A stretch of 64,000 bases of DNA from Sphingomonadaceae bacterium. GTDB lineage: Bacteria > Pseudomonadota > Alphaproteobacteria > Sphingomonadales > Sphingomonadaceae. Within the stretch, counting starts at the first letter, position 1. Each line of letters opens with the position of its first letter. The DNA lies in the NCBI GenBank assembly GCA_030147805.1, contig JASBUR010000017.1:1-64000 (forward strand), given 5' to 3'. The translations under genes and the position numbers were made by a program. The notes under the pieces were generated by a model. That model saw nothing but the letters and a program-made list of their open reading frames with translations, was not told where the DNA came from and did not search any database. Below, piece after piece: positions 1-64,000 of the stretch.

Positions 1-57
1 GATGCCGCCGGCGGTTCGGGCTCGGTCTCGGGCGGGCGCCCCGCGACACTGGGGGGG

Positions 58-84
58 GTGCCGCCGGCAAAGGGCCGGCGGCAC
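58..84. terminator. perfect 11-bp hairpin near window start
   Basis: The arms at 58-68 and 74-84 are exact inverted repeats around a 5-base loop, giving a very GC-rich stem. No strong T run follows, so this is only terminator-like. It would end a gene lying to the left of the window and separate it from the reductase at 168. Confidence 0.5.
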
Positions 85-167
85 TGCCGTTCGGACGGAT
101 GCATGGATTGACTGCTGCCGGGGGCTTTCACTGCTGGCGCCCGGCCGGAGCGAGGACTGGGAACTGC

Positions 168-1217
168 ATGGAATACGAGGTCAGAATCCCGGGTATCGGA
201 AAAAGCTTCAAGGTTCGCAACACGGAGACCATCCTCAGCGCCGCCTTGAGGCACAAAATTTCGCTGGAGTTCAAGTGCGGCAACGGCTCTTGCAAGACGT
301 GCCTTTCGCACTTGCTCAAGGGGAGTGTCGAATACCCTTTTCGCAAGCCCACCGCCCTGTCCGAGGAGGATGTAGCCCATGGGCGCATCTTAACCTGTCA
401 GGCCGTGCCGCTGTCCGACGTCGAACTGGATGCTCGGGTTCGAACAGGACTTATGGAGGAAGTGCGCCTCCATGAACTGAAGTCCGCCTTGGACGGCATT
501 TCTGTTCGGCAGGGCACCGCTACGGTGACCGGGATCGAGCGCGCGGCTCATGATGTGACGATCGTCAGGCTTGAACCCGATGATCTCCCGAACTGGTTAC
601 CGGGCCAGTATCTGACCTTGAGCGCAAGGGGCCTTCACCGCGACTTCTCCATCGCCAGCTTGCCGGGCCGCGACCCATATTTTGAACTGCAGATCCGTAC
701 CGTTCCCGGCGGCCGCCTTACCGGTTGGATTTCGGATGGCATGAAGGCCGGGGATGTGGTCTCTTGGGAGGGGCCGCTCGGAACCTTCTTCCACCGCATT
801 AACAGCAAGCGGCCGATCTTGGTTGTTACCGGCGGAACGGGCTTCTCACCCGCCAAGGCGGTGATCGAGTCGGCCATGCGAAAGGGGGCATCGAAACCGA
901 TCCGACTCTACTGGGGCGTTCGAGCTCGCCGGGACCTCTATGCAATGGGCGTTGCGGAGCAATGGGCGTTGAGCGGGGATTTCACTTTTATCCCAGTCCT
1001 GTCTGACCCCCTGCCGGGCGATGACTGGCCAGGCGAGACCGGCTACGTTCACGAAGCGGTGGCGCGGACTGAAAAGTCACTTGCCGGGTTCGACATTTAC
1101 ATTGCAGGCCCGCCGGCGATGGTTGAAGCTGCATTTGGGACGGTCAAGGCTAAAGGGGCCAGAGTGGACCGTATATTCACCGACTCCTTCGAATTTTCAC
1201 CCAACTTATCGGCGTAA
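168..1217 (+). CDS. 2Fe-2S ferredoxin / FAD-NAD(P)H reductase, oxygenase electron-transfer component
   Basis: This is a 349-residue three-domain reductase that would pass electrons from NAD(P)H through FAD to a [2Fe-2S] centre and on to an oxygenase or similar partner. Residues 1-90 form a plant-type ferredoxin with cluster cysteines at about C37, C42, C45 and C77. An FNR-type FAD domain follows, with the flavin motif RDFS near residue 159. The nucleotide-binding domain begins near VVTGGTGFSPA (residue 220). I chose the ATG at 168 because the ferredoxin fold begins directly there; an upstream in-frame start at 99 adds unrelated residues. No oxygenase partner lies in the window, so the substrate is unknown. 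The family includes phenol hydroxylase reductases and CDP-glucoseen reductases. Confidence 0.88.
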   Translation: MEYEVRIPGIGKSFKVRNTETILSAALRHKISLEFKCGNGSCKTCLSHLLKGSVEYPFRKPTALSEEDVAHGRILTCQAVPLSDVELDARVRTGLMEEVRLHELKSALDGISVRQGTATVTGIERAAHDVTIVRLEPDDLPNWLPGQYLTLSARGLHRDFSIASLPGRDPYFELQIRTVPGGRLTGWISDGMKAGDVVSWEGPLGTFFHRINSKRPILVVTGGTGFSPAKAVIESAMRKGASKPIRLYWGVRARRDLYAMGVAEQWALSGDFTFIPVLSDPLPGDDWPGETGYVHEAVARTEKSLAGFDIYIAGPPAMVEAAFGTVKAKGARVDRIFTDSFEFSPNLSA

Positions 1218-1289
1218 GCGTGTCGTGTCGGTGTTGGATGATTCTCTTTCGTGGTGGGAGCGCGGGGGTCGGGCTGTCGCCGGATCGAG

Positions 1290-1854
1290 GCGCATGTTCT
1301 GGCTGCCGACCGGTTGCATGGCGATGATACGACGGTGCCGGTGATTTCAGCTCGCTGTCGAGGCGGGCTTCCGTTTCGTGGCGGTTCCCGCCGTTCGCGA
1401 CGATGTCGCTTCGACGGCCGAGGTGATCGGCCGGCTCGCGCGGGAGAGCGGTGCCGACATCATCGTTTCGACCGGCGGTGTGTCGGTCGGCGCGCGATCC
1501 TGCCGGTCGGCGCATTCTTCTTCGGCATGCCCGGAAACCCCTTCGCGGCCTATGTCGGCTTCCGCTTCTTCGTGAACTCAGCCTTGAGGGCGATGCTTGG
1601 CCTGGCTGAAGAACGGGGCGTTCCGCTTTCCGCGGATTTGCCGGGCAGGCCCGGCATGACCTTGATCCAGAAAGCCGGTGTCGATGTCGATCGGGGAGGG
1701 GCGCTTGGTCCCCGTCATCCTGGCCGGCCAGCAATCGCACAACCTGCGCCCACTTCTGGAAGCCAATGCGCTCGTCGCGATCGATGGCACGGGCTCTGGG
1801 CAGCATTCGGTTCGAGCTTTTCCGATCTCGCCAAGCCATGGTTTCGACCTCTGA
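1290..1854 (+). pseudogene. moeA-like molybdopterin molybdotransferase remnant
   Basis: Fragments of MoeA/MogA-type protein are spread over different plus-strand frames. Around 1378-1490 one frame reads VRDDVASTAEVIGRL and then STGGVSVG, the conserved molybdopterin-binding core. A second frame near 1500-1600 reads FGMPGNPFAAYVGF, the next conserved block, but the roughly 25 residues expected between the two are missing. From about 1680 a third frame carries a C-terminal part reading VPVILAGQQSHNLRPL and ends with TGA at 1852-1854. The N-terminal domains are absent. The gene is therefore both truncated and frameshifted. The left boundary is approximate. Confidence 0.65.
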
Positions 1855-1885
1855 CCAAGGCGTGGGCCCCCAAGATGGAGTTGTC

Positions 1886-2863
1886 ATGATCAAAACGCGC
1901 ATCACCGAGCTTTTCGGCATCGAGCATCCGATCATCCAGGGTGGCATGCATTATGTCGGGCTCGCCGAGCTGGCGTCGGCCGTCTCGAACGCCGGCGGGC
2001 TCGGCATCATCACCGGGTTGACGCAGCGCACGCCCGAGGATCTGGCCAAGGAGATCGCGCGCTGCCGCGCCATGACCGACAAGCCGTTCGGCGTGAACCT
2101 GACCTTCCTGCCGTCGGTCACGCCGCCCGATTATCCGGGCTATGTGCGGGCGATCATCGATGGCGGGATCAAGGTCGTCGAGACGGCGGGCAACAACCCG
2201 GCGAAGTGGCTGCCGGCGCTCAAGGAGGCCGGCATCAAGGTCATCCATAAGTGCACCAGCGTGCGCCACTCGTTGAAAGCGGAAGCGATCGGCTGCGATG
2301 CAGTCTCGGTCGACGGCTTCGAGTGCGGCGGGCATCCAGGCGAGGATGACGTCCCTAACTTCATCCTGCTGCCACGCGCCGCCGACGAGCTAAAGATTCC
2401 TTTCGTGGCGTCGGGCGGCATGGCCGACGCTCGCAGCCTCGTCGCGGCGCTGTCGATGGGCGCCGATGGCATCAACATGGGCACGCGCTTCATCGCGACG
2501 AAGGAAGCGCCGGTTCATGAGAATGTGAAGCAGGCGATCGTCGCCGCGTCCGAACTCGACACGCGCCTCGTGATGCGGCCGCTCCGCAATACCGAACGCG
2601 TCCTGACGAATGCCGGCGTCGAGCGCCTTCTGGAGAAGGAGCGCGAGCTCGGGGATAACATCAAGTTCGAGGACATTCTCCCCGAAGTCGCCGGAGTTTA
2701 TCCGCGCGTGATGGTGAATGGCGAAATGGATGTCGGTGCCTGGTCATGCGGCATGGTCGCCGGGCTCATCGACGATGTGCCGACCGTCAAGCAGCTGATC
2801 GACCGAATCGTCGGCGACGCCGAGGTCATCATCCGATCCCGCCTTTTGAGAATGTTGTCGTAA
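1886..2863 (+). CDS. nitronate monooxygenase family flavoprotein
   Basis: A 325-residue FMN-dependent TIM-barrel protein of the NMO/2-nitropropane dioxygenase family. It would oxidise alkyl nitronates or a related small toxin such as propionate-3-nitronate. Conserved pieces are the N-terminal PIIQGGMHYVG, the central GFECGGHPGEDD, which matches the family's GGH motif, the phosphate-binding FVASGGMADARSL, and ADGINMGTRFIATKE. The ATG at 1886 is where homology begins; the frame stays open upstream through the moeA remnant. Related FabK-type enoyl reductases share the fold, so the exact reaction is not fixed by sequence. Confidence 0.85.
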   Translation: MIKTRITELFGIEHPIIQGGMHYVGLAELASAVSNAGGLGIITGLTQRTPEDLAKEIARCRAMTDKPFGVNLTFLPSVTPPDYPGYVRAIIDGGIKVVETAGNNPAKWLPALKEAGIKVIHKCTSVRHSLKAEAIGCDAVSVDGFECGGHPGEDDVPNFILLPRAADELKIPFVASGGMADARSLVAALSMGADGINMGTRFIATKEAPVHENVKQAIVAASELDTRLVMRPLRNTERVLTNAGVERLLEKERELGDNIKFEDILPEVAGVYPRVMVNGEMDVGAWSCGMVAGLIDDVPTVKQLIDRIVGDAEVIIRSRLLRMLS

Positions 2864-3243
2864 CCGCATTCAATATCACGCGGGCGGCTACATAGAGCGC
2901 TGTCAAGTCATCCGGCCGCTAGGGCGCGTACTCATCTAGGCTTGCGGCTGTAGCGTTCGATTGATTCAAGGCTCTGGAGGGAGCCGAGAATGGGTCGGTA
3001 CTGACATGACCCCTGCTTTCATCCAGCCGCGACCAGAGACCTACGGTTGCCACCAGCGTCGCAGCAATCCGGCCATCGGCAAGGCGGCCTACGGGCCACG
3101 CTTACGCCGGTAGACAGCATCGGCAAAGATGTCGATCCGGCCGGTTCATCGAGAGTCCGGCTCGAGGTGTTTGCGAGACGCTGTAAGGTCTGGGCAGTTC
3201 GCGATTCTATTGAGGCCTTTCAATCTTCTCCGCACGCGCTGAG
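2864..3243. other. gene-free stretch between NMO gene and nodT
   Basis: About 380 bases between the NMO stop and the nodT stop codon. I see no convincing coding region, RNA gene or strong hairpin. A 66-codon open frame at 3047-3247 looks random. Confidence 0.5.
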
Positions 3244-4713
3244 CTAATCGACAGCTTCGCTCCATCCAAGCCCGAGCGACTTCTGTACCGCAACATAGCT
3301 GGCAGTGAGCGCCGCAAGCGCGCTGCGCAAATTCGCCTCTGCAATGAGCCGCTGGCGCTCGGCCTCCAGGCTATCGGTCAGTGAAATGACCCCGCTCTCG
3401 TAACGCTGCCGCATGAGTATCGCCGACTGATCAGCCGACTGCTTGATCTCGGCAAGCGCAGCGACCGTGAGCCTTTGCTGGGCAAAACGCGACAGCGAAG
3501 CCTCGGCGTCCTGGAGCGCGTCGAGCACTATCCGCCGATATTGTGCCTCGGCTTCATCCCGGCCAGCGCTTGCCTGTGCTATTGCAGCCGAGGTCCGTCC
3601 AAAATCTAGGAGGCCCCACTGGAGCTGAGGGACGGCGATGTTAGAAATGTTGCCGAGGTCGCCCAGGTCTGCGATGGACGTGCCGCCAATCCCGAGAATC
3701 CCCATGAAGCTAATCTTGGGAAAACGAGCCGCCTCCGCGACCCCTATGCGGGCCGTTGTGGCCGCGAGATTGCGCTCCGCAGCGCGAATGTCGGGCCGGC
3801 GGCGCAGGAGCGAGGCAGGCTCGCCGATGGCGACGCTCTGGGGCGGCAGCGGAATGTCTCTCGGTGGCGCCAACACGAGATCGAGCGATCCCGGCGCCTC
3901 ACCTGCGAGTACGGCCAGCGCATTGAGGTAGATTTCGCGATCGGCTTCGGCAGCGGCGAGATCGATGGTCGTCGCCTGAACAGCGCGGTTCGCCTGGCCG
4001 ACAGCGAAGGCAGGCACTGTGCCCTTTTGAAAGCGTTGCCGGGCAAGGTCGAGCTGCTGCTGCTGCAGATCAAGTCCCAGACGGAGGGCGGTGGCACGCT
4101 GCTGTCGGTCTCGCAGGTTCGTGTAGGTTTGCGCGATTTCTGCGGTAAGCTGGACCTGTGCGTCTGCAGCGTTATAGGCCGCCGCCGCCGCCAGCGCGTT
4201 AGCAGCTTCGATCTTTCGCACCTGTCCGCCCGCGAAATCGATTTCCCAGTTCGCGTTCAGGCCAAGATTGTAGAACTGGAGGGATGTGTCCGGCTCCTGG
4301 GCGACCGAGGGAGCCGGCGTTGGCGTGGGGTTACCGTCACCTCCGTTCGACTGCAGATCGATTCCCGGCAGATCGGCCAACACGGCGGTCCCTTGAGCGC
4401 CAACCCTCGGGAAGCGGTTGGCGCGCTCGTTGCTTACAGAAGCAAGAGCCTGCCGGAGTCGAGCCTGCGCGACCTCGATCGAAGGGTTTGATGCAAGCGC
4501 GCGGCGCTCGAGCTCATCAAGCACAGGATCCTGCAGCGTCGTCCACCATGTGGCAAGCTGGGGCTGGTTCGAGCTCATATCGGACGTTTGACGAACGAAT
4601 GTGGACTGGGGGGCGGCGCGACCGAGCCCTGGCGGGCCGGAATAGTCCGGGCCGACGACGCATCCACCGAGCAGCAGCAGCGGCATCAGGATGAGACTGT
4701 TGAACTTTGCCAT
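3244..4713 (-). CDS. NodT-family outer-membrane efflux lipoprotein
   Basis: A 489-residue TolC-like channel and the third gene of an emrA-emrB-nodT operon. A lipoprotein signal ends in LLLLGGC with the lipobox Cys near residue 18, so the mature protein is lipid-anchored in the outer membrane. Two long outer-membrane-efflux repeats follow, each with alpha-helical coiled-coil regions rich in Ala, Gln and Arg, as expected for a trimeric tunnel. The start lies 7 bases after the emrB stop. With the pump and adaptor it would complete a tripartite route for amphipathic drugs, bile-like acids or uncouplers across both membranes. Confidence 0.92.
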   Translation of the reverse strand: MAKFNSLILMPLLLLGGCVVGPDYSGPPGLGRAAPQSTFVRQTSDMSSNQPQLATWWTTLQDPVLDELERRALASNPSIEVAQARLRQALASVSNERANRFPRVGAQGTAVLADLPGIDLQSNGGDGNPTPTPAPSVAQEPDTSLQFYNLGLNANWEIDFAGGQVRKIEAANALAAAAAYNAADAQVQLTAEIAQTYTNLRDRQQRATALRLGLDLQQQQLDLARQRFQKGTVPAFAVGQANRAVQATTIDLAAAEADREIYLNALAVLAGEAPGSLDLVLAPPRDIPLPPQSVAIGEPASLLRRRPDIRAAERNLAATTARIGVAEAARFPKISFMGILGIGGTSIADLGDLGNISNIAVPQLQWGLLDFGRTSAAIAQASAGRDEAEAQYRRIVLDALQDAEASLSRFAQQRLTVAALAEIKQSADQSAILMRQRYESGVISLTDSLEAERQRLIAEANLRSALAALTASYVAVQKSLGLGWSEAVD

Positions 4714-4720
4714 TAAAACC

Positions 4721-6277
4721 TCAATGCATCGCCAGCGACAGTCCCTTTGGCAGCGGGCGAAGGAAAAACACCATTGGAAGCGTAGCCAGCGTCGCGGCCG
4801 CCATTACCAAGAATATGTCATTATAGGTCATGACGAAGGACTGCAGCTGGATCGTCCGAGCGAGCGATTGAAGCCCGGCGTCCATGCTTCCGAACGTATG
4901 AGACATCTCGGCAAGATACTCCTGCAGCCTTGGATCGTTTGCCCAGAGGGTCTCCTCCATGCGCCGGCTGTGAAGCGACATCCGCTGGTCCTGGAAAGAG
5001 GCCAAGGCGGCCAGGGCGAATGACCCGCCGAGGTTTCGCGCGGCATTGAAGATGCCCGAGGCGTCGCCGGCGTCTTCCCGGCTGACCGAGGCGATGGTCG
5101 CTTGGTTCAGAAACAGCATGGTCAAAATCATGCCCACGCCGCGCAGTAACTGCCCGGCGGTAAAGGCTTCGCCGGCGGATTCGGCCGTGAGACTAGTACT
5201 CACGAAGCAGCTGACGGCCATGATCGCGAGGCCCGCACCGACGGCGAGTCTGATGTCAACAACCCGGATGAGAAAGGGCATGATGGGCATCAGAAAAAAG
5301 GCTGGGACGCCCATGAGGAAGATGACCTGGCCTGTCTGCAGTGCGTTGTAATCGGCGATCAGCGCCAGGAACTGCGGGATGACAAAGGTTGATCCGTACA
5401 TCACCATGCCGAGTGCGAGCGCCATAACGACGACGCTGCCGAACTGTCGGTTCATGACGATCCGCAGCTTCAACACCGGCTTTGCTGCCCACAGTTGTCC
5501 GATCCCTAACATGACAAACCCCGCCACGGTCATGATCGTCAGCTGGATGATTAGAGCGGATTCGAACCACTCCTCACGGTGTCCCTCCTCGAGCACGATC
5601 GTCAGCCCTCCCAAGCCTAGGATCATCCCTACAATTCCAAACCAGTCGGCCTCTCGAAGGTAGATCCAGTTCGTGCGCTCGTGCGGCAGTCCGAGTAGCA
5701 GGAGTAGGAGCAGTAGTCCGCAGACCGGCACGTTGACGAAGAAGGCATAGTGCCAACTGAGGTTCTCAGTGAGCCAGCCACCGAGCAGCGGACCCAACAC
5801 CGGTCCTAGGATCACCGTCATTCCGAAAAGGGCCATACCGATCGGCTGCTGCGGCGGTGGAAGGCGCTTCGCGACAATCGTCATCGCGGTCGGAATCAAA
5901 ACTCCTCCCATCAAACCCTGGCCGGTCCTTCCGATGATCATGGTCGTCAGATCAGTTGCAATCCCGCACAGGATCGAAAAGCCGGTAAAGGCGGTCACGG
6001 AGATCAGGAGGAGGTTTCTAAGTCCCAAAAGCCGTTCCAGCCACGCGCTCAATGGAATGACGACGATCTCAGCGACTAGAAACGAGGTGGCGATCCAGGT
6101 TGCCTCGGTGCCTGTCGCGCCGATTTCACCTTGGATCGTGGGCAGCGCCGAGTTGACGATCGAGATGTCGAGCGTCGCGAGCAGCGCGCCGAGCGCGCCG
6201 GCAGCCACAGCGATCCAGGCCGTTGCGTCCGCGCGCTCCGTTCCGGCGGCACCTTGAGAACCTGCGACGGTCGCCAC
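4721..6277 (-). CDS. emrB: DHA2-family MFS efflux pump (EmrB/QacA type)
   Basis: A 518-residue proton-driven drug antiporter with about 14 predicted membrane helices. The N-terminus carries the family motif LDISIVNSALPTIQ in helix 1. The antiporter motif C reads GPVLGPLLGGWL near residue 160. Helices continue to the C-terminus, which ends FFLRPLPKG. It starts 2 bases after the emrA stop, so the two are almost certainly cotranscribed. It works in the inner membrane with the EmrA adaptor and the NodT channel encoded beside it. The substrate cannot be read from sequence. Confidence 0.93.
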   Translation of the reverse strand: MATVAGSQGAAGTERADATAWIAVAAGALGALLATLDISIVNSALPTIQGEIGATGTEATWIATSFLVAEIVVIPLSAWLERLLGLRNLLLISVTAFTGFSILCGIATDLTTMIIGRTGQGLMGGVLIPTAMTIVAKRLPPPQQPIGMALFGMTVILGPVLGPLLGGWLTENLSWHYAFFVNVPVCGLLLLLLLLGLPHERTNWIYLREADWFGIVGMILGLGGLTIVLEEGHREEWFESALIIQLTIMTVAGFVMLGIGQLWAAKPVLKLRIVMNRQFGSVVVMALALGMVMYGSTFVIPQFLALIADYNALQTGQVIFLMGVPAFFLMPIMPFLIRVVDIRLAVGAGLAIMAVSCFVSTSLTAESAGEAFTAGQLLRGVGMILTMLFLNQATIASVSREDAGDASGIFNAARNLGGSFALAALASFQDQRMSLHSRRMEETLWANDPRLQEYLAEMSHTFGSMDAGLQSLARTIQLQSFVMTYNDIFLVMAAATLATLPMVFFLRPLPKGLSLAMH

Positions 6278-6279
6278 GG

Positions 6280-7428
6280 TCAGCGATCCTGGCTTGCTGC
6301 CCTACGGATCTCGTCGAGCTCTCCTTTGGCCGAGCGCGTGTCGACGGTGACTTCCACCGACATGCCCGGGACCAGAAGCCGCATCACCTTGGGAGGGGTA
6401 GCGATGGCGATGCGGACCGGCACTCGCTGGACGATTTTCGTGAAGTTGCCGGTCGCGTTCTGCGGGGGAAGCACGGAGAACTGCGCGCCTGTGGCGGGAG
6501 CAAGGCTAGAGACGCGCCCAGCGAGCTCAACGCCCGGGAGTGCATCGACTTCGATGCGGACCAGCTGGCCGACGCGCATGAGCCCGAGCTGCGTTTCCTT
6601 GAAGTTGGCTTCTATGAACGGGCGGTCGACGGGCACCAAGGTCATCATGCGCGTGCCAGGTTGCACGAATTGCCCGACTCGAACAGACAGATCGCCGACG
6701 CGGCTATCTATGGCCGCCCTGAGTAGCGTCGATTCGACGTTTACGCGCGCTGCTGCGAGCTGGGCGCGAGCGGCCTCGGCTTGTGACTTCGCCTGCCGTA
6801 CCTGTGCTAAGAGCGTGTCGACACGCCGTTGCGCGGCCAGCAGTCCGGCCTTCGCAGAACTGGCCTGCTCTTGCGTCTGTCGGGCCTGCGTTTGAAGCTG
6901 GGCGAGCCGCTCGCGCGGCTCGGCGCCGGACGCTGCGAGCGGTTTGTAGCGCTCGACCTGCTGCGCGGCGAAGGCGACTTCGGTCTGTGCCGCGTCCAGT
7001 TGCGCCCGCGCCTGCGTGATCGCTGCCTGCTGCTCCGCGATCTGGGAGCGCGTCGTCTGAACCACAGCTGTCGCCGTTTCGATCTCGCTGGCAATCTGTT
7101 CGCTTCTCGACCGATATTCTCGGGGGTCGAGCTTAGCCAGGAGCTGCCCCTGCCGGACCGCCTGATTCTCGGTGACGAGGACACGCTCGACGTATCCGGC
7201 GATTCTGGGCGCTACGACGACAGAATCCGCGGCAACATAGGCGTTGTCGGTGCGCTGCATATATCTGCCGCGGTTCTGATGATCGAAGTACCATACGAAG
7301 CCACCGGCGAGGAGCACGATGCCGCCTAAGAACAGCGCCACCCGAACGCGCGGAGACTTGAGCGGGAACCTCCGGAGTCCATCGATGTGCTCAGCTTCCG
7401 CTAAAGCGGTCGCCGACTTGTCCGCCAT
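6280..7428 (-). CDS. emrA: HlyD/EmrA membrane-fusion adaptor
   Basis: A 382-residue periplasmic adaptor and the first gene of the efflux operon. A short cytoplasmic head is followed by one membrane helix near residues 30-47 (VALFLGGIVLLAGGFVWYF). Next come a barrel/lipoyl half-motif (TDNAYVAADSVVVAPRIAGYV), a long coiled-coil hairpin rich in Gln and Ala at about 100-215, and the second lipoyl half and beta-barrel. This order and length are typical of EmrA. The upstream region holds a palindrome shared with the marR gene about 4 kb away, which suggests control by that regulator. Confidence 0.93.
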   Translation of the reverse strand: MADKSATALAEAEHIDGLRRFPLKSPRVRVALFLGGIVLLAGGFVWYFDHQNRGRYMQRTDNAYVAADSVVVAPRIAGYVERVLVTENQAVRQGQLLAKLDPREYRSRSEQIASEIETATAVVQTTRSQIAEQQAAITQARAQLDAAQTEVAFAAQQVERYKPLAASGAEPRERLAQLQTQARQTQEQASSAKAGLLAAQRRVDTLLAQVRQAKSQAEAARAQLAAARVNVESTLLRAAIDSRVGDLSVRVGQFVQPGTRMMTLVPVDRPFIEANFKETQLGLMRVGQLVRIEVDALPGVELAGRVSSLAPATGAQFSVLPPQNATGNFTKIVQRVPVRIAIATPPKVMRLLVPGMSVEVTVDTRSAKGELDEIRRAASQDR

Positions 7429-7496
7429 AGCAATTACCGGCCCATGCTTATCTTCCTGGACCTGCTCTTGCCGCGTTATCGACCGCTCGGCAATGA

Positions 7497-7507
7497 CATA
7501 TTATATG
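7497..7507. promoter_or_regulatory. palindromic operator upstream of emrA
   Basis: CATATTATATG is a perfect palindrome around one central base. Read on the minus strand it contains TATAAT, a -10 box, about 70 bases before the emrA start. The same palindrome with C at the centre spans the start codon of marR (11509-11519), and the match runs on for another 10 bases (GAACCTCAGG). I infer a MarR-family operator; no binding is shown. Confidence 0.55.
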
Positions 7508-7830
7508 GAACCTCAGGAATCTGTGGATGGAGCGCCATTTGTTGGCCCCCGGTGGTCGCGAATGATGATCGGATAAGCCGCCTGGGACTTATGCAATTCA
7601 CGCGGAGGGGCGACCACGGGGCAGACCCAGAAAGGTGCAGATGGAGAGCGGGGATTTCGGCGGCAACATCGTTTATGATGCCGCGCACGATTTGGGTCAG
7701 GTGTCACGCACGAGTCGGAGTTGGTTGCCGAATGTCAGCGGGCATGCTCCTTGGATTACCTCTCCAGACGCGCGGAGCCCTAGGCACGTCATGGCATACC
7801 TTTACGGTGACCATCCTCCTAGGCGCGGAA
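7508..7830. other. non-coding stretch between emr and mla operons
   Basis: About 320 bases. Directly after the palindrome, codons resembling the first four of marR (MEPQ) occur and then diverge and stop at 7576, which suggests an old partial duplication of the marR 5' end. Nothing else is recognised. Confidence 0.45.
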
Positions 7831-8484
7831 TCAACTTCCCGCTCCCGCATGCCTCTGCTGAACTCCCAAAGACCAATCGGTCAACTGTTCCGTGTAGCGG
7901 ACTACCCCGCGATCGAAAGCGGCAACGATTCCGCTTGTAGTGTTAGTGGACGCTGGCTCCTCGACCGAGAAGCGAGATGAAGCCACCGCATGTCGATCGG
8001 TGAGATCAAAGAAGGTCGCGTCTCCTTCTATGATCACTGTGGGCGGCGTTTTGCCATCACCGTCAACGGCATAGTTCGCCTCAAAGCGCTCGATAACGAT
8101 CTGGAGCGCGTAAGATGCCTTCGTGGCGCCCTTCGCGTCCGCGAGGCGCACGTCAGGTGATCGCGACGCGAACTCACGAACCAGCGCTTGGGTGAAAAGG
8201 TCGGGGACCGGTGCTACCCAGCGAGCGTTCTTGACATAAAGTGCTCGCGCTCCGCGGGTAGTGAGGATGCGATCCCCTTCGATCTCCTGCGGAAACCGGG
8301 AACGAAGCAAAGACACAGAGGGACCTGGGAGGGCGCCCTGTGCGGCGGGAACCGGAGTCAAATCTGCCACTCCGAACCTGAAGAGGTCAGCCCGCTCGTC
8401 CCCGCCCAGAAGACTGCCGCAACTGCTGAGCAGCGAGGCACCTAAAAGGAGTATGAAGGTGCATCTCCCGGTTGAAAATGTCAT
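7831..8484 (-). CDS. ABC-type transport auxiliary lipoprotein (MCE-system partner)
   Basis: A 217-residue protein with a lipoprotein signal ending LLSSC (Cys near residue 22). The mature part resembles the PqiC/ABC-auxiliary lipoprotein family, including a segment RILTTRGARALYVKNARWVAP typical of the group. It overlaps the mlaD stop by 4 bases and is the last gene of the mlaE-F-D operon. The likely role is as the outer-membrane-side lipoprotein partner of the MCE ring in phospholipid or hydrophobic-compound trafficking. Assignment rests on family-like wording and context. Confidence 0.75.
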   Translation of the reverse strand: MTFSTGRCTFILLLGASLLSSCGSLLGGDERADLFRFGVADLTPVPAAQGALPGPSVSLLRSRFPQEIEGDRILTTRGARALYVKNARWVAPVPDLFTQALVREFASRSPDVRLADAKGATKASYALQIVIERFEANYAVDGDGKTPPTVIIEGDATFFDLTDRHAVASSRFSVEEPASTNTTSGIVAAFDRGVVRYTEQLTDWSLGVQQRHAGAGS

Positions 8485-9410
8485 TTAGGCAACTCCAATT
8501 CTGCGCCCTTGTTCTTGGTCAATACCTCGCGGGGACTTTGCCGAACCTCGCGGATGAGCCCGTCAAGAGATTCAGCAGTGTCCTGCAAAGTAAGCATGGT
8601 GGCGTTGATGTTGGGAATTGTGGTGGTACCGATACTGGCGCTTTGCGTGTCGAGTTTGGCGATAACACCGCGAGCCTCTTGGACAGCCGACTTGAGCTCG
8701 GTCGCGGCCTGTGACATGTCGGCGAAGGCTTGTTTGCCATCGCCGTCCGCGATTTGCCGCACGGACGAGGCTGCACCCTGGATGTCGCTGGCCGCTCTAT
8801 CCAGCTTAGCGAGCGCCGAGCCGGCATCGGCGAACATTGCCCGGTGCGCCGCCATTTCCGCGGTTGTGACGCGAACGTCGTGTATGGCGCCGCCAACATT
8901 GGCGATGTTGCGTTCGGATAGTAGCTTGTTAACGCGACTGAGTGCTTCGGTCGCGCCCGCCAGTACCTGCCCGCCCCCCTGCAATAACGAGGACATAGAA
9001 TTGCGCTTGCTGCGGATAACAGGACGCTCCCTGTGATCGGCTGTCCTGAGCAATGGTTTGCTCGGCGTACCCGCGCTGATCTGGACGATGCTCACGCCGG
9101 AAATGCCCTCGCTCTCGGTCGATGCGATAGAATCCACGCGCACCGGCGTCCCGCGGGTCAGTTCAATATCTGCAATCACGCGGTTGGGATCGCGCTCATC
9201 TAGGCGAATGCCGCCGATCTCGCCCACATTAATCCCATTGAACTGAACTTCGCCTCCAACGCTCAAGCCGCGCACCGGTCCATTGAAAACGATCCGATAG
9301 GAATCCCGTTCTTGAGCGGATCCCCCAAGCCAGACAACGAAGACGACTGCCGCGAGGAGCAGCGCGATCGAGGAAGCGCCGACCAAGGCAAAATTGGCAT
9401 GGCGCTCCAT
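8481..9410 (-). CDS. mlaD: MCE/MlaD-family substrate-binding protein
   Basis: A 309-residue periplasmic MCE protein. One N-terminal membrane helix (ASSIALLLAAVVFVVWLGG) anchors it in the inner membrane. A single MCE domain follows, with the family hallmark SVGGEVQFNGINVGEIGGIRL. The rest is a long helical region that probably forms the hydrophobic tunnel. The ATG at 9410 shares one base with the ATPase stop (TGATG), supporting this start over the longer frame. It would bind lipids between the MlaEF core and the lipoprotein. Confidence 0.9.
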   Translation of the reverse strand: MERHANFALVGASSIALLLAAVVFVVWLGGSAQERDSYRIVFNGPVRGLSVGGEVQFNGINVGEIGGIRLDERDPNRVIADIELTRGTPVRVDSIASTESEGISGVSIVQISAGTPSKPLLRTADHRERPVIRSKRNSMSSLLQGGGQVLAGATEALSRVNKLLSERNIANVGGAIHDVRVTTAEMAAHRAMFADAGSALAKLDRAASDIQGAASSVRQIADGDGKQAFADMSQAATELKSAVQEARGVIAKLDTQSASIGTTTIPNINATMLTLQDTAESLDGLIREVRQSPREVLTKNKGAELELPK

Positions 9411-10198
9411 CAGCTTTCCTTCTCTTTCCTGGCGGCACGGCCGCGCGGACCTAGAAGATAGCTCTTGATCCACGGGTGATCCAACCGCTCTAGTTCTTGA
9501 AGCGGCGCAACGGCGGCGATTTTCTTATCGGCGACCACGGCAACCCGATCGCAGATCGCATAGAGCGTATCGAGATCATGCGTGATCATGAACACCGTAA
9601 GGCCAAGGGCATCGCGCAATGTTTTGACGAGTTCATCGAACTCTCCTGCGGCAAGGGGATCGAGACCGGAGGTCGGTTCGTCGAGGAATAGGATTTCAGG
9701 ATCAAGCGCGATAGCGCGGGCAACGCCGGCGCGCTTCCGCATCCCCCCGGAAAGCTCGGCCGGCCTCAAGTCGCTTGCGTCTTCGGGCAAACCAGCAAGC
9801 TTGACCTTGAGCCTTGCAAGATCTCGCACATAATCAGGTGCAAGTTTCGTATGCTCCAGAAGCGGTGCCTCAACGTTCTCCTGAACGCTGAGAAAGGAGA
9901 ACAAGGCCCCCTGTTGGAACATCACTCCGATCCGTCGCTCGACATCGGTCTGCGCTTGCGGATCGCGGATGTCTCGGCCGAATAATTCGACAGACCCACC
10001 ATCGGGGTGCTTGAGGCCTAGAATAGTGTTGAGCAGTACCGACTTGCCAGACCCGGATCCGCCCACTACGCCCAATATTTCTCCGCGTCTGACCTCGAGG
10101 TCAAGATTTTCATGAATGACCTTCTCGCCAAATGCCGTGCGGAGGGCCTTGACACGGATCGGCGTATCTTCGCCGCCACAATTAAGCCGCGCGCTCAC
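9410..10198 (-). CDS. mlaF: MlaF-type ABC transporter ATPase
   Basis: A 262-residue cytoplasmic ATPase that would power lipid transfer by the Mla complex. Walker A reads GGSGSGKS, the ABC signature is LSGGMRKR, Walker B is ILFLDEPTSGLDP, and the switch His is in MITHDL. The GTG start overlaps the TGA of the permease gene (GTGA), the usual arrangement for coupled translation, so I prefer it to an upstream extension of about 87 residues. Confidence 0.92.
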   Translation of the reverse strand: MSARLNCGGEDTPIRVKALRTAFGEKVIHENLDLEVRRGEILGVVGGSGSGKSVLLNTILGLKHPDGGSVELFGRDIRDPQAQTDVERRIGVMFQQGALFSFLSVQENVEAPLLEHTKLAPDYVRDLARLKVKLAGLPEDASDLRPAELSGGMRKRAGVARAIALDPEILFLDEPTSGLDPLAAGEFDELVKTLRDALGLTVFMITHDLDTLYAICDRVAVVADKKIAAVAPLQELERLDHPWIKSYLLGPRGRAARKEKES

Positions 10199-11304
10199 AG
10201 ATCCAGCAACATGAAGACGACGGCGAAAATCGCATCGAACATTATAACCATGAACACGGATTGGACGACCGCGGACGTGACGTTGCGACCGAGGCTTTGG
10301 ACGTCGCCACCGACCATAAGGCCGTGCCGGCAGCCCGCAGCGGCGATGATGAGCGCAAGAAACGGTGCCTTGCACATGCCTATCCAGAAATGCTTGATGT
10401 CTACCGTTTCTAGCGTGCGCTGGATGAAGAATGCCGGGCTGATATCGATCGTCGCCCAACTGACCAGCAGTCCGCCAACAAGTCCGCCGATATCCGCGCA
10501 GAAGGTCATCAGCGGCATCATCAGGAGCGCAGCTAATATTCGCGGGATCACGAGCGCATCGAAGCGATCGACGCCCATCACCTGCATCGCATCCGTTTCC
10601 TGATTCATCCGCATTGAGCCGATTTGCGCAGCGAATGATGAAGCGGATCGTCCGGACAGAAGAATCGCAGTGATTACGACACCGAACTCGCGCAGGATCG
10701 CCACACCGACGAGCTGGATCGTGAACACCTCCACGCCAAGTGTGGTCAAGAGATTAGTGCCGACAAGTGCGAGCACAGCGCCGATGAAGAAGGTCATGAT
10801 GAAGACTATGGGCAACGCGTTGATGCCAACGTCCTGCATCAATGCTGCGAGCGGTGTCACGCGCAGGCGGCGAGGATTGGCGATCGCGCGACCAAGCGCT
10901 GATATGAGCTCGCCAATGAAGACCAACATTTGGTAAGCGTCGCCACAGATTCCTGTTAGCTGACGACCTATGCGCTCGAAGACCCCTAAAAGGCCTGAAG
11001 TGCCAGCCTTCCGTGGTGACTCCTGTTCCAAGGCCGGCCGGACGAGATCAATCAGTCTTCGAAGATCCTCTCTATCGCCAACGTCAATGTCGGCTTCTGG
11101 CGCCATCGACCGCAAAAGCACGAGGGCGCCAGCACTGTCGATCCGCCCCAGATCAGAAAGATCGAGACGCTGTACGCGTCGATATTCACCCGGCTGTGCG
11201 CTTAGGCGCAACGCTGCCTCGCCTATGGCAAGCGCTGTCCAGTCGCCACTCAAATGCAGTGTCCCGCTACTCCTCTGGTCAAGGCGCCAAGCCGCATCCG
11301 TCAT
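10195..11304 (-). CDS. mlaE: MlaE-type ABC permease with N-terminal STAS domain
   Basis: A 369-residue inner-membrane permease and the first gene of the mla operon. Residues 1-100 read like a STAS domain (LDLSDLGRIDSAGALVLLR), a fusion seen in many proteobacterial MlaE proteins. The MlaE core follows, with five or six membrane helices and conserved pieces GVVITAILLSGRSASSFAAQIGSM and VPRILA-like IPRILAALLMMPL. The ATG at 11304 puts the STAS domain directly at the N-terminus; longer frames add low-complexity residues. The gene is divergent from marR. Confidence 0.88.
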   Translation of the reverse strand: MTDAAWRLDQRSSGTLHLSGDWTALAIGEAALRLSAQPGEYRRVQRLDLSDLGRIDSAGALVLLRSMAPEADIDVGDREDLRRLIDLVRPALEQESPRKAGTSGLLGVFERIGRQLTGICGDAYQMLVFIGELISALGRAIANPRRLRVTPLAALMQDVGINALPIVFIMTFFIGAVLALVGTNLLTTLGVEVFTIQLVGVAILREFGVVITAILLSGRSASSFAAQIGSMRMNQETDAMQVMGVDRFDALVIPRILAALLMMPLMTFCADIGGLVGGLLVSWATIDISPAFFIQRTLETVDIKHFWIGMCKAPFLALIIAAAGCRHGLMVGGDVQSLGRNVTSAVVQSVFMVIMFDAIFAVVFMLLDL

Positions 11305-11508
11305 TGGAAAGGCCGGACCAAGGTCGAAGTTCGGGCGGTGTCGGCTGCAACTGGCATCAACGCCCCTGAATGCACATAGTATATCTTCTCGATAATCGGC
11401 CCATTCGAGACCATCCACGCATTTGCATGATCAAGATTAGGCGCGATCGCGTCGCCGAAGCCATATTAGGTTCAACCTCTTGCCACGCCGCAAAAGATTC
11501 AGCAAGGA

Positions 11509-11519
11509 CATATCATATG
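11509..11519. promoter_or_regulatory. palindromic operator overlapping the marR start codon
   Basis: CATATCATATG is a perfect palindrome with one central base, and its last three bases are the marR ATG. It matches the site before emrA and the identity continues into GAACCTCAGG. Position over the start suggests autoregulation. This is inference from sequence alone. Confidence 0.55.
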
Positions 11520-12011
11520 GAACCTCAGGATCAACGTTTGCGCGCAATTGCGACGTCTTTTGGTTGGACCTGGTACAGAATGCGGCGGTTGATCGACGCG
11601 CACCTCTCCGCTCATGGAGCGTCGATGGCCCGGCTAAAATTGCTCGTGTTTCTCGCGGAACAACCCTGCCGCTCAACAGATATCGCAAGCTTCTTCGACC
11701 AAGCACCCCGAACGGTGACCCAGGCGATTGACTGGCTGGAGCAGAACGGTTTGGTCACGCGATCGCCTGTTTTGGCGGATCGTCGCGTGAAGATCGTGGA
11801 AATCACTCAGGCTGGCAGAGTTATGCTTGGGCAGGGTCTCCCGCTTTACGACGGGATCGTGGCACAAACTTTCGGCAGCTTAACGACGGAAGAACTGGCA
11901 GCTCTGGATCAGGCCATACGGCACCTGGACCAAATCGTGGAGCAACTGGAGAAGGAAGCTGGATTCCGCCAAGGTCGGGTCCCCGCTCTCAGGGCACACA
12001 ACGGTGGCTGA
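11517..12011 (+). CDS. MarR-family transcriptional regulator
   Basis: A 164-residue winged-helix regulator. The central DNA-binding unit reads ASFFDQAPRTVTQAIDWLEQNGLVTR, followed by the wing with SPVLADRRVKIVEITQAG, a standard MarR pattern. An SD-like CAAGGA precedes the ATG at 11517 by 8 bases. The downstream ubiB-like gene starts inside this gene's last codons (8-base overlap), so the two are one unit. Shared palindromes point to the emrA-emrB-nodT operon and marR itself as targets, the classic pairing of a MarR repressor with an Emr pump. Confidence 0.9.
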   Translation: MEPQDQRLRAIATSFGWTWYRMRRLIDAHLSAHGASMARLKLLVFLAEQPCRSTDIASFFDQAPRTVTQAIDWLEQNGLVTRSPVLADRRVKIVEITQAGRVMLGQGLPLYDGIVAQTFGSLTTEELAALDQAIRHLDQIVEQLEKEAGFRQGRVPALRAHNGG

Positions 12012-13617
12012 TCTTGAACTCCTGGATGGGCCTGAAGCAGGCACGTTGAAGGAGCGGGAGCGTTTCGCACAGATCATGGTGCTCCTCGGGCGCCACGGCC
12101 TCAAGGGGTTGGCCGCTCGGCTTGGCCTCGGACTGGGAGCCAACGAATCGATCGAAAATCTCCGGCCGGAGGCAGTCGTCGCGCTCTTGCGTGACATCGG
12201 CCCCGTTGCGGTGAAGTTCGGGCAGATTCTCGCAATGCGCGGCGATTTGCTGGGACCTGACTGGATAACCGCGCTCTCGAAATTGCAGGACAGGGTTCCG
12301 CCGCTTCCTTTCGCGACCGTACGGCCGCTGATCGAAGAAGCGATCGGCGGCGATATCGACAGTTGTTTCAGCCGCTTTGACGAAAAGGCCATTGCCGCGG
12401 GCTCGATCGCCCAGGCTCATGCAGGGACGCTGCTCGACGGGCGGGACGTAATCGTCAAAGTTCGTCGTCCAGGGATCGAGCGGATTGTTGACGCGGACCT
12501 TCGGCTCCTGCGACGGCTGGCCCGGATTGCCGAGCGCCGCATTCCCGAAATTGCTCGCCTGCAACCTGATGAGTTGCTGGGTCATTTTGCCGAAAGCCTC
12601 GACAGGGAAATGGACCTGAGTGCGGAAGCCCGCGCAAGCGATGCGATCGGCAAATATCTTAAGAACTTCGGCGTTCGCACCGCGCACTTCGACTGGGAGC
12701 TTTCAGGCAGACGCGTCAACATCCAGGAACGGCTCCGCGGCATTCCGGCGAGCGATTTAGACGCTGCCCGACGAAACAATCTCGATCTCACGGGGCTCGC
12801 CACCACCTATGCCCAGGCCATCCTGCGCATGATCGTCATCAACGGCCATTTTCATGCCGATCCGCATCCCGGCAACGTATTTTTTCTAGAGGACGGCGCG
12901 CTCGGTCTCATCGATTTTGGAGCGGTGGGGACACTTTTGCCCAGACGCCGCGAGGAACTGGTGCGGCTGGGCCTGGCGATCGCGTCGGAGGAAACGGCCG
13001 GCGTGGTCGACATCCTCATGCTCTGGGCGGGCGATCCCGATGTCGATCGGGCGAAGCTCGAAGAGGCATTAGCCGAGCTTATCGAGCGATTCAGCAACGT
13101 CATGCTCGAGCAGATCGACCTCGGCGACATCTTTCAGAGGGTCTTTGCCATCCTGCGCAAATTTCAACTCGCGCTGCCGCCCGATCTGGCGCTGGTGCTT
13201 CGCACGCTGCTCACGGCAGAAGGCTTTGTCCGGCGCATCGATCCGTCCTTCGACATCGCTCGCGAGTTGTCGCCGCTGGCACGGGAGTTGATGCGCGAAC
13301 GCATCAGTCCCTCCCGGTTACGCGGAGAGGCGGGGAAGCTGTTCGCTGCGCTGGGAAGCGCCGCGCTTTCGATGCCCAGTCTTTTAGGGCAAATCGAAAA
13401 GATTGCGCGAACCGGCACAATGACAGTCAGCCTTGCGCCTAAGGATATTGAGCGGCTTCGGGGTGACGACCGTGGCAGCAGAGCGAGACCCCAATTATAC
13501 CCGGCCGCGCTCGCAATTTGCGCGGCGATCGTATTTGCATCGAAGCCGGCGTTGTCCGTCGTGCTGGCACTGTTCTCCATAACGCTCGCAGTAATCGAGA
13601 GGTTTGGACGGCGCTAG
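12004..13617 (+). CDS. UbiB/ABC1 (ADCK-like) atypical kinase
   Basis: A 537-residue protein kinase-like ATPase. It has the KxGQ motif (VAVKFGQILAMRGDLLGP, residues about 70-87), the Ala-rich loop GSIAQAHAG, the ATP lysine in VIVKVRRPG, the catalytic HADPHPGNV and the Mg-binding IDFG. Two hydrophobic helices end the protein, as in UbiB. Family members support ubiquinone biosynthesis at the membrane, but many paralogues have other or unknown roles, and the coupling to marR suggests this one may be an accessory copy. The GTG start lies inside the marR 3' end. Confidence 0.85.
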   Translation: MADLELLDGPEAGTLKERERFAQIMVLLGRHGLKGLAARLGLGLGANESIENLRPEAVVALLRDIGPVAVKFGQILAMRGDLLGPDWITALSKLQDRVPPLPFATVRPLIEEAIGGDIDSCFSRFDEKAIAAGSIAQAHAGTLLDGRDVIVKVRRPGIERIVDADLRLLRRLARIAERRIPEIARLQPDELLGHFAESLDREMDLSAEARASDAIGKYLKNFGVRTAHFDWELSGRRVNIQERLRGIPASDLDAARRNNLDLTGLATTYAQAILRMIVINGHFHADPHPGNVFFLEDGALGLIDFGAVGTLLPRRREELVRLGLAIASEETAGVVDILMLWAGDPDVDRAKLEEALAELIERFSNVMLEQIDLGDIFQRVFAILRKFQLALPPDLALVLRTLLTAEGFVRRIDPSFDIARELSPLARELMRERISPSRLRGEAGKLFAALGSAALSMPSLLGQIEKIARTGTMTVSLAPKDIERLRGDDRGSRARPQLYPAALAICAAIVFASKPALSVVLALFSITLAVIERFGRR

Positions 13618-14392
13618 GCGTACTCAATGCTGGTCTGAACCCGCGCATTCCGATGAGCAGCTAGGGAGGGGCTTGGTAACGATCAATCCTTTGCACATAC
13701 GGTCGAGAGCTCAGATTTTCCCGCTGCGGCCCTGATTATAAGAACTAAATTTTGTACAAATTGCGCTCCGGCGGCTGAAAGAGAAGGATGAAAGTGGGTT
13801 AGCGCCTGCCTTGATGGGCGCGTTGAATCTCGTTGCGGGGCGGCGTGGCCATGTAGGTCGATCGGCGATTCTGCAGAACTTCGCAGGTCGGCTCGACGCA
13901 TGAACAGGCGCGCTGATCACCATGAACGTGATCGTCGCTCGATCGGCGGTCGAGCTCCGTCTGACAAAAATATGCAGAGTCCCCGGACAGGTCACGTCCG
14001 CCTGGCACAGATCACGGCTCTGGCACTCAGCGCTCGCAACCGGGCCGTGATATTGGTTTGGCACAACCGCCCGGCGACCTTGGCCGTTGTGGTGTCCTTT
14101 TGCGGCGTCTGTGCCGCAAGGTCGCTCTTCGCGGCGACGTACGCCGCCTTTACTCAGCGCAAGGCGTCATTCTGTGATGCGCCCTGATCTGCACCTTGCA
14201 AAGCACCCGAGCGTGCTCGTCAGTTGTTGTCTAGTTCGCACCGGCTCCACCTTCTTGAGAGTTGGCCCACAGGAAAGCAAAGCGATCTAAAGAACTGGTC
14301 GGCCGCAGCTCAATGTCGCCCAGGGAACGGCCCGATTGAGAGGCGTAGGCGGGCGCGTGCTACAGTTGCAGGACGAAGAGGAGTTGCTGGTC
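13618..14392. other. long gene-free region before luxR
   Basis: About 775 bases. Open frames here show no recognisable domain or convincing start. A 10-bp palindrome TTTGTACAAA lies at 13751-13760. I looked for a lux-box-like dyad and found none I would defend. The region may hold luxR promoter elements. Confidence 0.45.
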
Positions 14393-15142
14393 GTGGACGC
14401 GTTTGATCATGTTCAAAGTTTTGTTGCTCAAGCCAAGCGGGCGGCCACGCTGGCCGACCTCAATACCCTGCTCGGGGAGGTGGGCACCAGCCTTGGGCTC
14501 GACTACTATGCGCTCGCGCACCATGTTGATCTTGGGCGCCCACCGTCGAGTTCGGTTCTTGTGTCAAACTACCCCATCGGCTGGTTCCATACGATCCTTC
14601 GTCAACGCTACTTCGTCGATGACCCGATCTTTGCCGCCGCACAGCACGCCAGCGCCGGTTTCCTTTGGGAAGACATCGGTGCTCTCATTCAGCTCAGCGA
14701 TCGGCAGAAGCGAATTTTCGCTACTGCCGGGCGCCAAGGAATCGGGCCAGGCTTCACCGTGCCCATCACATTGCGTGGCGAGCCGAGCGCATCCTGTTCC
14801 TTTGCGGTCAAACTGGGTCGGCGCTTCCCGCCGGGGCTAGCAGCCGTGGCGCAATCGATCGGCTGGTTCGCTTTCGAGGCGGCGCGGCGCTTGGCGATCG
14901 CGCAGGGTGGACGACCCCGGCGGCGCGTGGCGCCCTTGACGTCGCGCCAGCTCGATTGCGTCGTGCTCATCGCCAAGGGCAAAAGCGACGGCATCATCGG
15001 CGAGCTGCTGGGGCTGAGCCGCCACACCGTCAATAACTACGTCGAAGACGCCAAACGGCGGCACGGCGTCGCGACGCGTCAGCAGCTTCTCATCAGCGCG
15101 CTGTGGGAAGGCCAAGTCACGTTCGAGGACATGTTCGGCTGA
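14393..15142 (+). CDS. LuxR-family quorum-sensing regulator
   Basis: A 249-residue acyl-homoserine-lactone receptor and activator. The N-terminal autoinducer domain shows the expected aromatic and acidic ligand residues in GWFHTILRQRYFVDDPIF and FLWEDI. The C-terminal LuxR helix-turn-helix reads LTSRQLDCVVLIAKGKSD, then LLGLSRHTVNNYVEDAKRR. I prefer the GTG at 14393, 9 bases after an SD-like GAGGAG; a TTG at 14336 is possible. It lies directly before a luxI homologue, so it probably responds to that signal and controls the lasso genes downstream. Confidence 0.9.
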   Translation: MDAFDHVQSFVAQAKRAATLADLNTLLGEVGTSLGLDYYALAHHVDLGRPPSSSVLVSNYPIGWFHTILRQRYFVDDPIFAAAQHASAGFLWEDIGALIQLSDRQKRIFATAGRQGIGPGFTVPITLRGEPSASCSFAVKLGRRFPPGLAAVAQSIGWFAFEAARRLAIAQGGRPRRRVAPLTSRQLDCVVLIAKGKSDGIIGELLGLSRHTVNNYVEDAKRRHGVATRQQLLISALWEGQVTFEDMFG

Positions 15143-15237
15143 AGCCGGACGATCGCACCGCAACCCCCGTGGTTACGCCTATGGGTCTGTCGGGCCAACA
15201 TAACCAATGCTTGGGTCACTCTTCTGAGGAGGACCCC

Positions 15238-15864
15238 ATGGTCAGCGTCGTCACCAATCGCAACCGGCACGGCTTCGAGCCCCTGATCGCCGATATGCAC
15301 CGTGACCGAAAGCGTGTCTTCGTCGATGCCTTGAAGTGGAACGTGCCTGTTGTCGACGACGTCTTCGAGATCGATCAATTTGATACATCGGCGGCCGTCT
15401 ACCTTATCGACGCGGATTTGCGCGCTGCGTGTCACCGTGGCTCGGTGCGCCTGTTGCCGACGACCGGCCCGCACCTCCTGGGCGAGGTGTTCCCCCACCT
15501 CTGCGCGAGCAGCGTGCCGGTTGGGCCGACGGTCTGGGAGATCACCAGGCTGTGTACCTCGCCTTCTCTAGTAGACCGCACCGCGGCACGCGACGTGCGG
15601 CGGCGGGTCTCGATCGCAATGATCGAGTTCGCACTGCTCTATGGCCTGGACCGCCTCGTTTTCGTTACGCACGCGGCTTGGGTGCCAGAGATCATCGCGA
15701 TCGGCTGGGACATCGAGCCGCTCGGCTTGCCGCAGCGCGTCGGCGATGGCGTGACGGCGCTCGCCATCAACGTCACGCCGGCAACGCTCGCGCTGCTGCG
15801 CGACAAGTGGGGAATCGCGGAACCGCTGCTCTGCCACGATCTCCGCGCCGCCGAGGCCGCTTGA
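15238..15864 (+). CDS. LuxI-family acyl-homoserine-lactone synthase
   Basis: A 208-residue synthase that would make an AHL from S-adenosylmethionine and an acyl-ACP or acyl-CoA. The invariant residues fall at almost the canonical positions: R24, F28, W34, D46, D49 (in DQFD), R71, F85, E101 and R104 (in WEITR). The ATG at 15238 has an SD-like GAGGAGGA 4 bases before it, better than an in-frame GTG at 15103 inside luxR. It sits 95 bases after luxR and 7 bases before the dioxygenase gene, so it is likely transcribed with the lasso genes. Confidence 0.93.
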   Translation: MVSVVTNRNRHGFEPLIADMHRDRKRVFVDALKWNVPVVDDVFEIDQFDTSAAVYLIDADLRAACHRGSVRLLPTTGPHLLGEVFPHLCASSVPVGPTVWEITRLCTSPSLVDRTAARDVRRRVSIAMIEFALLYGLDRLVFVTHAAWVPEIIAIGWDIEPLGLPQRVGDGVTALAINVTPATLALLRDKWGIAEPLLCHDLRAAEAA

Positions 15865-15871
15865 GGCAGCA

Positions 15872-16729
15872 ATGCCAGGCATCAACCCCGACGCCTGCGT
15901 AGCCATGCTCGGCGCGCAAGGCTATGCGATCATGCGCAATGTGGTGCCACGGGCCGACATTGCCCGGCTCGGTCACGCGCTTGAACCGCATTTCGCCGCT
16001 ACGCCCTTCTGCCAAGGCGACTTTTACGGTTGGCGTACCAAACGCTTCCACGGGCTGCTGAAACGGGCGGCCGAGACGGCGGGCCTCATCGAGCATCCAC
16101 TGGCACTTGGCACCGCCGAGCGCCTGTTGCTGCCCTTCTGCGACAACATCCAACTCAACCTGACTCAGGCGCTCGAAATACACCCGGGCGAGCTGGCGCA
16201 GGCGCCGCACCGCGACGAGGACATGTGGCAGGGGACGAAGGGCGACATTGAATATCTGCTCAACGTGATGTGGCCGCTGAATTGCTACACTGCGGCGAAT
16301 GGCGCGACCCGCCTGTGGCCCGCGCCTGACCGTGGCGTGCCGGGCGCGATGGTGACGGCTACCATGGCGCCCGGCGATGCGCTGCTCTTTCTCGGCTCGA
16401 CGCTTCACGGGGCGGGCGCCAACCGATCGCCCACGCCCCGGCGCGGGGTCCTTATCAGTTATTGTCTCGGCTGGTTGAAGCCCTACGAGAATCAGTGGCT
16501 CACCTATCCGCCCGCGGTAGCGAAAACGTTTCCCCCGACGCTCGCTGCGCTTGTCGGCTATCGCCAGCATCGCCCCAACCTCGGGAACGTTGATGGCGGC
16601 TGCCCGTCGGCGTTGCTTGCCGAGGCCTCGCCGGCCTGCCGCCCCGCGGTTGATGCGCTGCGCCCCGAGCAGGCGGCCGCACTTCGCGAATATCGCACGC
16701 GCATTGCCGGCGAGACAGGCGATGCGTGA
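15872..16729 (+). CDS. PhyH-type Fe(II)/2-oxoglutarate dioxygenase in the lasso operon
   Basis: A 285-residue phytanoyl-CoA-hydroxylase-like oxygenase. The iron ligands are visible as H113 and D115 in APHRDEDMW and the distal H179 in STLHGAGANR, with a nearby Arg pair at 190-191 suited to the 2-oxoglutarate carboxylate. It starts 7 bases after luxI and overlaps the next gene by 8 bases, so it is firmly inside the operon. Some lasso pathways use such enzymes to hydroxylate an Asp in the core; here likely targets are Asp, Pro or Phe of the precursor, but the substrate is inference. Action on the AHL or another small molecule is an alternative. Confidence 0.85.
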   Translation: MPGINPDACVAMLGAQGYAIMRNVVPRADIARLGHALEPHFAATPFCQGDFYGWRTKRFHGLLKRAAETAGLIEHPLALGTAERLLLPFCDNIQLNLTQALEIHPGELAQAPHRDEDMWQGTKGDIEYLLNVMWPLNCYTAANGATRLWPAPDRGVPGAMVTATMAPGDALLFLGSTLHGAGANRSPTPRRGVLISYCLGWLKPYENQWLTYPPAVAKTFPPTLAALVGYRQHRPNLGNVDGGCPSALLAEASPACRPAVDALRPEQAAALREYRTRIAGETGDA

Positions 16730-17402
16730 TGCCCGTGCCGAGCGTCGGCACGACGGCGTCTATGCCTCGATCCGGGCGATGATTGTGCGGCACGAACTGC
16801 CGGCTCACCATCACATCCGTGTTGAAACCTTGGCAGACGGCTTGCGCGTCAGCAACACACCGGTGCGCGAGGCGCTCATCCGCCTGGCAGCCGAGCGCCT
16901 TATCGAAGAAATTCCGAACGCGGGCTTCTTCACCAAGCCGCTCGATGAAGGCGAACTGCGCGAGCTGCTCCGGCTTCTCGATGCGCTCATCGACTGGTGC
17001 CTAAGTCTAGCGAGGCCGGAAAATGGGGTGCCGGGGCCTTCAAAGCCGCCGCGTTTGTTCGAGCTGGCGACAGCATTGCCGGCTGCTGGGGCACTGGAAC
17101 TGGCCGATGCGCTCTACCTTCATATACCTAGCCAATGGGGCGGTCGCGATACTGTCCGCATGGTCGACAACCTAGCGGCCCGGACCTTCTATCTGCGGCT
17201 GACGGACGCCAAACATGTGAGCGAGGTAGCTGGCACGATCGCCCACTTGTGCCGCCTCTATGGAGCATTGGACATCGCGGCGCTGCGGCTGGCGCTTGCT
17301 GACTTCCACCGAGCCCAAATCGCTCGGCTCTCCGATATTGTTCGGCTGATCGAGCAGGCCGACGGCGGAAACGGCGGAGTACGCTCTCGCGACAGAATAT
17401 AG
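16722..17402 (+). CDS. GntR-family transcriptional regulator
   Basis: A 226-residue regulator. The N-terminal winged helix contains VETLADGLRVSNTPVREALIRLAAERL, the standard GntR signature, and a helical effector domain of about 140 residues follows. Its ATG lies 8 bases inside the dioxygenase gene. Five to ten bases after its stop a perfect 14-bp palindrome occurs in front of the lasso B gene, a good candidate for its operator. The effector is unknown; the lasso peptide, its linear product or a metabolite are all possible. Confidence 0.88.
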   Translation: MRDARAERRHDGVYASIRAMIVRHELPAHHHIRVETLADGLRVSNTPVREALIRLAAERLIEEIPNAGFFTKPLDEGELRELLRLLDALIDWCLSLARPENGVPGPSKPPRLFELATALPAAGALELADALYLHIPSQWGGRDTVRMVDNLAARTFYLRLTDAKHVSEVAGTIAHLCRLYGALDIAALRLALADFHRAQIARLSDIVRLIEQADGGNGGVRSRDRI

Positions 17403-17403
17403 C

Positions 17404-17417
17404 GCGGATATATCCGC
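17404..17417. promoter_or_regulatory. 14-bp perfect palindrome before the lasso B gene
   Basis: GCGGATATATCCGC is an uninterrupted palindrome that begins 2 bases after the gntR stop and ends 59 bases before the lasso B start. It is placed where an internal promoter or operator for B-C-A would sit. The GntR protein encoded just upstream is the obvious candidate ligand. Confidence 0.5.
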
Positions 17418-17476
17418 CACCGCGACGCGCCGGACTCGCTAGCCTTGAGGCAGTCGCGAGCGACGGGAGACACCGT

Positions 17477-18202
17477 ATGACCAAGCCAACCGCTCCGCCG
17501 TATCTCCTGCGCCACAATGTCTACGCTGCGCTTGTCGACGGGATCTTCGTCTTCCTCGATGTCGCGGCCGATCGCTATAGCTGCCTCGAGCGACGCCATA
17601 CCGCGATGGTGGCACGAGCCCTCGGGCTCCAGGTAATCCACGCGCCCGGCGGGACGTCGGCTACCGGCGTCGAGATGGCCAGCATCCTTACCGACCTGGA
17701 GGCGAACGGAATCTTGACGCGCGAGCCGGAGCTCGGCCGGCCGGCGCGGCTCATGGAAAAGCCTGCCGCACTGCGCGAGGTCTACGCTGCCACGGTCGAG
17801 ACGCCGCGGCGCGTCGGCGCGCTCGATGTCGCGCGCTTTGCTAAGGCGTTGCTCATCACCAAGCTGCTGCAGCGCTGGGCGCCTTTCCAGTGGACCGTGG
17901 CGCGCGTCGCCCGGCGGCGCGCCGCCTGCGCGCATCGAGCGGTCATCGACGAGACGCGGATTACAGAGGTGATCGAACTGTATCGATCATTGAAGCCGCT
18001 CGCGGTTACGGTTCGCGATGAATGTCTGTTCAATGCGCTGCTATGCATCGAATTCCTGGCCAGCTACCGCATCTACCCGAGCTGGCACTTTGGCGTTCGG
18101 CTCAACCCCTTCTACGCCCATTGCTGGGTGCAAACGGGCGAGGCCGTCTACGACGACTTCGCTGACACGGTCGGGCAGAACCAACCGATCATGGCAGTGT
18201 GA
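17477..18202 (+). CDS. lasso peptide B protein: RRE domain fused to leader protease
   Basis: A 241-residue maturation enzyme. Residues about 8-90 form a PqqD-like recognition element (LRHNVYAALVDGIFVFLDV) that grips the precursor leader. Residues about 110-241 are the transglutaminase-like cysteine protease with C183 in RDECLFNAL, H215 in FYAHCWVQ and Asp in VYDD (226-227). It would cut the leader after position -1 and hand the core to the cyclase. Single-chain B proteins of this type are typical of proteobacterial lasso loci. The ATG has an SD-like CGGGAG. It lies 3 bases before the cyclase gene, upstream of it rather than downstream as in the usual A-C-B order. Confidence 0.92.
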   Translation: MTKPTAPPYLLRHNVYAALVDGIFVFLDVAADRYSCLERRHTAMVARALGLQVIHAPGGTSATGVEMASILTDLEANGILTREPELGRPARLMEKPAALREVYAATVETPRRVGALDVARFAKALLITKLLQRWAPFQWTVARVARRRAACAHRAVIDETRITEVIELYRSLKPLAVTVRDECLFNALLCIEFLASYRIYPSWHFGVRLNPFYAHCWVQTGEAVYDDFADTVGQNQPIMAV

Positions 18203-18205
18203 GTC

Positions 18206-20047
18206 ATGATGTACCGCTACATGGCGCTGAAGTGGGATCGGCGCGATATGTCGGCAGCGCAGGTAGCCGCTGCGATTGCTGCGGCCCTCAAGCGCGTTTC
18301 GCCGCATGCTTGGACCACCTCGCATGTCGCGCCGGGCCTTCAAGTGATGGACGCTGGGGCAGCCTCGGGTCGCATGCGGACGACCAGCGTCGGCACCCGC
18401 GGCGTCATTCTCGGCCAGCTGTTTCCGCGGCTCAGCAGCGCCGCAGTGCCACAGGTCAGCGAACTGGATGACAATGAGGCCGAGCGATGCTGGGTAAGCG
18501 GGGCGCAGCACCTCGTCGACGCCTACTGGGGCCGGTACGTTGCGATCCTCCACGATCCATCAGGCGACCGGTGCCTCATCCTGCGTGATCCGACCGGTGC
18601 TCTGCCTTGCTTCGTCACACATCACGCCGGCGTCGACATCTATTTTTCCGACATGGAGGATGCCGCCCGCCTGCCGTTCCTCCCGTTCTCGATCAACTGG
18701 GACTTCGTCCGCGCTAACATCATGCTGCCGATGTACCAGAAGATCATCACCGGGCTGAACGAAGTCTCCGAGGTGCTCCCGGCCGAATGTCTCGAGATAG
18801 CGAGCGGTGTCCGCAGCTGTCGCTTCCTGTGGGATCCCTACGCCATCGCCGCTTCGGGTATCACAGAAGATCCGCAAGCCGCTGCGCGTGAGCTTCGAGG
18901 CGTGGTGCGGGCGACGATCGCTACGCTGGCCGGTGGCTACGACCGCGTCGTTCACAACCTCGGCGGACTCGATTCCTCCATCGCGCTTGCATGTTTGACG
19001 GATGCGCCAGCCCGCCCTGAAATCACCGCCATCACGCATTTCACGCCGACGCCGCGGGGCGATGAGCGCGCCTATACGCGTGCCATGGCCCGCCACGCGG
19101 ATGTGCCCCTGATCGAGGCCGAACTCGATGCCGCTCGAGCCGACGTGCGCCGCATCTTCGCTTCGAACCGGCTGGCGCGTCCGCACGGCTTCTTCGATTG
19201 CCTTGGCTTGAACGGCCATGTGCTCGAGACCGCCGACGCTGTCGGCGCCCAGGCGATATTCTACGGGGTGGGCGGCGACCAGGTATTCTTCCAACCCCCG
19301 CTCAATATGGCGGCGCTCGACCATGTAAAGGCGCACGGCTTCGGACGCCGGTCGATTGCGGTCGCGCTCGAGGCCTCGCGCTATGGGCGATGCCGGGTCG
19401 CCGACACGCTTGCCGCGATGTGGCGCGAGCGCATCCGGCCTGAGCCCTGTTACCCCTATGTAAGCGCCGCGTTGTTCCGCCGGCGGCGGCTGCCGCTCGT
19501 CGAGGAGACGGTCACCGAGGCGGCTGGCTATGAGTCGCTACTCCACCCGCTGCTGCGCCCGGCTGACGACATGTCGAAGGGCAAATATCTGCATATCCTC
19601 ATGTCGGCGTTTTTCTCGATCGAGCACTACGACCATTGGGACACGGCCTACACCGCAGAGCGGGTTCATCTCTTCCTCGCGCAGCCGATCATCGAGGCGT
19701 GCCTCCGCATACCGACCTGGGTCCTCACCTACCGAGGTATCGATCGCGGGCTCGCGCGAAGGGCCTTTGCTGGCGACCTCCCGCCAATGATCTCCGCTCG
19801 GCTCAGCAAGAACGGACCCGATGATTACTATGGCGATCTCTACCGCCGCAATGTCGACGCCATCCGCCCGGTACTGGTCGGCGGGCAACTGGTCCGCGAG
19901 GGCATCCTCAAGGCTGGCGCCGTCGAACGCGCCCTTGGGGCCGCTGACCACAGCACTTACGCACATCCGCCGCACCTTCTCGGCCATTTCGCGACCGAGG
20001 CATGGATCGAGCGGTGGCGGCAGCGACCGTCAATAATCCCACTATAA
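18206..20047 (+). CDS. lasso peptide C protein: asparagine-synthetase-like macrolactam cyclase
   Basis: A 613-residue ATP-dependent cyclase that would adenylate the ring Asp and join it to the N-terminus of the core. The N-terminal half is a glutaminase-like domain without the catalytic Cys, as in other lasso cyclases. The PP-loop near residue 250 reads HNLGGLDSS, so the first Ser of the usual SGGLDSS is Leu, which is worth noting. Later parts include GVGGDQVFF and DDMSKGKYLH, typical of the synthetase fold. It is followed after 80 bases by precursor A1. Confidence 0.92.
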   Translation: MMYRYMALKWDRRDMSAAQVAAAIAAALKRVSPHAWTTSHVAPGLQVMDAGAASGRMRTTSVGTRGVILGQLFPRLSSAAVPQVSELDDNEAERCWVSGAQHLVDAYWGRYVAILHDPSGDRCLILRDPTGALPCFVTHHAGVDIYFSDMEDAARLPFLPFSINWDFVRANIMLPMYQKIITGLNEVSEVLPAECLEIASGVRSCRFLWDPYAIAASGITEDPQAAARELRGVVRATIATLAGGYDRVVHNLGGLDSSIALACLTDAPARPEITAITHFTPTPRGDERAYTRAMARHADVPLIEAELDAARADVRRIFASNRLARPHGFFDCLGLNGHVLETADAVGAQAIFYGVGGDQVFFQPPLNMAALDHVKAHGFGRRSIAVALEASRYGRCRVADTLAAMWRERIRPEPCYPYVSAALFRRRRLPLVEETVTEAAGYESLLHPLLRPADDMSKGKYLHILMSAFFSIEHYDHWDTAYTAERVHLFLAQPIIEACLRIPTWVLTYRGIDRGLARRAFAGDLPPMISARLSKNGPDDYYGDLYRRNVDAIRPVLVGGQLVREGILKAGAVERALGAADHSTYAHPPHLLGHFATEAWIERWRQRPSIIPL

Positions 20048-20070
20048 ACCTCATAGCGGCATACAGTGCG

Positions 20071-20080
20071 CGTTAGCGTG
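20071..20080 (+). promoter_or_regulatory. shared upstream element of precursor A1
   Basis: CGTTAGCGTG occurs 47 bases before the A1 start, and the same ten bases occur 45 bases before A2 (22424-22433). The intervening sequences differ, so this may be a common promoter or operator element. The sequence does not fit a clear sigma-70 or ECF consensus. Confidence 0.35.
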
Positions 20081-20127
20081 ACCAGGCCGGACATAGCCGG
20101 CAGCTCCTGAAACGAAAGGTCACGACC

Positions 20128-20214
20128 ATGATCATTCTCGGCAAAGCCAGCGAAGCGACCAAGGGTGCGATCGAGGGCTTCCCCGTCGACAGCCTGACGA
20201 CGCGCCTCGACTAG
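20128..20214 (+). CDS. lasso peptide precursor A1 (28 aa)
   Basis: The ATG at 20128 follows an SD-like GAAAGG by 8 bases, and an in-frame stop at 20074 with no usual start codon between fixes this start. The leader is only 12 residues, MIILGKASEATK, with the conserved Thr at position -2. The core is GAIEGFPVDSLTTRLD: Gly1, a 9-residue ring closed on Asp9, then a 7-residue loop and tail. Leader and ring layout resemble astexin-type sphingomonad lasso peptides, where the leader end also reads LGKA followed by Thr at -2. A typical leader is longer and has a Pro-containing recognition part, which is missing here. A strong terminator follows. Confidence 0.85.
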   Translation: MIILGKASEATKGAIEGFPVDSLTTRLD

Positions 20215-20222
20215 GCGTCGCC

Positions 20223-20250
20223 GGACCGGCGGGCGCGTGCCCGCCGGTCC
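20223..20250. terminator. terminator between A1 and the isopeptidase gene
   Basis: Twelve-base perfect arms (20223-20234 and 20239-20250) around a GCGT loop, followed by TTCAATCTT on the plus strand. It can end the plus-strand lasso operon, and the stem may also stop the minus-strand isopeptidase transcript, which ends at 20252. Confidence 0.8.
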
Positions 20251-20251
20251 T

Positions 20252-22348
20252 TCAATCTTCGGCCGACCCTCCGCCAGCGCGCCAACGGACATATTGCTCG
20301 GCCTTGGCCGGATCGGGATCGACGGCCCCCGTCAACCAGAAGGCAAACCAGTCAAGATTTCGGGTCGCGGCCTCGCGCATCAGCCGCGGCTCGGTCAAAT
20401 TGTGTCCGGTGCGGGGATAGATGACGAACTCGCTCGGCGCACCGCGACGGCGCGCCGCTTTGACGAACGAGGCAAGTGCCGGCGCGACGCTTCGGGCGCC
20501 GGCCTCAGCGAGGATCGCCGTTGATCCGGACGTCAGCGAAAGGTCGGCCGAAAGCCGGGCGTAATGCGCCGGGTCTCCTTCGGGCGGCCCGCCGTAGATC
20601 CGGTCATGGACCGTGCGATTGAGGGTTTCTGGCATGAGATCATAGGCGAGTTGGGCACTCGGAATGCCTTCGCTGAGACTGGCGGCTCGAAAGCGATTGG
20701 TGCGCGCCACGAGCAGCGCGGCGAGCCAGGTGCCATGGCTGTGCCCGATGATGCCGAGCTTATCCCGGTCGGCGATGCCTTCCTCGATCAGCGCATCGAT
20801 GCCGCGCTCGATATCGTCAAGCGGCTCGCCGTCGATCCTCGATGGTGTCAAAAAGCTTCGACCATAGCCGGCGGTGCCGCGGTAGTTGGGGATGAACACC
20901 GCGATGCCGCGCGAGGCGAGCGCCGCGAGCGGGTGCGGCCACAGCGCAAAGCCGCCTTCGAATGCATCGGTCATCGGCATCGCTGGCCCACCGTGTACAT
21001 AGGTAACGAGCGGCCACGGTTGCGCCCTGCCGCGCGGCTGCAGCAGCCAACCATGAACTTGCGTTCCGTCCCGGCCGCTCCATGTCAGTGGACGCACTTC
21101 AGGCACGACCCGGTTGCCAAGGGGAGCGTTCAGCGTCGTGAGGGCGCGACAACGACCGGCGACCGACAAATAGAGCTCGGGCGGCCGGGCCAGACTCTCG
21201 GATACGAATGCGATTGCCCGCCCGTCGGCGCTGATCGAGAACCGGTCGGCGTCCCCCGTCAAACCCCGGCAGAGCGCGACCGGCCGGACCTTCCCCGCTT
21301 CATCGATCTGGTCGAGCTGGCGGCGGCCGCTGACGGCTCGCGCGATGAAGGTTCCTCCTGGCCTCGCCGTAAAGGCACCGCTCACGTCGGCAAAGGGACT
21401 CACAGCCCCGATGGCCCGCCAAACCATGTCGTCCCGCGCAGCTGCGCCTGCTTGGGGGTCGATGGCAGCAAGGACCGGGAAATGAGGATCATTCCAGAGG
21501 TCGTCGACGATGGTGCGCCGAACGAGCATCCGCTCGCCCTGCCACTCGCCGCCCGTGTAGCTGACGATCCGGCCGTCAGCGCGGGCGTGCGCCTCAGCAA
21601 CGATGGTCAACCGGTCGGGGCCAGCTTCATATACGGCGAGGCTGGCTGAATAGGGATTGCGGCGCCGTAGGTCGGTGCGTGGCCGGAAGGAGACCGATAG
21701 TCGGTCACCCCGCGGCGACCAGTGCGCTGAATAAACGCTCCCCGGAACCGCGATGCGTGCCGCGCGCGCGACGCCGTTCGGCTTTATCCAGACTTCGCTC
21801 TCAGCATCGGACCAAGGCTCGAAATCCGCCGTAAGGAAGCTCATGATCGTGAGGCTGCGCATGTCGGCAATGAGACCGGCCGGACTGTCTCGCAGCTTGT
21901 CGTAAAAGCTCTTCGATGGCGGCGCCGCGGTTACGAAGGCAAGGGACTGGCCATCGGCGGCAAAGGTGAAGCGCGCGATCGGCAGCTCGGCGCGGGTGTG
22001 CTTGGTCACCTGTCCGCTTTGCACGTCGAACGACAGGACCTGGGAGATGCCATCGACGTCGGCCAGGAACGCCAGCCGTTGCCCCGTCGATAGCCAGGCG
22101 AAGGCGCGCCCCTGCGCGACTGCATGTGGAAGTGCGAACCCCTTCGTGGCACCGACAGGACCGACGAAGGTCTGACGGACGGTTCGATTCTCGCTGATCG
22201 ACCGACGTTCGGCGACATAGGCGAGAAGGCGGGCGTCCGGCGATAGCGCGACTTCCGCGAACCGTTGAAGCGCGAAGTAATCGTCCACGTCGAACGGTGG
22301 CGCAACGGCTGTCGATGCGGATGCGATCGATGGAGAGACGCTAAGCAT
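20252..22348 (-). CDS. S9 prolyl-oligopeptidase-like lasso isopeptidase
   Basis: A protein of about 698 residues from ATG 22348, with a signal-like start (VSPSIASASTA). Residues 30-420 are a WD-like beta propeller (VDDYFALQRFAEVALSPDARLLAYVAE opens it in part). The C-terminal alpha/beta-hydrolase has the nucleophile S537 in GHSHGTW and H649 in TGHNL. Such enzymes next to lasso genes open the ring isopeptide bond. Where the catalytic Asp is expected, about 30 residues before the His, I read AEAGARSVAP with no Asp, so activity is uncertain. Upstream in-frame ATGs at 22480 and 22486 would place its N-terminus antisense to precursor A2. Confidence 0.85.
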   Translation of the reverse strand: MLSVSPSIASASTAVAPPFDVDDYFALQRFAEVALSPDARLLAYVAERRSISENRTVRQTFVGPVGATKGFALPHAVAQGRAFAWLSTGQRLAFLADVDGISQVLSFDVQSGQVTKHTRAELPIARFTFAADGQSLAFVTAAPPSKSFYDKLRDSPAGLIADMRSLTIMSFLTADFEPWSDAESEVWIKPNGVARAARIAVPGSVYSAHWSPRGDRLSVSFRPRTDLRRRNPYSASLAVYEAGPDRLTIVAEAHARADGRIVSYTGGEWQGERMLVRRTIVDDLWNDPHFPVLAAIDPQAGAAARDDMVWRAIGAVSPFADVSGAFTARPGGTFIARAVSGRRQLDQIDEAGKVRPVALCRGLTGDADRFSISADGRAIAFVSESLARPPELYLSVAGRCRALTTLNAPLGNRVVPEVRPLTWSGRDGTQVHGWLLQPRGRAQPWPLVTYVHGGPAMPMTDAFEGGFALWPHPLAALASRGIAVFIPNYRGTAGYGRSFLTPSRIDGEPLDDIERGIDALIEEGIADRDKLGIIGHSHGTWLAALLVARTNRFRAASLSEGIPSAQLAYDLMPETLNRTVHDRIYGGPPEGDPAHYARLSADLSLTSGSTAILAEAGARSVAPALASFVKAARRRGAPSEFVIYPRTGHNLTEPRLMREAATRNLDWFAFWLTGAVDPDPAKAEQYVRWRAGGGSAED

Positions 22349-22423
22349 CGTCCCGAAGGCGACCGCCAGCCAGCGCTGGCCGGTGATATTGCGCTTATAT
22401 CCGACGCCGGCGAGGAACCCAGC

Positions 22424-22433
22424 CGTTAGCGTG
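22424..22433 (+). promoter_or_regulatory. shared upstream element of precursor A2
   Basis: CGTTAGCGTG, identical to the element before A1, lies 45 bases before the A2 start. It falls inside the 5' part of a longer possible isopeptidase frame on the other strand, so conservation here is unlikely to be due to protein coding. Confidence 0.35.
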
Positions 22434-22478
22434 GAGACACCGCCAGCGAAGCGGCGTGTCACTCGAAAGGTAGCAATC

Positions 22479-22565
22479 ATGATCATGCTCGGCAAAGTCA
22501 GTGAAGCGACAAAAGGCCCGATCGAAGGGTTCCCCGTCGACAGCCTGACGCAGCGGATGGATTGA
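22479..22565 (+). CDS. lasso peptide precursor A2 (28 aa)
   Basis: A second precursor parallel to A1, with the same SD-like GAAAGG 8 bases before the ATG. The leader MIMLGKVSEATK differs from A1 at two of 12 positions. The core is GPIEGFPVDSLTQRMD, with Gly1 and Asp9 kept and three changes (P2 for A, Q13 for T, M15 for L). It lies on the plus strand between two minus-strand genes, beyond the terminator after A1, so it needs its own promoter. The frame stays open to a GTG at 22383, but the shared SD supports the short form. It was found by reading; its size would escape most gene callers. Confidence 0.82.
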   Translation: MIMLGKVSEATKGPIEGFPVDSLTQRMD

Positions 22566-22572
22566 TCCGCCC

Positions 22573-22608
22573 GGCCCGGCGAACCGGCGTGCGCCGATCC
22601 GCCGGGCC
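22573..22608. terminator. terminator after precursor A2
   Basis: Nine-base arms GGCCCGGCG (22573-22581) and CGCCGGGCC (22600-22608) enclose a shorter inner stem, followed by TTGTCCTC. It starts 7 bases after the A2 stop, and it can also end the TonB-receptor transcript arriving from the other side. Confidence 0.72.
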
Positions 22609-22623
22609 TTGTCCTCGTGTGCC

Positions 22624-25338
22624 CTACCACCGCTTGGTCACCTGGAGCGCGACGAAGCGCCCGAGCGGGCTCGCATTCGTCGGGTCGTAGCCGAAGCGCC
22701 CGCCCAAAGGATCGGTGCCGAGCAGCGGTGGATCCTCGTCAAGAACGTTCTGAACGCTCAGCGCGAAGCGGGTATTCGAGAGAAGCCTGCTATCCCCAGT
22801 GTCGTAGCCAACGCTAAGGTCGACGGTCGTCCATGCTGCGACCGCCCTCGCTGGAGTCGTGCGATCGTCGCGGTAGCCGCCGACGTGATTGACGAAGATT
22901 GCGGCGGTAGCGCTGCTTCCTGCCCATGCCAAGCCGCCGCGCAGGCGCAGGTCGGCGGGGTTGAAGATCGTATCGACGACGTCGATTACCGGCGAGGTCG
23001 GGATGATCTGTCGCTCGTACGAAAGCACATGATTGCCATCGAGTGTCGCTTTCAGATCGCCGCCAGCCACTGCTGTCCGATATGCGACGCGGAAATCGAG
23101 GCCGCGGGTGACGTCGCTGGCCTGATTGCGCAGGCGGTTGTCGAAGATGGCGTCCTCGTCGCCCGGAGCCGCCCATCGAGCGCCCGCCAGGTTGAAGAAG
23201 CTCCCGGCGGCGAGAGCGTCGGCGAAGATGTTTTGGGCGCGCGCCAGAGGCGGGTCGCGGGTAACGGCGGCGGCGAACGCGGGGTTGGTGAGGAAGAGCG
23301 CCGCATTGCCGCTCGGCACGCCGATGCGTCCGTCATAGTCGATGTCATAGTAGGTGCCGCTCAACGTGAGCGTACCTGGCCCCATTGGCTGATCGACGTC
23401 GAAACCGGCGCTCCAGGTCGTCGCCTCCTCCGGCTGCAGATCACGGTTGGCGCGCGAGTCGGTGAGCACAACCGAAGTGCCGCCCGGCGATGTTGGGTCG
23501 GGCAGGATGAACACCGACGCACCCGAGAAGGTCGAGCCGAGATCGGCCAGGTTTGGCGCGTTGAACGAGGTGCCATAGGAGGACCGCAATCGAACCCCGT
23601 CGAGCGGGGACCAGAGCGCGCCGACCTTGGGGTTGAAGGTCTGGCCAAAGCGGCTGAAGTCTTCATAGCGGCCGGCGAGCGATAGCTCGAGGCGCCGGAC
23701 CCCTGGCACACTCGCTGCCGGCCCGATGACCGGCACGAAGAGCTCGCCGTAAAGCGCGTCGACGCCGCGGGCGTCGCGCGCCGAGAGGCGACTCGTTGTG
23801 CGATTGCGTGAGCTGAACCGTTCGCCGCGGTGGCTGGCGCCGATCGCCAACCGCGCCGGCCCGGCGGGAAGGTCAATGAGTGGTCCGTTCAGGAGGCCCT
23901 CGATCGTCCATATCTCCGAATCATTGCCGGTAACGGCGGGGCTGAAGAGCGTGCGTGCCTGATCTTCGGCCACGTTGAAGAAGTCGCCCGCGATAGCGGC
24001 GGACCAGTCGGCGCCGAGATCGATGTCTGCGGTAGCCGCAAGCCCGAACTGCTCGCTGGTCGCCCGCGTCAGGTTGGTGTTGCGTGGGGTTAACGAAGTC
24101 GTCGCGGTCCGACGCGAGGTGCGATGCCCGTAAAGGCCATGCATGCGAAGACCGATCGCCGAACTCAGCTGCTGCGACAGGGTAGCGATGACGCTGTGTC
24201 GGCGCTGGTCCGGCAGGATATCGTTCGGGCGCAAGGCGGCGTCGGCAAAATCTCGCTCTTCGACGCTTAGGGCGTCGCGGTCGAAATAATCATAGGCGAG
24301 AAGCGCTCCGCCGCCTGTCCAGGCGGTGCCGGCGGTCACCCCGGTGCGAAATTCATCGAGCCGGCCTTCCGTTGCTGCGCCGTAGCGCACGAAGGTCTCC
24401 ACACCGTCGAAGTCGTCGCGCAGGCGAAAGTTGATGACGCCGCCGATCGCATCGGCGCCATAGATCGCCGAGGCGCCGTCGGTCACCACCTCGACGCGCT
24501 CGATGGCGTTCAAGGGCAGGATCGAGATGTCGACAAAGTCGCCGAGTCCTCCCGAGGGAGCCAGGCGCCGGCCGTTCAGGAGCACGAGCGTTGAGCCTGA
24601 GCCGAGGCCCCGCAGGTTCACGCCGGTACCGCCGCTTTGGTTGAAGCCGGTCGCCCGGTCATTGACGAGGCCGACCGTCTCGGCGGTCGACCCGCCGCCG
24701 AAGTTCTGCGGCAGGCGATCGACGAATTCCTCGACGGAGGCGACGCCCGCGGCGCGGATATCGGCGCGGCTATAGACCTGGGTAGGCGAGCTTTCGGGAG
24801 CGATGCCGCGAATGAGCGTTCCGGTCACAATGATCGTCTCATCGTCGTCGCTAGTGGCCGCGGCGGTGCGGCCCATCACGGCAGGCTCATCGAGCTCAGG
24901 CAGGGCGGCGCTGTCGGGTACTTGCGGTGCGGCGAGTGGGGCATAGGCGAGGCGGGGCGAGGGGCTTGCCTCATTGATCGCCGCGCTCGGCACACGGCGG
25001 CGCAACGCGATGATACCATCGCTGCCGCGCACGATCTCGAGACCGGTGCCCTCGATGAGGCGCGCCAGTGCCTGGTTGCGATCATAGGTTCCAACGAGGG
25101 GCCGGCTGGTGATCGCGTTCAGCCCATCATAGGGGAACAGCACCTTCACGCCGGCTTGTCGGGCATAGGCATCGAGTGCCGCGCCGACCGACTGCGCCGG
25201 GATGTTGAACGTTACCGCCTGTGCCGCGGTCGGTGCGGCGGCGAGCATCGAGCCCGCAAGCAGCACCGCGTACCACAACCTCGCAAGGCGGCGTGGCGAC
25301 CGCCTATTCCGGTCACAAAATTCCGTTGCGTAGACCAT
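22624..25338 (-). CDS. STN-domain TonB-dependent receptor (transducer type)
   Basis: A 904-residue outer-membrane receptor. A signal peptide ends near AAQA (residue 41). An STN signalling domain follows at about 42-115 (FNIPAQSVGAALDAYARQAGV), then a linker, the plug domain (VEVVTDGASAIYGADAIGGVINF) and a beta-barrel ending in the aromatic-terminal QVTKRW. The STN domain marks receptors that signal through FecR to an ECF sigma factor, and both are encoded next. In lasso loci such receptors import the lasso peptide; here the substrate is inferred from context. An SD-like CGGAG precedes the ATG directly. Confidence 0.93.
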   Translation of the reverse strand: MVYATEFCDRNRRSPRRLARLWYAVLLAGSMLAAAPTAAQAVTFNIPAQSVGAALDAYARQAGVKVLFPYDGLNAITSRPLVGTYDRNQALARLIEGTGLEIVRGSDGIIALRRRVPSAAINEASPSPRLAYAPLAAPQVPDSAALPELDEPAVMGRTAAATSDDDETIIVTGTLIRGIAPESSPTQVYSRADIRAAGVASVEEFVDRLPQNFGGGSTAETVGLVNDRATGFNQSGGTGVNLRGLGSGSTLVLLNGRRLAPSGGLGDFVDISILPLNAIERVEVVTDGASAIYGADAIGGVINFRLRDDFDGVETFVRYGAATEGRLDEFRTGVTAGTAWTGGGALLAYDYFDRDALSVEERDFADAALRPNDILPDQRRHSVIATLSQQLSSAIGLRMHGLYGHRTSRRTATTSLTPRNTNLTRATSEQFGLAATADIDLGADWSAAIAGDFFNVAEDQARTLFSPAVTGNDSEIWTIEGLLNGPLIDLPAGPARLAIGASHRGERFSSRNRTTSRLSARDARGVDALYGELFVPVIGPAASVPGVRRLELSLAGRYEDFSRFGQTFNPKVGALWSPLDGVRLRSSYGTSFNAPNLADLGSTFSGASVFILPDPTSPGGTSVVLTDSRANRDLQPEEATTWSAGFDVDQPMGPGTLTLSGTYYDIDYDGRIGVPSGNAALFLTNPAFAAAVTRDPPLARAQNIFADALAAGSFFNLAGARWAAPGDEDAIFDNRLRNQASDVTRGLDFRVAYRTAVAGGDLKATLDGNHVLSYERQIIPTSPVIDVVDTIFNPADLRLRGGLAWAGSSATAAIFVNHVGGYRDDRTTPARAVAAWTTVDLSVGYDTGDSRLLSNTRFALSVQNVLDEDPPLLGTDPLGGRFGYDPTNASPLGRFVALQVTKRW

Positions 25339-25358
25339 CTCCGAAACCCTCCCCCTGG

Positions 25359-25395
25359 GCCGGATGAAGCCGCTCGAGGGAGCGGCTCATCCGGC
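25359..25395. other. hairpin between fecR and the receptor gene
   Basis: Arms at 25359-25374 and 25381-25395 pair over 15 bases with one bulged A, around a 6-base loop. There is no T run, so I read it as an intergenic processing or attenuation structure that could adjust receptor relative to fecR expression. Confidence 0.5.
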
Positions 25396-25450
25396 ATTTG
25401 CCTTCAGGAGGATTGACGGGGCAGCGGCGAAAAGCTGCTAGCGCAAGCGT

Positions 25451-26476
25451 CTAGCGGGGCTCGGCCCGGTGCAGGCGGACGGTCTTGTCGTCGAGACGCT
25501 CGACCCGCACGGGCAGCGCGGCCGCCATCGCAGCCAGAACGGCATCGACGTCGGTGGCCGGAAAATGCCCGCCGACCTTCAACTGGCGGATACTGTCGTC
25601 GGCAAAGCTGACTTCGATATCGGTATAACGATCAAGCTCACTGATAATGGTCTCGAGCGGCTCATCCTTGAATGCGAGCATACCCCGGCGCCAAGCCAGA
25701 TCGCGATCGATCGCCTCGTTGTCCAGTTCGACGACCGAAGACTGCTGTCCGGTGATCTCGGCGCGTCCACCGACGGCAAGCGCGATCGGCGGCACGTCGG
25801 GAAGCAAATGTTCGAGGATTGGCAGCCGGCGATGCGCGACCTCGACGCGTCCTTGCGTAACGATGACCTCGACGTCGCCGGCACGCCGGCGCACGTTGAA
25901 GGCGGTGCCCACCGCGCGCACCGCAGTGCCGTCCGACGTAACGATGAAGGGGCGCGTGCGATCATGCGCGACCTGGAAGAACGCCTCACCTCGCGTCAGC
26001 GCGAGCCGGCGTGCATCGCCGGAGAAATCGACCTTCAATTCACTGTCGGTGTTGAGTTCGACCGTCGACCCATCAGCAAGGGTCAGCGTCTGGCGCGCGC
26101 CGACATCGGTTGCGTAGGTGCGTGTGCCGCTTGCCGGCATCACCGCCCAAATGAGCGTTGCGGCAAGCGCGGTCGCAGCGGCCAGCAGCGCGCGCCCGCG
26201 ACGTGTACGCCTGGGTTGGGACCTCGCCCAGCGCGCAGTGATGTCAGGGTCGGGCGCCGTCGTCGCCGCGCAGCGAAGATGAGCCAGATCGTCGAACCGG
26301 TGCCAGTCGCGCTGCAGCCGGTCAAAAGCGGCACGCCGATTCGGACTACCGGCGATCCAGCGCTCGAATTCGGCCAGATCCTTGGAAGACAAATTGTCGT
26401 CGTCGAGACGAACGAGCCATTCGCTCGCCTCGTCCTCGACCGAAGGTGGTCGCTCGTAGGGACTGACCTTGCTCAT
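25451..26476 (-). CDS. FecR-family anti-sigma regulator
   Basis: A 341-residue inner-membrane signal transducer. The N-terminal cytoplasmic part (EASEWLVRLDDDNLSSKDLAEFERW) is the DUF4880/anti-sigma region. A single membrane helix lies near residues 97-114 (LLAAATALAATLIWAVM). The FecR domain follows (GARQTLTLADGSTVELNTDS) and a C-terminal part interacts with STN domains. It lies 112 bases upstream of the receptor on the same strand. The expected chain is receptor occupancy to FecR to release or activation of the ECF sigma at 27245. Confidence 0.92.
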   Translation of the reverse strand: MSKVSPYERPPSVEDEASEWLVRLDDDNLSSKDLAEFERWIAGSPNRRAAFDRLQRDWHRFDDLAHLRCAATTAPDPDITARWARSQPRRTRRGRALLAAATALAATLIWAVMPASGTRTYATDVGARQTLTLADGSTVELNTDSELKVDFSGDARRLALTRGEAFFQVAHDRTRPFIVTSDGTAVRAVGTAFNVRRRAGDVEVIVTQGRVEVAHRRLPILEHLLPDVPPIALAVGGRAEITGQQSSVVELDNEAIDRDLAWRRGMLAFKDEPLETIISELDRYTDIEVSFADDSIRQLKVGGHFPATDVDAVLAAMAAALPVRVERLDDKTVRLHRAEPR

Positions 26477-26622
26477 GCTGGTCTGGACGCCGTATCAAGC
26501 GTCTTGGGCTGCGTAAACCTCTGTCGACCGGCAGCGGTCGTCAAGCGTTGCGCTCAGCGCCCCCTGCTTTGACGCTCTGCAGTAGACGGGCTCAGCGCGT
26601 GCGCGCATTTACCAATGCGGAT

Positions 26623-26832
26623 TCAGAGCGGTTCGATGAGCTTCCAGCACGGCGTAGCCAACGCGTCCGCTATTCGCTTCAGGTTGCCGATCGTAGGATT
26701 GATTACTCCTCGCTCGACCTGGCTTATATAGGTTCGATGCAGGCCGCAGTCGAAGCTGAGCGCTTCCTGCGAAAGGCCGCGGAGCCGCCTGAGGCTGCTA
26801 ATCCTCTTTCCGATATGGCGCTGCACATCCAC
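26623..26832 (-). CDS. small XRE-family regulator 1
   Basis: A 69-residue single-domain Cro/CI-type helix-turn-helix protein (SQEALSFDCGLHRTYISQVERG). The frame opens with GTG. It is about half identical to the protein at 26940-27149 and probably arose by tandem duplication. The pair sits between fecR and the sigma gene. Its target is unknown; regulation of the flanking divergent genes is plausible. Confidence 0.8.
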   Translation of the reverse strand: MDVQRHIGKRISSLRRLRGLSQEALSFDCGLHRTYISQVERGVINPTIGNLKRIADALATPCWKLIEPL

Positions 26833-26939
26833 ATCGCGAGACAGCGCAAACGCACGATATTCGTCGACAGCCTATTCATCTCATTTCGTAGGCTCGCCGG
26901 TCTTGTCGGAGTGGCGCCAGCCGCACGAACTCCTAATCG

Positions 26940-27149
26940 CTAATATGGTTCGAGAAGCCGGAAGCACGGTACGGCTAGGGCTTTTGCCACTTTCATCAGG
27001 CTGGCCACCGACGGGTTGGCAACACCGCGCTCGATCTGACTAATGTAAGTGCGATCGACGCCGGCCTCGAAGCCTAGGTTCTCCTGCGACCACCCCCGAC
27101 CACGTCGCAAATGGGCGACATTCCGGCCAATATGGTGCTGGAAACTCAC
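26940..27149 (-). CDS. small XRE-family regulator 2
   Basis: A 69-residue single-domain helix-turn-helix protein (SQENLGFEAGVDRTYISQIERG), a paralogue of the preceding XRE gene with the same length and the same ending (LLEPY against LIEPL). It opens with GTG and is divergent from the ECF sigma gene, with about 95 bases between the starts, so it could control that promoter. Confidence 0.8.
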   Translation of the reverse strand: MSFQHHIGRNVAHLRRGRGWSQENLGFEAGVDRTYISQIERGVANPSVASLMKVAKALAVPCFRLLEPY

Positions 27150-27244
27150 ACATGCTGGTTGTGTTTCCGAATAGTATTCGTCTACAGTATATACATCTCA
27201 ATTCGAGGGCGCTGGATCGCCAAGGCTTCTTGAAGCGCGCTTAG

Positions 27245-27787
27245 GTGAGGCAAGGACGTGCCGTGTTTGCAGCAGTCTCCCGCGCTCAAGCCGGTGAACT
27301 ACTAACCTTCTTCCAGAGACACGAAGCCGCGCTGCTTCGCTACGCGATCCGGCTGACGCGTTCCCGCGACCTCGCTGAGGATCTAGTTCAGGAGACATTC
27401 GCAAAGCTGCTCAAGCACGGCTTGACCGGCTTGCACTCGCCGAAGGGGTTCCTGTTCGCGACCGCGCATAACCTCGCAATGGACTACCACAGGCATCGCG
27501 CGGCGCTAGCGATCGAGAATCTGGCGGATCTCGAGACACTCCAGCTATGCGACGCCAGAGCCAATCCACAAGCGCAAGCGATCGCTCGCGAGGGCCTGAG
27601 GTCACTTTGCAAAGTGTTGGAAGAACTTCCCACCCAGCAGAGACGCGTCTTCACGCTCAGAAAGGTTTACAATCTGTCGCACGCGGAAATTGCCGACGAA
27701 CTCGGCATCACGATCAGTACGGCCCAGAAGCACCTCACCAAGGCGCTTGCCCACGTCAGCGCCCAGATGCGCGATATCGAAGACTGA
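27245..27787 (+). CDS. ECF (FecI-like) RNA polymerase sigma factor
   Basis: A protein of about 180 residues with sigma-70 region 2 (FFQRHEAALLRYAIRLTRSRDLAEDLVQETFAKLL), the DNA-melting part (FLFATAHNLAMDYHRH) and region 4 (LPTQQRRVFTLRKVYNLSHAEIADELGITISTAQKHLTKAL). It fits FecI-type sigma factors that work with FecR and an STN receptor. The start is uncertain: GTG 27245, or GTG 27263 with an AAGGA nearby. Likely targets are the receptor and isopeptidase genes, giving positive feedback on uptake. Confidence 0.9.
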   Translation: MRQGRAVFAAVSRAQAGELLTFFQRHEAALLRYAIRLTRSRDLAEDLVQETFAKLLKHGLTGLHSPKGFLFATAHNLAMDYHRHRAALAIENLADLETLQLCDARANPQAQAIAREGLRSLCKVLEELPTQQRRVFTLRKVYNLSHAEIADELGITISTAQKHLTKALAHVSAQMRDIED

Positions 27788-28333
27788 CTTCGCACGACGG
27801 CGATGTCCTGCGATAGCCTTGGGCTTAGTCCACCGGTTTCATGTTGCTCTGTCGGCCAAGCCCTTCGAGCAAATTGTCGAACGTCGGTGTCCCTGGCACT
27901 GGCGGAAAAGCGCGGCGCAGGAGAAACTTGAGGCAAGGTTGACGCGCACCGCTCGAGCCCACCGCATGAGTGAGCAACTTGTCGCCCTGAAATGACGTCA
28001 TCGCTAGCGCTCTTCCAAAATCCACGTCGTCACCTAGGACGAGCGAGCTCTTGAAAGCTGCTAGCTGTTGCGGGCACTTTTATGCGGATCTGCCGACTGG
28101 CGCGAGCAGTGCTGTTGTGATGGCGCCTGAGTTTGCCTGTGCAGTGCGACGGTACGGGCGAGATCGAGTCCGAGCCACCAGGGCGGAAATTATAACCACT
28201 TTATAATGTGTCCGCTTAGCCGTTAACATTTACTAATTGCCCGTGGTCCTTGCCGTAGTGGCTCGCCATTCAGCTCGGATTGGTAACAGCACGATCGTCC
28301 CCTCCCAGCGTGAGAGGCCGAGGCTGACGGGAG
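27788..28333. other. intergenic region between the lasso locus and virB
   Basis: About 545 bases with no recognised gene. A 66-codon minus-strand frame at 27825-28025 has no known features. The AT-rich dyad at 28189-28207 is described separately. This may be the junction between the lasso locus and the conjugative module. Confidence 0.45.
28189..28207. promoter_or_regulatory. dyad overlapping a -10 box before the virB operon
   Basis: ATTATAA and TTATAAT form a perfect 7-bp inverted repeat with a 5-base spacer, in an otherwise GC-rich region. The right arm contains TATAAT (28202-28207), about 130 bases before virB1. I infer a promoter with an overlapping operator; no clear -35 box is seen. 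Confidence 0.5.
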
Positions 28334-28339
28334 GTGGCG

Positions 28340-28951
28340 ATGTGGCGCTGCAGCTCAACGCGTTCCAGAGTGAAGCCCATTGGGCTAGCGGCCTCAATGA
28401 TCGCCGCTGCTTTTAGCACGCCTGCTTACGCGACGGTGTTCGAAATCGCTGACGATGGCATCGTACTTGTTCACGATGCGCCTGTCCTCCGGGCAAGCAA
28501 GGCGGCCGACCTGCGCGCCGCCTTGCCGCGGCTCCTGACGCCTCCAGCCAGTCTGCAGGCCAGCTTCGACGCAGCTTCGGGCCATTACGCGCTATCGCGA
28601 GCGCTGGTCGAAGCGGTGGCGTGGACGGAGTCACGGTTTCAACCCAGCGCTCGTTCACCCGTCGGCGCGATCGGCGTCATGCAGCTCATGCCCGCTACCG
28701 CGCGCGACCTCGGAGTCGACCCGCGGCTTCCCGACCAGAACATCCGCGGCGGAACCGCCTATTTGCGAATGCTGCTCGACCGCTATGCCGGCGACATCGT
28801 GAAGGCGCTCGCCGCTTACAACGCAGGTCCGGGCGCCGTTGACCGGTACGGCGGCGTGCCGCCGTACGCTGAGACGCGAGCCTATGTTGCGCGGATCCTT
28901 GGGCGGCTGGCGGCCAATTCCGTCGACACCAAAAAGGAAATCCGCCGATGA
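28340..28951 (+). CDS. virB1: VirB1-like lytic transglycosylase
   Basis: A 203-residue periplasmic murein hydrolase that locally opens peptidoglycan for T4SS assembly. A signal peptide ends near AYA (residue 32). The SLT fold shows the catalytic Glu in AWTESRF, then GVMQLMPATA and the C-terminal AYNAGPGAVDRYG. The ATG at 28340 has SD-like GGAGG 5 bases before it. Its stop overlaps the virB2 start (ATGA). It opens a compact operon of at least 12 genes in which most neighbours overlap by 4 bases. Confidence 0.9.
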   Translation: MWRCSSTRSRVKPIGLAASMIAAAFSTPAYATVFEIADDGIVLVHDAPVLRASKAADLRAALPRLLTPPASLQASFDAASGHYALSRALVEAVAWTESRFQPSARSPVGAIGVMQLMPATARDLGVDPRLPDQNIRGGTAYLRMLLDRYAGDIVKALAAYNAGPGAVDRYGGVPPYAETRAYVARILGRLAANSVDTKKEIRR

Positions 28952-29319
28952 TCCTTGAACGCCTGAAGCCCTACGCTGCCCTCGTCGAGGCCGACGCTGC
29001 CGTGCCCCGTTTGGCTCGCTCGGCCGCCGCTGCAGCAGCGCTCGCCCTCAGCTGCGAGCCCGCACTCGCTCAGTCGATCTCGCCCGATCCACAAGGCTCG
29101 GGCGTCATCGCGGGCGCCCTCAACTGGCTCACCGGCACGCTGCTGGGCAATGTTGCGACCGGCGTCGCCATTCTGGCGGTGGCAATCATCGCGATCCTGC
29201 TCATGACCGGGCGCATGGAGTGGGGCCGCGCTGCACTCGTCGTCATCGGCATCTTCATCCTGTTCGGCGCCGTGTCGATCGTAACGGGCATCCGCAGCCT
29301 CGCAGGCGCCGCCGCGTGA
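28948..29319 (+). CDS. virB2: VirB2-like pilin subunit
   Basis: A 123-residue pilin precursor with a long signal sequence ending near ALAQ and two hydrophobic helices (VATGVAILAVAIIAILLMTG and AALVVIGIFILFGAVSIVTGI), the usual VirB2/TrbC layout. It would form the conjugative pilus. Overlaps of 4 bases on both sides tie it into the operon. Confidence 0.85.
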   Translation: MILERLKPYAALVEADAAVPRLARSAAAAAALALSCEPALAQSISPDPQGSGVIAGALNWLTGTLLGNVATGVAILAVAIIAILLMTGRMEWGRAALVVIGIFILFGAVSIVTGIRSLAGAAA

Positions 29320-29615
29320 CCGGCGCTACAACGATCGGCCTGCAGCGCCAGCCGCTGTTCGCAGCGCTCACTCGCCCGCAGATGCTCTGGGGCGTGACAT
29401 ACCCTTATTTCGTCGCCAACCTCATCGTCACGACGGAAGCGTTCCTTCTCGCCAAATCGTTCGCAGCTCTCGCACTCTTCGGGATTATTCACGCGCTTGG
29501 CTACGCCGCATGCCTGAAAGAGCCGCGGCGCTTTGATCTCCTGCTCACTCGTCTCGCACGCGCCCGGCGCGTGAAGAATGCCGCATTGTGGGGCGGCAAC
29601 AGCTACCGGCCATGA
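29316..29615 (+). CDS. virB3: VirB3-like inner-membrane T4SS protein
   Basis: A 99-residue membrane protein with the family opening QRQPLFAALTRPQMLWGV and two membrane segments. It starts with GTG overlapping the virB2 stop and ends overlapping virB4. VirB3 sits beside the VirB4 ATPase at the inner-membrane complex. Confidence 0.87.
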   Translation: MTGATTIGLQRQPLFAALTRPQMLWGVTYPYFVANLIVTTEAFLLAKSFAALALFGIIHALGYAACLKEPRRFDLLLTRLARARRVKNAALWGGNSYRP

Positions 29616-32023
29616 GCGCGGTCCGACGTCTTTCCCGCGGAGAGCTTGCGGCGCGCGAGAGCATCGCCGGCGAGCGGCTACCCTATACGCACCACGTCAA
29701 TGACCGCGTCGTGGCTCTTCGCGACGGCTCGCTACTGTGTTGCCTACGACTGCGCGGCTTTCCGTTCGAGACGGCGGACGATGCCGAGCTTGACTACCGG
29801 CACAGCGTGCGTGCCACGCTCCTGCGCTCGCTCGGCTCCAGCCGGTTCGGGCTCTATGCCCACGTCCAGCGTCGCCGCGTCGCGCCCTATCCCGACGGCA
29901 TTTTCGCTGACCCGTTCGCTCGCGCGCTGGACGAGGCGTGGAAGCGCCGCGTCACGTCTGCCAGGCTTTACGTCAACGATCTCACCTTTTCGATCATACG
30001 CCGCCCGCTCCAAGGCAAGATCGGAAAGGTTGACGGCTTACTGCGCCTGGTTCGCGACCGTGCCGATGAGGCGGCGGCGGCCCTGTCCTTCGAGCGCGAA
30101 CTGCGCGAGCTCGAGGCTGCGGTCGACGCGGCCCTTGCCGTCCTCGAGCCCTACGGCGCGGTGCCGCTCACCGTTTACGATGGTGCGGCTGGCACCTGCT
30201 CCGAGCCCGTCGAGTTCCTGTCGAGCCTCTACAACGGCGAGCTTCGTGCCATCGCCCTGCCACGCGCGGATCTTGGTCGACACATCCCCTACAAGCGGGT
30301 CACTTTCGGCGATGAAGCGTTCGAGCTGCGAGGGTCGGCCACCGCCGATACGAAGGTCGGCGCGATCTTGTCGGTAAAGGACTATCCCAGCGAAACGCAG
30401 ACGGGGCTTCTCGACGGGCTCTTACGCTTGCCGCATGAGCTGACGATCACCCAGAGCTTCGGGTTCGTCGACCGCACGGTCGCGGTCGAGCGCATGAAGC
30501 TCAGCTTACGCCGCCTGCGGTCGGGGTCGGATGAAGAAACGCGTTCGCTTCGGGCCGACATGGAAGCCGCGCTCGACGACGTCAGCTACGGCCGTACGGG
30601 GTACGGCGAGCATCACCTGACAGTGCAGCTATTGGCGGACGACCCTGCGACGCTCGATGATGCGATCGGCGAGGTATCGGCAGCGTTCTCAGATTTTGGC
30701 GCGGTCGCGGTCCGCGAGGACGTGAACCTTGAGCCGGCCTTCTGGGCGCAGTTTCCAGGAAACTTCAAGGATATCGGTCGGCGAGCACTCGTCTCGACCG
30801 ACAACTTCGCGTCGTTCGCGTCGCTGCATAACTTTCCAACGGGATGCCCCGATGGCAACCACTGGGGACCCGCTGTGACCATGCTCGAGACGACGAGCGG
30901 CACGCCCTACTTCTTCAACTTCCATCGGGGCGATGTCGGCAACTTCACGCTGATCGGCTCGACCGGTCTCGGCAAGACCGTGCTCGCGACCTTCCTCATC
31001 GGGCAGGCACAGAAGTTCGCGCCTCGCACGGTGTATTTCGACAAGGACCGCGGCGCCGAAATCTTCATCCGCGCCCTCGGCGGGAACTATTCGGTGGTGC
31101 GCGCCGGCGTGCCGACGGGGTGGAATCCGCTCCAGCTTCCTGACTCGCCGACCAACCGTGCCTTTCTGCGCGACTTGGTCGCGGCACTTGTCGCCGAGCC
31201 GGCCAAGCCGCTCAGTGCCGAAGACCTCACAGCGATCGCGGAGGCGGTCGACGCCAACTTCGAGCAGGACCCGGCCTACCGCCGACTGTCCTATTTCGCC
31301 GAGCTGTTCCGCGGGCGGGCGCGGCAAGAGGCGGGCGACCTCGCCGCGCGCCTCGCCCGCTGGCACTCGGAGGGCAGCCACGCATGGGCATTCGACAACG
31401 AGGCCGATCATCTCAATCTCGACGAGCGCACGATCGGCGTCGACCTCACGCATATTCTCGACGATCCGACCGCGCGTGGCCCGGCGATGCTCTACCTGTT
31501 CCACCGTGTCACCGAGCGCCTGGATGGCGCGCCGACAATCATTGTTGTCGACGAGGGGTGGAAGGCTCTGGACGATGCAGCGTTTGCGTATCGCCTAAAG
31601 GACCTCGAGAAGACCATCCGCAAGCGCAACGGGCTCGTGGGCTTCATCACGCAATCGGCGCACGACATCGTCAACTCGTCGGTAGGCGCTGCGATCATAG
31701 AGCAGTCGCCGACGCAGCTCTTCTTGCCTAATCCACAAGCGCGCGCCGACGAATATTGCACCGGATTCGGCCTCACCACTCATGAACTGGACATCGTCCG
31801 CTCGCTGCCAGACAGCGCGCATTGCGTGCTCATCAAACAGGGGCGCGAGGCCGTCGTCGCTCGGCTCGATCTCTCGGGCTACGACGAAATCCTCTCTGTG
31901 TTGTCTGGGCGCGAGGCGACCGTACGCCTCGCCGCCCAGCTGCGCGAGGCGCACGGCGACGCGCCTGCTGCTTGGCTTCCAGGCTTCATTCGCACGCTTC
32001 ACCCCAAGGAGACGACGGCATGA
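29612..32023 (+). CDS. virB4: VirB4 ATPase of the T4SS
   Basis: An 803-residue ATPase that drives pilus assembly and substrate passage. The N-terminal CagE/VirB4 domain is followed by the RecA-like motor with Walker A GSTGLGKT near residue 448 and Walker B TIIVVDEGW near 640. ITQSAHDIVNSSVG and FLPNPQARADEY are further VirB4 hallmarks. Length is typical. The ATG at 29612 overlaps the virB3 stop. Confidence 0.95.
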   Translation: MSAVRRLSRGELAARESIAGERLPYTHHVNDRVVALRDGSLLCCLRLRGFPFETADDAELDYRHSVRATLLRSLGSSRFGLYAHVQRRRVAPYPDGIFADPFARALDEAWKRRVTSARLYVNDLTFSIIRRPLQGKIGKVDGLLRLVRDRADEAAAALSFERELRELEAAVDAALAVLEPYGAVPLTVYDGAAGTCSEPVEFLSSLYNGELRAIALPRADLGRHIPYKRVTFGDEAFELRGSATADTKVGAILSVKDYPSETQTGLLDGLLRLPHELTITQSFGFVDRTVAVERMKLSLRRLRSGSDEETRSLRADMEAALDDVSYGRTGYGEHHLTVQLLADDPATLDDAIGEVSAAFSDFGAVAVREDVNLEPAFWAQFPGNFKDIGRRALVSTDNFASFASLHNFPTGCPDGNHWGPAVTMLETTSGTPYFFNFHRGDVGNFTLIGSTGLGKTVLATFLIGQAQKFAPRTVYFDKDRGAEIFIRALGGNYSVVRAGVPTGWNPLQLPDSPTNRAFLRDLVAALVAEPAKPLSAEDLTAIAEAVDANFEQDPAYRRLSYFAELFRGRARQEAGDLAARLARWHSEGSHAWAFDNEADHLNLDERTIGVDLTHILDDPTARGPAMLYLFHRVTERLDGAPTIIVVDEGWKALDDAAFAYRLKDLEKTIRKRNGLVGFITQSAHDIVNSSVGAAIIEQSPTQLFLPNPQARADEYCTGFGLTTHELDIVRSLPDSAHCVLIKQGREAVVARLDLSGYDEILSVLSGREATVRLAAQLREAHGDAPAAWLPGFIRTLHPKETTA

Positions 32024-32790
32024 CCCCGCGTTTAAAAGTCTTAGCTGCCACAGCGGGCATCGCCTCGCTCGTCGCCATCGCCGCCGTGCCGGCAAGCGCC
32101 GCGCTCGGAGTGTCGGTCGTCAAAGACCCTTGGAACATCGCGCAGACGACGGCGACCGTGCAGAAGCTCGCCGACCAGTATCGCACAATGGTCGACCACT
32201 TGGCCGAGGCGCGCGCCCAGGTCTCGGCGCTCACTTCGCATTCCGGTGCCGGCGATCTCCTGAACGGTCCGGCCGAACGCGCCGCGCGGCGTTACCTGCC
32301 TGACGCCTGGGCGGCCGCCACCGACGTCCGCGACGCTACCTCGGCCGTCAACGGAGCCGCCTACGCCACCCGCGGACTCATAGACGACGCCACCGCGCTC
32401 TATCGGCCCGCCAGTGCCGCTGAAATCGACCCCCATCGCCCCGACAGCGACGAGGGTCGGCGCTACGAGAAGGAGGTCGGCACCGCGCTTGCCGTGCTTG
32501 CCGGCAGCCAGGTGATGCTCGACGCGACCGCCAAACGTCGCGACGCCTACGAGGGACTGATGGCCCGGATCGAGACCGCGCCCGACGCCAAGGCGGCAGC
32601 TGACCTCAACAACCGGCTCGCCGCGGAGAATGGGCTGACGCAAAACGAACTGGTGCGCGCGACCGCGATGCAGGCGCATGTCGCGGCGGTACAGGAGATG
32701 CGGCTGGCGGCGGCGAGGGCGGACTCTGCGCGCGCCGCGATCCGCACGCGCGTCAACCTATCCGGCGGCACCTATACGCCGGCGAGCTGA
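32020..32790 (+). CDS. VirB5/TrbJ-like pilus-tip protein
   Basis: A 256-residue secreted protein with a signal peptide ending PASAA (residue about 28). The mature part is helical, starting VVKDPWNIAQTTATVQKLADQYR, the pattern of TrbJ/VirB5 proteins that sit at the pilus tip. Position between virB4 and virB6 supports the call. The start overlaps the virB4 stop by 4 bases. Confidence 0.8.
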   Translation: MTPRLKVLAATAGIASLVAIAAVPASAALGVSVVKDPWNIAQTTATVQKLADQYRTMVDHLAEARAQVSALTSHSGAGDLLNGPAERAARRYLPDAWAAATDVRDATSAVNGAAYATRGLIDDATALYRPASAAEIDPHRPDSDEGRRYEKEVGTALAVLAGSQVMLDATAKRRDAYEGLMARIETAPDAKAAADLNNRLAAENGLTQNELVRATAMQAHVAAVQEMRLAAARADSARAAIRTRVNLSGGTYTPAS

Positions 32791-32795
32791 GCCCA

Positions 32796-33140
32796 ATGCG
32801 CTCCCGCCTTCTCTACACTCTGGCCCTCCTCGCAGGCTGCTGGGACCAGCCGCCCGCGACCGAGCACGGCGCCCTATGGCCTCATCGGGATCGGATCGCG
32901 GCGGCGTTCGAAGTGCGATCAGGCCAGCTTGCTGGCTCGATGCGCAAACCCGTGCGCGCATGTCATCGCTATTGGGCGAGCGGCGACCCGGCGCACGCAA
33001 CACTGCTGCCAGAATCGTGCGAACAGGCGGCGGAGCGCCTCGCCGAGCGACTCGGCTCGTATCTCGACGTGACCGTGTCGAACGCCGACGTTCGCGACCC
33101 GGCGCTCTGGCGCTACGTCGCCGGGCGCGCGAAGCTGTGA
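32796..33140 (+). CDS. small lipoprotein, entry-exclusion or VirB7-like candidate
   Basis: A 114-residue protein with a short lipoprotein signal ending LLAGC (Cys 15). The mature part has three Cys in all and no domain I recognise. It lies between virB5 and virB6, where TrbK/EexN-type entry-exclusion lipoproteins are often encoded. No other VirB7 is seen in the operon, so it could fill that role instead. The size is larger than a typical VirB7. Confidence 0.65.
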   Translation: MRSRLLYTLALLAGCWDQPPATEHGALWPHRDRIAAAFEVRSGQLAGSMRKPVRACHRYWASGDPAHATLLPESCEQAAERLAERLGSYLDVTVSNADVRDPALWRYVAGRAKL

Positions 33141-33150
33141 GGGGGCAATA

Positions 33151-34338
33151 ATGCCAGCCTGCACAGCGACCGCGGCAAACGACGGCGTCCTCACCAACGC
33201 GCTCGGACTAGTCGACTGCTACACTAACGGCTTCGTGTTCGACGTCTACACTCAGGTCTTTGGGCCTGGAACGACGTTCGCGACTCTGCTCACCGGCGCC
33301 CTCGTCCTCTACGTGGCGATCTACGGCATCCAGCTCGCGCTGGGGACCGCGCGGCTGACGCTTGATCAGTTCGGACCACGCGCGCTGAAGATTGGTTTCA
33401 TCGTCGCGCTGCTGTCGGCGTGGCCGACCTTCCAGCGGCTGGTCGTCGAGGTGGCTTTCGGCGCGCCGACCGGCATCGCCAACGAGATGCTCACCATACT
33501 CAGCACGGCGAGCGGCGGGCAGGCTGGCGTCATAGGTGCGGTCGACGCGTTCTACGACAAGATGATGGACGCAGCCGCGTCCTACATGAACAAGGCCGAC
33601 CTCACCAACCTCGACTATTATTTCGCGGCCGGCTTCGTCTGGATCGTAACGATCCTGGCAATGTTCTTCGCGTTCGGTTTCCTCCTCATCTCGAAGCTCG
33701 CGACCGCGCTCATCCTGGGGGTGGGCCCGATCTTCATCGCGCTGTTTCTCTTCGGCGGTACGCGCGGGCTATTCGAAGGGTGGCTTCGATCGCTCGTCAC
33801 CTTTGCGCTGGTGCCGATGTTCCTCCTGACCTCGCTCGCCATGCTGATGACCATGGTCGACGGCACGGTCGCGACCATCCAGGCCGAGGCTCTCGCCGGC
33901 GACATGACGTGGGATAACCTCGTGCTCCTTATGGTCGTGACCGCCGGCTTCGCGCTTCTCTTCACCCAAATCCCGAACGTCACCGCTTCGATCGCCGGCG
34001 GCATCAGTATCGGCGGCATCGCCGGCGCGATGACCTCGCTCGGCCTGGGAGCCGGGTCGGCTGCGGTCGGCGGCGGCAAAGGCATCGCGCGCGCTGGGGC
34101 GCTAGGCTACGCGTTGCGCAGCCCGGGCGCGCGCGCCGCGACAATACCCGAACTGCAGGCAGCCCGCCGGCGCATCGGCGCCGGCATTGGCGAGCAGGCC
34201 CGCTGGTGGAACCGCGTGGGCACGACGCCCGGCATGCGGCACGCGCAACGCTCGCGCGTGCTCATCGACGCGAGCCGAGCAACGCCGTCCGCTTCTGCCT
34301 CCGCCCGCTCGACGAGCTTCACCCCCAACCGGAGTTAG
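33151..34338 (+). CDS. virB6: VirB6/TrbL-like polytopic inner-membrane protein
   Basis: A 395-residue protein with several membrane helices, for example TLLTGALVLYVAIYGIQLAL and ILAMFFAFGFLLISKL, and the family block LGVGPIFIALFLFGGTRGLFEGWLRSL. The C-terminal 80 residues are Ala/Arg-rich and cytoplasmic. VirB6 forms the inner-membrane part of the substrate channel. The start lies 10 bases after the lipoprotein gene. Confidence 0.9.
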   Translation: MPACTATAANDGVLTNALGLVDCYTNGFVFDVYTQVFGPGTTFATLLTGALVLYVAIYGIQLALGTARLTLDQFGPRALKIGFIVALLSAWPTFQRLVVEVAFGAPTGIANEMLTILSTASGGQAGVIGAVDAFYDKMMDAAASYMNKADLTNLDYYFAAGFVWIVTILAMFFAFGFLLISKLATALILGVGPIFIALFLFGGTRGLFEGWLRSLVTFALVPMFLLTSLAMLMTMVDGTVATIQAEALAGDMTWDNLVLLMVVTAGFALLFTQIPNVTASIAGGISIGGIAGAMTSLGLGAGSAAVGGGKGIARAGALGYALRSPGARAATIPELQAARRRIGAGIGEQARWWNRVGTTPGMRHAQRSRVLIDASRATPSASASARSTSFTPNRS

Positions 34339-34344
34339 TTGCTT

Positions 34345-35106
34345 ATGTCGTCTCTGATCGGCCGCGGCGCCGTTCTCGATCGCGCCGAATATTATGCCGA
34401 AGCGCAGAGCTGGAGCGCCGACGTTGTCGCATCGCTGCGGCGATCGAGGAAGCGGGCGTGGGCGCTCGCTGCCGTAACCACGGCAACCTCGCTCGTCGCG
34501 GTCACCGCGGTCGCACTGCTGACGCCGTTAAAGACCGCAGTGCCCTACGTCATCGAACTCGAGCGCTCGACAGGCTATGTCCAGGCGGCGCGCCTCGCCG
34601 AGCCCGGCACCTTGTCGGAGAATGAGGCAGTTCGGCAGTCGAGCCTCTACCATTATGTGCTGGCGCGCGAAGGTGTCGACGCCGCCGACATCGTCGCCAA
34701 CTATGAAAAGACTCTCGCCTGGTCAGCGGACGGCGCACGCGCCGCCTATCTCGCGCTCTGGGACAAGTCCAACCCAGACGGCCTCGCTGGCAAGTACCCG
34801 TTCGGCACTGTCGTCACAGTGTCGGTGAAAGGCATCTCGCCCTTGACCGCCAACACCGCGCTTGTGCGCTTCTCGACCACGCGCGGAATGCCCGGTGGGC
34901 GAGGGGCCGTCACCGACCACTGGCAGTCCATCGTCGGCTACCGCTTTGCCGACCGCCCACTCACCCAGGACGAGCGTTTCATCAACCCTTTGGGCTTCCA
35001 GGTGACAAGCTACCGGCGCGACCCGGACGCGCCGCCCGAGCTGGCGCCGACGGCGCCGACCGCCGGCGTGGTGCCGGTTGCCGCGCGTGCGGGAGTGCCG
35101 TCATGA
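34345..35106 (+). CDS. virB8: VirB8 inner-membrane assembly factor
   Basis: A 253-residue bitopic protein. A helix at about 32-56 is followed by the NTF2-like periplasmic domain with YVIELERSTGYVQ, VRQSSLYHYVLAREGVD and PLGFQVTSYRRDP. The ATG at 34345 lies 6 bases after the virB6 stop. It nucleates the inner-membrane complex with VirB9 and VirB10. Confidence 0.93.
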   Translation: MSSLIGRGAVLDRAEYYAEAQSWSADVVASLRRSRKRAWALAAVTTATSLVAVTAVALLTPLKTAVPYVIELERSTGYVQAARLAEPGTLSENEAVRQSSLYHYVLAREGVDAADIVANYEKTLAWSADGARAAYLALWDKSNPDGLAGKYPFGTVVTVSVKGISPLTANTALVRFSTTRGMPGGRGAVTDHWQSIVGYRFADRPLTQDERFINPLGFQVTSYRRDPDAPPELAPTAPTAGVVPVAARAGVPS

Positions 35107-35825
35107 ATCGCGCTCTATTTCCCACCGCGCTGATAACTTCCCTCGCGCTCGCAGCGCTCGCAGCGCCCGCTGGCGCCGCTGATCCTCGAGTGCGCACGGT
35201 CAGCTACGTCGCCTCGGACGTCGTCCAGCTCACCGGCCACTATGGGTATCAGATGCTCGTCGCGCTCGATCCTGCCGAGCGGATCGAGAACATCTCGATC
35301 GGCGACTCGGTCGCCTGGCTCGTGACGCCGAACAAGGCGGCGAACGGGCTGTTTCTGAAGCCGGTCGAGGCGAATGCCGCCACCAACATGACGGTGCAGA
35401 CGGACCGCCGCACCTATCTGTTCGAGCTAAAGGCCGCGCGCGCGGCGCGCGGCGGCTCGACGCCCGGGATGATCTACAAGGTCGAGTTCCGCTATCCGAA
35501 TGTTGCTCGGCCGTCTGCGGCTGTGGCACCGGTTGCCTACAACCGAGCCTATAAGCTGTCGGGCGCGTCCCGCATTCGGCCTACGCAGATCTTCGACGAT
35601 GGACGGTCGACCTATTTCCACTGGCCGGGCGGCACTGCGGTCCCCGCTATCTTCCTTGCCGTCGGCCGCCGCGAAGAGCTCGTTAACCACCAGACGCGCG
35701 GCGCCTACGTCGTCGTCGACCGCGTGGCGCGCGCCTTCGTGCTGCGCGAGGGCAAGGACAAGGTCCGGGTCAAGAACAAGGGCTACGGCAAACCGCTCAC
35801 CGCCACAGGAGGCAAGGCGACATGA
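35103..35825 (+). CDS. virB9: VirB9 outer-membrane core-complex protein
   Basis: A 240-residue periplasmic protein with a signal peptide ending near AGAA, the N-terminal block DPRVRTVSYVASDVVQLTG, and the C-terminal lobe with IRPTQIFDDGRSTYFHWP. It forms the core ring with VirB10 and the lipoprotein. Four-base overlaps join it to virB8 and virB10. Confidence 0.94.
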   Translation: MNRALFPTALITSLALAALAAPAGAADPRVRTVSYVASDVVQLTGHYGYQMLVALDPAERIENISIGDSVAWLVTPNKAANGLFLKPVEANAATNMTVQTDRRTYLFELKAARAARGGSTPGMIYKVEFRYPNVARPSAAVAPVAYNRAYKLSGASRIRPTQIFDDGRSTYFHWPGGTAVPAIFLAVGRREELVNHQTRGAYVVVDRVARAFVLREGKDKVRVKNKGYGKPLTATGGKAT

Positions 35826-37009
35826 CCGACGATTTCGTCCCACTGCTCGACCCGCGCGCGGGCGAGGTGGCCCCGTCTGGCCGCCCCGCCGTGGCCGCGG
35901 GGGATGACGCCGTCATCGGACGCGGAATCCCGGAGGTGACGCGCCCCAAGAGCCGATTTGCGCTTCCCGCCATGATCCTCGGTGCGACCCTGGTGACCGG
36001 AGGCCTGGTCTATTCGGTTAGCAGCGCCGGCGAGGTCGCGCCCTCCAGCCAGACGATCGCGCTTCCTCCTCCGCCGCCCGCTCCGCCGTTGGAGCCAGCC
36101 GAACTCGAAGAGCGATCGGCTCCGCTCAGCGCGCCTTTGTCCGGAACCGCGCTGGGCTCGGGTTCGGCAGCTCAGGCGGAAAGCGCGTCGAGCGCGTCGG
36201 CGCAAGATCGTCAGCGTCGGCGCGACGAGGCCCGCCAGCGCGCCGAGGACGCCCGGCGCCGCGCCGCTGAGAGGCTGCGCTCCCCGCTGATCGTCACGCC
36301 GGACCATCCGGCATCAGCGCCCTCCGAGGCTTCCCCGGTGCGCCTGAGCCTCGGCGGCGCGAATGGCGCGTACCGCGGCAGCGCAAGTGAGGCGGGCGTC
36401 GAGACGGCGCGCGCCCGCGTGCTCCCGAACCAGGGGGCGCTCGTTGCGCAAGGAACGCTGGTGCCGGGCGTGCTCGAGACCGCGATCAACAGTGACCTGC
36501 CAGGTCTGCTGCGCGCGGTCGTCGCCGCCGATGTTGCCAGCTTCGATGGCCGACAGGTGCTCATCCCGCGCGGATCACGCCTCATCGGGCAGTACCGCTC
36601 TGGCATCGCTGTGGGCCAGACCCGCGCTTTCGTCGTCTGGACCCGGCTCATCACGCCCGCCGGCGTCAGCATCGCGCTCGGCTCGCCGGGGACCGACGCG
36701 CTGGGTCAAGCCGGCGTCACGGGACGTGTCGACCACCATTTCTTCCAGCGCTTCGGCGCAGCACTCCTCCTCTCGGTGGTCGGCAGCGGCGCGCAGGCCG
36801 CGGCGAATGCGGCGGGCGACGGCGACGACCTCACGATCAACGCGGCGGGCGACGCATCGCGGGTTGCCGAGCTCGCGCTGCAATCGAGCGTCAACATCCC
36901 GCCGACGATCAAGGTGCGACAAGGCACGCCGATCCGCATCTTCGTGGCCAAGGATCTCGATTTCAGCGGCACCGAAAGCGCCGCGATCGGGTCGACGACC
37001 GGCGGATGA
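35822..37009 (+). CDS. virB10: VirB10 core-complex scaffold
   Basis: A 395-residue protein with a cytoplasmic tail, one membrane helix near residues 46-62, a Pro-rich spacer and a charged Arg/Ala coil. The C-terminal TrbI domain shows GTLVPGVLETAINSDLPG and DFSGTESAAIGSTTGG-like ends. It spans both membranes and gates the channel in response to the ATPases. Confidence 0.94.
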   Translation: MTDDFVPLLDPRAGEVAPSGRPAVAAGDDAVIGRGIPEVTRPKSRFALPAMILGATLVTGGLVYSVSSAGEVAPSSQTIALPPPPPAPPLEPAELEERSAPLSAPLSGTALGSGSAAQAESASSASAQDRQRRRDEARQRAEDARRRAAERLRSPLIVTPDHPASAPSEASPVRLSLGGANGAYRGSASEAGVETARARVLPNQGALVAQGTLVPGVLETAINSDLPGLLRAVVAADVASFDGRQVLIPRGSRLIGQYRSGIAVGQTRAFVVWTRLITPAGVSIALGSPGTDALGQAGVTGRVDHHFFQRFGAALLLSVVGSGAQAAANAAGDGDDLTINAAGDASRVAELALQSSVNIPPTIKVRQGTPIRIFVAKDLDFSGTESAAIGSTTGG

Positions 37010-38025
37010 GCGCGCTGGCCGCGCCACGCGCGAGCCCTAAACGGCCAGCGGGCGTCTACCTCTCGGCCTACCTCGCGCCGCTGCGGCCGTTCCTGTCCCG
37101 GCCGGACGTCACCGACATCTTCGTTCAGCGCGAGGGCGAGGTCTGGCTCGAAGCCGGCGGGAAGACGGAACGCCATGCTTGCGGTGCGGTCACGGCGCAG
37201 CTCATCGCGCGGCTCGCCCAGCACATTGCAGCTGCTAATCATCAGGCCGTAAGCCGTGCTTACCCACTTCTCTCGGGCGCGCTGCCAGGGGGCGAACGTG
37301 TTCAGGTCGTGCTCGCATCAGCGACCCGGGGCTTTCCGGCCCTGGCGATCCGCCGGCAGGTCGTGAGCGATCTTCGGCTCCGAGACTATGCGGCAGCGGG
37401 AAGCTTCGAGCGCGCGCGCGACGGGCGCCAGACCGAGCCGACCGTGATCGACAGGTGCCTGGCCCAACTCCACAGCGCCGGTGACTATGCGGTCTTCCTG
37501 CGCGAGGCAGTCGTGGGCCGAAAGAACATCATCATCTCGGGCGGCACCGGGTCGGGCAAGACGACATTCCTCAACGCGCTGTTGAAGGAGATCCCGCCTG
37601 CCGAGCGCCTGATCGCTATTGAAGACACTCCCGAGGTCGTTCTCGAGCACGCCAACGCCGTCGGGCTCGTAGCTGCCAAGGGCGACCAGGGCGAGGCCCG
37701 TGTCACGGTTGAGGATCTGCTCCAGGCGAGCCTGCGAATGCGCCCCGATCGCATCATGCTCGGCGAGGTCCGCGGGCGCGAGGCGTACAGCTATCTGCGC
37801 GCCGTCAACACCGGCCATCCGGGCTCGATCACCACCGTTCACGCCGACACCTGTTCGGGCGCGATCGAGCAGATGGCGCTCATGGTTCTCCAAGCCGGCC
37901 TTACGCTCACGCGCGGCGAGATCGTCGAGTATGTGCGCGGCGTCGTCGACATCGTCGTGCAACTCGGTCGGGACATGTCGGGCCGCTTCGTATCCGAGGT
38001 GTTGTATGAGCCGCGTCACCGCTGA
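37006..38025 (+). CDS. virB11: VirB11 hexameric traffic ATPase
   Basis: A 339-residue ATPase. The N-terminal domain (YLAPLRPFLSRPDVTDIFVQREGEV) is followed by Walker A GGTGSGKT near residue 178, the acidic block AIEDTPEV, Walker B RIMLGEVRG and the His box GSITTVHADT. It switches the T4SS between pilus building and DNA transfer. It overlaps virD4 by 20 bases. Confidence 0.95.
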   Translation: MSALAAPRASPKRPAGVYLSAYLAPLRPFLSRPDVTDIFVQREGEVWLEAGGKTERHACGAVTAQLIARLAQHIAAANHQAVSRAYPLLSGALPGGERVQVVLASATRGFPALAIRRQVVSDLRLRDYAAAGSFERARDGRQTEPTVIDRCLAQLHSAGDYAVFLREAVVGRKNIIISGGTGSGKTTFLNALLKEIPPAERLIAIEDTPEVVLEHANAVGLVAAKGDQGEARVTVEDLLQASLRMRPDRIMLGEVRGREAYSYLRAVNTGHPGSITTVHADTCSGAIEQMALMVLQAGLTLTRGEIVEYVRGVVDIVVQLGRDMSGRFVSEVLYEPRHR

Positions 38026-39844
38026 CGGCCGCCCCAAGTTGCCGCTCGACGGCGTGGACAATGGCCGCAAACTCGTCGGGGCCATCGGAGGCTGCCTCGT
38101 CCTCGGCACGCTGATGTGGACGATCGTCTGGTACCTCTTTCAGAACACAGCTGTCATCGAGGCGGTGCGGACACCATGGGCAGCACCGGTCGCCTACCTC
38201 ACTTGGCCGGCTGAGCGTTCGCTCGATGCGCGGCTTGCATGGTCGGGCCTGATTGCGGGTGCGGCAGCGTTGGCCACACTTGTCGCAGTGTTCGCGCCGC
38301 GAGCGAAAGCCATCCACGGCGACGCGCGATTTGCGCGGCCGGCGGAGATGCGTGCGATGGGGCTGTTCGCGCCTGCCGGGCTTCTCCTTGGCCGCACGCG
38401 TGGCCGCTACCTTCGCCACGCCGGGCCTCTCCATGCGCTCCTCGTTGCCCCCACTCGCTCCGGCAAGGGCGTCGGCGTCGTGACGCCAAATCTGCTGTCC
38501 TGGGCGGGCTCTGCCGTGGTGCTCGACGTCAAGGACGAGAACTTTCAGAACACTAGCGGGTTTCGCGCGGCCCATGGCAGCCGCGTGTTCCGCTTCGCGC
38601 CCGGTGATTCTGAAAAGCGCACCTGCCGGTTCAATCCACTCGACGCGGTACGCTGCGACCGCGAGCGCCGCATCGGCGACCTCCAGCAGATCGCGCACCT
38701 GCTGACGCCCGAGGGGGCGGGCGAGCAGAAGATGTGGAACCAGGAGGCGCGGACGCTGTTCGTCGGTGTCGCCCTCTACATCATGGACACGCCGAGCCTG
38801 CCGCTGACCTTCGGGCAGGTCGTGCGTGTCCTGCACACCAACGCCAACCTTGGTGACGCTTTCAAGACCATCATCAAGCAGCGCTCCTTCGAGCTCGACC
38901 CGACGTGCGTCAACATCCTCGCCAGCTTCGCGAACAAGGCGTCGAAGGAGCAGAGCGGCGTCAAATCAACGCTCACCGGCGCGCTCGAGCTGTGGAACGA
39001 TCCGCTCGTGGATGCAGCGACCGCCACCTCCGATTTCAGCTTCGACGAGCTGCGCCGCGTGACGACCACGATCTATGTGTCGGTGACGTTGGATCAGCTC
39101 GAGCGCCTCGCCTTTCTCCTCAACCTATTCTTCCAGCAGTTGATCGGTGTCACCTCCCGGCGCCAGCCGGGACGCGACGAGCCGCACGGCGTGCTCGTTC
39201 TGATCGACGAGTTCGCCTCGCTGGGGCGCATGGACCTCGTGGTCGACAAGATGCCGTTCATGGCCGGGTTTGGGGTAAAGCTCCTCCTCGTCATCCAGGG
39301 TTTGGCGCAGCTCGACCGCCTTTACGGGTCGTCGGGGCGCGAACTCGTGCTCGCGAACGCGGGCTTGCAGATCTTCTTCGCATCGAACGACGACCAGACC
39401 TCGCGCTATATCTCCGAGCGGCTGGGCACCTACACCGAGACACAGAAGTCGCGCTCGCGCTCGACGCCGATGTTGGGCGGCGCCCATGGCTCGATCACCA
39501 CCAGCCTTCAATATCATGCCCGCGAGCTGATGAAGCCGCAGGAAGTTCGGACATTGCCCGGAGACCGCGAGATCATCTTCGTGGAAAGCCGACGTCCGGT
39601 CCTTGCGTCGAAGATCGTCTACCACCGCGACCCGACGTTCACGGCGCGCCTGTTCCCAGTGGTGGCAGTCGGGGCGATCGCGGTCACGCGGCAATCGACC
39701 TTCCAGTTCCCTGACGCCGCGCCTCCCGCCGGTGCGACGGTGAGCCAGTTGCTGGAGGCTGCGACCCGGCCGCTGACCGCAAGCGAAATAAACGAGGTGC
39801 GCGGCCTCGATGGCGCGGCGCTTCCGAGCGCGGGCAATTCGTGA
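38006..39844 (+). CDS. virD4: VirD4/TraG coupling protein
   Basis: A 612-residue DNA pump that links the relaxosome to the channel. Two N-terminal membrane helices are followed by Walker A APTRSGKGVGV near residue 148 and Walker B VLIDEFASLG near 397, with conserved blocks KDENFQNTSGFRA and IVYHRDPTF. Its last bases overlap the relaxase start (GTGA). The order virB11-virD4-relaxase is typical of alphaproteobacterial elements. Confidence 0.95.
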   Translation: MSRVTADGRPKLPLDGVDNGRKLVGAIGGCLVLGTLMWTIVWYLFQNTAVIEAVRTPWAAPVAYLTWPAERSLDARLAWSGLIAGAAALATLVAVFAPRAKAIHGDARFARPAEMRAMGLFAPAGLLLGRTRGRYLRHAGPLHALLVAPTRSGKGVGVVTPNLLSWAGSAVVLDVKDENFQNTSGFRAAHGSRVFRFAPGDSEKRTCRFNPLDAVRCDRERRIGDLQQIAHLLTPEGAGEQKMWNQEARTLFVGVALYIMDTPSLPLTFGQVVRVLHTNANLGDAFKTIIKQRSFELDPTCVNILASFANKASKEQSGVKSTLTGALELWNDPLVDAATATSDFSFDELRRVTTTIYVSVTLDQLERLAFLLNLFFQQLIGVTSRRQPGRDEPHGVLVLIDEFASLGRMDLVVDKMPFMAGFGVKLLLVIQGLAQLDRLYGSSGRELVLANAGLQIFFASNDDQTSRYISERLGTYTETQKSRSRSTPMLGGAHGSITTSLQYHARELMKPQEVRTLPGDREIIFVESRRPVLASKIVYHRDPTFTARLFPVVAVGAIAVTRQSTFQFPDAAPPAGATVSQLLEAATRPLTASEINEVRGLDGAALPSAGNS

Positions 39845-40809
39845 CCGACGAAGATGACCTGTCGTGGCGAAAGGTCGGTCGGGCGAAACTTGACCGCCCC
39901 TCGAACCGACCGACTCTGCGCAAGCAGCCGCCGCCGGCCGCGGCCTCACGCCCGATTTCGGTCGCGGAGCGCGTGCGGATTGCGCAGCGATTGCCACAAG
40001 CGGTGGTCAAGGTGCTGAGCTATCGGCGCGGACGCGACGCGGTGGCGCGCACGGCCGCCTATGTGATCAAGAAGGCGGGCGGCGACTTTGTCGTCGAAGG
40101 CGACATCGCGGTCGCCGGGGACGCAGCGCGCGCAGCGCTGGTCCGCGACTGGGAGCGCGACTTCACGACGCGCAAGAATGGTCGCGATGTGATGCATGTG
40201 GAGATGTCCGCGCCGCCGGGGTCCGACCGCGATCGGCTGTTCGCCGCGGCCCGTGCGTTCGCCGCCGCGACCTTCGGTCCGAACCATCAATATGCGCTGG
40301 CCGAACATCGGGACACCGAGCATCCGCATTGCCATCTGCTGGTCAAGCTGCGCGGCCACGACGGGCGCGCGCTGGACCCGCGCAAGCGCGACCTCGAGAC
40401 ATGGCGCAGGAGCTTCGCCGAAGCAGCACGCGCTGAAGGGGTGATGATCGATGCCAGCCCGCGCGCCGCGCGGGGCGTGGCGCGCCGCGGCGTCAGCCGG
40501 GCGGTGCTCGAGGCCAGGCGACGGGGCAAGGTCGTCGCGCGCCAGCCCCATGAGCCCTATGTCCGGGCACAAGCCGCGCGGCATGCCGAGGAGCGCGACG
40601 CGTTCCGGATCGCTGCGCTGCGCCTCGCGCGCACCGCCGAAGGCGCAGCCTCGGTCGAGGAGCGCGCCAGGCTGAAGGCAATGGCGGTTGAGCTCGCGCG
40701 GTTCGCTCATGAATTTCCGGCACTCGCACAGCCGGCGATATCACGCGACGCATCGTCGGCGACACAACCGGCTCGCCCCCATACCCGGGACACTGGGCTG
40801 GAACGCTAG
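39841..40809 (+). CDS. MOBP/VirD2-like relaxase
   Basis: A 322-residue relaxase that would nick oriT and lead the strand into the recipient. The metal-binding histidine motif is visible as EHPHCHLLVKL near residue 160, and a candidate nucleophilic Tyr lies in AARTAAYVIKK-like sequence near residue 73. It starts with GTG inside the virD4 stop. The protein is short and has no C-terminal helicase or primase, as in VirD2-type proteins. It is convergent with the mobC-like gene, their stop codons overlapping. Confidence 0.85.
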   Translation: MTDEDDLSWRKVGRAKLDRPSNRPTLRKQPPPAAASRPISVAERVRIAQRLPQAVVKVLSYRRGRDAVARTAAYVIKKAGGDFVVEGDIAVAGDAARAALVRDWERDFTTRKNGRDVMHVEMSAPPGSDRDRLFAAARAFAAATFGPNHQYALAEHRDTEHPHCHLLVKLRGHDGRALDPRKRDLETWRRSFAEAARAEGVMIDASPRAARGVARRGVSRAVLEARRRGKVVARQPHEPYVRAQAARHAEERDAFRIAALRLARTAEGAASVEERARLKAMAVELARFAHEFPALAQPAISRDASSATQPARPHTRDTGLER

Positions 40810-41234
40810 CCGCCCGCCTCTCTCTTCCCGGCCGTCACTGTAAGCCACCGTTCGCGACTGCCCCGGATGAGCGACACGTAACGGTCCTGAGCGATGTCGA
40901 GCGCGATCCGCATTTCGGCGATGGCGTTGCGGATATCGGACGAATAGGCATGGTCGCCGCTGTTGAGCGTCGCTGCGATCTGGTTGAGGTTTCGGCCTGC
41001 GGCGGCGAGTTGGCGCGCGGTCTCGCTCAGCGCCTTGAGGCCGTCGTCGAACAGGTCGGGACCTCCGGTTATCATCTCACGAACGGCGCGTCTGAGCAGG
41101 CGGGCGACGGTCACCCCCTGCGCCGCGGCGACCGCCTTCAATTCCGCCATCTCGTCTGGCGTCAACCGCAGTCGCGCGGCCGATGTCACCGGCTGCGATT
41201 GTTCGGTCGGTCGACCTCTTTTAGGTGGGGGCAT
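40806..41234 (-). CDS. MobC-like ribbon-helix-helix relaxosome accessory protein
   Basis: A 142-residue protein with a basic N-terminus (PPPKRGRPTEQ), an RHH-like segment RLRLTPDEMAELKAVAAAQGVTVARLLRRA, and the MobC hallmark AGRNLNQIAATLNSG. It would bind near oriT and help the relaxase. Its start lies at the edge of the inverted repeats described at 41221-41325, in the expected divergent position. Confidence 0.85.
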   Translation of the reverse strand: MPPPKRGRPTEQSQPVTSAARLRLTPDEMAELKAVAAAQGVTVARLLRRAVREMITGGPDLFDDGLKALSETARQLAAAGRNLNQIAATLNSGDHAYSSDIRNAIAEMRIALDIAQDRYVSLIRGSRERWLTVTAGKREAGG

Positions 41235-41325
41235 GAGCTTGTCTCATATGGGGCAGGTGTCGCGCCAACGCGCGACCCGGGAATTTGGACCACAAATTCC
41301 CTATCCTGCCCCACCTAACCTTCTC
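41221..41325 (+). other. oriT: origin of transfer (oriT) with IncP-like nic core
   Basis: Four inverted repeats are packed here: ATGAG/CTCAT (41233-41247), GTCGCG/CGCGAC (41259-41274), a perfect 9-bp pair GGGAATTTG/CAAATTCCC (41279-41301), and a long outer pair of TTAGGTGGGG type (41221 and 41309-41318, one extra G on the left). Right after the 9-bp repeat comes CTATCCTGCCCC, which contains the IncP/VirD2-type nic core TATCCTG followed by C. The predicted nick is between 41308 and 41309. A repeat just 5' of the nick mirrors the RP4 arrangement. Confidence 0.82.
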
Positions 41326-41428
41326 ACTCTTTGGTGCTCGCTTGGTTCAACAGAGCCGGGCTGTAGGCGGCGATATTCCGTCAGATCTCGCCGGAGCTTT
41401 TGTACGAATGCTGGAACCGGGTGCCCTC

Positions 41429-41456
41429 TTGTCTGTTCGGAAAATGTGCGTATATT
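41429..41456 (+). promoter_or_regulatory. sigma-70-like promoter of the toxin-antitoxin pair
   Basis: TTGTCT (41429-41434) and TATATT (41451-41456) are spaced by 16 bases, just before the antitoxin gene. The spacing and match make a plausible housekeeping promoter, and the short leader suggests tight autoregulation. Confidence 0.5.
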
Positions 41457-41468
41457 GTGCATGGACCG

Positions 41469-41879
41469 ATGGAGGCAATGGTGGCTTCGCTTGCACATAC
41501 TGGGCCTGCACACACGACCCGCATGTTGTCCGGCTTCGTCGAAAGTCTTCAAGAGCCGCGCACGCCCTATATCTCGCCGCAGCGATTTTCCAAGGTACTC
41601 GGGGTGCAGGTCGCCAGCCTCGCCGCCCTCGCCGGGGTCCATCGCAACACGCTCCGCAACCCGGCCTCGGAACGGTTGCAGGACCGGCTGCGCGACATGG
41701 TGAGGGTGATTTCGGCGGCGGCCGAATTGACCGGTGACGTTGATCGCGCGCTCTACTGGTTCAAGAATGAGCCGCTTGCCGACTACCGGCACCGTACCGC
41801 CGCCGAGCTGGTCGGCGACGGCCATGTCGATGCAGTGCTCAGCCATCTGGAGGATCTCGGCAACGGGGCCAACGGATGA
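41469..41879 (+). CDS. Xre/MbcA/ParS-type antitoxin
   Basis: A protein of about 136 residues that would neutralise the RES toxin encoded next. An Xre-like part (ALAGVHRNTLRN) is followed by the DUF2384 C-terminal domain with ALYWFKNEPLADYRHRTAAELVGDGHVDAVLSHL, which inserts into the toxin active site. Start choices are 41469, 41478 and 41523; none has a strong SD. It overlaps the toxin by 4 bases, the classic antitoxin-first order. Confidence 0.85.
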   Translation: MEAMVASLAHTGPAHTTRMLSGFVESLQEPRTPYISPQRFSKVLGVQVASLAALAGVHRNTLRNPASERLQDRLRDMVRVISAAAELTGDVDRALYWFKNEPLADYRHRTAAELVGDGHVDAVLSHLEDLGNGANG

Positions 41880-42406
41880 AGCGCGTCCGGCTCGGGCCGG
41901 ACGAAGTCTTCTACCGCTACCTCAATCCGAAGTGGTCGCACGCGCCCTTGAGCGGCGCGGGGTCGGCAAGCGGCGGCGGCCGGTTCAACCGGCCGGGCGT
42001 CGAGGCGCTGTACCTCAGCAGGATGGCCGAGACCGCGCTCGCCGAATATGCTCAAGGCTCGCCGATCGTGCCGCCGGCGACGCTCGCGGCCTATCCGCTC
42101 GATCTCACCGACGTCGTCGATCTGTCGGCAGGCTTCGATGCGGCGATATGGTCGCCCGAATGGGCCGAGTGGAATTGCGACTGGCGCGCCGTCGCGCGGC
42201 TCGACCGTAAGATTCCCGCGTCCTGGCTGCTGGGTGACGCCGCCATTCGCGACGGCTGCCAGGGATTGCTGTTTCCATCGCTGCGTCACGCCGGCGGGAC
42301 CAACCTGGTGGTGTTCAGCGCCAACCTGACCGCCGACGACCGTCTCGAAGTCCACGATCCCGATGGCCGGCTGCCGCGCGACCAGCGGTCATGGTCAGAG
42401 ACGTGA
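41876..42406 (+). CDS. RES-domain toxin (NAD+-degrading type)
   Basis: A 176-residue toxin. The three name residues are visible: Arg in GGGRFNRPG, Glu in AETALAEY and Ser in LLFPSLRHAGG. Characterised relatives break down NAD+ when free of antitoxin. It lies between oriT and the backbone gene DUF736 and would help the element persist by addiction. Confidence 0.9.
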   Translation: MKRVRLGPDEVFYRYLNPKWSHAPLSGAGSASGGGRFNRPGVEALYLSRMAETALAEYAQGSPIVPPATLAAYPLDLTDVVDLSAGFDAAIWSPEWAEWNCDWRAVARLDRKIPASWLLGDAAIRDGCQGLLFPSLRHAGGTNLVVFSANLTADDRLEVHDPDGRLPRDQRSWSET

Positions 42407-42417
42407 GCAAAAGAGAG

Positions 42418-42448
42418 GCCCCGCCCGGGTGGTCCGGGCGGGGCTTCT
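42418..42448. terminator. bidirectional terminator between RES and DUF736 genes
   Basis: Perfect 11-base arms GCCCCGCCCGG (42418-42428) and CCGGGCGGGGC (42434-42444) with a 5-base loop and TTCT after it. Convergent genes on both sides could use it. Confidence 0.75.
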
Positions 42449-42456
42449 GGGACCGG

Positions 42457-42783
42457 TCAGTCGCCCTGGCGCTTACCGTTGGAGCGCGACCAGATGAGGC
42501 TGTAGGCCTTGCCGTCCTCGTCGTCGAAGAGGTTGGCGTAGATGGGAGCGGTGAAGCTCGGATCGTCGAGCTTCAGGCCGAGGTATTCGCGGCCCTCGTT
42601 CGAGCGCTTCTCCCAGGCGGCCCCGATTTCGGCCCGGCCGACGAAGACCCGGTGCGAAGGCGCATTCTCGTTGGCGCGGTTGGCTTCGGGGACGATGCGG
42701 ACGCTCTTGGCCTGGACGCTGAGGGTGACGATTTCGCCGGTGAACTCGTTGCCGGACTTCTTGAAGGTGCCGATGGTCGCCAT
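42457..42783 (-). CDS. DUF736 family protein
   Basis: A 108-residue protein (MATIGTFKKSGNEFTGEI at its start) of the DUF736 family, which is common in rhizobial and sphingomonad conjugative elements. No function is established. An SD-like CAGGAG precedes the ATG. Presence here supports the mobile nature of the region. Confidence 0.88.
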   Translation of the reverse strand: MATIGTFKKSGNEFTGEIVTLSVQAKSVRIVPEANRANENAPSHRVFVGRAEIGAAWEKRSNEGREYLGLKLDDPSFTAPIYANLFDDEDGKAYSLIWSRSNGKRQGD

Positions 42784-44246
42784 GATAATCTCCTGTTCTG
42801 CTATATCGAGCCCGCGCCCATCGCGGCCTCGATGGCGATCGCAAGGCCGGGGGCGATCGAGGCCGCAGTCCGCCAGGACCCGCAGCACAGCGAAGGACGG
42901 AGAAGCCGCGGCTTTCTTGTTTCGCGAGGAATGACCGTTCGCCCGGGGTCCCCGTGCGGCCTTCCGCATGGGGTGGGCAGGTCAGGGGAAGAAAGTTGCG
43001 GACCTCCGTTGCGGCGCCGTCGATCGAGGCGAAGCCGACCTCGGCCAGATCAAGCCAGAGCGAGGCCGCACTGGGCCGCGGACCGACAGCAACTGAGCAG
43101 GAGACGTGGCGGCAGTTGGCCCCTTCCGACAAGAACCCGGCGGTCACCCTTACGCAACGACAGGCTCCATCGAACCGGAGAGCGTACACTCATCATCCCG
43201 GGAACCGCGACACAGAAGGCTTTCACCGATTGATCGAACGGCAGGGAAAGGGGGACAGAACGGGAAGCGTTGAACAGGATCGCTAGCCACGCGCGCCAGC
43301 CCGCCGGCCCGCGTGCTCGCCGCCGAGATCGCCTAACTGAGACCGCGAGACCGGCTGCCAAACCATCCTCGGCCGCACCCAATCTAGCGCTGGAGCAGGA
43401 GCGGTCCTGACGCCCTGCTCCGCACAACCCGGGTCGATGGCGCTTACCCTGCGCAGGCGAAGCCGCGATGATGCCCGCTACTGCGCCCAACGCGATGCGC
43501 CAAGCTCCCGCGGTGCGGCCAATCCCAAAAAACTCATACACCGCTGAATAGGTGGGCGAGACGACCCGGGCGCATAGGCGGCGGCCACCATTATCGAGAC
43601 ATACGATAAGTGCCGCATGCACATGTAGAGCGCCACCGTTGCGATCGCCGCCGGATGTCCGCTTCGCGCCGTCATCTCAGTCATTGGAGCTCCGGCGTCG
43701 GTTTCCTGAAAGCGGACATTAAATGAGCTCGCGCGCGATGGCTGCAATGCCGGACAATCCGCGAAGTGCGCTCCTTACAGGCACCAGGCGGTAAGTCGCC
43801 GTTCGATCAGCTAGCCGGCTTGGCGCGTCTCACACCTCTCGGCGACTTGAAGCGAAGACAGACCACACCGAATCGATGTCGGCGATGCGTTCGGCGAACC
43901 GAGCTCGTCGCGGCTTCGTTCGCGTCCAGGCGTCGACGACGCGGTGCGGCTCAAACGCGTCGCAAGCTAAAGCGCAAGGAAAGGGAGCTCCAGAAATCCG
44001 GCGTTCCCTCGAAAATCTGGCGAAGAATTGTCATGGAGGCCATCGGCCAGACAGCCCCATCATAGAGGAACTGCCGCAGTCCTGATTGCGGTGTATGGCG
44101 TGGCTACAAGGCTCGACCTGTCCGCGCCGGCGTCGGTCGGCCTGAGGCGACCGACGCTGACATAGTCGTAAGCCGACAACGCCTCCGAAGCCGGGCGCGA
44201 CGAGCCGATGGCGCCTTGTTGCTCCAACCCTTTCGGCGAAGACGGA
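42784..44246. other. gene-poor junction before the copper island
   Basis: About 1.46 kb with no gene I can support. Several open frames of 70-190 codons read as random, arginine-rich sequence. A minus-strand stretch near 43450-43700 is faintly membrane-protein-like in two frames and could be a decayed transporter, but no motif confirms it. The stretch separates backbone genes from cargo and may hold old insertion scars. Confidence 0.45.
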
Positions 44247-44516
44247 CTACTTGGCCTTGTCGTCCTTCTTGGCCTTCTCAGCCTTGCAGCGCATGTGCTC
44301 GTGGTTCATCGCGCTGTGCGCGACGGTACCTTTTTCCTCGGCATGGCTGTGCTGCTGGCCGGTGCCCATCTTCTTTGCCATTTCGTCGCAATCTACCTTC
44401 GCCGCAGGAGTGGCCGCCTCCGCGTTATGCGGGGGATGAGTCTGACCTTGGGTCTGCGCGAATACGGGACTGACAAGAATGGCAGCAATCGTCGCGGCAA
44501 TCATGAGCATCTTCAT
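44247..44516 (-). CDS. small periplasmic Cys/His/Met-rich protein
   Basis: An 89-residue protein with a signal peptide (MLMIAATIAAILVSPVFA). The mature part has CDEMAKKMGTGQQHSHAEEKG, then SAMNHEHMRC and a Lys-rich tail. The spacing of Cys, His and Met closely matches the lipoprotein at 44638-44868. Metal binding, probably copper given the CopA gene nearby, is inferred. I do not know a named family. Confidence 0.7.
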   Translation of the reverse strand: MKMLMIAATIAAILVSPVFAQTQGQTHPPHNAEAATPAAKVDCDEMAKKMGTGQQHSHAEEKGTVAHSAMNHEHMRCKAEKAKKDDKAK

Positions 44517-44637
44517 TGGGAAGTCCTTTTCCGCCCTGGAAGCGCTTTCCAGCTCCCTCAACATAACGACCGAGCAGGAGGACGCATTGACCGTGATCAA
44601 TCGGTCCGTTGATCGGGCTGCAGCGCGGCCATCGCGA

Positions 44638-44868
44638 TTAAGGTTGGTTGGCGAGGATTGCGCGGCAGCGATCATGCTTGGCGTTCATCGGGGTGGATAT
44701 GATCGTACCCTTAGTTTCGGAGTGGCTATGCGCTCTCGCCGTTCCCATGTCCGCGGCCATCGCCTTGCACTCCTCCATTTCTTCAGCGCTGGCGGTGCTT
44801 TTCATCGTCGTGGCGCAGCCGGAAAGGAGGGCGGCGATCGCGGGGAGAAGCATACTTTGGGTTCTCAT
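44638..44868 (-). CDS. small Cys/His/Met-rich lipoprotein, paralogue
   Basis: A 76-residue lipoprotein with the lipobox LLSGC. The mature part aligns with the 44247-44516 protein over C-x2-MA-x2-MGT-x3-HSH-x3-KGT and MN-x2-H-x2-C. The two genes form a pair of one soluble and one membrane-anchored form, divergent from copA by about 620 bases. A role in periplasmic copper capture or hand-over is likely but unproven. Confidence 0.68.
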   Translation of the reverse strand: MRTQSMLLPAIAALLSGCATTMKSTASAEEMEECKAMAADMGTARAHSHSETKGTIISTPMNAKHDRCRAILANQP

Positions 44869-45486
44869 ATCGACGTCCTTGCTATGACCTGAAAAGCTGG
44901 CCCAATTTCCACTTCTGCCCTGCGATGGGGCTTCAGGCCCATCGGCTGATCGGTTTTCGGCAGTCCGCTCGTTGCAAACGCCATAGGCCGCAAGGCGACC
45001 AGCCGCTGAACGTGGTCAGGGCAGTGTGAGGAAGCGCTCATTACCCTCCGGGGGCAAGCGGTAGGTCCACTCTGAAGCAAGCCAGACGGGAACGGCGCGC
45101 ATTTGCCTAGACAGCTGAATCGCCTGCGAAGGAATCGCTCCTCGAAATGTCGGTCGGTGGATTGAGCGGAAGAGACGCGCGCCGTGCCCCAAAAAGCAGC
45201 GCCCTCCGAGAGTCAAACTGGCCGGCATTGGGCTCCCAATTCGGAGTCGGTGTAGGGTCGGGCTGATGATCCCCTGTTATCGACCGTCAGAGGCAAAGTG
45301 CCTACGAGCTACGGGAGCTCAGGGAGGAATTTTCAGAGGTGCCCTCACCATTGACTCTCGAGCGCTTCGCGCCCTTCGCTACCGGGCTACAGCTTCCACT
45401 GCATCGGCTAACACTTACCGCAGATTGGTGGTGTCTCGAGTTGGAGCAATCGCAGGCGGAAAGCGAAAGCGCACAGGAGTGCAGTT
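44869..45486. other. divergent intergenic region before copA
   Basis: About 620 bases between the lipoprotein gene and copA. No regulator gene of CueR, CopY or CopR type is present, and no clear operator was seen. An SD-like AGGAG lies just before copA. Confidence 0.4.
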
Positions 45487-47841
45487 ATGGGCCATAGCCA
45501 TCACGACAGTCAGCCTGACCCTGCTGGGTCGGTTGAGGACCCCGTTTGTGGAATGGCCGTCGATCCGACGCAGACGCCTCATCATGCCGAGTACCGCGGA
45601 TCGACCCACCATTTCTGTAGCGAGAAATGCCGGGCGAAGTTCGTCGCCGACCCTGAGCACTATTTGAGCATGCCAGCGGCCGACACGGCGCACCCCGATC
45701 CGAGCGTACAGCCGCAAGCGATAGGGACAATCTGGACCTGCCCGATGCACCCGGAGATACGGCGCGACGCTCCGGGCAACTGTCCGATCTGCGGCATGGC
45801 GCTTGAGCCTTTGGAGCCTAGCCTCGAGGACGGCCCGAACCCTGAACTCATCGACATGACGCGGCGGTTCTGGGTCAGCGCCGCGTTATCGGTGCCTCTG
45901 GTCGTTTTGACCCTGGGCGCGGAGGTTGTGGGCTGGGAGCCTCTGCCCATGCGGACGTCCATGTGGGTTCAGCTGGCGCTCGCGACGCCTGTGGTCCTCT
46001 GGGGCGGCAAGCCATTCTTCGAGCGTGGCTGGGCGTCGATCCTAAGCCGCCGGCTCAATATGTTCACCTTGATCGCGTTGGGTGTCGGTGTAGCCTATCT
46101 TTATAGCCTCGTTGCTACGCTCTTTCCTGGGCTGTTCCCGCAGGCCTTCCGCACCATGGGCGGCCAAGTGCCCGTCTATTTCGAGGCGGCAGCTGTCATC
46201 GTGGCGCTCGTGCTTCTGGGCCAGGTGCTCGAGCTTCGTGCGCGGGCAGCAACGGGACGCGCCATCAGAGCGCTTCTTGGCTTAGCACCCAAAACCGCGC
46301 GACGCATCGCACCTGATGCGACCGAGACAGACGTTCCTCTCGAGCATGTTGGCGTTGGCGATCGCTTGCGCGTGCGGCCGGGTGAGAAGGTGCCTGTCGA
46401 CGGCGAAGTCGAGGAGGGTCGTTCGTCGGTCGACGAGTCAATGCTAACGGGCGAGCCAGTTCCGGTCGAGAAGACGACCGGCGACAAGGTTACGGGAGCC
46501 ACCGTCAACGGAACCGGCATGCTCGTCGTTCGCGCTACGCGAGTGGGGCAGGACACGATGCTCTCGCAGATCGTACGCATGGTCGCGCAAGCACAGCGGT
46601 CGCGCGCGCCGATTCAGAGCCTTGCTGACACGGTTTCCGGGTGGTTCGTTCCCGTCGTCATCGCAATCTCGCTGCTTTCATTCGCTGCCTGGTCAGTATG
46701 GGGACCGGAGCCCGCAATCAGCTTCGCCCTTGTCAATGCAGTCGCGGTTCTCATCATCGCCTGCCCATGTGCGCTCGGACTTGCGACGCCCATGTCGATC
46801 ATGGTCGGCACGGGCCGCGGCGCGCAGGCTGGCGTTCTGGTGAAGAATGCCGAGGCCCTCGAGCTCATGGAGAAGATCGACACACTCGTGGTCGATAAAA
46901 CCGGCACGCTCACCTTGGGCAAGCCGAAGCTCGTTGCCGTGGAACCGGCTGACGGCGGCCCGCTTACCGCTGATGAGCTCCTCCGGCTGGCTGCCGCCCT
47001 TGAGCGGGGAAGCGAGCACCCGTTGGCTGCAGCGATCGTCGAGGGCGCTGCGGACCGCGGTCTCCAGGTGCCGGAAGTCCAGGAGTTTGCATCGCAGACG
47101 GGCAAGGGGGTGACGGGCAACGTCGATGGCCGAAAGGTCGTTTTGGGTAACAAAGCGTTGCTGGTCGCCGGCGGCATAGATCCGTCGCCCATTCTGGCTG
47201 CCGCCGATGCCCACCGCGCCGAGGGGCGCGGGGTGATGTTCATGGGCGTCGACGGCAAGCTCGGTGGGCTGGTCGCCGTCGCCGATCCGGTCAAGGAAAC
47301 AGCTGCCGAGGCGGTTCAGGCGCTCCGCAGCGAAGGCATTCGCGTCATCATGCTGACCGGGGACAATCGCACGACCGCCGATGCGGTTGCCCGAAAAGTC
47401 GGTGGCATCGACGAGGTGATTGCCGACGTGCTGCCGCAAGACAAGCAGCGCATCGTCGAGGAGTTGCGCGCCCAGGGGCGACATGTGGCGATGGCCGGGG
47501 ACGGCATTAACGACGCGCCGGCGCTCGCGGCGGCTACTGTCGGCATTGCCATGGGCACTGGGACCGATGTCGCCATGGAGAGCGCTGCGGTAACGCTCGT
47601 GAAAGGAGACCTGAAGGGCATCGTCAGGGCACGCCGCCTCAGCCGGGCGACCATGCGCAACATTCGCGAAAACCTGTTCTTTTCCTTCATCTTCAATGCT
47701 GCCGGCGTGCCGCTGGCTGCCGGCTTGTTCTACCCGTTTTTTGGCTGGCTCCTGAGCCCGATCGTTGCCGGTGCCGCGATGGCGTTCAGCTCGGTGGCTG
47801 TCATCTCCAACTCACTTCGACTGAAGGCGCTACGGTTGTGA
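45487..47841 (+). CDS. copA: copper-exporting P1B-type ATPase with YHS and metal-binding N-domain
   Basis: A 784-residue Cu(I) pump. The N-terminus has a His-rich start (MGHSHHDS), a YHS domain ([21 protein letters not shown]) and a heavy-metal-binding domain ([24 protein letters not shown]) instead of the usual CxxC ferredoxin-like repeats. The membrane CPC motif [12 protein letters not shown] near residue 424, the phosphorylated DKTGTLT near 469 and [10 protein letters not shown] near 671 are intact. It would export cytoplasmic copper or silver to the periplasm. Confidence 0.94.
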
Positions 47842-47890
47842 GGGCACTCGGTCGCGTTGCGATCGATGGAAGCTGGGATACCATAATGGC

Positions 47891-48208
47891 GTGAGCGGGG
47901 TCGCACCTCGACCGCAACGACTGAGCCGGTTGATTATCAGCCTGGCGATGGGGTTGCTGCTTGCCTCGCGTTTCACGATTGCTTGCGAAGCAGCAGTGGC
48001 AGCCGCGCCGCAGGTTGATGCCTCGATGGTCCACGATTGCGAAGGTGGATCAGCTCCGGTCGACCATCCAGCTACGAAGCTTTCTTGCGCCGGGGTCTGT
48101 GCAGCCATTCCCGATGAGCAGGTGACCTACGCGGCGGCCCTTCCAGTCAACAGCACGGGCGAGAAACCTCCACCGGGCGTGCGAAAATTGGTCGTCTGCC
48201 CCTGGTAA
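47891..48208 (+). CDS. small cysteine-containing secreted protein, possible
   Basis: A 105-codon frame from GTG with a signal-like segment (LIISLAMGLLLASRFTIACEA) and Cys residues in HDCEGG and SCAGVCAAIP. Small proteins of this look occur in sphingomonad copper islands. It overlaps the convergent ATP-grasp gene by about 80 bases, which lowers confidence. No family is recognised. Confidence 0.45.
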   Translation: MSGVAPRPQRLSRLIISLAMGLLLASRFTIACEAAVAAAPQVDASMVHDCEGGSAPVDHPATKLSCAGVCAAIPDEQVTYAAALPVNSTGEKPPPGVRKLVVCPW

Positions 48209-49410
48209 AGTCGGGCTGCCACCAACAAGATTTCACCGTCATAGGTGAACAGCCGGACGTCCATCTTGCGTGCGGCTGGCCCGCCGTCGATCGAAACCAT
48301 CCGCTCGCTTGGTGGAGCGTAGGCTTGCGCGACGAAGTTGCCCGTGATGATGTCAGACCACACCGCACGCGTGAGTTTGTCTCCGCGATAGGCAGCTTTT
48401 GATCCATAGCCGCCAGCCGGCTTGAAAAACAAACGGCGTCGGTCTGTCCACAGCTGTTCGGCCCGTTCGGCCGTCACGGCGACGGTTCGCGGAATGCCTG
48501 CAACAAGCGTGACGGTGGTCGCTGCATCGATGGCCCAGCGGGCCAATTGCTCAGGGTCCGACAGCAGCACGAGGTTTCGTTTGTCGGCGAACAGCGCGTG
48601 GCTGCGTGGGTTGGGGGTAACGACGACATCGCCTGCCACGTAAGCCTCGCGGAGCGCCTGATGCTTTGGGTCTTCGAGCGCAAAGTCGGTTAGTCGGTTG
48701 TAAACGAGGTCGACCGGCTGCCCCGCAACGAGAAGCTGCCCGCCTCGATGTCTAAACTCGCAGGAATCGACTATGTCGACCTGCCGGCCAGCCTTGGACA
48801 GGAGCTTCTGCGCGAGCAGAAACTCCGGGTAGAGATATTGTTCGCTTGGCCGTTCGTCGGTGATCGAGATGCGATGTAGCGGCGTCGATCCACGCTGTGT
48901 CTTCCATTCACTTTCGAACATGCCAATGACAGCGGCATCAAAGCCATTGGGGGGCGATACGCGGGCTCCGAGCGCTTCCGCCTCGGCGCAGCAGGAGCGC
49001 TGGGCGCGTGCCAAAACCGCGTTTAGGAAAGCGCCGCCGGCGTTGGTGTTTATCTCAATCAGCTGTGGCCCTGTTGGGCCTAGATGAAAATCATAGCCCA
49101 TGAACGCCCCGCGCGGGCCAAACTCCAGCCGGGCAATCGGCGGCGCATAGGCAAGTACCGCCGCGACGTAAGCCGGGTCCCCCGCGATGCGCTCTACCGC
49201 GGTGACGATCGCGTGCATTTGTTGGAGGGCGTCGGCTGTGATGAAGGTCGAGACGTTGGAAAACAGGTGGGGGCGGCTGCTCAACAGCTCGCGCCAAAAT
49301 GTCTCTCCGCCCGTCTCACCCGTAAGCGCTCGAAACAGCAGGTCCCGGTCAAGAGTGAAGCAGAAGCAATCACGATTGGGTTGGTAGGGCTGGATGCTAG
49401 GTGCCGACAT
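48127..49410 (-). CDS. ATP-grasp-like protein of unknown substrate
   Basis: A 427-residue protein. Features include LGPTGPQLIEINTNAGG, near residue 110, and the ATP-binding segment LFFKPAGGYGSKAAYRGDKLTR, both typical of ATP-grasp ligases or of circularly permuted relatives. It is a cytoplasmic enzyme with no signal. Its position among copper genes suggests a link to metal handling, such as a peptide or thiol ligase, but no reaction can be assigned. Confidence 0.65.
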   Translation of the reverse strand: MSAPSIQPYQPNRDCFCFTLDRDLLFRALTGETGGETFWRELLSSRPHLFSNVSTFITADALQQMHAIVTAVERIAGDPAYVAAVLAYAPPIARLEFGPRGAFMGYDFHLGPTGPQLIEINTNAGGAFLNAVLARAQRSCCAEAEALGARVSPPNGFDAAVIGMFESEWKTQRGSTPLHRISITDERPSEQYLYPEFLLAQKLLSKAGRQVDIVDSCEFRHRGGQLLVAGQPVDLVYNRLTDFALEDPKHQALREAYVAGDVVVTPNPRSHALFADKRNLVLLSDPEQLARWAIDAATTVTLVAGIPRTVAVTAERAEQLWTDRRRLFFKPAGGYGSKAAYRGDKLTRAVWSDIITGNFVAQAYAPPSERMVSIDGGPAARKMDVRLFTYDGEILLVAARLYQGQTTNFRTPGGGFSPVLLTGRAAA

Positions 49411-49522
49411 CTATAGCACCGTGCAGGACGGCCCTCATGCACACAAGCTGCTTCGCCGGCCGGATGTCACGCCCTAGATGGTTCAACGACACCACGCCGA
49501 CGTGTAGCTGTTTTTTTGGCAT
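49397..49522 (-). CDS. candidate 41-aa peptide coupled to ATP-grasp gene
   Basis: Reading the minus strand by eye gives a 41-codon frame, starting MPKKQLHVGVVSLNHLGRD. It begins 2 bases after the lipoprotein stop and overlaps the ATP-grasp start by 14 bases, so it fits between them as a coupled gene. An AAGAAG precedes the ATG. It contains a run of seven A. No family is recognised, and chance remains possible. Confidence 0.4.
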   Translation of the reverse strand: MPKKQLHVGVVSLNHLGRDIRPAKQLVCMRAVLHGAIDVGT

Positions 49523-49524
49523 GT

Positions 49525-49878
49525 TCACTTCTTTGGAATGCAATGCCCCATCGCAGCGTGTTCCGGCGGGCACGACGGATCGGTAGCGGCGACCGTCGGC
49601 GTCCCGCTGTCGGCCCGCGGCTCGGCAGGCTCCGGTGCTGGCCCCGTTTGAGGGACCTTTGCAGCGGTTTCGGCGGCAGGTATCGGTCGGGCCGGTTCGG
49701 GCGCAGGCATGGATGACACGGGGTCGGCTGCTGCGCCAGCATCTCCGACCGTCACTGCTTCACCAGCGGTGGCGATCTCGGGATTGGCCGTGTCAGCAGC
49801 AATCGCGACCTGTTCGGCCTGGTCAGCGCTATCGGCCGTTTCGCCACAAGCCCCCAGCAAGGCCAGCAGGGCGAGCAA
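49525..49878 (-). CDS. Ala/Pro-rich lipoprotein with C-terminal Cys/His/Met motif
   Basis: A 117-residue lipoprotein with lipobox LLGAC. The mature part is a low-complexity Ala/Pro/Glu spacer ending in SCPPEHAAMGHCIPKK, in which Cys, His, Met and Cys are spaced like a copper site. The spacer may hold the site away from the membrane. Context among copper genes supports metal binding; this is inference. Confidence 0.65.
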   Translation of the reverse strand: MLALLALLGACGETADSADQAEQVAIAADTANPEIATAGEAVTVGDAGAAADPVSSMPAPEPARPIPAAETAAKVPQTGPAPEPAEPRADSGTPTVAATDPSCPPEHAAMGHCIPKK

Positions 49879-50283
49879 TGTGGACGTCGTGAAGATTGGG
49901 TTGGGTCAACAAACGACGCTCCTGTGCGCATATTCGCGAGTCAGCTATCGAACCGCTGTAAGCGATGTGAGCCGCAGGATGAAGCACTCCGCGGGTCAGA
50001 GCCGCCCACGACGTCTCCAGCGGCGTTTGTGCGGTGCTCATGTCGGGACTTGCATTGGGGACAGGGTACTCTGAAGCGGCAAACCTGCTTGGATGAGGCG
50101 AAAGCGGCCTGACTAACAAGCGCGAACGCGACGGACTCAAACACTGGTACATTTTCCTAGGATCTGCAGGATCGTCGGCTGTACCTGCACAAGTTATCTC
50201 TCCAACCAAGCGGCAGTCGGCCGGCGTAGGCGCCCCCAAACCGACGCCGGCTCGGCTCGGCCCACAAACGGAGCATTTTTCTG
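49879..50283. other. intergenic region before the PepSY pair
   Basis: About 400 bases. No convincing gene is seen. It contains the divergent start regions for the lipoprotein on the minus strand and the PepSY genes on the plus strand. Confidence 0.4.
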
Positions 50284-50991
50284 ATGGCAGCTCGCTTACC
50301 GCTGCTTGCCCGGCGCCTCCACAAGTGGCTGGCGCTTGTCGTCGGGCTTCAGGCGTTGATCTGGACGCTGAGCGGCATGTATATGGTGGCCGTACACATC
50401 GACTATATTCACGGCGACCATCTCGTGCGCGCGCCTGACGAACGTCCTTTCGACACGACTGGATTGCTCGCGCCGACCGCCGTCACGACCGGGCTTGAAA
50501 GCGTGCAATCGGTTCGGCTGACACGTTTGCTCGATACGCCGGCCTATGTCGTGGAGACCGAACTCGGGCCTCAGCTTTTCGACGCTGAGGCTGGCAAAAA
50601 GCTTACGATTGACGAGCCAATCGTCCGAGAGCTTGCGCGTCGGCGCATGGCGCAAGATCGCGATATCGTCAAAATTGAGCTGATCGAAAAGTCGCCGCTC
50701 GAGGTCCAGGGGCGCAAGCCGCCGCTCTGGCGCGTCGATTTCGAGGGCTGGGACAAACCGGCATTTTACTACTCGCCGGTGACTGGTGAGCTCTTGTCGC
50801 GCAGGCATGAGGCTTGGCGGGTTTTTGACTTCATGTGGATGCTCCACATCATGGACTACGACGACCGCCAGAACATGAACAATTGGCTGTTGCGCCCAAT
50901 GACCTGGCTTGTGGCGTTAATGGCGTTCACCGGGGCGTGGCTGCTCTGGTGGAGCTTCCCGAAGAGCAAGCGGAAGAAGGCCAGCGCATGA
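50284..50991 (+). CDS. PepSY-associated membrane protein 1
   Basis: A 235-residue inner-membrane protein with an N-terminal helix (LHKWLALVVGLQALIWTLSG), a periplasmic PepSY-like middle (PPLWRVDFEGWDKPAFYYSPVTGELLSRR) and a C-terminal membrane region (WMLHIMDYDDRQNMNN then a helix). Such proteins accompany metal uptake or reduction systems. It overlaps the next gene by 4 bases and is its paralogue. Confidence 0.82.
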   Translation: MAARLPLLARRLHKWLALVVGLQALIWTLSGMYMVAVHIDYIHGDHLVRAPDERPFDTTGLLAPTAVTTGLESVQSVRLTRLLDTPAYVVETELGPQLFDAEAGKKLTIDEPIVRELARRRMAQDRDIVKIELIEKSPLEVQGRKPPLWRVDFEGWDKPAFYYSPVTGELLSRRHEAWRVFDFMWMLHIMDYDDRQNMNNWLLRPMTWLVALMAFTGAWLLWWSFPKSKRKKASA

Positions 50992-51737
50992 GGCCGATCC
51001 GCATATCGACGCTCCTATTCCGTCGCATCCATAAATGGGTCGGTCTCATCCTGGGGCTGCAGTTCTTGCTGTGGACGGTCAGCGGAGCAGTTATGGCACT
51101 CATCGATCACCATGATGTGAGCGGCGAGCATCTCGGGCATCCGCCACAGGTCGCGCCCTGGCCCGAACAGGCGCTGTCCCCTAGCGACTTGAGCGCGCGG
51201 CTCGGCACCGAGATCGTTGGTTTCACCTTTCGCCCTATGCTGGGGCAACATGTTTACGAGGTCGCTACCCCCAACGGCATTCGTGTTCTCGACGAGAATG
51301 GTCGCCCATTCGTGGTTGATGCCGCCGTCGCCAAAGCGATTGCGTCGGCGGACTATGCCGGTAAAGCAGCGGTTGCGCGCGTATCTCTGCTGAGCAAGCC
51401 GATCCTAGAGACCCGCGACCATGACGAACCACTTTGGCGGGTCGACTTCGCTGACAACGGCGACACATCCTTCTATGTCTCGCAGGCCACTGGTAAGGTC
51501 GTTGAGCGGCGAGACGACAGCTACCGGCTGTGGGATTTCTTTTGGATGCTCCACAACATGGACTACGTCGAGCGTAAGAGCTTCAATCACCCCCTGATCA
51601 TCATGGTGGCGTTTGGGGTGCTCTGGCTGTCTGGAACGGGCTTCTACCTGCTTTTTAAGAGCTTCAAGCGCTCGGACTTCCGTTGGATCCCGGGCGTCCT
51701 ACCGCGCTCACCTTCGGACCGGCTGCCCGCCGAATAA
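50988..51737 (+). CDS. PepSY-associated membrane protein 2
   Basis: A 249-residue paralogue of the preceding protein with the same layout: HKWVGLILGLQFLLWTVSG, then EPLWRVDFADNGDTSFYVSQATGKVVERR and WMLHNMDYVERKSFNHP. The two genes overlap, so they are probably coexpressed and may form a heteromer. Cotransport with the copper genes is likely. Confidence 0.82.
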   Translation: MRPIRISTLLFRRIHKWVGLILGLQFLLWTVSGAVMALIDHHDVSGEHLGHPPQVAPWPEQALSPSDLSARLGTEIVGFTFRPMLGQHVYEVATPNGIRVLDENGRPFVVDAAVAKAIASADYAGKAAVARVSLLSKPILETRDHDEPLWRVDFADNGDTSFYVSQATGKVVERRDDSYRLWDFFWMLHNMDYVERKSFNHPLIIMVAFGVLWLSGTGFYLLFKSFKRSDFRWIPGVLPRSPSDRLPAE

Positions 51738-52241
51738 GGCTCTACACACCGGTTCGGGATACTGTCCGTCAAAGCTGCGGTCCGGCCGAGGTCGAGAGAA
51801 GGTCCGCTTTGTCTCCAAGGGCCGCAAGCACCGGAACGGCAGCTTACGGCCCAGATTCAGCCGAAGAGACGGCGGCATTCTACTTGCGGAAACATGGTTT
51901 GCGCGGCGCTCTATACATGCGCGCACGTGCGCGGCACCTCTGCCGTATGAGCCGCCTTAGTCGCCTTAGTCGCCTAGTTGAGGCGATTAAACCGTGTTCC
52001 GACAACCATGCCGCGAATGGTAGCGAGCGGCACTTGGTCGAGAACGAGGTGATCGCCCCGGTCGCGAAGCCGATTGTTCAATCTGAACGCCTGGGCCCGA
52101 CTAGGAGGCAGAGATGCCCGCCGGCACCTGCTAAGATCGGACCCACTCCCATAGCCTGCGCAGTGCACGAATGAGAATCGCGTAGCGAGCGACGCCGAGT
52201 CTAGCTCGGGCGGCGATGCCGTCGGGGGAGGCCAGACCCGT
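51738..52241. other. gene-free stretch with short tandem repeat
   Basis: About 500 bases. A 9-bp unit CGCCTTAGT occurs twice with a shortened third copy at 51953-51978, followed by a short CGCCT/AGGCG dyad. Open frames here look random. It marks the change from copper cargo to backbone genes. Confidence 0.4.
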
Positions 52242-52409
52242 TCAGGGCGCGAACGGGTCATATTCGTGGACCACACAGGCGGGGTCACCGTCGTACTCGG
52301 CAGCGGGCATGACGCCATAGCCACCGCCATCGGTCTGGAAGAGCACCACGCAGACCATGAGGGTCGTAGCGAGATTCCAGGCGCGGGCTTGGGCTGAAGT
52401 GAGGGACAT
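52242..52409 (-). CDS. 55-aa protein of the element backbone
   Basis: A frame read by eye, starting MSLTSAQARAWNLATTLMVC and ending in HEYDPFAP. An SD-like AGGAG lies about 10 bases before the ATG. It has one hydrophobic segment (ATTLMVCVVLF) and an acidic C-terminus. No family is recognised. Good SD and sensible composition make it a credible small gene. Confidence 0.55.
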   Translation of the reverse strand: MSLTSAQARAWNLATTLMVCVVLFQTDGGGYGVMPAAEYDGDPACVVHEYDPFAP

Positions 52410-52876
52410 CGTTCCGGCTCCTGTCTTGGGAGCGGGGACCGCCCCCGCTCGACAGGCGCCCGATGTGTCCGGCGCGGGACCGCGATCACCGGCAGCGCTG
52501 CTGGCGGCGGTAGCGTCAGCGTACCGACCCCTTGCGGGTTGATCGTAAGAGGTCCCGAGCTGGATAAAGGATCAGCGACTATGCGAGCGGGGCGGTGCTC
52601 GTCTTATGCAGGGGTCGAGGTGCTGGTGATGCCCACGCAAAGCCGGGCGGATATCAGCTGCCCACTTGCGTAACAGCGCAACCCGGTCGGACCTGGACGC
52701 AGGCCATAACGGCGCGGCTCAGGACATGATCGCGCTGGAGGCCAAACTGGCGCGTGACACGCGTGCAATCAGTCCGCAGGTGCGGGCTCGCCACGCCGAA
52801 TAGAAGCGAACTATCGAGAAGCGCAAAGCCGCCGATCCGGAAAAGGCGGATCGGCGACGGAGTGGACGTGCGGCGC
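52410..52876. other. gene-free stretch
   Basis: About 470 bases with no gene I can support. A GC-rich dyad (GAGCGGGG/CCCCGCTC) lies near 52430-52452. Confidence 0.4.
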
Positions 52877-53797
52877 TCACGCACGGCGTTCCCGGAAGTC
52901 GAACAGCGGGATGCCGAGTTTCCGGGCCTTGTCGGCGAGGTTGTCGGAGATGCCTGAGCCTGGGAAGACCACGACGCCGATCGGCATGACATCCAGAAGC
53001 TGGTCATTGCGCTTGAAAGGAGCGGCCTTGGCGTAGCGTGTCCAGTCGGGCTTGAAGGCGACCTGAGGCACCTTGCGGTTGTCGGCCCAGCAGGCGGCGA
53101 TGCGTGCGGCCCCCTTGGGGCTCCCGCCGTGCAACAGCACCAGGTCGGGGTGCTTGGTGTGCACCTTGTCGAGAGCATCCCAGATGCGGCGGTGGTCGGC
53201 ACAGTCGGTGCCACCGGTGAAGGCGATCTTCGCACCTGCGGGCAGCATCACCTCGGTCTCGGCACGGCGCCTCGCGGCGAGGAAGTCGCGGCTGTCGATC
53301 ATCGCGGCGGTAAGCGCCTTGCGGTTGACCATCGAGCCGTGATGGGGCCGCCAACTTGATCCCGTGTGCTTGTCGAACATGTCGGCGGCCGTATCGCGCA
53401 TGAACTCGAAGGCGTTGCGGCGCTCGATCAGCGTCAGCCCCTCGGCGGTGAGTCGCTCGAGCTCGACCGAGCGGACCTCCGATCCGTCCTGTTCGCGCTG
53501 GCTGCGCTGCTGCGCCTGCTCGTTGTCGTCGAGCTCGCGTTCGATGCGGTCGCCGGCCCGGTGGAAGAGGTTCACCTGACCCCAGAGCAGGTCATCGAGG
53601 TCAGGCTCGAGCCGGGTGTCAGTGAGCGTCGACACCAAGGCGTCGAAGATGTCGGCGAGTGCACCGGTGATCTGGTGACCGTCGGGAAGCGGTCGGGGGT
53701 CTGGTTCGTCCTGGAAGGGACGGAAGCCATAAAGCTGGAGCTCCTGCAGGATGGTGGCGGTCGGAGATTGCTCGTTACTGTCCTCGTGGGTGGTCAT
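52877..53797 (-). CDS. DUF2493 (SLOG-like) domain protein
   Basis: A 306-residue cytoplasmic protein. The N-terminal half is helical and acidic. The C-terminal half carries the Rossmann-like nucleotide fold: AKIAFTGGTDCADHRRIWDALDKV and VLLHGGSPKGAARIAACWA, typical of DUF2493/SLOG proteins. The family occurs widely on conjugative elements with ParB-like and ArdC-like genes, but its role is not established. The ATG at 53797 has an SD-like GGAGG; the longer frame reads an Arg-rich non-coding leader. Confidence 0.82.
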   Translation of the reverse strand: MTTHEDSNEQSPTATILQELQLYGFRPFQDEPDPRPLPDGHQITGALADIFDALVSTLTDTRLEPDLDDLLWGQVNLFHRAGDRIERELDDNEQAQQRSQREQDGSEVRSVELERLTAEGLTLIERRNAFEFMRDTAADMFDKHTGSSWRPHHGSMVNRKALTAAMIDSRDFLAARRRAETEVMLPAGAKIAFTGGTDCADHRRIWDALDKVHTKHPDLVLLHGGSPKGAARIAACWADNRKVPQVAFKPDWTRYAKAAPFKRNDQLLDVMPIGVVVFPGSGISDNLADKARKLGIPLFDFRERRA

Positions 53798-53927
53798 GGC
53801 GGGTTGCCTCCGGTTCGGGGCCGCGCCTCTCGCGGCCTTCCTGGGCGCCGAAGAGCGGGGGGCGGACCGGGCCTGCACCGGCGGGCGGGAGCCCGGCCGG
53901 CCGAAGCGCAGCGGAGGACGGCGAAGG

Positions 53928-53986
53928 CCCGCTATTTTGCTTCGCGCTGCAAAGGCGAGCGCCGCTCGCCGGCGGAAAATAGCGGG
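53928..53986. repeat. nested inverted repeats upstream of the DUF2493 gene
   Basis: CCCGCTATTTT (53928-53938) and AAAATAGCGGG (53976-53986) are perfect 11-base arms. Between them GGCGAGC/GCTCGCC forms a second stem. The AT-rich ends stand out in a GC-rich region. No RNA family is recognised. Confidence 0.5.
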
Positions 53987-54125
53987 TCGCCGCCGTTGCC
54001 GGGCCGGACCGGCTCCGGTCCGATCGCCCCTCTTGAAGGCCGAAGGTGCGGCTCTCCCGATGAGGCCCGGCGATCCGCTCAACCCACCAGCACGTAACGG
54101 CTGCGCATCCTCGTCCCGGCCGGCG

Positions 54126-55163
54126 CTAGAGGATGAGGAAGCGCTCGATGTCCTCCGGCGCGAGTTGCAGGCGCAACCCCTGCCCTAGCGCCACGGAGCC
54201 GACGCGGCGCAGATCCTCGTTGAAATCGCCGAGTGCGGGCGCAAGCGTCAGCGCCTCGACCCCCACGGATCGGGCCCGCGCGGCCAGGGTCGCCGCCGCT
54301 CGCCGTCCGGCGGGGTCGTCGTCGCGAGCAAGGTAGACCCGGCGCAACGTGGCAGGCAGTTCGAGGGCAGCGAGATGGTTGGCCGACAGCGCGGCGACCA
54401 TCGGCATCTTGGGCATGAGTTGCTTGAGCGACAGCATCGTTTCCAACCCTTCGCCGGCCGTAAGCACATCGGGAGCGACACCGAAGCGGACGCCGTTGCC
54501 GAGCAGCAGGCCCATCGACCGGCGCGGCGTCGAGACAGGTGCCTTGTCGATCGAGACGGGATCGATCCAGGTGCGGTGCGCGCCGGTGATGGCACCGTGC
54601 AAGTCGGTGACCGCCGCGATCAGCGCGGGCCAGGCGTCGCGCACCCGGTCGTGAGGGTCGTCCCCGTCGCCGCGATAGTAGCAGCGCGGGTGAAAGCGGA
54701 GCGATGCGAGATCCCGCACTTCCGCAATGCCGCGCGCTCGGAAATACGCTTCTGCGACTGTACCCCGGATCGGCTTCGCCATCGCGAACAAGCGGCGTGC
54801 CGCATCTGGCGAGCCGGTCGGCGCCGGGACGGACGGCGCGTAGGACGGTTCGGGTCGCGGCAGTGACAGGAAACGCCGCGCTTCGTCCAGCGCGTCGCGC
54901 AAGGTCGAGAGCCGCTGGTTGGCAGCGATCAGGTCGATGAGGTCGCCATGTTCGCCCGTGGCGGCATCGGTCCATTTGCCCGCGGCGCCCTTGCCCTGTC
55001 GGGGACCTTCAAGCCGCACGAACAAGCTCCTGCCGGGCGTGTTCTCGATGTCGCCGACCAGCCAGTAGCGGCCCTCGCGGCGACCGTTTGGGAGATAGTG
55101 ACGGCACACCGCCTCGGCATCGCGCGCGAGACGGTGCGCCAGCTCCGTCGCTGGTCCGTGCAT
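54126..55163 (-). CDS. Toprim-domain primase-like protein
   Basis: A 345-residue protein with a Zn-free CHC2-like start (RHYLPNGRREGRYWLVGD), a middle region, and a Toprim domain: GVAPDVLTAGEGLETMLSLKQ and VYLARDDDPAGRRAA, with the Glu and DxD residues kept. Such proteins on mobile elements are thought to prime DNA synthesis after transfer. The ATG at 55163 has SD-like GTGAGG and lies 10 bases after the helicase stop. Confidence 0.82.
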   Translation of the reverse strand: MHGPATELAHRLARDAEAVCRHYLPNGRREGRYWLVGDIENTPGRSLFVRLEGPRQGKGAAGKWTDAATGEHGDLIDLIAANQRLSTLRDALDEARRFLSLPRPEPSYAPSVPAPTGSPDAARRLFAMAKPIRGTVAEAYFRARGIAEVRDLASLRFHPRCYYRGDGDDPHDRVRDAWPALIAAVTDLHGAITGAHRTWIDPVSIDKAPVSTPRRSMGLLLGNGVRFGVAPDVLTAGEGLETMLSLKQLMPKMPMVAALSANHLAALELPATLRRVYLARDDDPAGRRAAATLAARARSVGVEALTLAPALGDFNEDLRRVGSVALGQGLRLQLAPEDIERFLIL

Positions 55164-55173
55164 TGCGCGGGCC

Positions 55174-58100
55174 TCACGCTGTCGCACGGTCGATGACGCG
55201 CGCGACCGGGTATCGTGCCAGCACCCGGGCGAGCATCGCCGGCCCATCGGCGTTCGTCGGCACGAACAGCCGCAGCTTCCAGGCAATGATCTCCGACATG
55301 CACCCGTCGGCCTTCAGGCGCTCGATCATGCCCTCGGTGAAGCCGGCTATCTCAACGCGGTGGGTGCCCATGACAAGCGAGCGACGCACGGCGAGGCCAC
55401 CGTCGAGCAGGAGCGATCCGCCGCGTCCGAGCACTGCTTTCCAGGCATCGCCAACCGCCACTTCCGGGGCCTCGGCGCCGATCGCCTGCGCGACCCAGTC
55501 GGCCGGGACCCGGCGGCCGATGACGCGCTCGCCGTCATCCGTCTGGAGCCGGTAGACGCGGCAGCCGTCCTGCGGGAGCCGCCGCCAGATTGGCAGCAGC
55601 AGCCCGGTGACGATGTGGAAGCGGCTCTCGACGAGCTCGGGCAGGCTCGCCACCTCGGCGTTCCAGGCCGAGGCGAACGCGGCTTCGTCGGCCTCTTGCC
55701 AATGCGATGCAAGCAACGCGGTTTCGCCCAAGTTCTTGCGCTCGGTGGGGCGGACCAGCCGAACGCGGCGTTCGACCTCGCCGTCGTCAAGCGTGACGCT
55801 CGCGGCGCGGACTTGAACGGCGGCGTGCCCCGAGCGGGAATTGACGAGAAGCCGGGCGCGCGGCTCGCGGGCGAGTTCGAGCGCGTCGGCGAAAGGGAGT
55901 GCGTGGGTGCGATCAAGCCGCCGCACCTCGAAGGCCTGTGTTTCCGCGCCCGTGCCTGGGTGCGTGTAGACGGTGCGCCGCTCGACGATGGTCAGCGACG
56001 CTGCCCTCGACGTCTCGAGTCCCATGTCGAACGTGCCAGCTACGACCGCTGCCTCGATGCGGGCGTTCATCAGTCCGTCGAACACCTCGAAAAGCAGGTT
56101 CTGGAGTGTGATTGGCAGGGCCAGGACGCGGTTGAGGAACTGCGTGATCGGCGGCAGCTCCTCCTTGATCGCGCCGTCGCGCGTCATCAGCGATAGTCCG
56201 GTCGCATCCTCGAAGCGTCCGAGCGAGCAACCGTCGACCTTGCCGCCGATGAGCAGCATATAGAGCTGGCGGAGGCTGGCGCGGGCGTACTCGTTCTCCA
56301 GATTATCGGACGCGCGGAACATCCCCTGGCCGCCGGTCTGACGTTGCCCGCGGGTGATCGCGCCCAGCGTGTCGAGCCGGCGCGCGATGGTCGACAGGAA
56401 GCGCTTTTCGCCACGCACGTCGGTGGCGATGGGCCGGAACAGCGGTGGCTGCGCTTGGTGGGTGCGGTTCGTGCGGCCTAGACCCTGAATGGCGGCGTCG
56501 GCCTTCCAGCCCGCCTCGAGCAGATAGTGGACGCGCAGGCGCTGGTTCTTCGCGCCAAGGTCGGCATGGTAGCTCCGCCCCGTTCCGCCCGCGTCGGAGA
56601 AGATGAGAATACGCTTTTCGTCATCCTGGAAGGCGGCGGTCTCGGCGAGATTGGCGCCGGCGGGCCGGCCCTCGACGGCCAAGCGATCCACGCCATCATT
56701 CCTGCGCTTGCGCACAATGCGGCGCGAGCGCCCCGTCACCTCCGCCACCATCTCGGTGCCGAACCGCTGCACGACCTGGTCGAGCGCGCCGGCGACGGGC
56801 GGCAGCGCGGCCAAGTGCTCGATCAGCCGGTCGCGGCGCTCGACCGCGTCGCGGCAAAGTACGGGCTGACCATCCCGGGTGACGGGTCGGGAAGAGAGAT
56901 TGCCCTCAACGTCGGTGAACGGCTCGTAGAGCTGCACCGGGAAGGCGTGGGCGAGATAGTCTAGGACATACTCGCGCGGCGTGATGTCGACCTGGACGTC
57001 GCCCCATTCCTCGGCCGGCAGCTCGGCGATGCGGCGCTCCATCAGCGCCTCGCCGGTCGAAACGATCTGCACGACGCAGGCGTGGCCCGCTGCGAGATCC
57101 GCGTCGATCGACGCGATCAGCGTCGGCGTCTTCATCGAGGTCAGCAAGTGCCCGAAGAAGCGCTGCTTCGAGCTCTCGAAGGCGGAGCGCGCCGCCGATT
57201 TAGCCGGCGCGTTCAACGTCGAGCTGCCCTGCTCGGTTGTGCTGGTGACGCCGGCCGCTTCCAGTGCTGCGCCGAGGTTCTGGTGGATGACCTGGAAGGC
57301 GCCCGCATAGGCGTCGTAGATGCGCGTCTGCTCGGGCGTGAGTTGATGCTCGACGATCTCGTACTCGATGCCGTCGTAGGAGAGCGATCGGGCGGTGTAG
57401 AGGCCAAGCGCGCGCAGGTCGCGGGCGAGTACCTCCATCGCGGCGACGCCGCCGGTCTCGATCGCAGCGACGAACTCAGCCCGCGTCGCGAACGGGAAGT
57501 CCTCGCCGCCCCAGAGACCCAGGCGATGGGCATAAGCGAGGTTTTGGACCGTCGTCGCCCCGGTCGCGCTGACGTAGAGCACGCGCGCGTTCGGCAGCGC
57601 GTACTGGAGGCGCAGGCCGGCGCGGCCCTGCTGCGAGGGTGCCTGGTCGCCGCGCTCGCCGGCACCGCCGGCGGCGTTCTGCATGGCATGGCTCTCGTCG
57701 AAGACGATCACGCCGTCGAAGTCGGCGCCCAACCACTCGACGATCTGTTGGACGCGGGAAGCCTTCTCCTCGCGCGCATCGGACCGCAGCGTGGCGTAGG
57801 TCGCGAACAGGACGCCTTCTTCCAGGCGAATCGGCGGCCCTTGGCGGAAGCGCGCCAGCGGCTGAATGAGCAGCCGTTCCTGGCCCAACGCCGACCAGTC
57901 TCGTTGTGCGTCCTCGATCAGCGTGTCGGACTTCGATACCCAGAGCGCGCGACGACGGCCTTTCAGCCAATTGTCGAGGATGACGGCTGCAACCTGCCGT
58001 CCCTTGCCCGCCCCCGTGCCGTCGCCCAGCATGAAGCCGCGCCGGAAGCGCACGACGTTCTCTGCGTCCTCGGGAGCGGCCGCGACTTTGTCGAAGGTGT

Positions 58101-59514
58101 CGTCCACCGTCCACGCGCCGGCGAGCATTCCGGTGTGCGCGTCGCCTGCATAGATGACGGTCTCGAGCTGGGCATCGGACAGAAGGCCGGCGTCGACGAG
58201 CCCGGTCGGCAGGTGCGGCCGATAGGTCGGCAGCCGTGGCCGAACGCTCGCCATTGCGGCCGACTGCACCAGTGGCGTGGGGTGCGGCTGCGCGCCTGCG
58301 ATCCGAACCGTCTGCAACGCGAACGGCTCGTAAAGGGCATCGCTGATGCGCCCCTTTGCGTCGGGCGAAGGCTCGATCAACTCGTAGGCGAGTTCGACGG
58401 CGTCGGCCGCCACCGGCGCGAGCGGCCGTGCGGCCGATTTCGGAGGCAGCCGGCGATGCGCAGATGCGGACGTGGGGGGAGCCGGAACGCCGGAGGCGCG
58501 GCTCGACATGCAGGCGGCGCGGGGTGGCACGTGCGCCTCCACCCAGCCGAGCAGGGCCGCAGCATCGGGCGCGATACCAAGCGACGCCGGCAGCGTCGCC
58601 GGATCATCGGCGGAAAGGCGATCGATGACCGTGAGCCGCGTCTCGACACTGGTGCCGTGACGGGCGAAGGCGCGGCCATCGACCGCTGCCGTGAACAGGA
58701 TGCGCCCGCGCTCCTGCAGTCGGACAAGTGCGTCGGCCCAGGCCGGGTTGTCGGGCGAAAAGCCCGCGCCGGTGATTGCCACCAGCCGCCCGCCTTCGGT
58801 CAGACGCGCCAGCGCTGACGCGATGTGGCGATAGGCGGCGTCGGCGACCCGGCCATCGACATGGGCGCCCACAGAAAAGGGCGGGTTCATCAGAACCACG
58901 CTCGGCCGGAAGTCTGCGCCAAGGTGATCGTGGATGAGGGCGGCGTCGAAGCGGCTGACGGGCGCGACCGGGAAGAGGAGCCTCAAGAGGTCCGCGCGGC
59001 CGTCGGCCAGCTCGTTCAGTACGAGCGCGGCGCCGCCAAGTTCGGCGAATACAGCGAGGAGTCCGGTGCCGGCGCTGGGTTCGAGCACGACGTCAGCGGC
59101 GCTAAGGCCAGCGGCGCGGGCGGCGACGAAGGCGAGCGGCAGCGGCGTCGAGAACTGCTGAAGCGCCTGGCTCTCCTCGGACCGCCGTGTGTGCGTCGGG
59201 AAGAGACCCGCGACCTTCGCAATCATTGCGAGTTGGGCAGTCGCCGGACGGCTGGCGATCGCGGGACCGAAGCGGCGCAGGAATAGGAGCTGGGCGACCT
59301 CGCAGACATCGTAGGCGGCTTTCCAGTGCCACGCGCCTTCGGAATCCGACCCACCACAGGCGGGGGTCAGGACGGCGCGAAGCAGGTGCGCGTCGATGGC
59401 CGCCCCGCGCGCGAGTGGATCGAGGAGCGCCTGGGCGGCGGAGACGAGCGCGGCGCCCGATGGGCCGGAGGGCACGGGCGACGAGGACGAGACAAGACGA
59501 TCGGACTGAAACAT
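55174..59514 (-). CDS. giant N6-methylase / strawberry-notch helicase fusion
   Basis: A 1446-residue protein. The N-terminal part (about 100-300) is a Rossmann methyltransferase with LEPSAGTGLLAV and the catalytic NPPF (VVLMNPPFSVG near 206). The rest is an SF2 helicase of strawberry-notch type: Walker A GTGAGKGRQ near 497, DESH near 604, motif III VSATGATTVQNLAY and motif VI GLGRTNRTHQ. It could modify DNA and protect or remodel the element, but the activity is untested. Length and domain order fit a known mobile-element family. The ATG at 59514 follows a Gly/Arg-rich leader. Confidence 0.85.
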   Translation of the reverse strand: MFQSDRLVSSSSPVPSGPSGAALVSAAQALLDPLARGAAIDAHLLRAVLTPACGGSDSEGAWHWKAAYDVCEVAQLLFLRRFGPAIASRPATAQLAMIAKVAGLFPTHTRRSEESQALQQFSTPLPLAFVAARAAGLSAADVVLEPSAGTGLLAVFAELGGAALVLNELADGRADLLRLLFPVAPVSRFDAALIHDHLGADFRPSVVLMNPPFSVGAHVDGRVADAAYRHIASALARLTEGGRLVAITGAGFSPDNPAWADALVRLQERGRILFTAAVDGRAFARHGTSVETRLTVIDRLSADDPATLPASLGIAPDAAALLGWVEAHVPPRAACMSSRASGVPAPPTSASAHRRLPPKSAARPLAPVAADAVELAYELIEPSPDAKGRISDALYEPFALQTVRIAGAQPHPTPLVQSAAMASVRPRLPTYRPHLPTGLVDAGLLSDAQLETVIYAGDAHTGMLAGAWTVDDTFDKVAAAPEDAENVVRFRRGFMLGDGTGAGKGRQVAAVILDNWLKGRRRALWVSKSDTLIEDAQRDWSALGQERLLIQPLARFRQGPPIRLEEGVLFATYATLRSDAREEKASRVQQIVEWLGADFDGVIVFDESHAMQNAAGGAGERGDQAPSQQGRAGLRLQYALPNARVLYVSATGATTVQNLAYAHRLGLWGGEDFPFATRAEFVAAIETGGVAAMEVLARDLRALGLYTARSLSYDGIEYEIVEHQLTPEQTRIYDAYAGAFQVIHQNLGAALEAAGVTSTTEQGSSTLNAPAKSAARSAFESSKQRFFGHLLTSMKTPTLIASIDADLAAGHACVVQIVSTGEALMERRIAELPAEEWGDVQVDITPREYVLDYLAHAFPVQLYEPFTDVEGNLSSRPVTRDGQPVLCRDAVERRDRLIEHLAALPPVAGALDQVVQRFGTEMVAEVTGRSRRIVRKRRNDGVDRLAVEGRPAGANLAETAAFQDDEKRILIFSDAGGTGRSYHADLGAKNQRLRVHYLLEAGWKADAAIQGLGRTNRTHQAQPPLFRPIATDVRGEKRFLSTIARRLDTLGAITRGQRQTGGQGMFRASDNLENEYARASLRQLYMLLIGGKVDGCSLGRFEDATGLSLMTRDGAIKEELPPITQFLNRVLALPITLQNLLFEVFDGLMNARIEAAVVAGTFDMGLETSRAASLTIVERRTVYTHPGTGAETQAFEVRRLDRTHALPFADALELAREPRARLLVNSRSGHAAVQVRAASVTLDDGEVERRVRLVRPTERKNLGETALLASHWQEADEAAFASAWNAEVASLPELVESRFHIVTGLLLPIWRRLPQDGCRVYRLQTDDGERVIGRRVPADWVAQAIGAEAPEVAVGDAWKAVLGRGGSLLLDGGLAVRRSLVMGTHRVEIAGFTEGMIERLKADGCMSEIIAWKLRLFVPTNADGPAMLARVLARYPVARVIDRATA

Positions 59515-59627
59515 GGGAACGGCTCCGAGAGCGCGGATGAGGGCGTCCGCACGGGCACGCTCTCTCAACCCAGCCCGGACACCTCGTCCCGGCCGCCCTC
59601 TACCTCCCGCGCACGCTCCAGAGAAAA

Positions 59628-59652
59628 GGCCCGGCGCGAGAGACGCCGGGCC
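59628..59652 (-). terminator. terminator after the ParB-like gene
   Basis: On the minus strand GGCCCGGCG and CGCCGGGCC form 9-base arms around a 7-base loop, followed by TTTTCTC. It starts 17 bases after the ParB-like stop codon and separates that gene from the helicase gene. Confidence 0.8.
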
Positions 59653-59668
59653 TTCGGTGAACAATAGG

Positions 59669-61801
59669 TCACTCGGCCGCGATGGCGTGCGATGCGGGCT
59701 CAAGGCCGGATCCCGGCTCGTCCCCATCATCGGGCAATGCCTCGTCCTCCTCATTGAGGAAGGCGGGCAACGCCTCGGGCTTCCCGACCTCCATCGCGGG
59801 ATCTCCCTCGTCCGCCGCGAGCCGAAGCGGTTCGGGCAGCCATCCAGTATCGGCGAGGAGCCGCTCGGCCTCTTTCGCCATTTCGCCTTTCTTGAGATCC
59901 TCGATGAGTTGGGCAGCCTGCTCGCCCTTGCCCTCGCGCACGGCTTCCAGGATCCGCGCCTTGGTCACCCTGCCGAGATAGTTGGCAACGGTCGGCGTCC
60001 ACCCGGCCTCAACCATGTCGAGCCCGACGGCGCGCGCGAGGCGATCGGCTCCAGCGATTCGCTGCCGGATACTCTGCGGCGTGACGGCGCCATAGGGGTT
60101 GGCGCGCTCGAACAGCGCGTTTACGCCGAAGGCGACACAGTGAGCGAGAAGCGCCATGCGGCTGGTCTCGTCGAGCGCATCAATCCGCTGCCACAGCGCA
60201 TCGTCGTCGGTCGGAAGGTCCGCTTTCCAGCCGTCGTGACGCGTAGCAACGTTTGCGGCCGAGGCACTGTCCTTCAGGTCCTCGGCCTGCACGGGGAAGA
60301 ACACGTGCCGAACCGAGGCCTCGAGGCAGTCTGCGCTCGCGCGGTGCTGGAAGGTGTCGGCGACCAACTTATGGAGCAGCGCGGTCAGTGCAACCCGAGG
60401 GTTGGCGCCGATCGCGTCACGCAGCGCCAGCGTGCGATGAGCCGTCAACTCGGTCACGAGGCGGTCGGGCAGCGGCTTGATGACGTCGTCATCCTCTTCC
60501 GCTGCGGTTGGCTCACCGCCGATGGTGATGACCGCGCGGTGGACCGAATGCCCCTCGACGCCTGCGCCGGCAACCGCCGAATCGGTCGTCCGGTCACGAT
60601 CGACCTGGGGCTCAGGCGTGTCATCCTCGGCGCGCACATAGCCGCGATCGACCTTGAGAGCGCCCGAGCCGTCGATGCTGATGAACACGCCGGCGCGCGC
60701 CACCTCGGCCGGATCGTAGAGCGTCGGCCGGTTCTGGAAGGCCGCGACCGCGGCCTCGATTTCGCCGAGCCGGGCATCGACCTCGTCCGGCAGATCCTCA
60801 TCGCCCTCGTGTTCGGCGTAGAGGCGATCGAGCTCGTCGGTCAGCGCCTCATAGGTGGCCTGCTCCTCGTCCGTGAGCTGCGGCCGTTCGCCAACGATGC
60901 GCCGCAGGTTGGCATTATGGCCGTAGGGGAAGTCGAGCGCCGCCTCGACCCACTTCCAACCCTCCGCGGCAACTGCCTCCGCCTCGAGCGTCAGACGCTC
61001 GGTCGCCAGACGCTCTAGAAGGGGCACGTCCTCGAACCAGCCGCCGCGATCTTCGGTAAAGAGGTCGCGCGCGACCACGCCCCCAGCGGCTTGATATGCC
61101 TCCAGTCCGACGAACATCGCGCGCCTGTCGGTGGCGGCGACCGCGCCCTCGATCAGCATGCGACGAATGTAGTAGGGTTCGCGGTTGTAGCTCTTGCTGA
61201 GCGATTCCCAGACGTGGAGCTGACGGGCATGATCGCCGGTAACGGTGAACGCCATCAACTGATCGAGGGTCATGCCGTCCTCGGCGTAGACATCGAGCAG
61301 CGCCTCCGCCACCGAGGCGAGCCTCATCCGCTGGCGGACGATCGCGACGGGGACGAAGAAGCGGGCGGCGACCTCTTCCTCGCTCGCGCCAGCATCAACC
61401 TGACGCTTGAAGGAGCGGAACTGGTCGAGGGGGTGGAGCGCCTCCCGCTGCGCATTTTCGGCGAGGCTGTCCTCCTCGGCCGTTATAGCCGAGTTCGCTT
61501 CGCGAACATTGCAGGGCACGGGGACGGTCTTGGCAAGGCGCTTGGCCGTCACCAGGAGTTCGAGCGCCCGGAACCGGCGGCCGCCCGCAGGCACTTCGAA
61601 CATGCCGGTCTCCAGACCTTCGGCGTCCACCACGGGGCGGACATTAAGGTTCTGGAGCAGGCCGCGGCGGGCGATGTCTTCGGCGAGTGTGTCGATCGAG
61701 ATGCCGGCCTTGAGTCGACGAACGTTCGACTGGGAGAGCAGCAGCTTGTTGAAGGGAATTTCGCGCGTCGTTGAGAGCGACGTGATTTTCTGAGTTGCCA
61801 T
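59669..61801 (-). CDS. ParB/RepB-nuclease-like protein
   Basis: A 710-residue protein with an N-terminal ParB domain: IPFNKLLLSQSNVRRL, IARRGLLQNLNVRPV, VPAGGRRFRALELL and the helix-turn-helix DGMTLDQLMAFTV. The remaining 500 residues are acidic and without a known motif. Large ParB-like proteins of this type occur on alphaproteobacterial ICEs and plasmids. No ParA is seen next to it, so partition is not certain. The leader carries a hairpin shared with ardC. Confidence 0.87.
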   Translation of the reverse strand: MATQKITSLSTTREIPFNKLLLSQSNVRRLKAGISIDTLAEDIARRGLLQNLNVRPVVDAEGLETGMFEVPAGGRRFRALELLVTAKRLAKTVPVPCNVREANSAITAEEDSLAENAQREALHPLDQFRSFKRQVDAGASEEEVAARFFVPVAIVRQRMRLASVAEALLDVYAEDGMTLDQLMAFTVTGDHARQLHVWESLSKSYNREPYYIRRMLIEGAVAATDRRAMFVGLEAYQAAGGVVARDLFTEDRGGWFEDVPLLERLATERLTLEAEAVAAEGWKWVEAALDFPYGHNANLRRIVGERPQLTDEEQATYEALTDELDRLYAEHEGDEDLPDEVDARLGEIEAAVAAFQNRPTLYDPAEVARAGVFISIDGSGALKVDRGYVRAEDDTPEPQVDRDRTTDSAVAGAGVEGHSVHRAVITIGGEPTAAEEDDDVIKPLPDRLVTELTAHRTLALRDAIGANPRVALTALLHKLVADTFQHRASADCLEASVRHVFFPVQAEDLKDSASAANVATRHDGWKADLPTDDDALWQRIDALDETSRMALLAHCVAFGVNALFERANPYGAVTPQSIRQRIAGADRLARAVGLDMVEAGWTPTVANYLGRVTKARILEAVREGKGEQAAQLIEDLKKGEMAKEAERLLADTGWLPEPLRLAADEGDPAMEVGKPEALPAFLNEEDEALPDDGDEPGSGLEPASHAIAAE

Positions 61802-61862
61802 GTCGGGATACTCCGCGACGGGTGGCCGGGAGCCTCTCTCTCGACCCTGAACCCGTCACGAA
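61802..61862 (-). promoter_or_regulatory. hairpin leader of the ParB-like gene
   Basis: On the minus strand TGACGGGT pairs with ACCCGTC, and the 3' arm runs straight into GCGGAG, the likely SD, about 8 bases before the ATG. The same arrangement precedes ardC, with matching sequence TGACGGGT, GGCTCCC and CCCGTCGCGGAG. A common translational control is suggested. Confidence 0.5.
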
Positions 61863-61947
61863 GCCGGCGCAGCCCTCTTCCTCTGAAGGGCCGCGCCGGA
61901 GACCAGGAAATCGAAGACCCGGCCGAGGAACTCGCGGAGTGCAGACC

Positions 61948-62913
61948 CTATGCCGCTTCGAGCTCAGGTTCCGCGCATGCAGCCGGCGGCGAAGGGTCAC
62001 GGTCCGGCCGGAAGGCAAGCAGATAGTCGGCGGCCTTCGAGGCTGCAGACGCAGCGCGCACGATCGCCTTGCTGTCCTCGCGCAACACCTCGAGCCAGGC
62101 GCCGATGTAGTCGGCATGCCGAACGGTCGGGGTGATGCCGAGCGTTGCGCAGCAGAAGGCGGCGCACATCTCGGCAACCAGCTCCTCGCGTGCATACTTC
62201 GCCGAGCCGAAGCCGCTGTTGAGGTCGCGGCCGAGACGGGATGGGTGGCCCGACCAGTGGCCGAGTTCGTGCAGTGCGGTGCGATGCCAGTTGATCGGCT
62301 CGAAATACGCCTCAGGCCGCGGCACCAGGATGTAGTCGAGCACCGGAGCGTAATAGGCCTTGTCGCCACCGAGCCGTAGGTCCGCGCCGCTTGCCCGGAT
62401 CAGCGCCTGCACCTCAGGCATGATCAGCCCCTCTGGGACCGGCGGCGGTGCGGTGACAAGATCCTCCGGCAGGCCCTGGCACTGGTCCGCCGAGAAGACG
62501 GTGAAGCGCTTTAGGAACGGCATCGCCTGGGCTTCGTCGCCGTTCTCGCGGGCGCGCCGGCGCTCTTCTTCGGGCACGAAGCGGTCAGCATATACGACTG
62601 TCGTGCCGCGCTCGCCGTTGCGCACGTTGCCGCCGAGCGAGAGTGCCTGACGGAAGGTGAGCCAGCTTTGGCAGGAGAAGCCGCGGGCGACCGCGGCGCC
62701 CCAAAGGATGAGGACGTTGATGCCGGAATAACTGCGGCCGGTGGAGGCGTTCTTCGGCATGGCGAGCGGTGCCGACACGCCCGACGAGCCCCACGGCTGG
62801 ACCCATGGGAGCCGCCCCGTCTCAAGTTCATCAATGATTCGGGACGTGATCTCGTCGTAGAGGTTAGCGCGTTCTTGCGTTGCTGCGGGGCGGGAACTCG
62901 AACGGCGGGGCAT
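61948..62913 (-). CDS. ArdC-like antirestriction protein
   Basis: A 321-residue protein with the N-terminal ssDNA-binding-type ArdC domain (YDEITSRIIDELETGRLPWVQPW) and the C-terminal metallopeptidase-like domain with ALHELGHWSGHPSRL (HExxH near residue 215). ArdC proteins help incoming DNA escape restriction and are made early after conjugation. The ATG at 62913 follows the hairpin leader; upstream in-frame codons are low-complexity. Confidence 0.9.
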   Translation of the reverse strand: MPRRSSSRPAATQERANLYDEITSRIIDELETGRLPWVQPWGSSGVSAPLAMPKNASTGRSYSGINVLILWGAAVARGFSCQSWLTFRQALSLGGNVRNGERGTTVVYADRFVPEEERRRARENGDEAQAMPFLKRFTVFSADQCQGLPEDLVTAPPPVPEGLIMPEVQALIRASGADLRLGGDKAYYAPVLDYILVPRPEAYFEPINWHRTALHELGHWSGHPSRLGRDLNSGFGSAKYAREELVAEMCAAFCCATLGITPTVRHADYIGAWLEVLREDSKAIVRAASAASKAADYLLAFRPDRDPSPPAACAEPELEAA

Positions 62914-62977
62914 CGCGGATCTCCGCGACGGGCCGGCTGGGAGCCACTCTCCTAACCTCTCAGACCCGTCACGGCGA
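62914..62977 (-). promoter_or_regulatory. hairpin leader of ardC
   Basis: Minus-strand TGACGGGT and CCCGTC form the stem, followed by GCGGAG before the ATG. Nearly the same 60 bases precede the ParB-like gene. In between, GGCTCCC is also kept. Nothing else was recognised up to the fic gene. Confidence 0.5.
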
Positions 62978-63218
62978 AGGCCGCGGCCCTCTCGCTCTCG
63001 CACACCCGCTACGGCTGATCCGACAAGTTACGGTTACAGAACCGTTCGCGAACCTATCGGATGGGAGCGGGGCGTTGCGGGCGGCCAGCCCCGCTCGAAG
63101 GGACCCGGCGAGACGTTAGGGCTCGACGGCAGGGGAAGGCTTTCCCCTTCGGACGCGCACGTCCGTTCGTGCGCTCGGGATCAGCACATGCGCGCGATCT
63201 CACGGCCTCGCGGCGTAT
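62978..63218. other. gene-free stretch upstream of ardC
   Basis: About 240 bases. No gene or RNA is recognised. It should hold the ardC promoter. Confidence 0.4.
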
Positions 63219-64000
63219 CTATGCGGCAGCTGGAAGTGGATCCGTGCCTTCACTCAAGATGGCGAGATAGCGGCCGTAGCTGAATACGCGGCCCCGTCGA
63301 CGACCGGTTACTTCGGTGACGACGCCGAGGCGCTGGAGATCGGCCAGCGCGGCATTGACGGTCGGTGCCGAGAGGCCCGTCCATCGCACCAACTGATTGG
63401 CCGTGAGATAGGGATGCTGCTGGCACAGGTCGTGGATCCGCAGGGCTGAACCGGGGCGTTCGCTTTCCGCCGTGATGCGTTCGCGGTCCTCCTTGAAAAG
63501 GTCGATGATCCGCGTTGCCGCATGAAAGGCTTGGTTCGCGGTATCGGTGACGCCGATGAGGAAAAATTCCAGCCACGCTTCCCAAGCGCCATTCTCGCGT
63601 ACTTCTTGGAGCAGCCGGTAATAGTCGGCGCGATGCGTCTTCAGATAAAGGCTCAAATAGAGGAGCGGCTTTTGAAGGACGCCGTTGATACATAAATAGA
63701 GCGTGACCAGGAGCCGGCCGATGCGCCCATTCCCGTCGAGAAACGGGTGAATCGTCTCGAACTGAACGTGCAGAAGGCCTGCCTTGATCAGCGCCGGAAG
63801 CCTCGATTCCCCTTCATGCATGAAGCGCTCGAGCGCCTTGAGACAGGCGTCGAGTTCTGTCGGCGGCGGCGGGACGAAGAGAGCATTGCCGGGCCGTGTT
63901 CCGCCGATCCAGTTCTGCGATCGACGAAACTCCCCGGGGTCTTTCGTTCGGCCGCGCCCGCTCTGCAGCAGCCGGGCGTGCATCTCGCGGATGAGGCGGA
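63219..64000 (-). CDS. Fic-domain protein, N-terminus beyond the window
   Basis: At least 260 residues. The Fic motif HPFLDGNGRIGR is intact, including the His needed for AMP transfer. The C-terminal winged helix (LTANQLVRWTGLSAPTVNAALADLQRLGVV) suggests DNA binding. The frame runs on past 64000 (LIREMHARLL is the visible start), so the N-terminal part, perhaps with an inhibitory helix, is missing. It could be a stand-alone adenylyltransferase or a toxin-like regulator of the element. Confidence 0.85.
   Translation of the reverse strand, partial: RLIREMHARLLQSGRGRTKDPGEFRRSQNWIGGTRPGNALFVPPPPTELDACLKALERFMHEGESRLPALIKAGLLHVQFETIHPFLDGNGRIGRLLVTLYLCINGVLQKPLLYLSLYLKTHRADYYRLLQEVRENGAWEAWLEFFLIGVTDTANQAFHAATRIIDLFKEDRERITAESERPGSALRIHDLCQQHPYLTANQLVRWTGLSAPTVNAALADLQRLGVVTEVTGRRRGRVFSYGRYLAILSEGTDPLPAAA

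Follow-up and report, generated by a model that had tools for sequence, protein, structure and literature searches.

Can a leader of only 12 residues direct the maturation of a natural lasso peptide? This question is raised by two very small open reading frames in a 64,000-nucleotide stretch of DNA from a Sphingomonadaceae bacterium, referred to here as the window. A 2026 review gives 20-40 residues as the normal length of lasso leaders (PMC13352647), and the generic leader motif YxxPxL, comprising Tyr-17, Pro-14 and Leu-12, is recognized by the B1 protein (PMC10368454). The lasso cluster of the window and its surroundings contain the following features.

From 14336: LuxR gene.
From 15103: LuxI gene (AHL synthase).
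From 15872: PhyH gene.
16551-17402, plus strand: GntR-type regulator directly upstream of B (PF00392), syntenic in relatives.
17477-18202, plus strand: B, a fused protein with an N-terminal RRE and a C-terminal transglutaminase-like leader peptidase (PF13471, 6.7e-15; NF033537 lasso_biosyn_B2, above cut-off; AF2 model).
18206-20047, plus strand: C, an asparagine-synthetase-like lasso cyclase (PF00733, 2.9e-14, above cut-off; NF033561 and NF033535, below cut-off).
20111-20127, plus strand: Shine-Dalgarno region of A1, with CGAAAGG some 8 bases ahead of the ATG; AAAGG has the same position before every ATG of the closest clade.
20128-20214, plus strand: lasso precursor A1, 28 amino acids, leader MIILGKASEATK (12 residues) and core GAIEGFPVDSLTTRLD (16 residues; predicted ring Gly1-Asp9).
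20219-20252, plus strand: terminator-like G+C-rich hairpin directly 3' of the A1 stop (RNA fold, -32.7 kcal/mol with flanks).
20252-22348, minus strand: E, a lasso isopeptidase of the S9/Atxe2 type (NF033523 lasso_peptidase, 5.5e-42, below the curated cut-off; PF00326).
22479-22565, plus strand: lasso precursor A2, 28 amino acids, leader MIMLGKVSEATK (12 residues) and core GPIEGFPVDSLTQRMD (16 residues).
22572-22608, plus strand: terminator-like G+C-rich hairpin 3' of the A2 stop (RNA fold, -29.2 kcal/mol with flanks).
22624-25338, minus strand: TonB-dependent receptor (PF00593, PF07715), at the same place in relatives.
25451-26476, minus strand: FecR-like anti-sigma regulator (PF04773).
27245-27787, plus strand: ECF sigma factor (PF04542, PF08281).

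Judged by its genes, the cluster is complete, with B, C, the isopeptidase E, the TonB receptor, FecR and the ECF sigma factor, and the combination of an S9-type isopeptidase with the last three is that of the isopeptidase-type proteobacterial clusters. The start of E is uncertain, a signal peptide probably being encoded ahead of the start given here, and the 5' portion of the long E frame overlaps A2 (22479-22565) in antisense orientation. In relatives both precursors are located between C and E; in the window, A2 occupies the gap from E to the TonB receptor gene. The LuxR and LuxI (AHL synthase) genes adjoin the cluster at 14336-15864 and are likewise found beside clusters L168, L171, L190 and L191, a recurrence which suggests quorum control of lasso production. 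Genes for VirB-type secretion (SLT, TrbC/VirB2, VirB3, VirB4 and VirB5-like) occupy 28334-32790, right after the ECF sigma gene, so that a plasmid or an integrative element may carry the cluster. A search of a plasmid collection with B yielded only a plasmid of Asticcacaulis excentricus (31%) and a partial Novosphingobium match.

The original prediction described A1 and A2 as 28-residue precursors, and its coordinates and translations were reproduced. Both translations share the leader end LGK, Thr(-2), Gly1 and Asp9, and thus carry the precursor hallmarks Thr(-2), a small residue 1 and Asp or Glu at positions 7-9. The benenodin model NF033522 (lasso_benenodin, 43 positions) was matched weakly, with 14.8 bits (E 0.02) for A1 and 13.2 bits (E 0.06) for A2, both short of the curated cut-off of 33 bits. 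These matches span model positions 11/12-26, that of A1 starting at position 12 of 43, and the conserved leader motif starts at the same point of the model. With a leader scoring matrix of 12-13 positions, whose training set consisted in part of the same sequences that it scored, A1 and A2 reached about 40 bits, compared to about 10 or lower for nearly all unrelated short open reading frames in about 110 loci.

The reading as lasso precursors was borne out by another 33 precursors, found in 18 other clusters. With the window included, 35 short-leader precursors were found in 19 loci, with Met at -12 in 34 of them and at -13 in one. Their hosts are Sphingomonadaceae, two other families of the Sphingomonadales, and Marinicaulis and Kiloniellales bins. 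The closest B protein (47% identity, genome G236) belongs to a cluster with 12-residue leaders, as do the B proteins at 43-45% identity in four metagenome bins (Marinicaulis, a Sphingomonadales bin, an alphaproteobacterial bin and Kiloniellaceae); precursors from these closest relatives include MIDLGKVSEETK/GVIDEPSTDFNGLKPE and MIALGKISETTK/GGAPIEAVDELDQRP (leader/core). More distant clusters with leaders of this length are present in the two other Sphingomonadales families and in one Kiloniellales bin. The gene order GntR-B-C-A(-A)-E-TonB is common to six clusters from different genera and orders, the window being an exception in having A2 beyond E. Within the short leaders, Ile-11 is found in 24 of 35, Leu-9 in 30 and Gly-8 in all 35, with Gly(-8) and Thr(-2) being invariant partly through selection, because the leader motif formed part of the search. 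Across 398 genomes from the family, a degenerate DNA leader pattern hit the A2 gene of the window and the nearest relative only. When the whole class was searched with a B profile built from the closest clade, a single additional genome came up, the precursors of which have long leaders.

Several of these clusters show features of their own. In L168, L169, L170, L186 and L191 the predicted cores begin with Ile, Val, Leu, Phe or Trp and not with Gly (for example MIDLGKVSVATK/IKKPVGVPDHLL, the core continuing beyond the residues given, and MIDLGKASEVTK/FIVGVPGEADNTLSLS), which is unusual for isopeptidase-type proteobacterial lasso peptides. One genome region (L169:3953-13021) contains two B, two C and two E-like genes together with at least five 12-residue-leader precursors in tandem, whose cores are nearly identical. 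Genome G052 carries two separate, divergent lasso clusters (L034:9397 and 9656; L037:7903), both with 12-residue leaders and with the precursor upstream of B.

Is part of the leader missing? From the same lineage we compared a non-redundant set of 83 longer leaders, which are 16-34 residues long when counted from the nearest ATG (median 21). Their information content was 1.8 bits at -12, 2.8 at -11, 2.9 at -9, 3.9 at -8, 2.75 at -6, 2.2 at -5 and 3.1 at -2. Outward of -12 it amounted to 0.94 bits at -13 and to 0.3-0.7 bits further out, where it mostly reflects acidic or polar composition. Leaders of 12 residues cannot hold the Tyr(-17) and Pro(-14) of the YxxPxL systems, and measured against this generic picture the predicted absence of a Pro-containing RRE-binding part in A1 and A2 is correct. 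As the loss of a part it is not supported, since none of the 83 longer relatives has YxxP and a Pro anywhere upstream of -12 occurs in only 14. With nearly all information of the longer relatives located at -12 to -1, the 12-mer represents the complete conserved signal, and no essential leader part appears to be missing from it. It follows that B need not recognize less than the B proteins of the relatives do, since the whole conserved leader motif lies within the 12-mer.

The B protein itself is predicted to retain the RRE fold. Confidence in its AF2 model is intermediate (mean pLDDT 68, pTM 0.50), and in Foldseek comparisons the N-terminal part of the model had its best PDB matches in the leader-bound TfuB1 (6jx3) and TbiB1 (5v1u, 5v1v), with probabilities of 0.96-0.99 and E values of only about 0.1. 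At the sequence level, the RRE match to TfuB1 reached only E 0.26. Short- and long-leader B proteins alike retain the RRE core residues Leu27, Asp28 and Tyr34. Residues separating the two sets of B proteins were found only at scattered positions, mostly outside the RRE, and are confounded by ancestry.

These data are very probably explained by A1 and A2 being genuine lasso precursors, the leader of which is trimmed to the smallest form that contains the whole recognition signal. Translation would start at the ATG at -12, and the initiator Met would fill the hydrophobic site taken by Leu, Val or Ile(-12) in the longer relatives. In the resulting leader, Met-Ile-x-Leu-Gly-x-Ala/Val-Ser-x-x-Thr-Lys, the RRE of the fused B protein would gain a short strand through residues from about -12 to -9, with Ile(-11) to Leu(-9) forming the strand, and Gly(-8)...Thr(-2) would hold the bond that precedes residue 1 in place in the B peptidase. 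C would then close a ring between the Gly1 amine and Asp9, and the two resulting lasso peptides would each have a 9-residue ring and a 7-residue tail; the TonB receptor would import them, and E would linearize them after import. Start sites, conservation, synteny and the presence of RRE, peptidase, cyclase and isopeptidase are read from the sequence in this explanation; the binding mode, the role of Met(-12), the ring size and the products are what we infer. An Ile after the initiator Met normally shields the Met from methionine aminopeptidase, and position -11 is Ile in most short leaders. In an AF2 model of McjA with McjB, the leader extends the RRE sheet at positions -12, -11 and -10 only, and residues -37 to -13 make no contact (PMC11420955). 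The initiator Met most likely fills the hydrophobic site at -12, which is the furthest-out leader position with a predicted contact to the McjB RRE, and the natural short leaders would end exactly at this contact limit.

The B proteins of this lineage might instead read mainly the core, or depend little on the leader, the 12-mer then being a protease site and not a ligand of the RRE. Such behaviour would agree with the leader-free processing, at reduced efficiency, seen in vitro for fusilassin/fuscanodin (PMC13352647), and with the finding that the last 8 residues of the McjA leader are enough for detectable microcin J25 (PMC11420955). We consider it unlikely, because positions -12 to -8 are conserved in the short leaders at the frequencies given above while the cores vary widely, and because the three RRE core residues are preserved whatever the leader length.

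The preferred reading of a trimmed but complete leader depends on where translation starts. For A1, it had been predicted that an upstream in-frame stop bars a longer leader unless a rare start codon is used, and indeed a TAG lies 17 codons upstream with no ATG, GTG or TTG between it and the ATG. The frame upstream of A2 is open for 66 codons and contains a GTG at -28 (22431), a TTG at -42 and a GTG at -44, so that A2 alone would allow a longer leader. Longer leaders could arise from such GTG/TTG or from non-standard upstream starts, the ATG at -12 being an internal codon as in ordinary benenodin-type precursors; a CTG at -19 in A1 and some longer ATG/GTG/TTG start in 10 of the 34 other precursors would be in line with this. 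However, no ATG, GTG or TTG start is available beyond -13 in 24 of the 35 short-leader precursors, A1 included, and 11 have an in-frame stop 1-5 codons before the ATG, often within the Shine-Dalgarno site, so that no start of any kind would yield more than about 17 residues there. The placement of the Shine-Dalgarno site also fits the ATG at -12: in the closest clade an AAAGGA-type site is found at constant spacing to this ATG, and in several precursors an in-frame TGA overlaps it, the arrangement TGA AAG GAA ... ATG recurring. The longer starts of A2 are not conserved. Its GTG at -28 falls inside the 10-mer CGTTAGCGTG, which occurs exactly twice in the window (20071-20080 and 22424-22433), 46-57 bases before the starts of A1 and A2. 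Since the 10-mer precedes both precursors and is out of frame before A1, a shared non-coding element is likelier than a start; this 10-mer, examined for frequency only, is possibly part of a shared promoter or operator. Finally, the identity between A1 and A2, 82% within the open reading frame, is about 38-40% over the 60-90 bases upstream and 28% over the 60 bases downstream, and the resemblance declines upstream of the Shine-Dalgarno site. Upstream starts are therefore very improbable, and we accept the leader length of 12 residues for A1 and A2 because the relatives, with their 33 further precursors, settle what A2 alone leaves inconclusive.

That the two frames are chance or relic copies, with the true precursor elsewhere in the cluster, is hardly credible: their tiny size and weak NF033522 matches would suit this, but synonymous changes are in excess (8 synonymous and 5 non-synonymous codon differences in the pairwise comparison, with 10 of the 15 base changes at third codon positions), the limits of conservation are sharp, hairpins follow both stops and other clusters hold the same type of open reading frame at the same place. 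Judged by these patterns, there is a high likelihood that A1 and A2 are genes.

In a tree of 60 B domains, a basal group of 24 (support 90/74) contained 17 of the 19 short-leader B proteins. Short leaders were absent from all 28 labelled rows in the classic benenodin/sphingopyxin-type long-leader clade (support 98/97; median leader 21). Leader length was strongly clustered on the tree, requiring 8 changes compared to a mean of about 16-18 after shuffling, and none of 500 shuffles was as low. A1 and A2 probably belong to a deep lineage of alphaproteobacterial lasso clusters; some deep placements on the tree rest on long branches. A single origin of short leaders is not supported: at least four changes are forced on the tree, so that several gains or losses are needed.

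Among known systems, the benenodin/sphingopyxin type (NF033522) is similar to the window cluster in its motif (I/V)(D/E)LGxAS.ET up to the cleavage site and in having a fused B, C, isopeptidase E, a TonB receptor and often several precursors. Its leaders comprise 16-28 residues (with few exceptions; median 21) and include a variable acidic N-terminal extension, which is absent in A1 and A2, and A precedes B, in contrast to the order B-C-A in the window. By gene content, the window cluster is an isopeptidase-type proteobacterial lasso system of the benenodin kind that differs in leader length and gene order. Microcin J25 (McjA/McjB) likewise has a fused B, and only the C-terminus of its leader matters, with predicted contacts from -12 inward (PMC11420955); however, the natural McjA leader has 37 residues, its shortened forms were made in the laboratory and yield less product, and the system is without an isopeptidase. 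Fusilassin, therbactin and other systems with split B (TfuB1, TbiB1) share the RRE fold and a hydrophobic -12 residue with the window, whereas their leaders carry Tyr(-17) and Pro(-14), impossible in a 12-residue leader, and B is fused in the window. The laboratory truncations of McjA suggested in advance that short leaders can work.

Full-text literature searches, whose coverage leaves out most subscription journals, returned no description of a natural 12-residue or otherwise unusually short lasso leader, and a natural lasso class with the leader fixed at 12 is, as far as searched, undescribed. The short-leader genes measure 72-138 nt. The usual gene cut-off of Prodigal is 90 nt (PMC6511847), and the genes are easily missed because 21 of the 35 are at or under this length (17 of them below it). 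On balance, we favour the view that they form a widespread natural lasso class, with the leader fixed at 12, the initiator Met as outermost RRE contact and a length marking the natural lower limit of RRE-dependent leaders, which has stayed largely unannotated since most of its genes do not exceed 90 nt.

A natural minimal recognition signal would thus exist that standard gene finders mostly overlook, at least 18 related clusters being trimmed alike. Owing to this annotation blind spot, clusters that appear to lack a precursor may contain 12-residue-leader genes. The family would provide a natural series of minimal lasso substrates, in which recognition is accessible with synthetic precursors of 27-28 residues and the role of the N-terminal leader residue becomes a sharp question.
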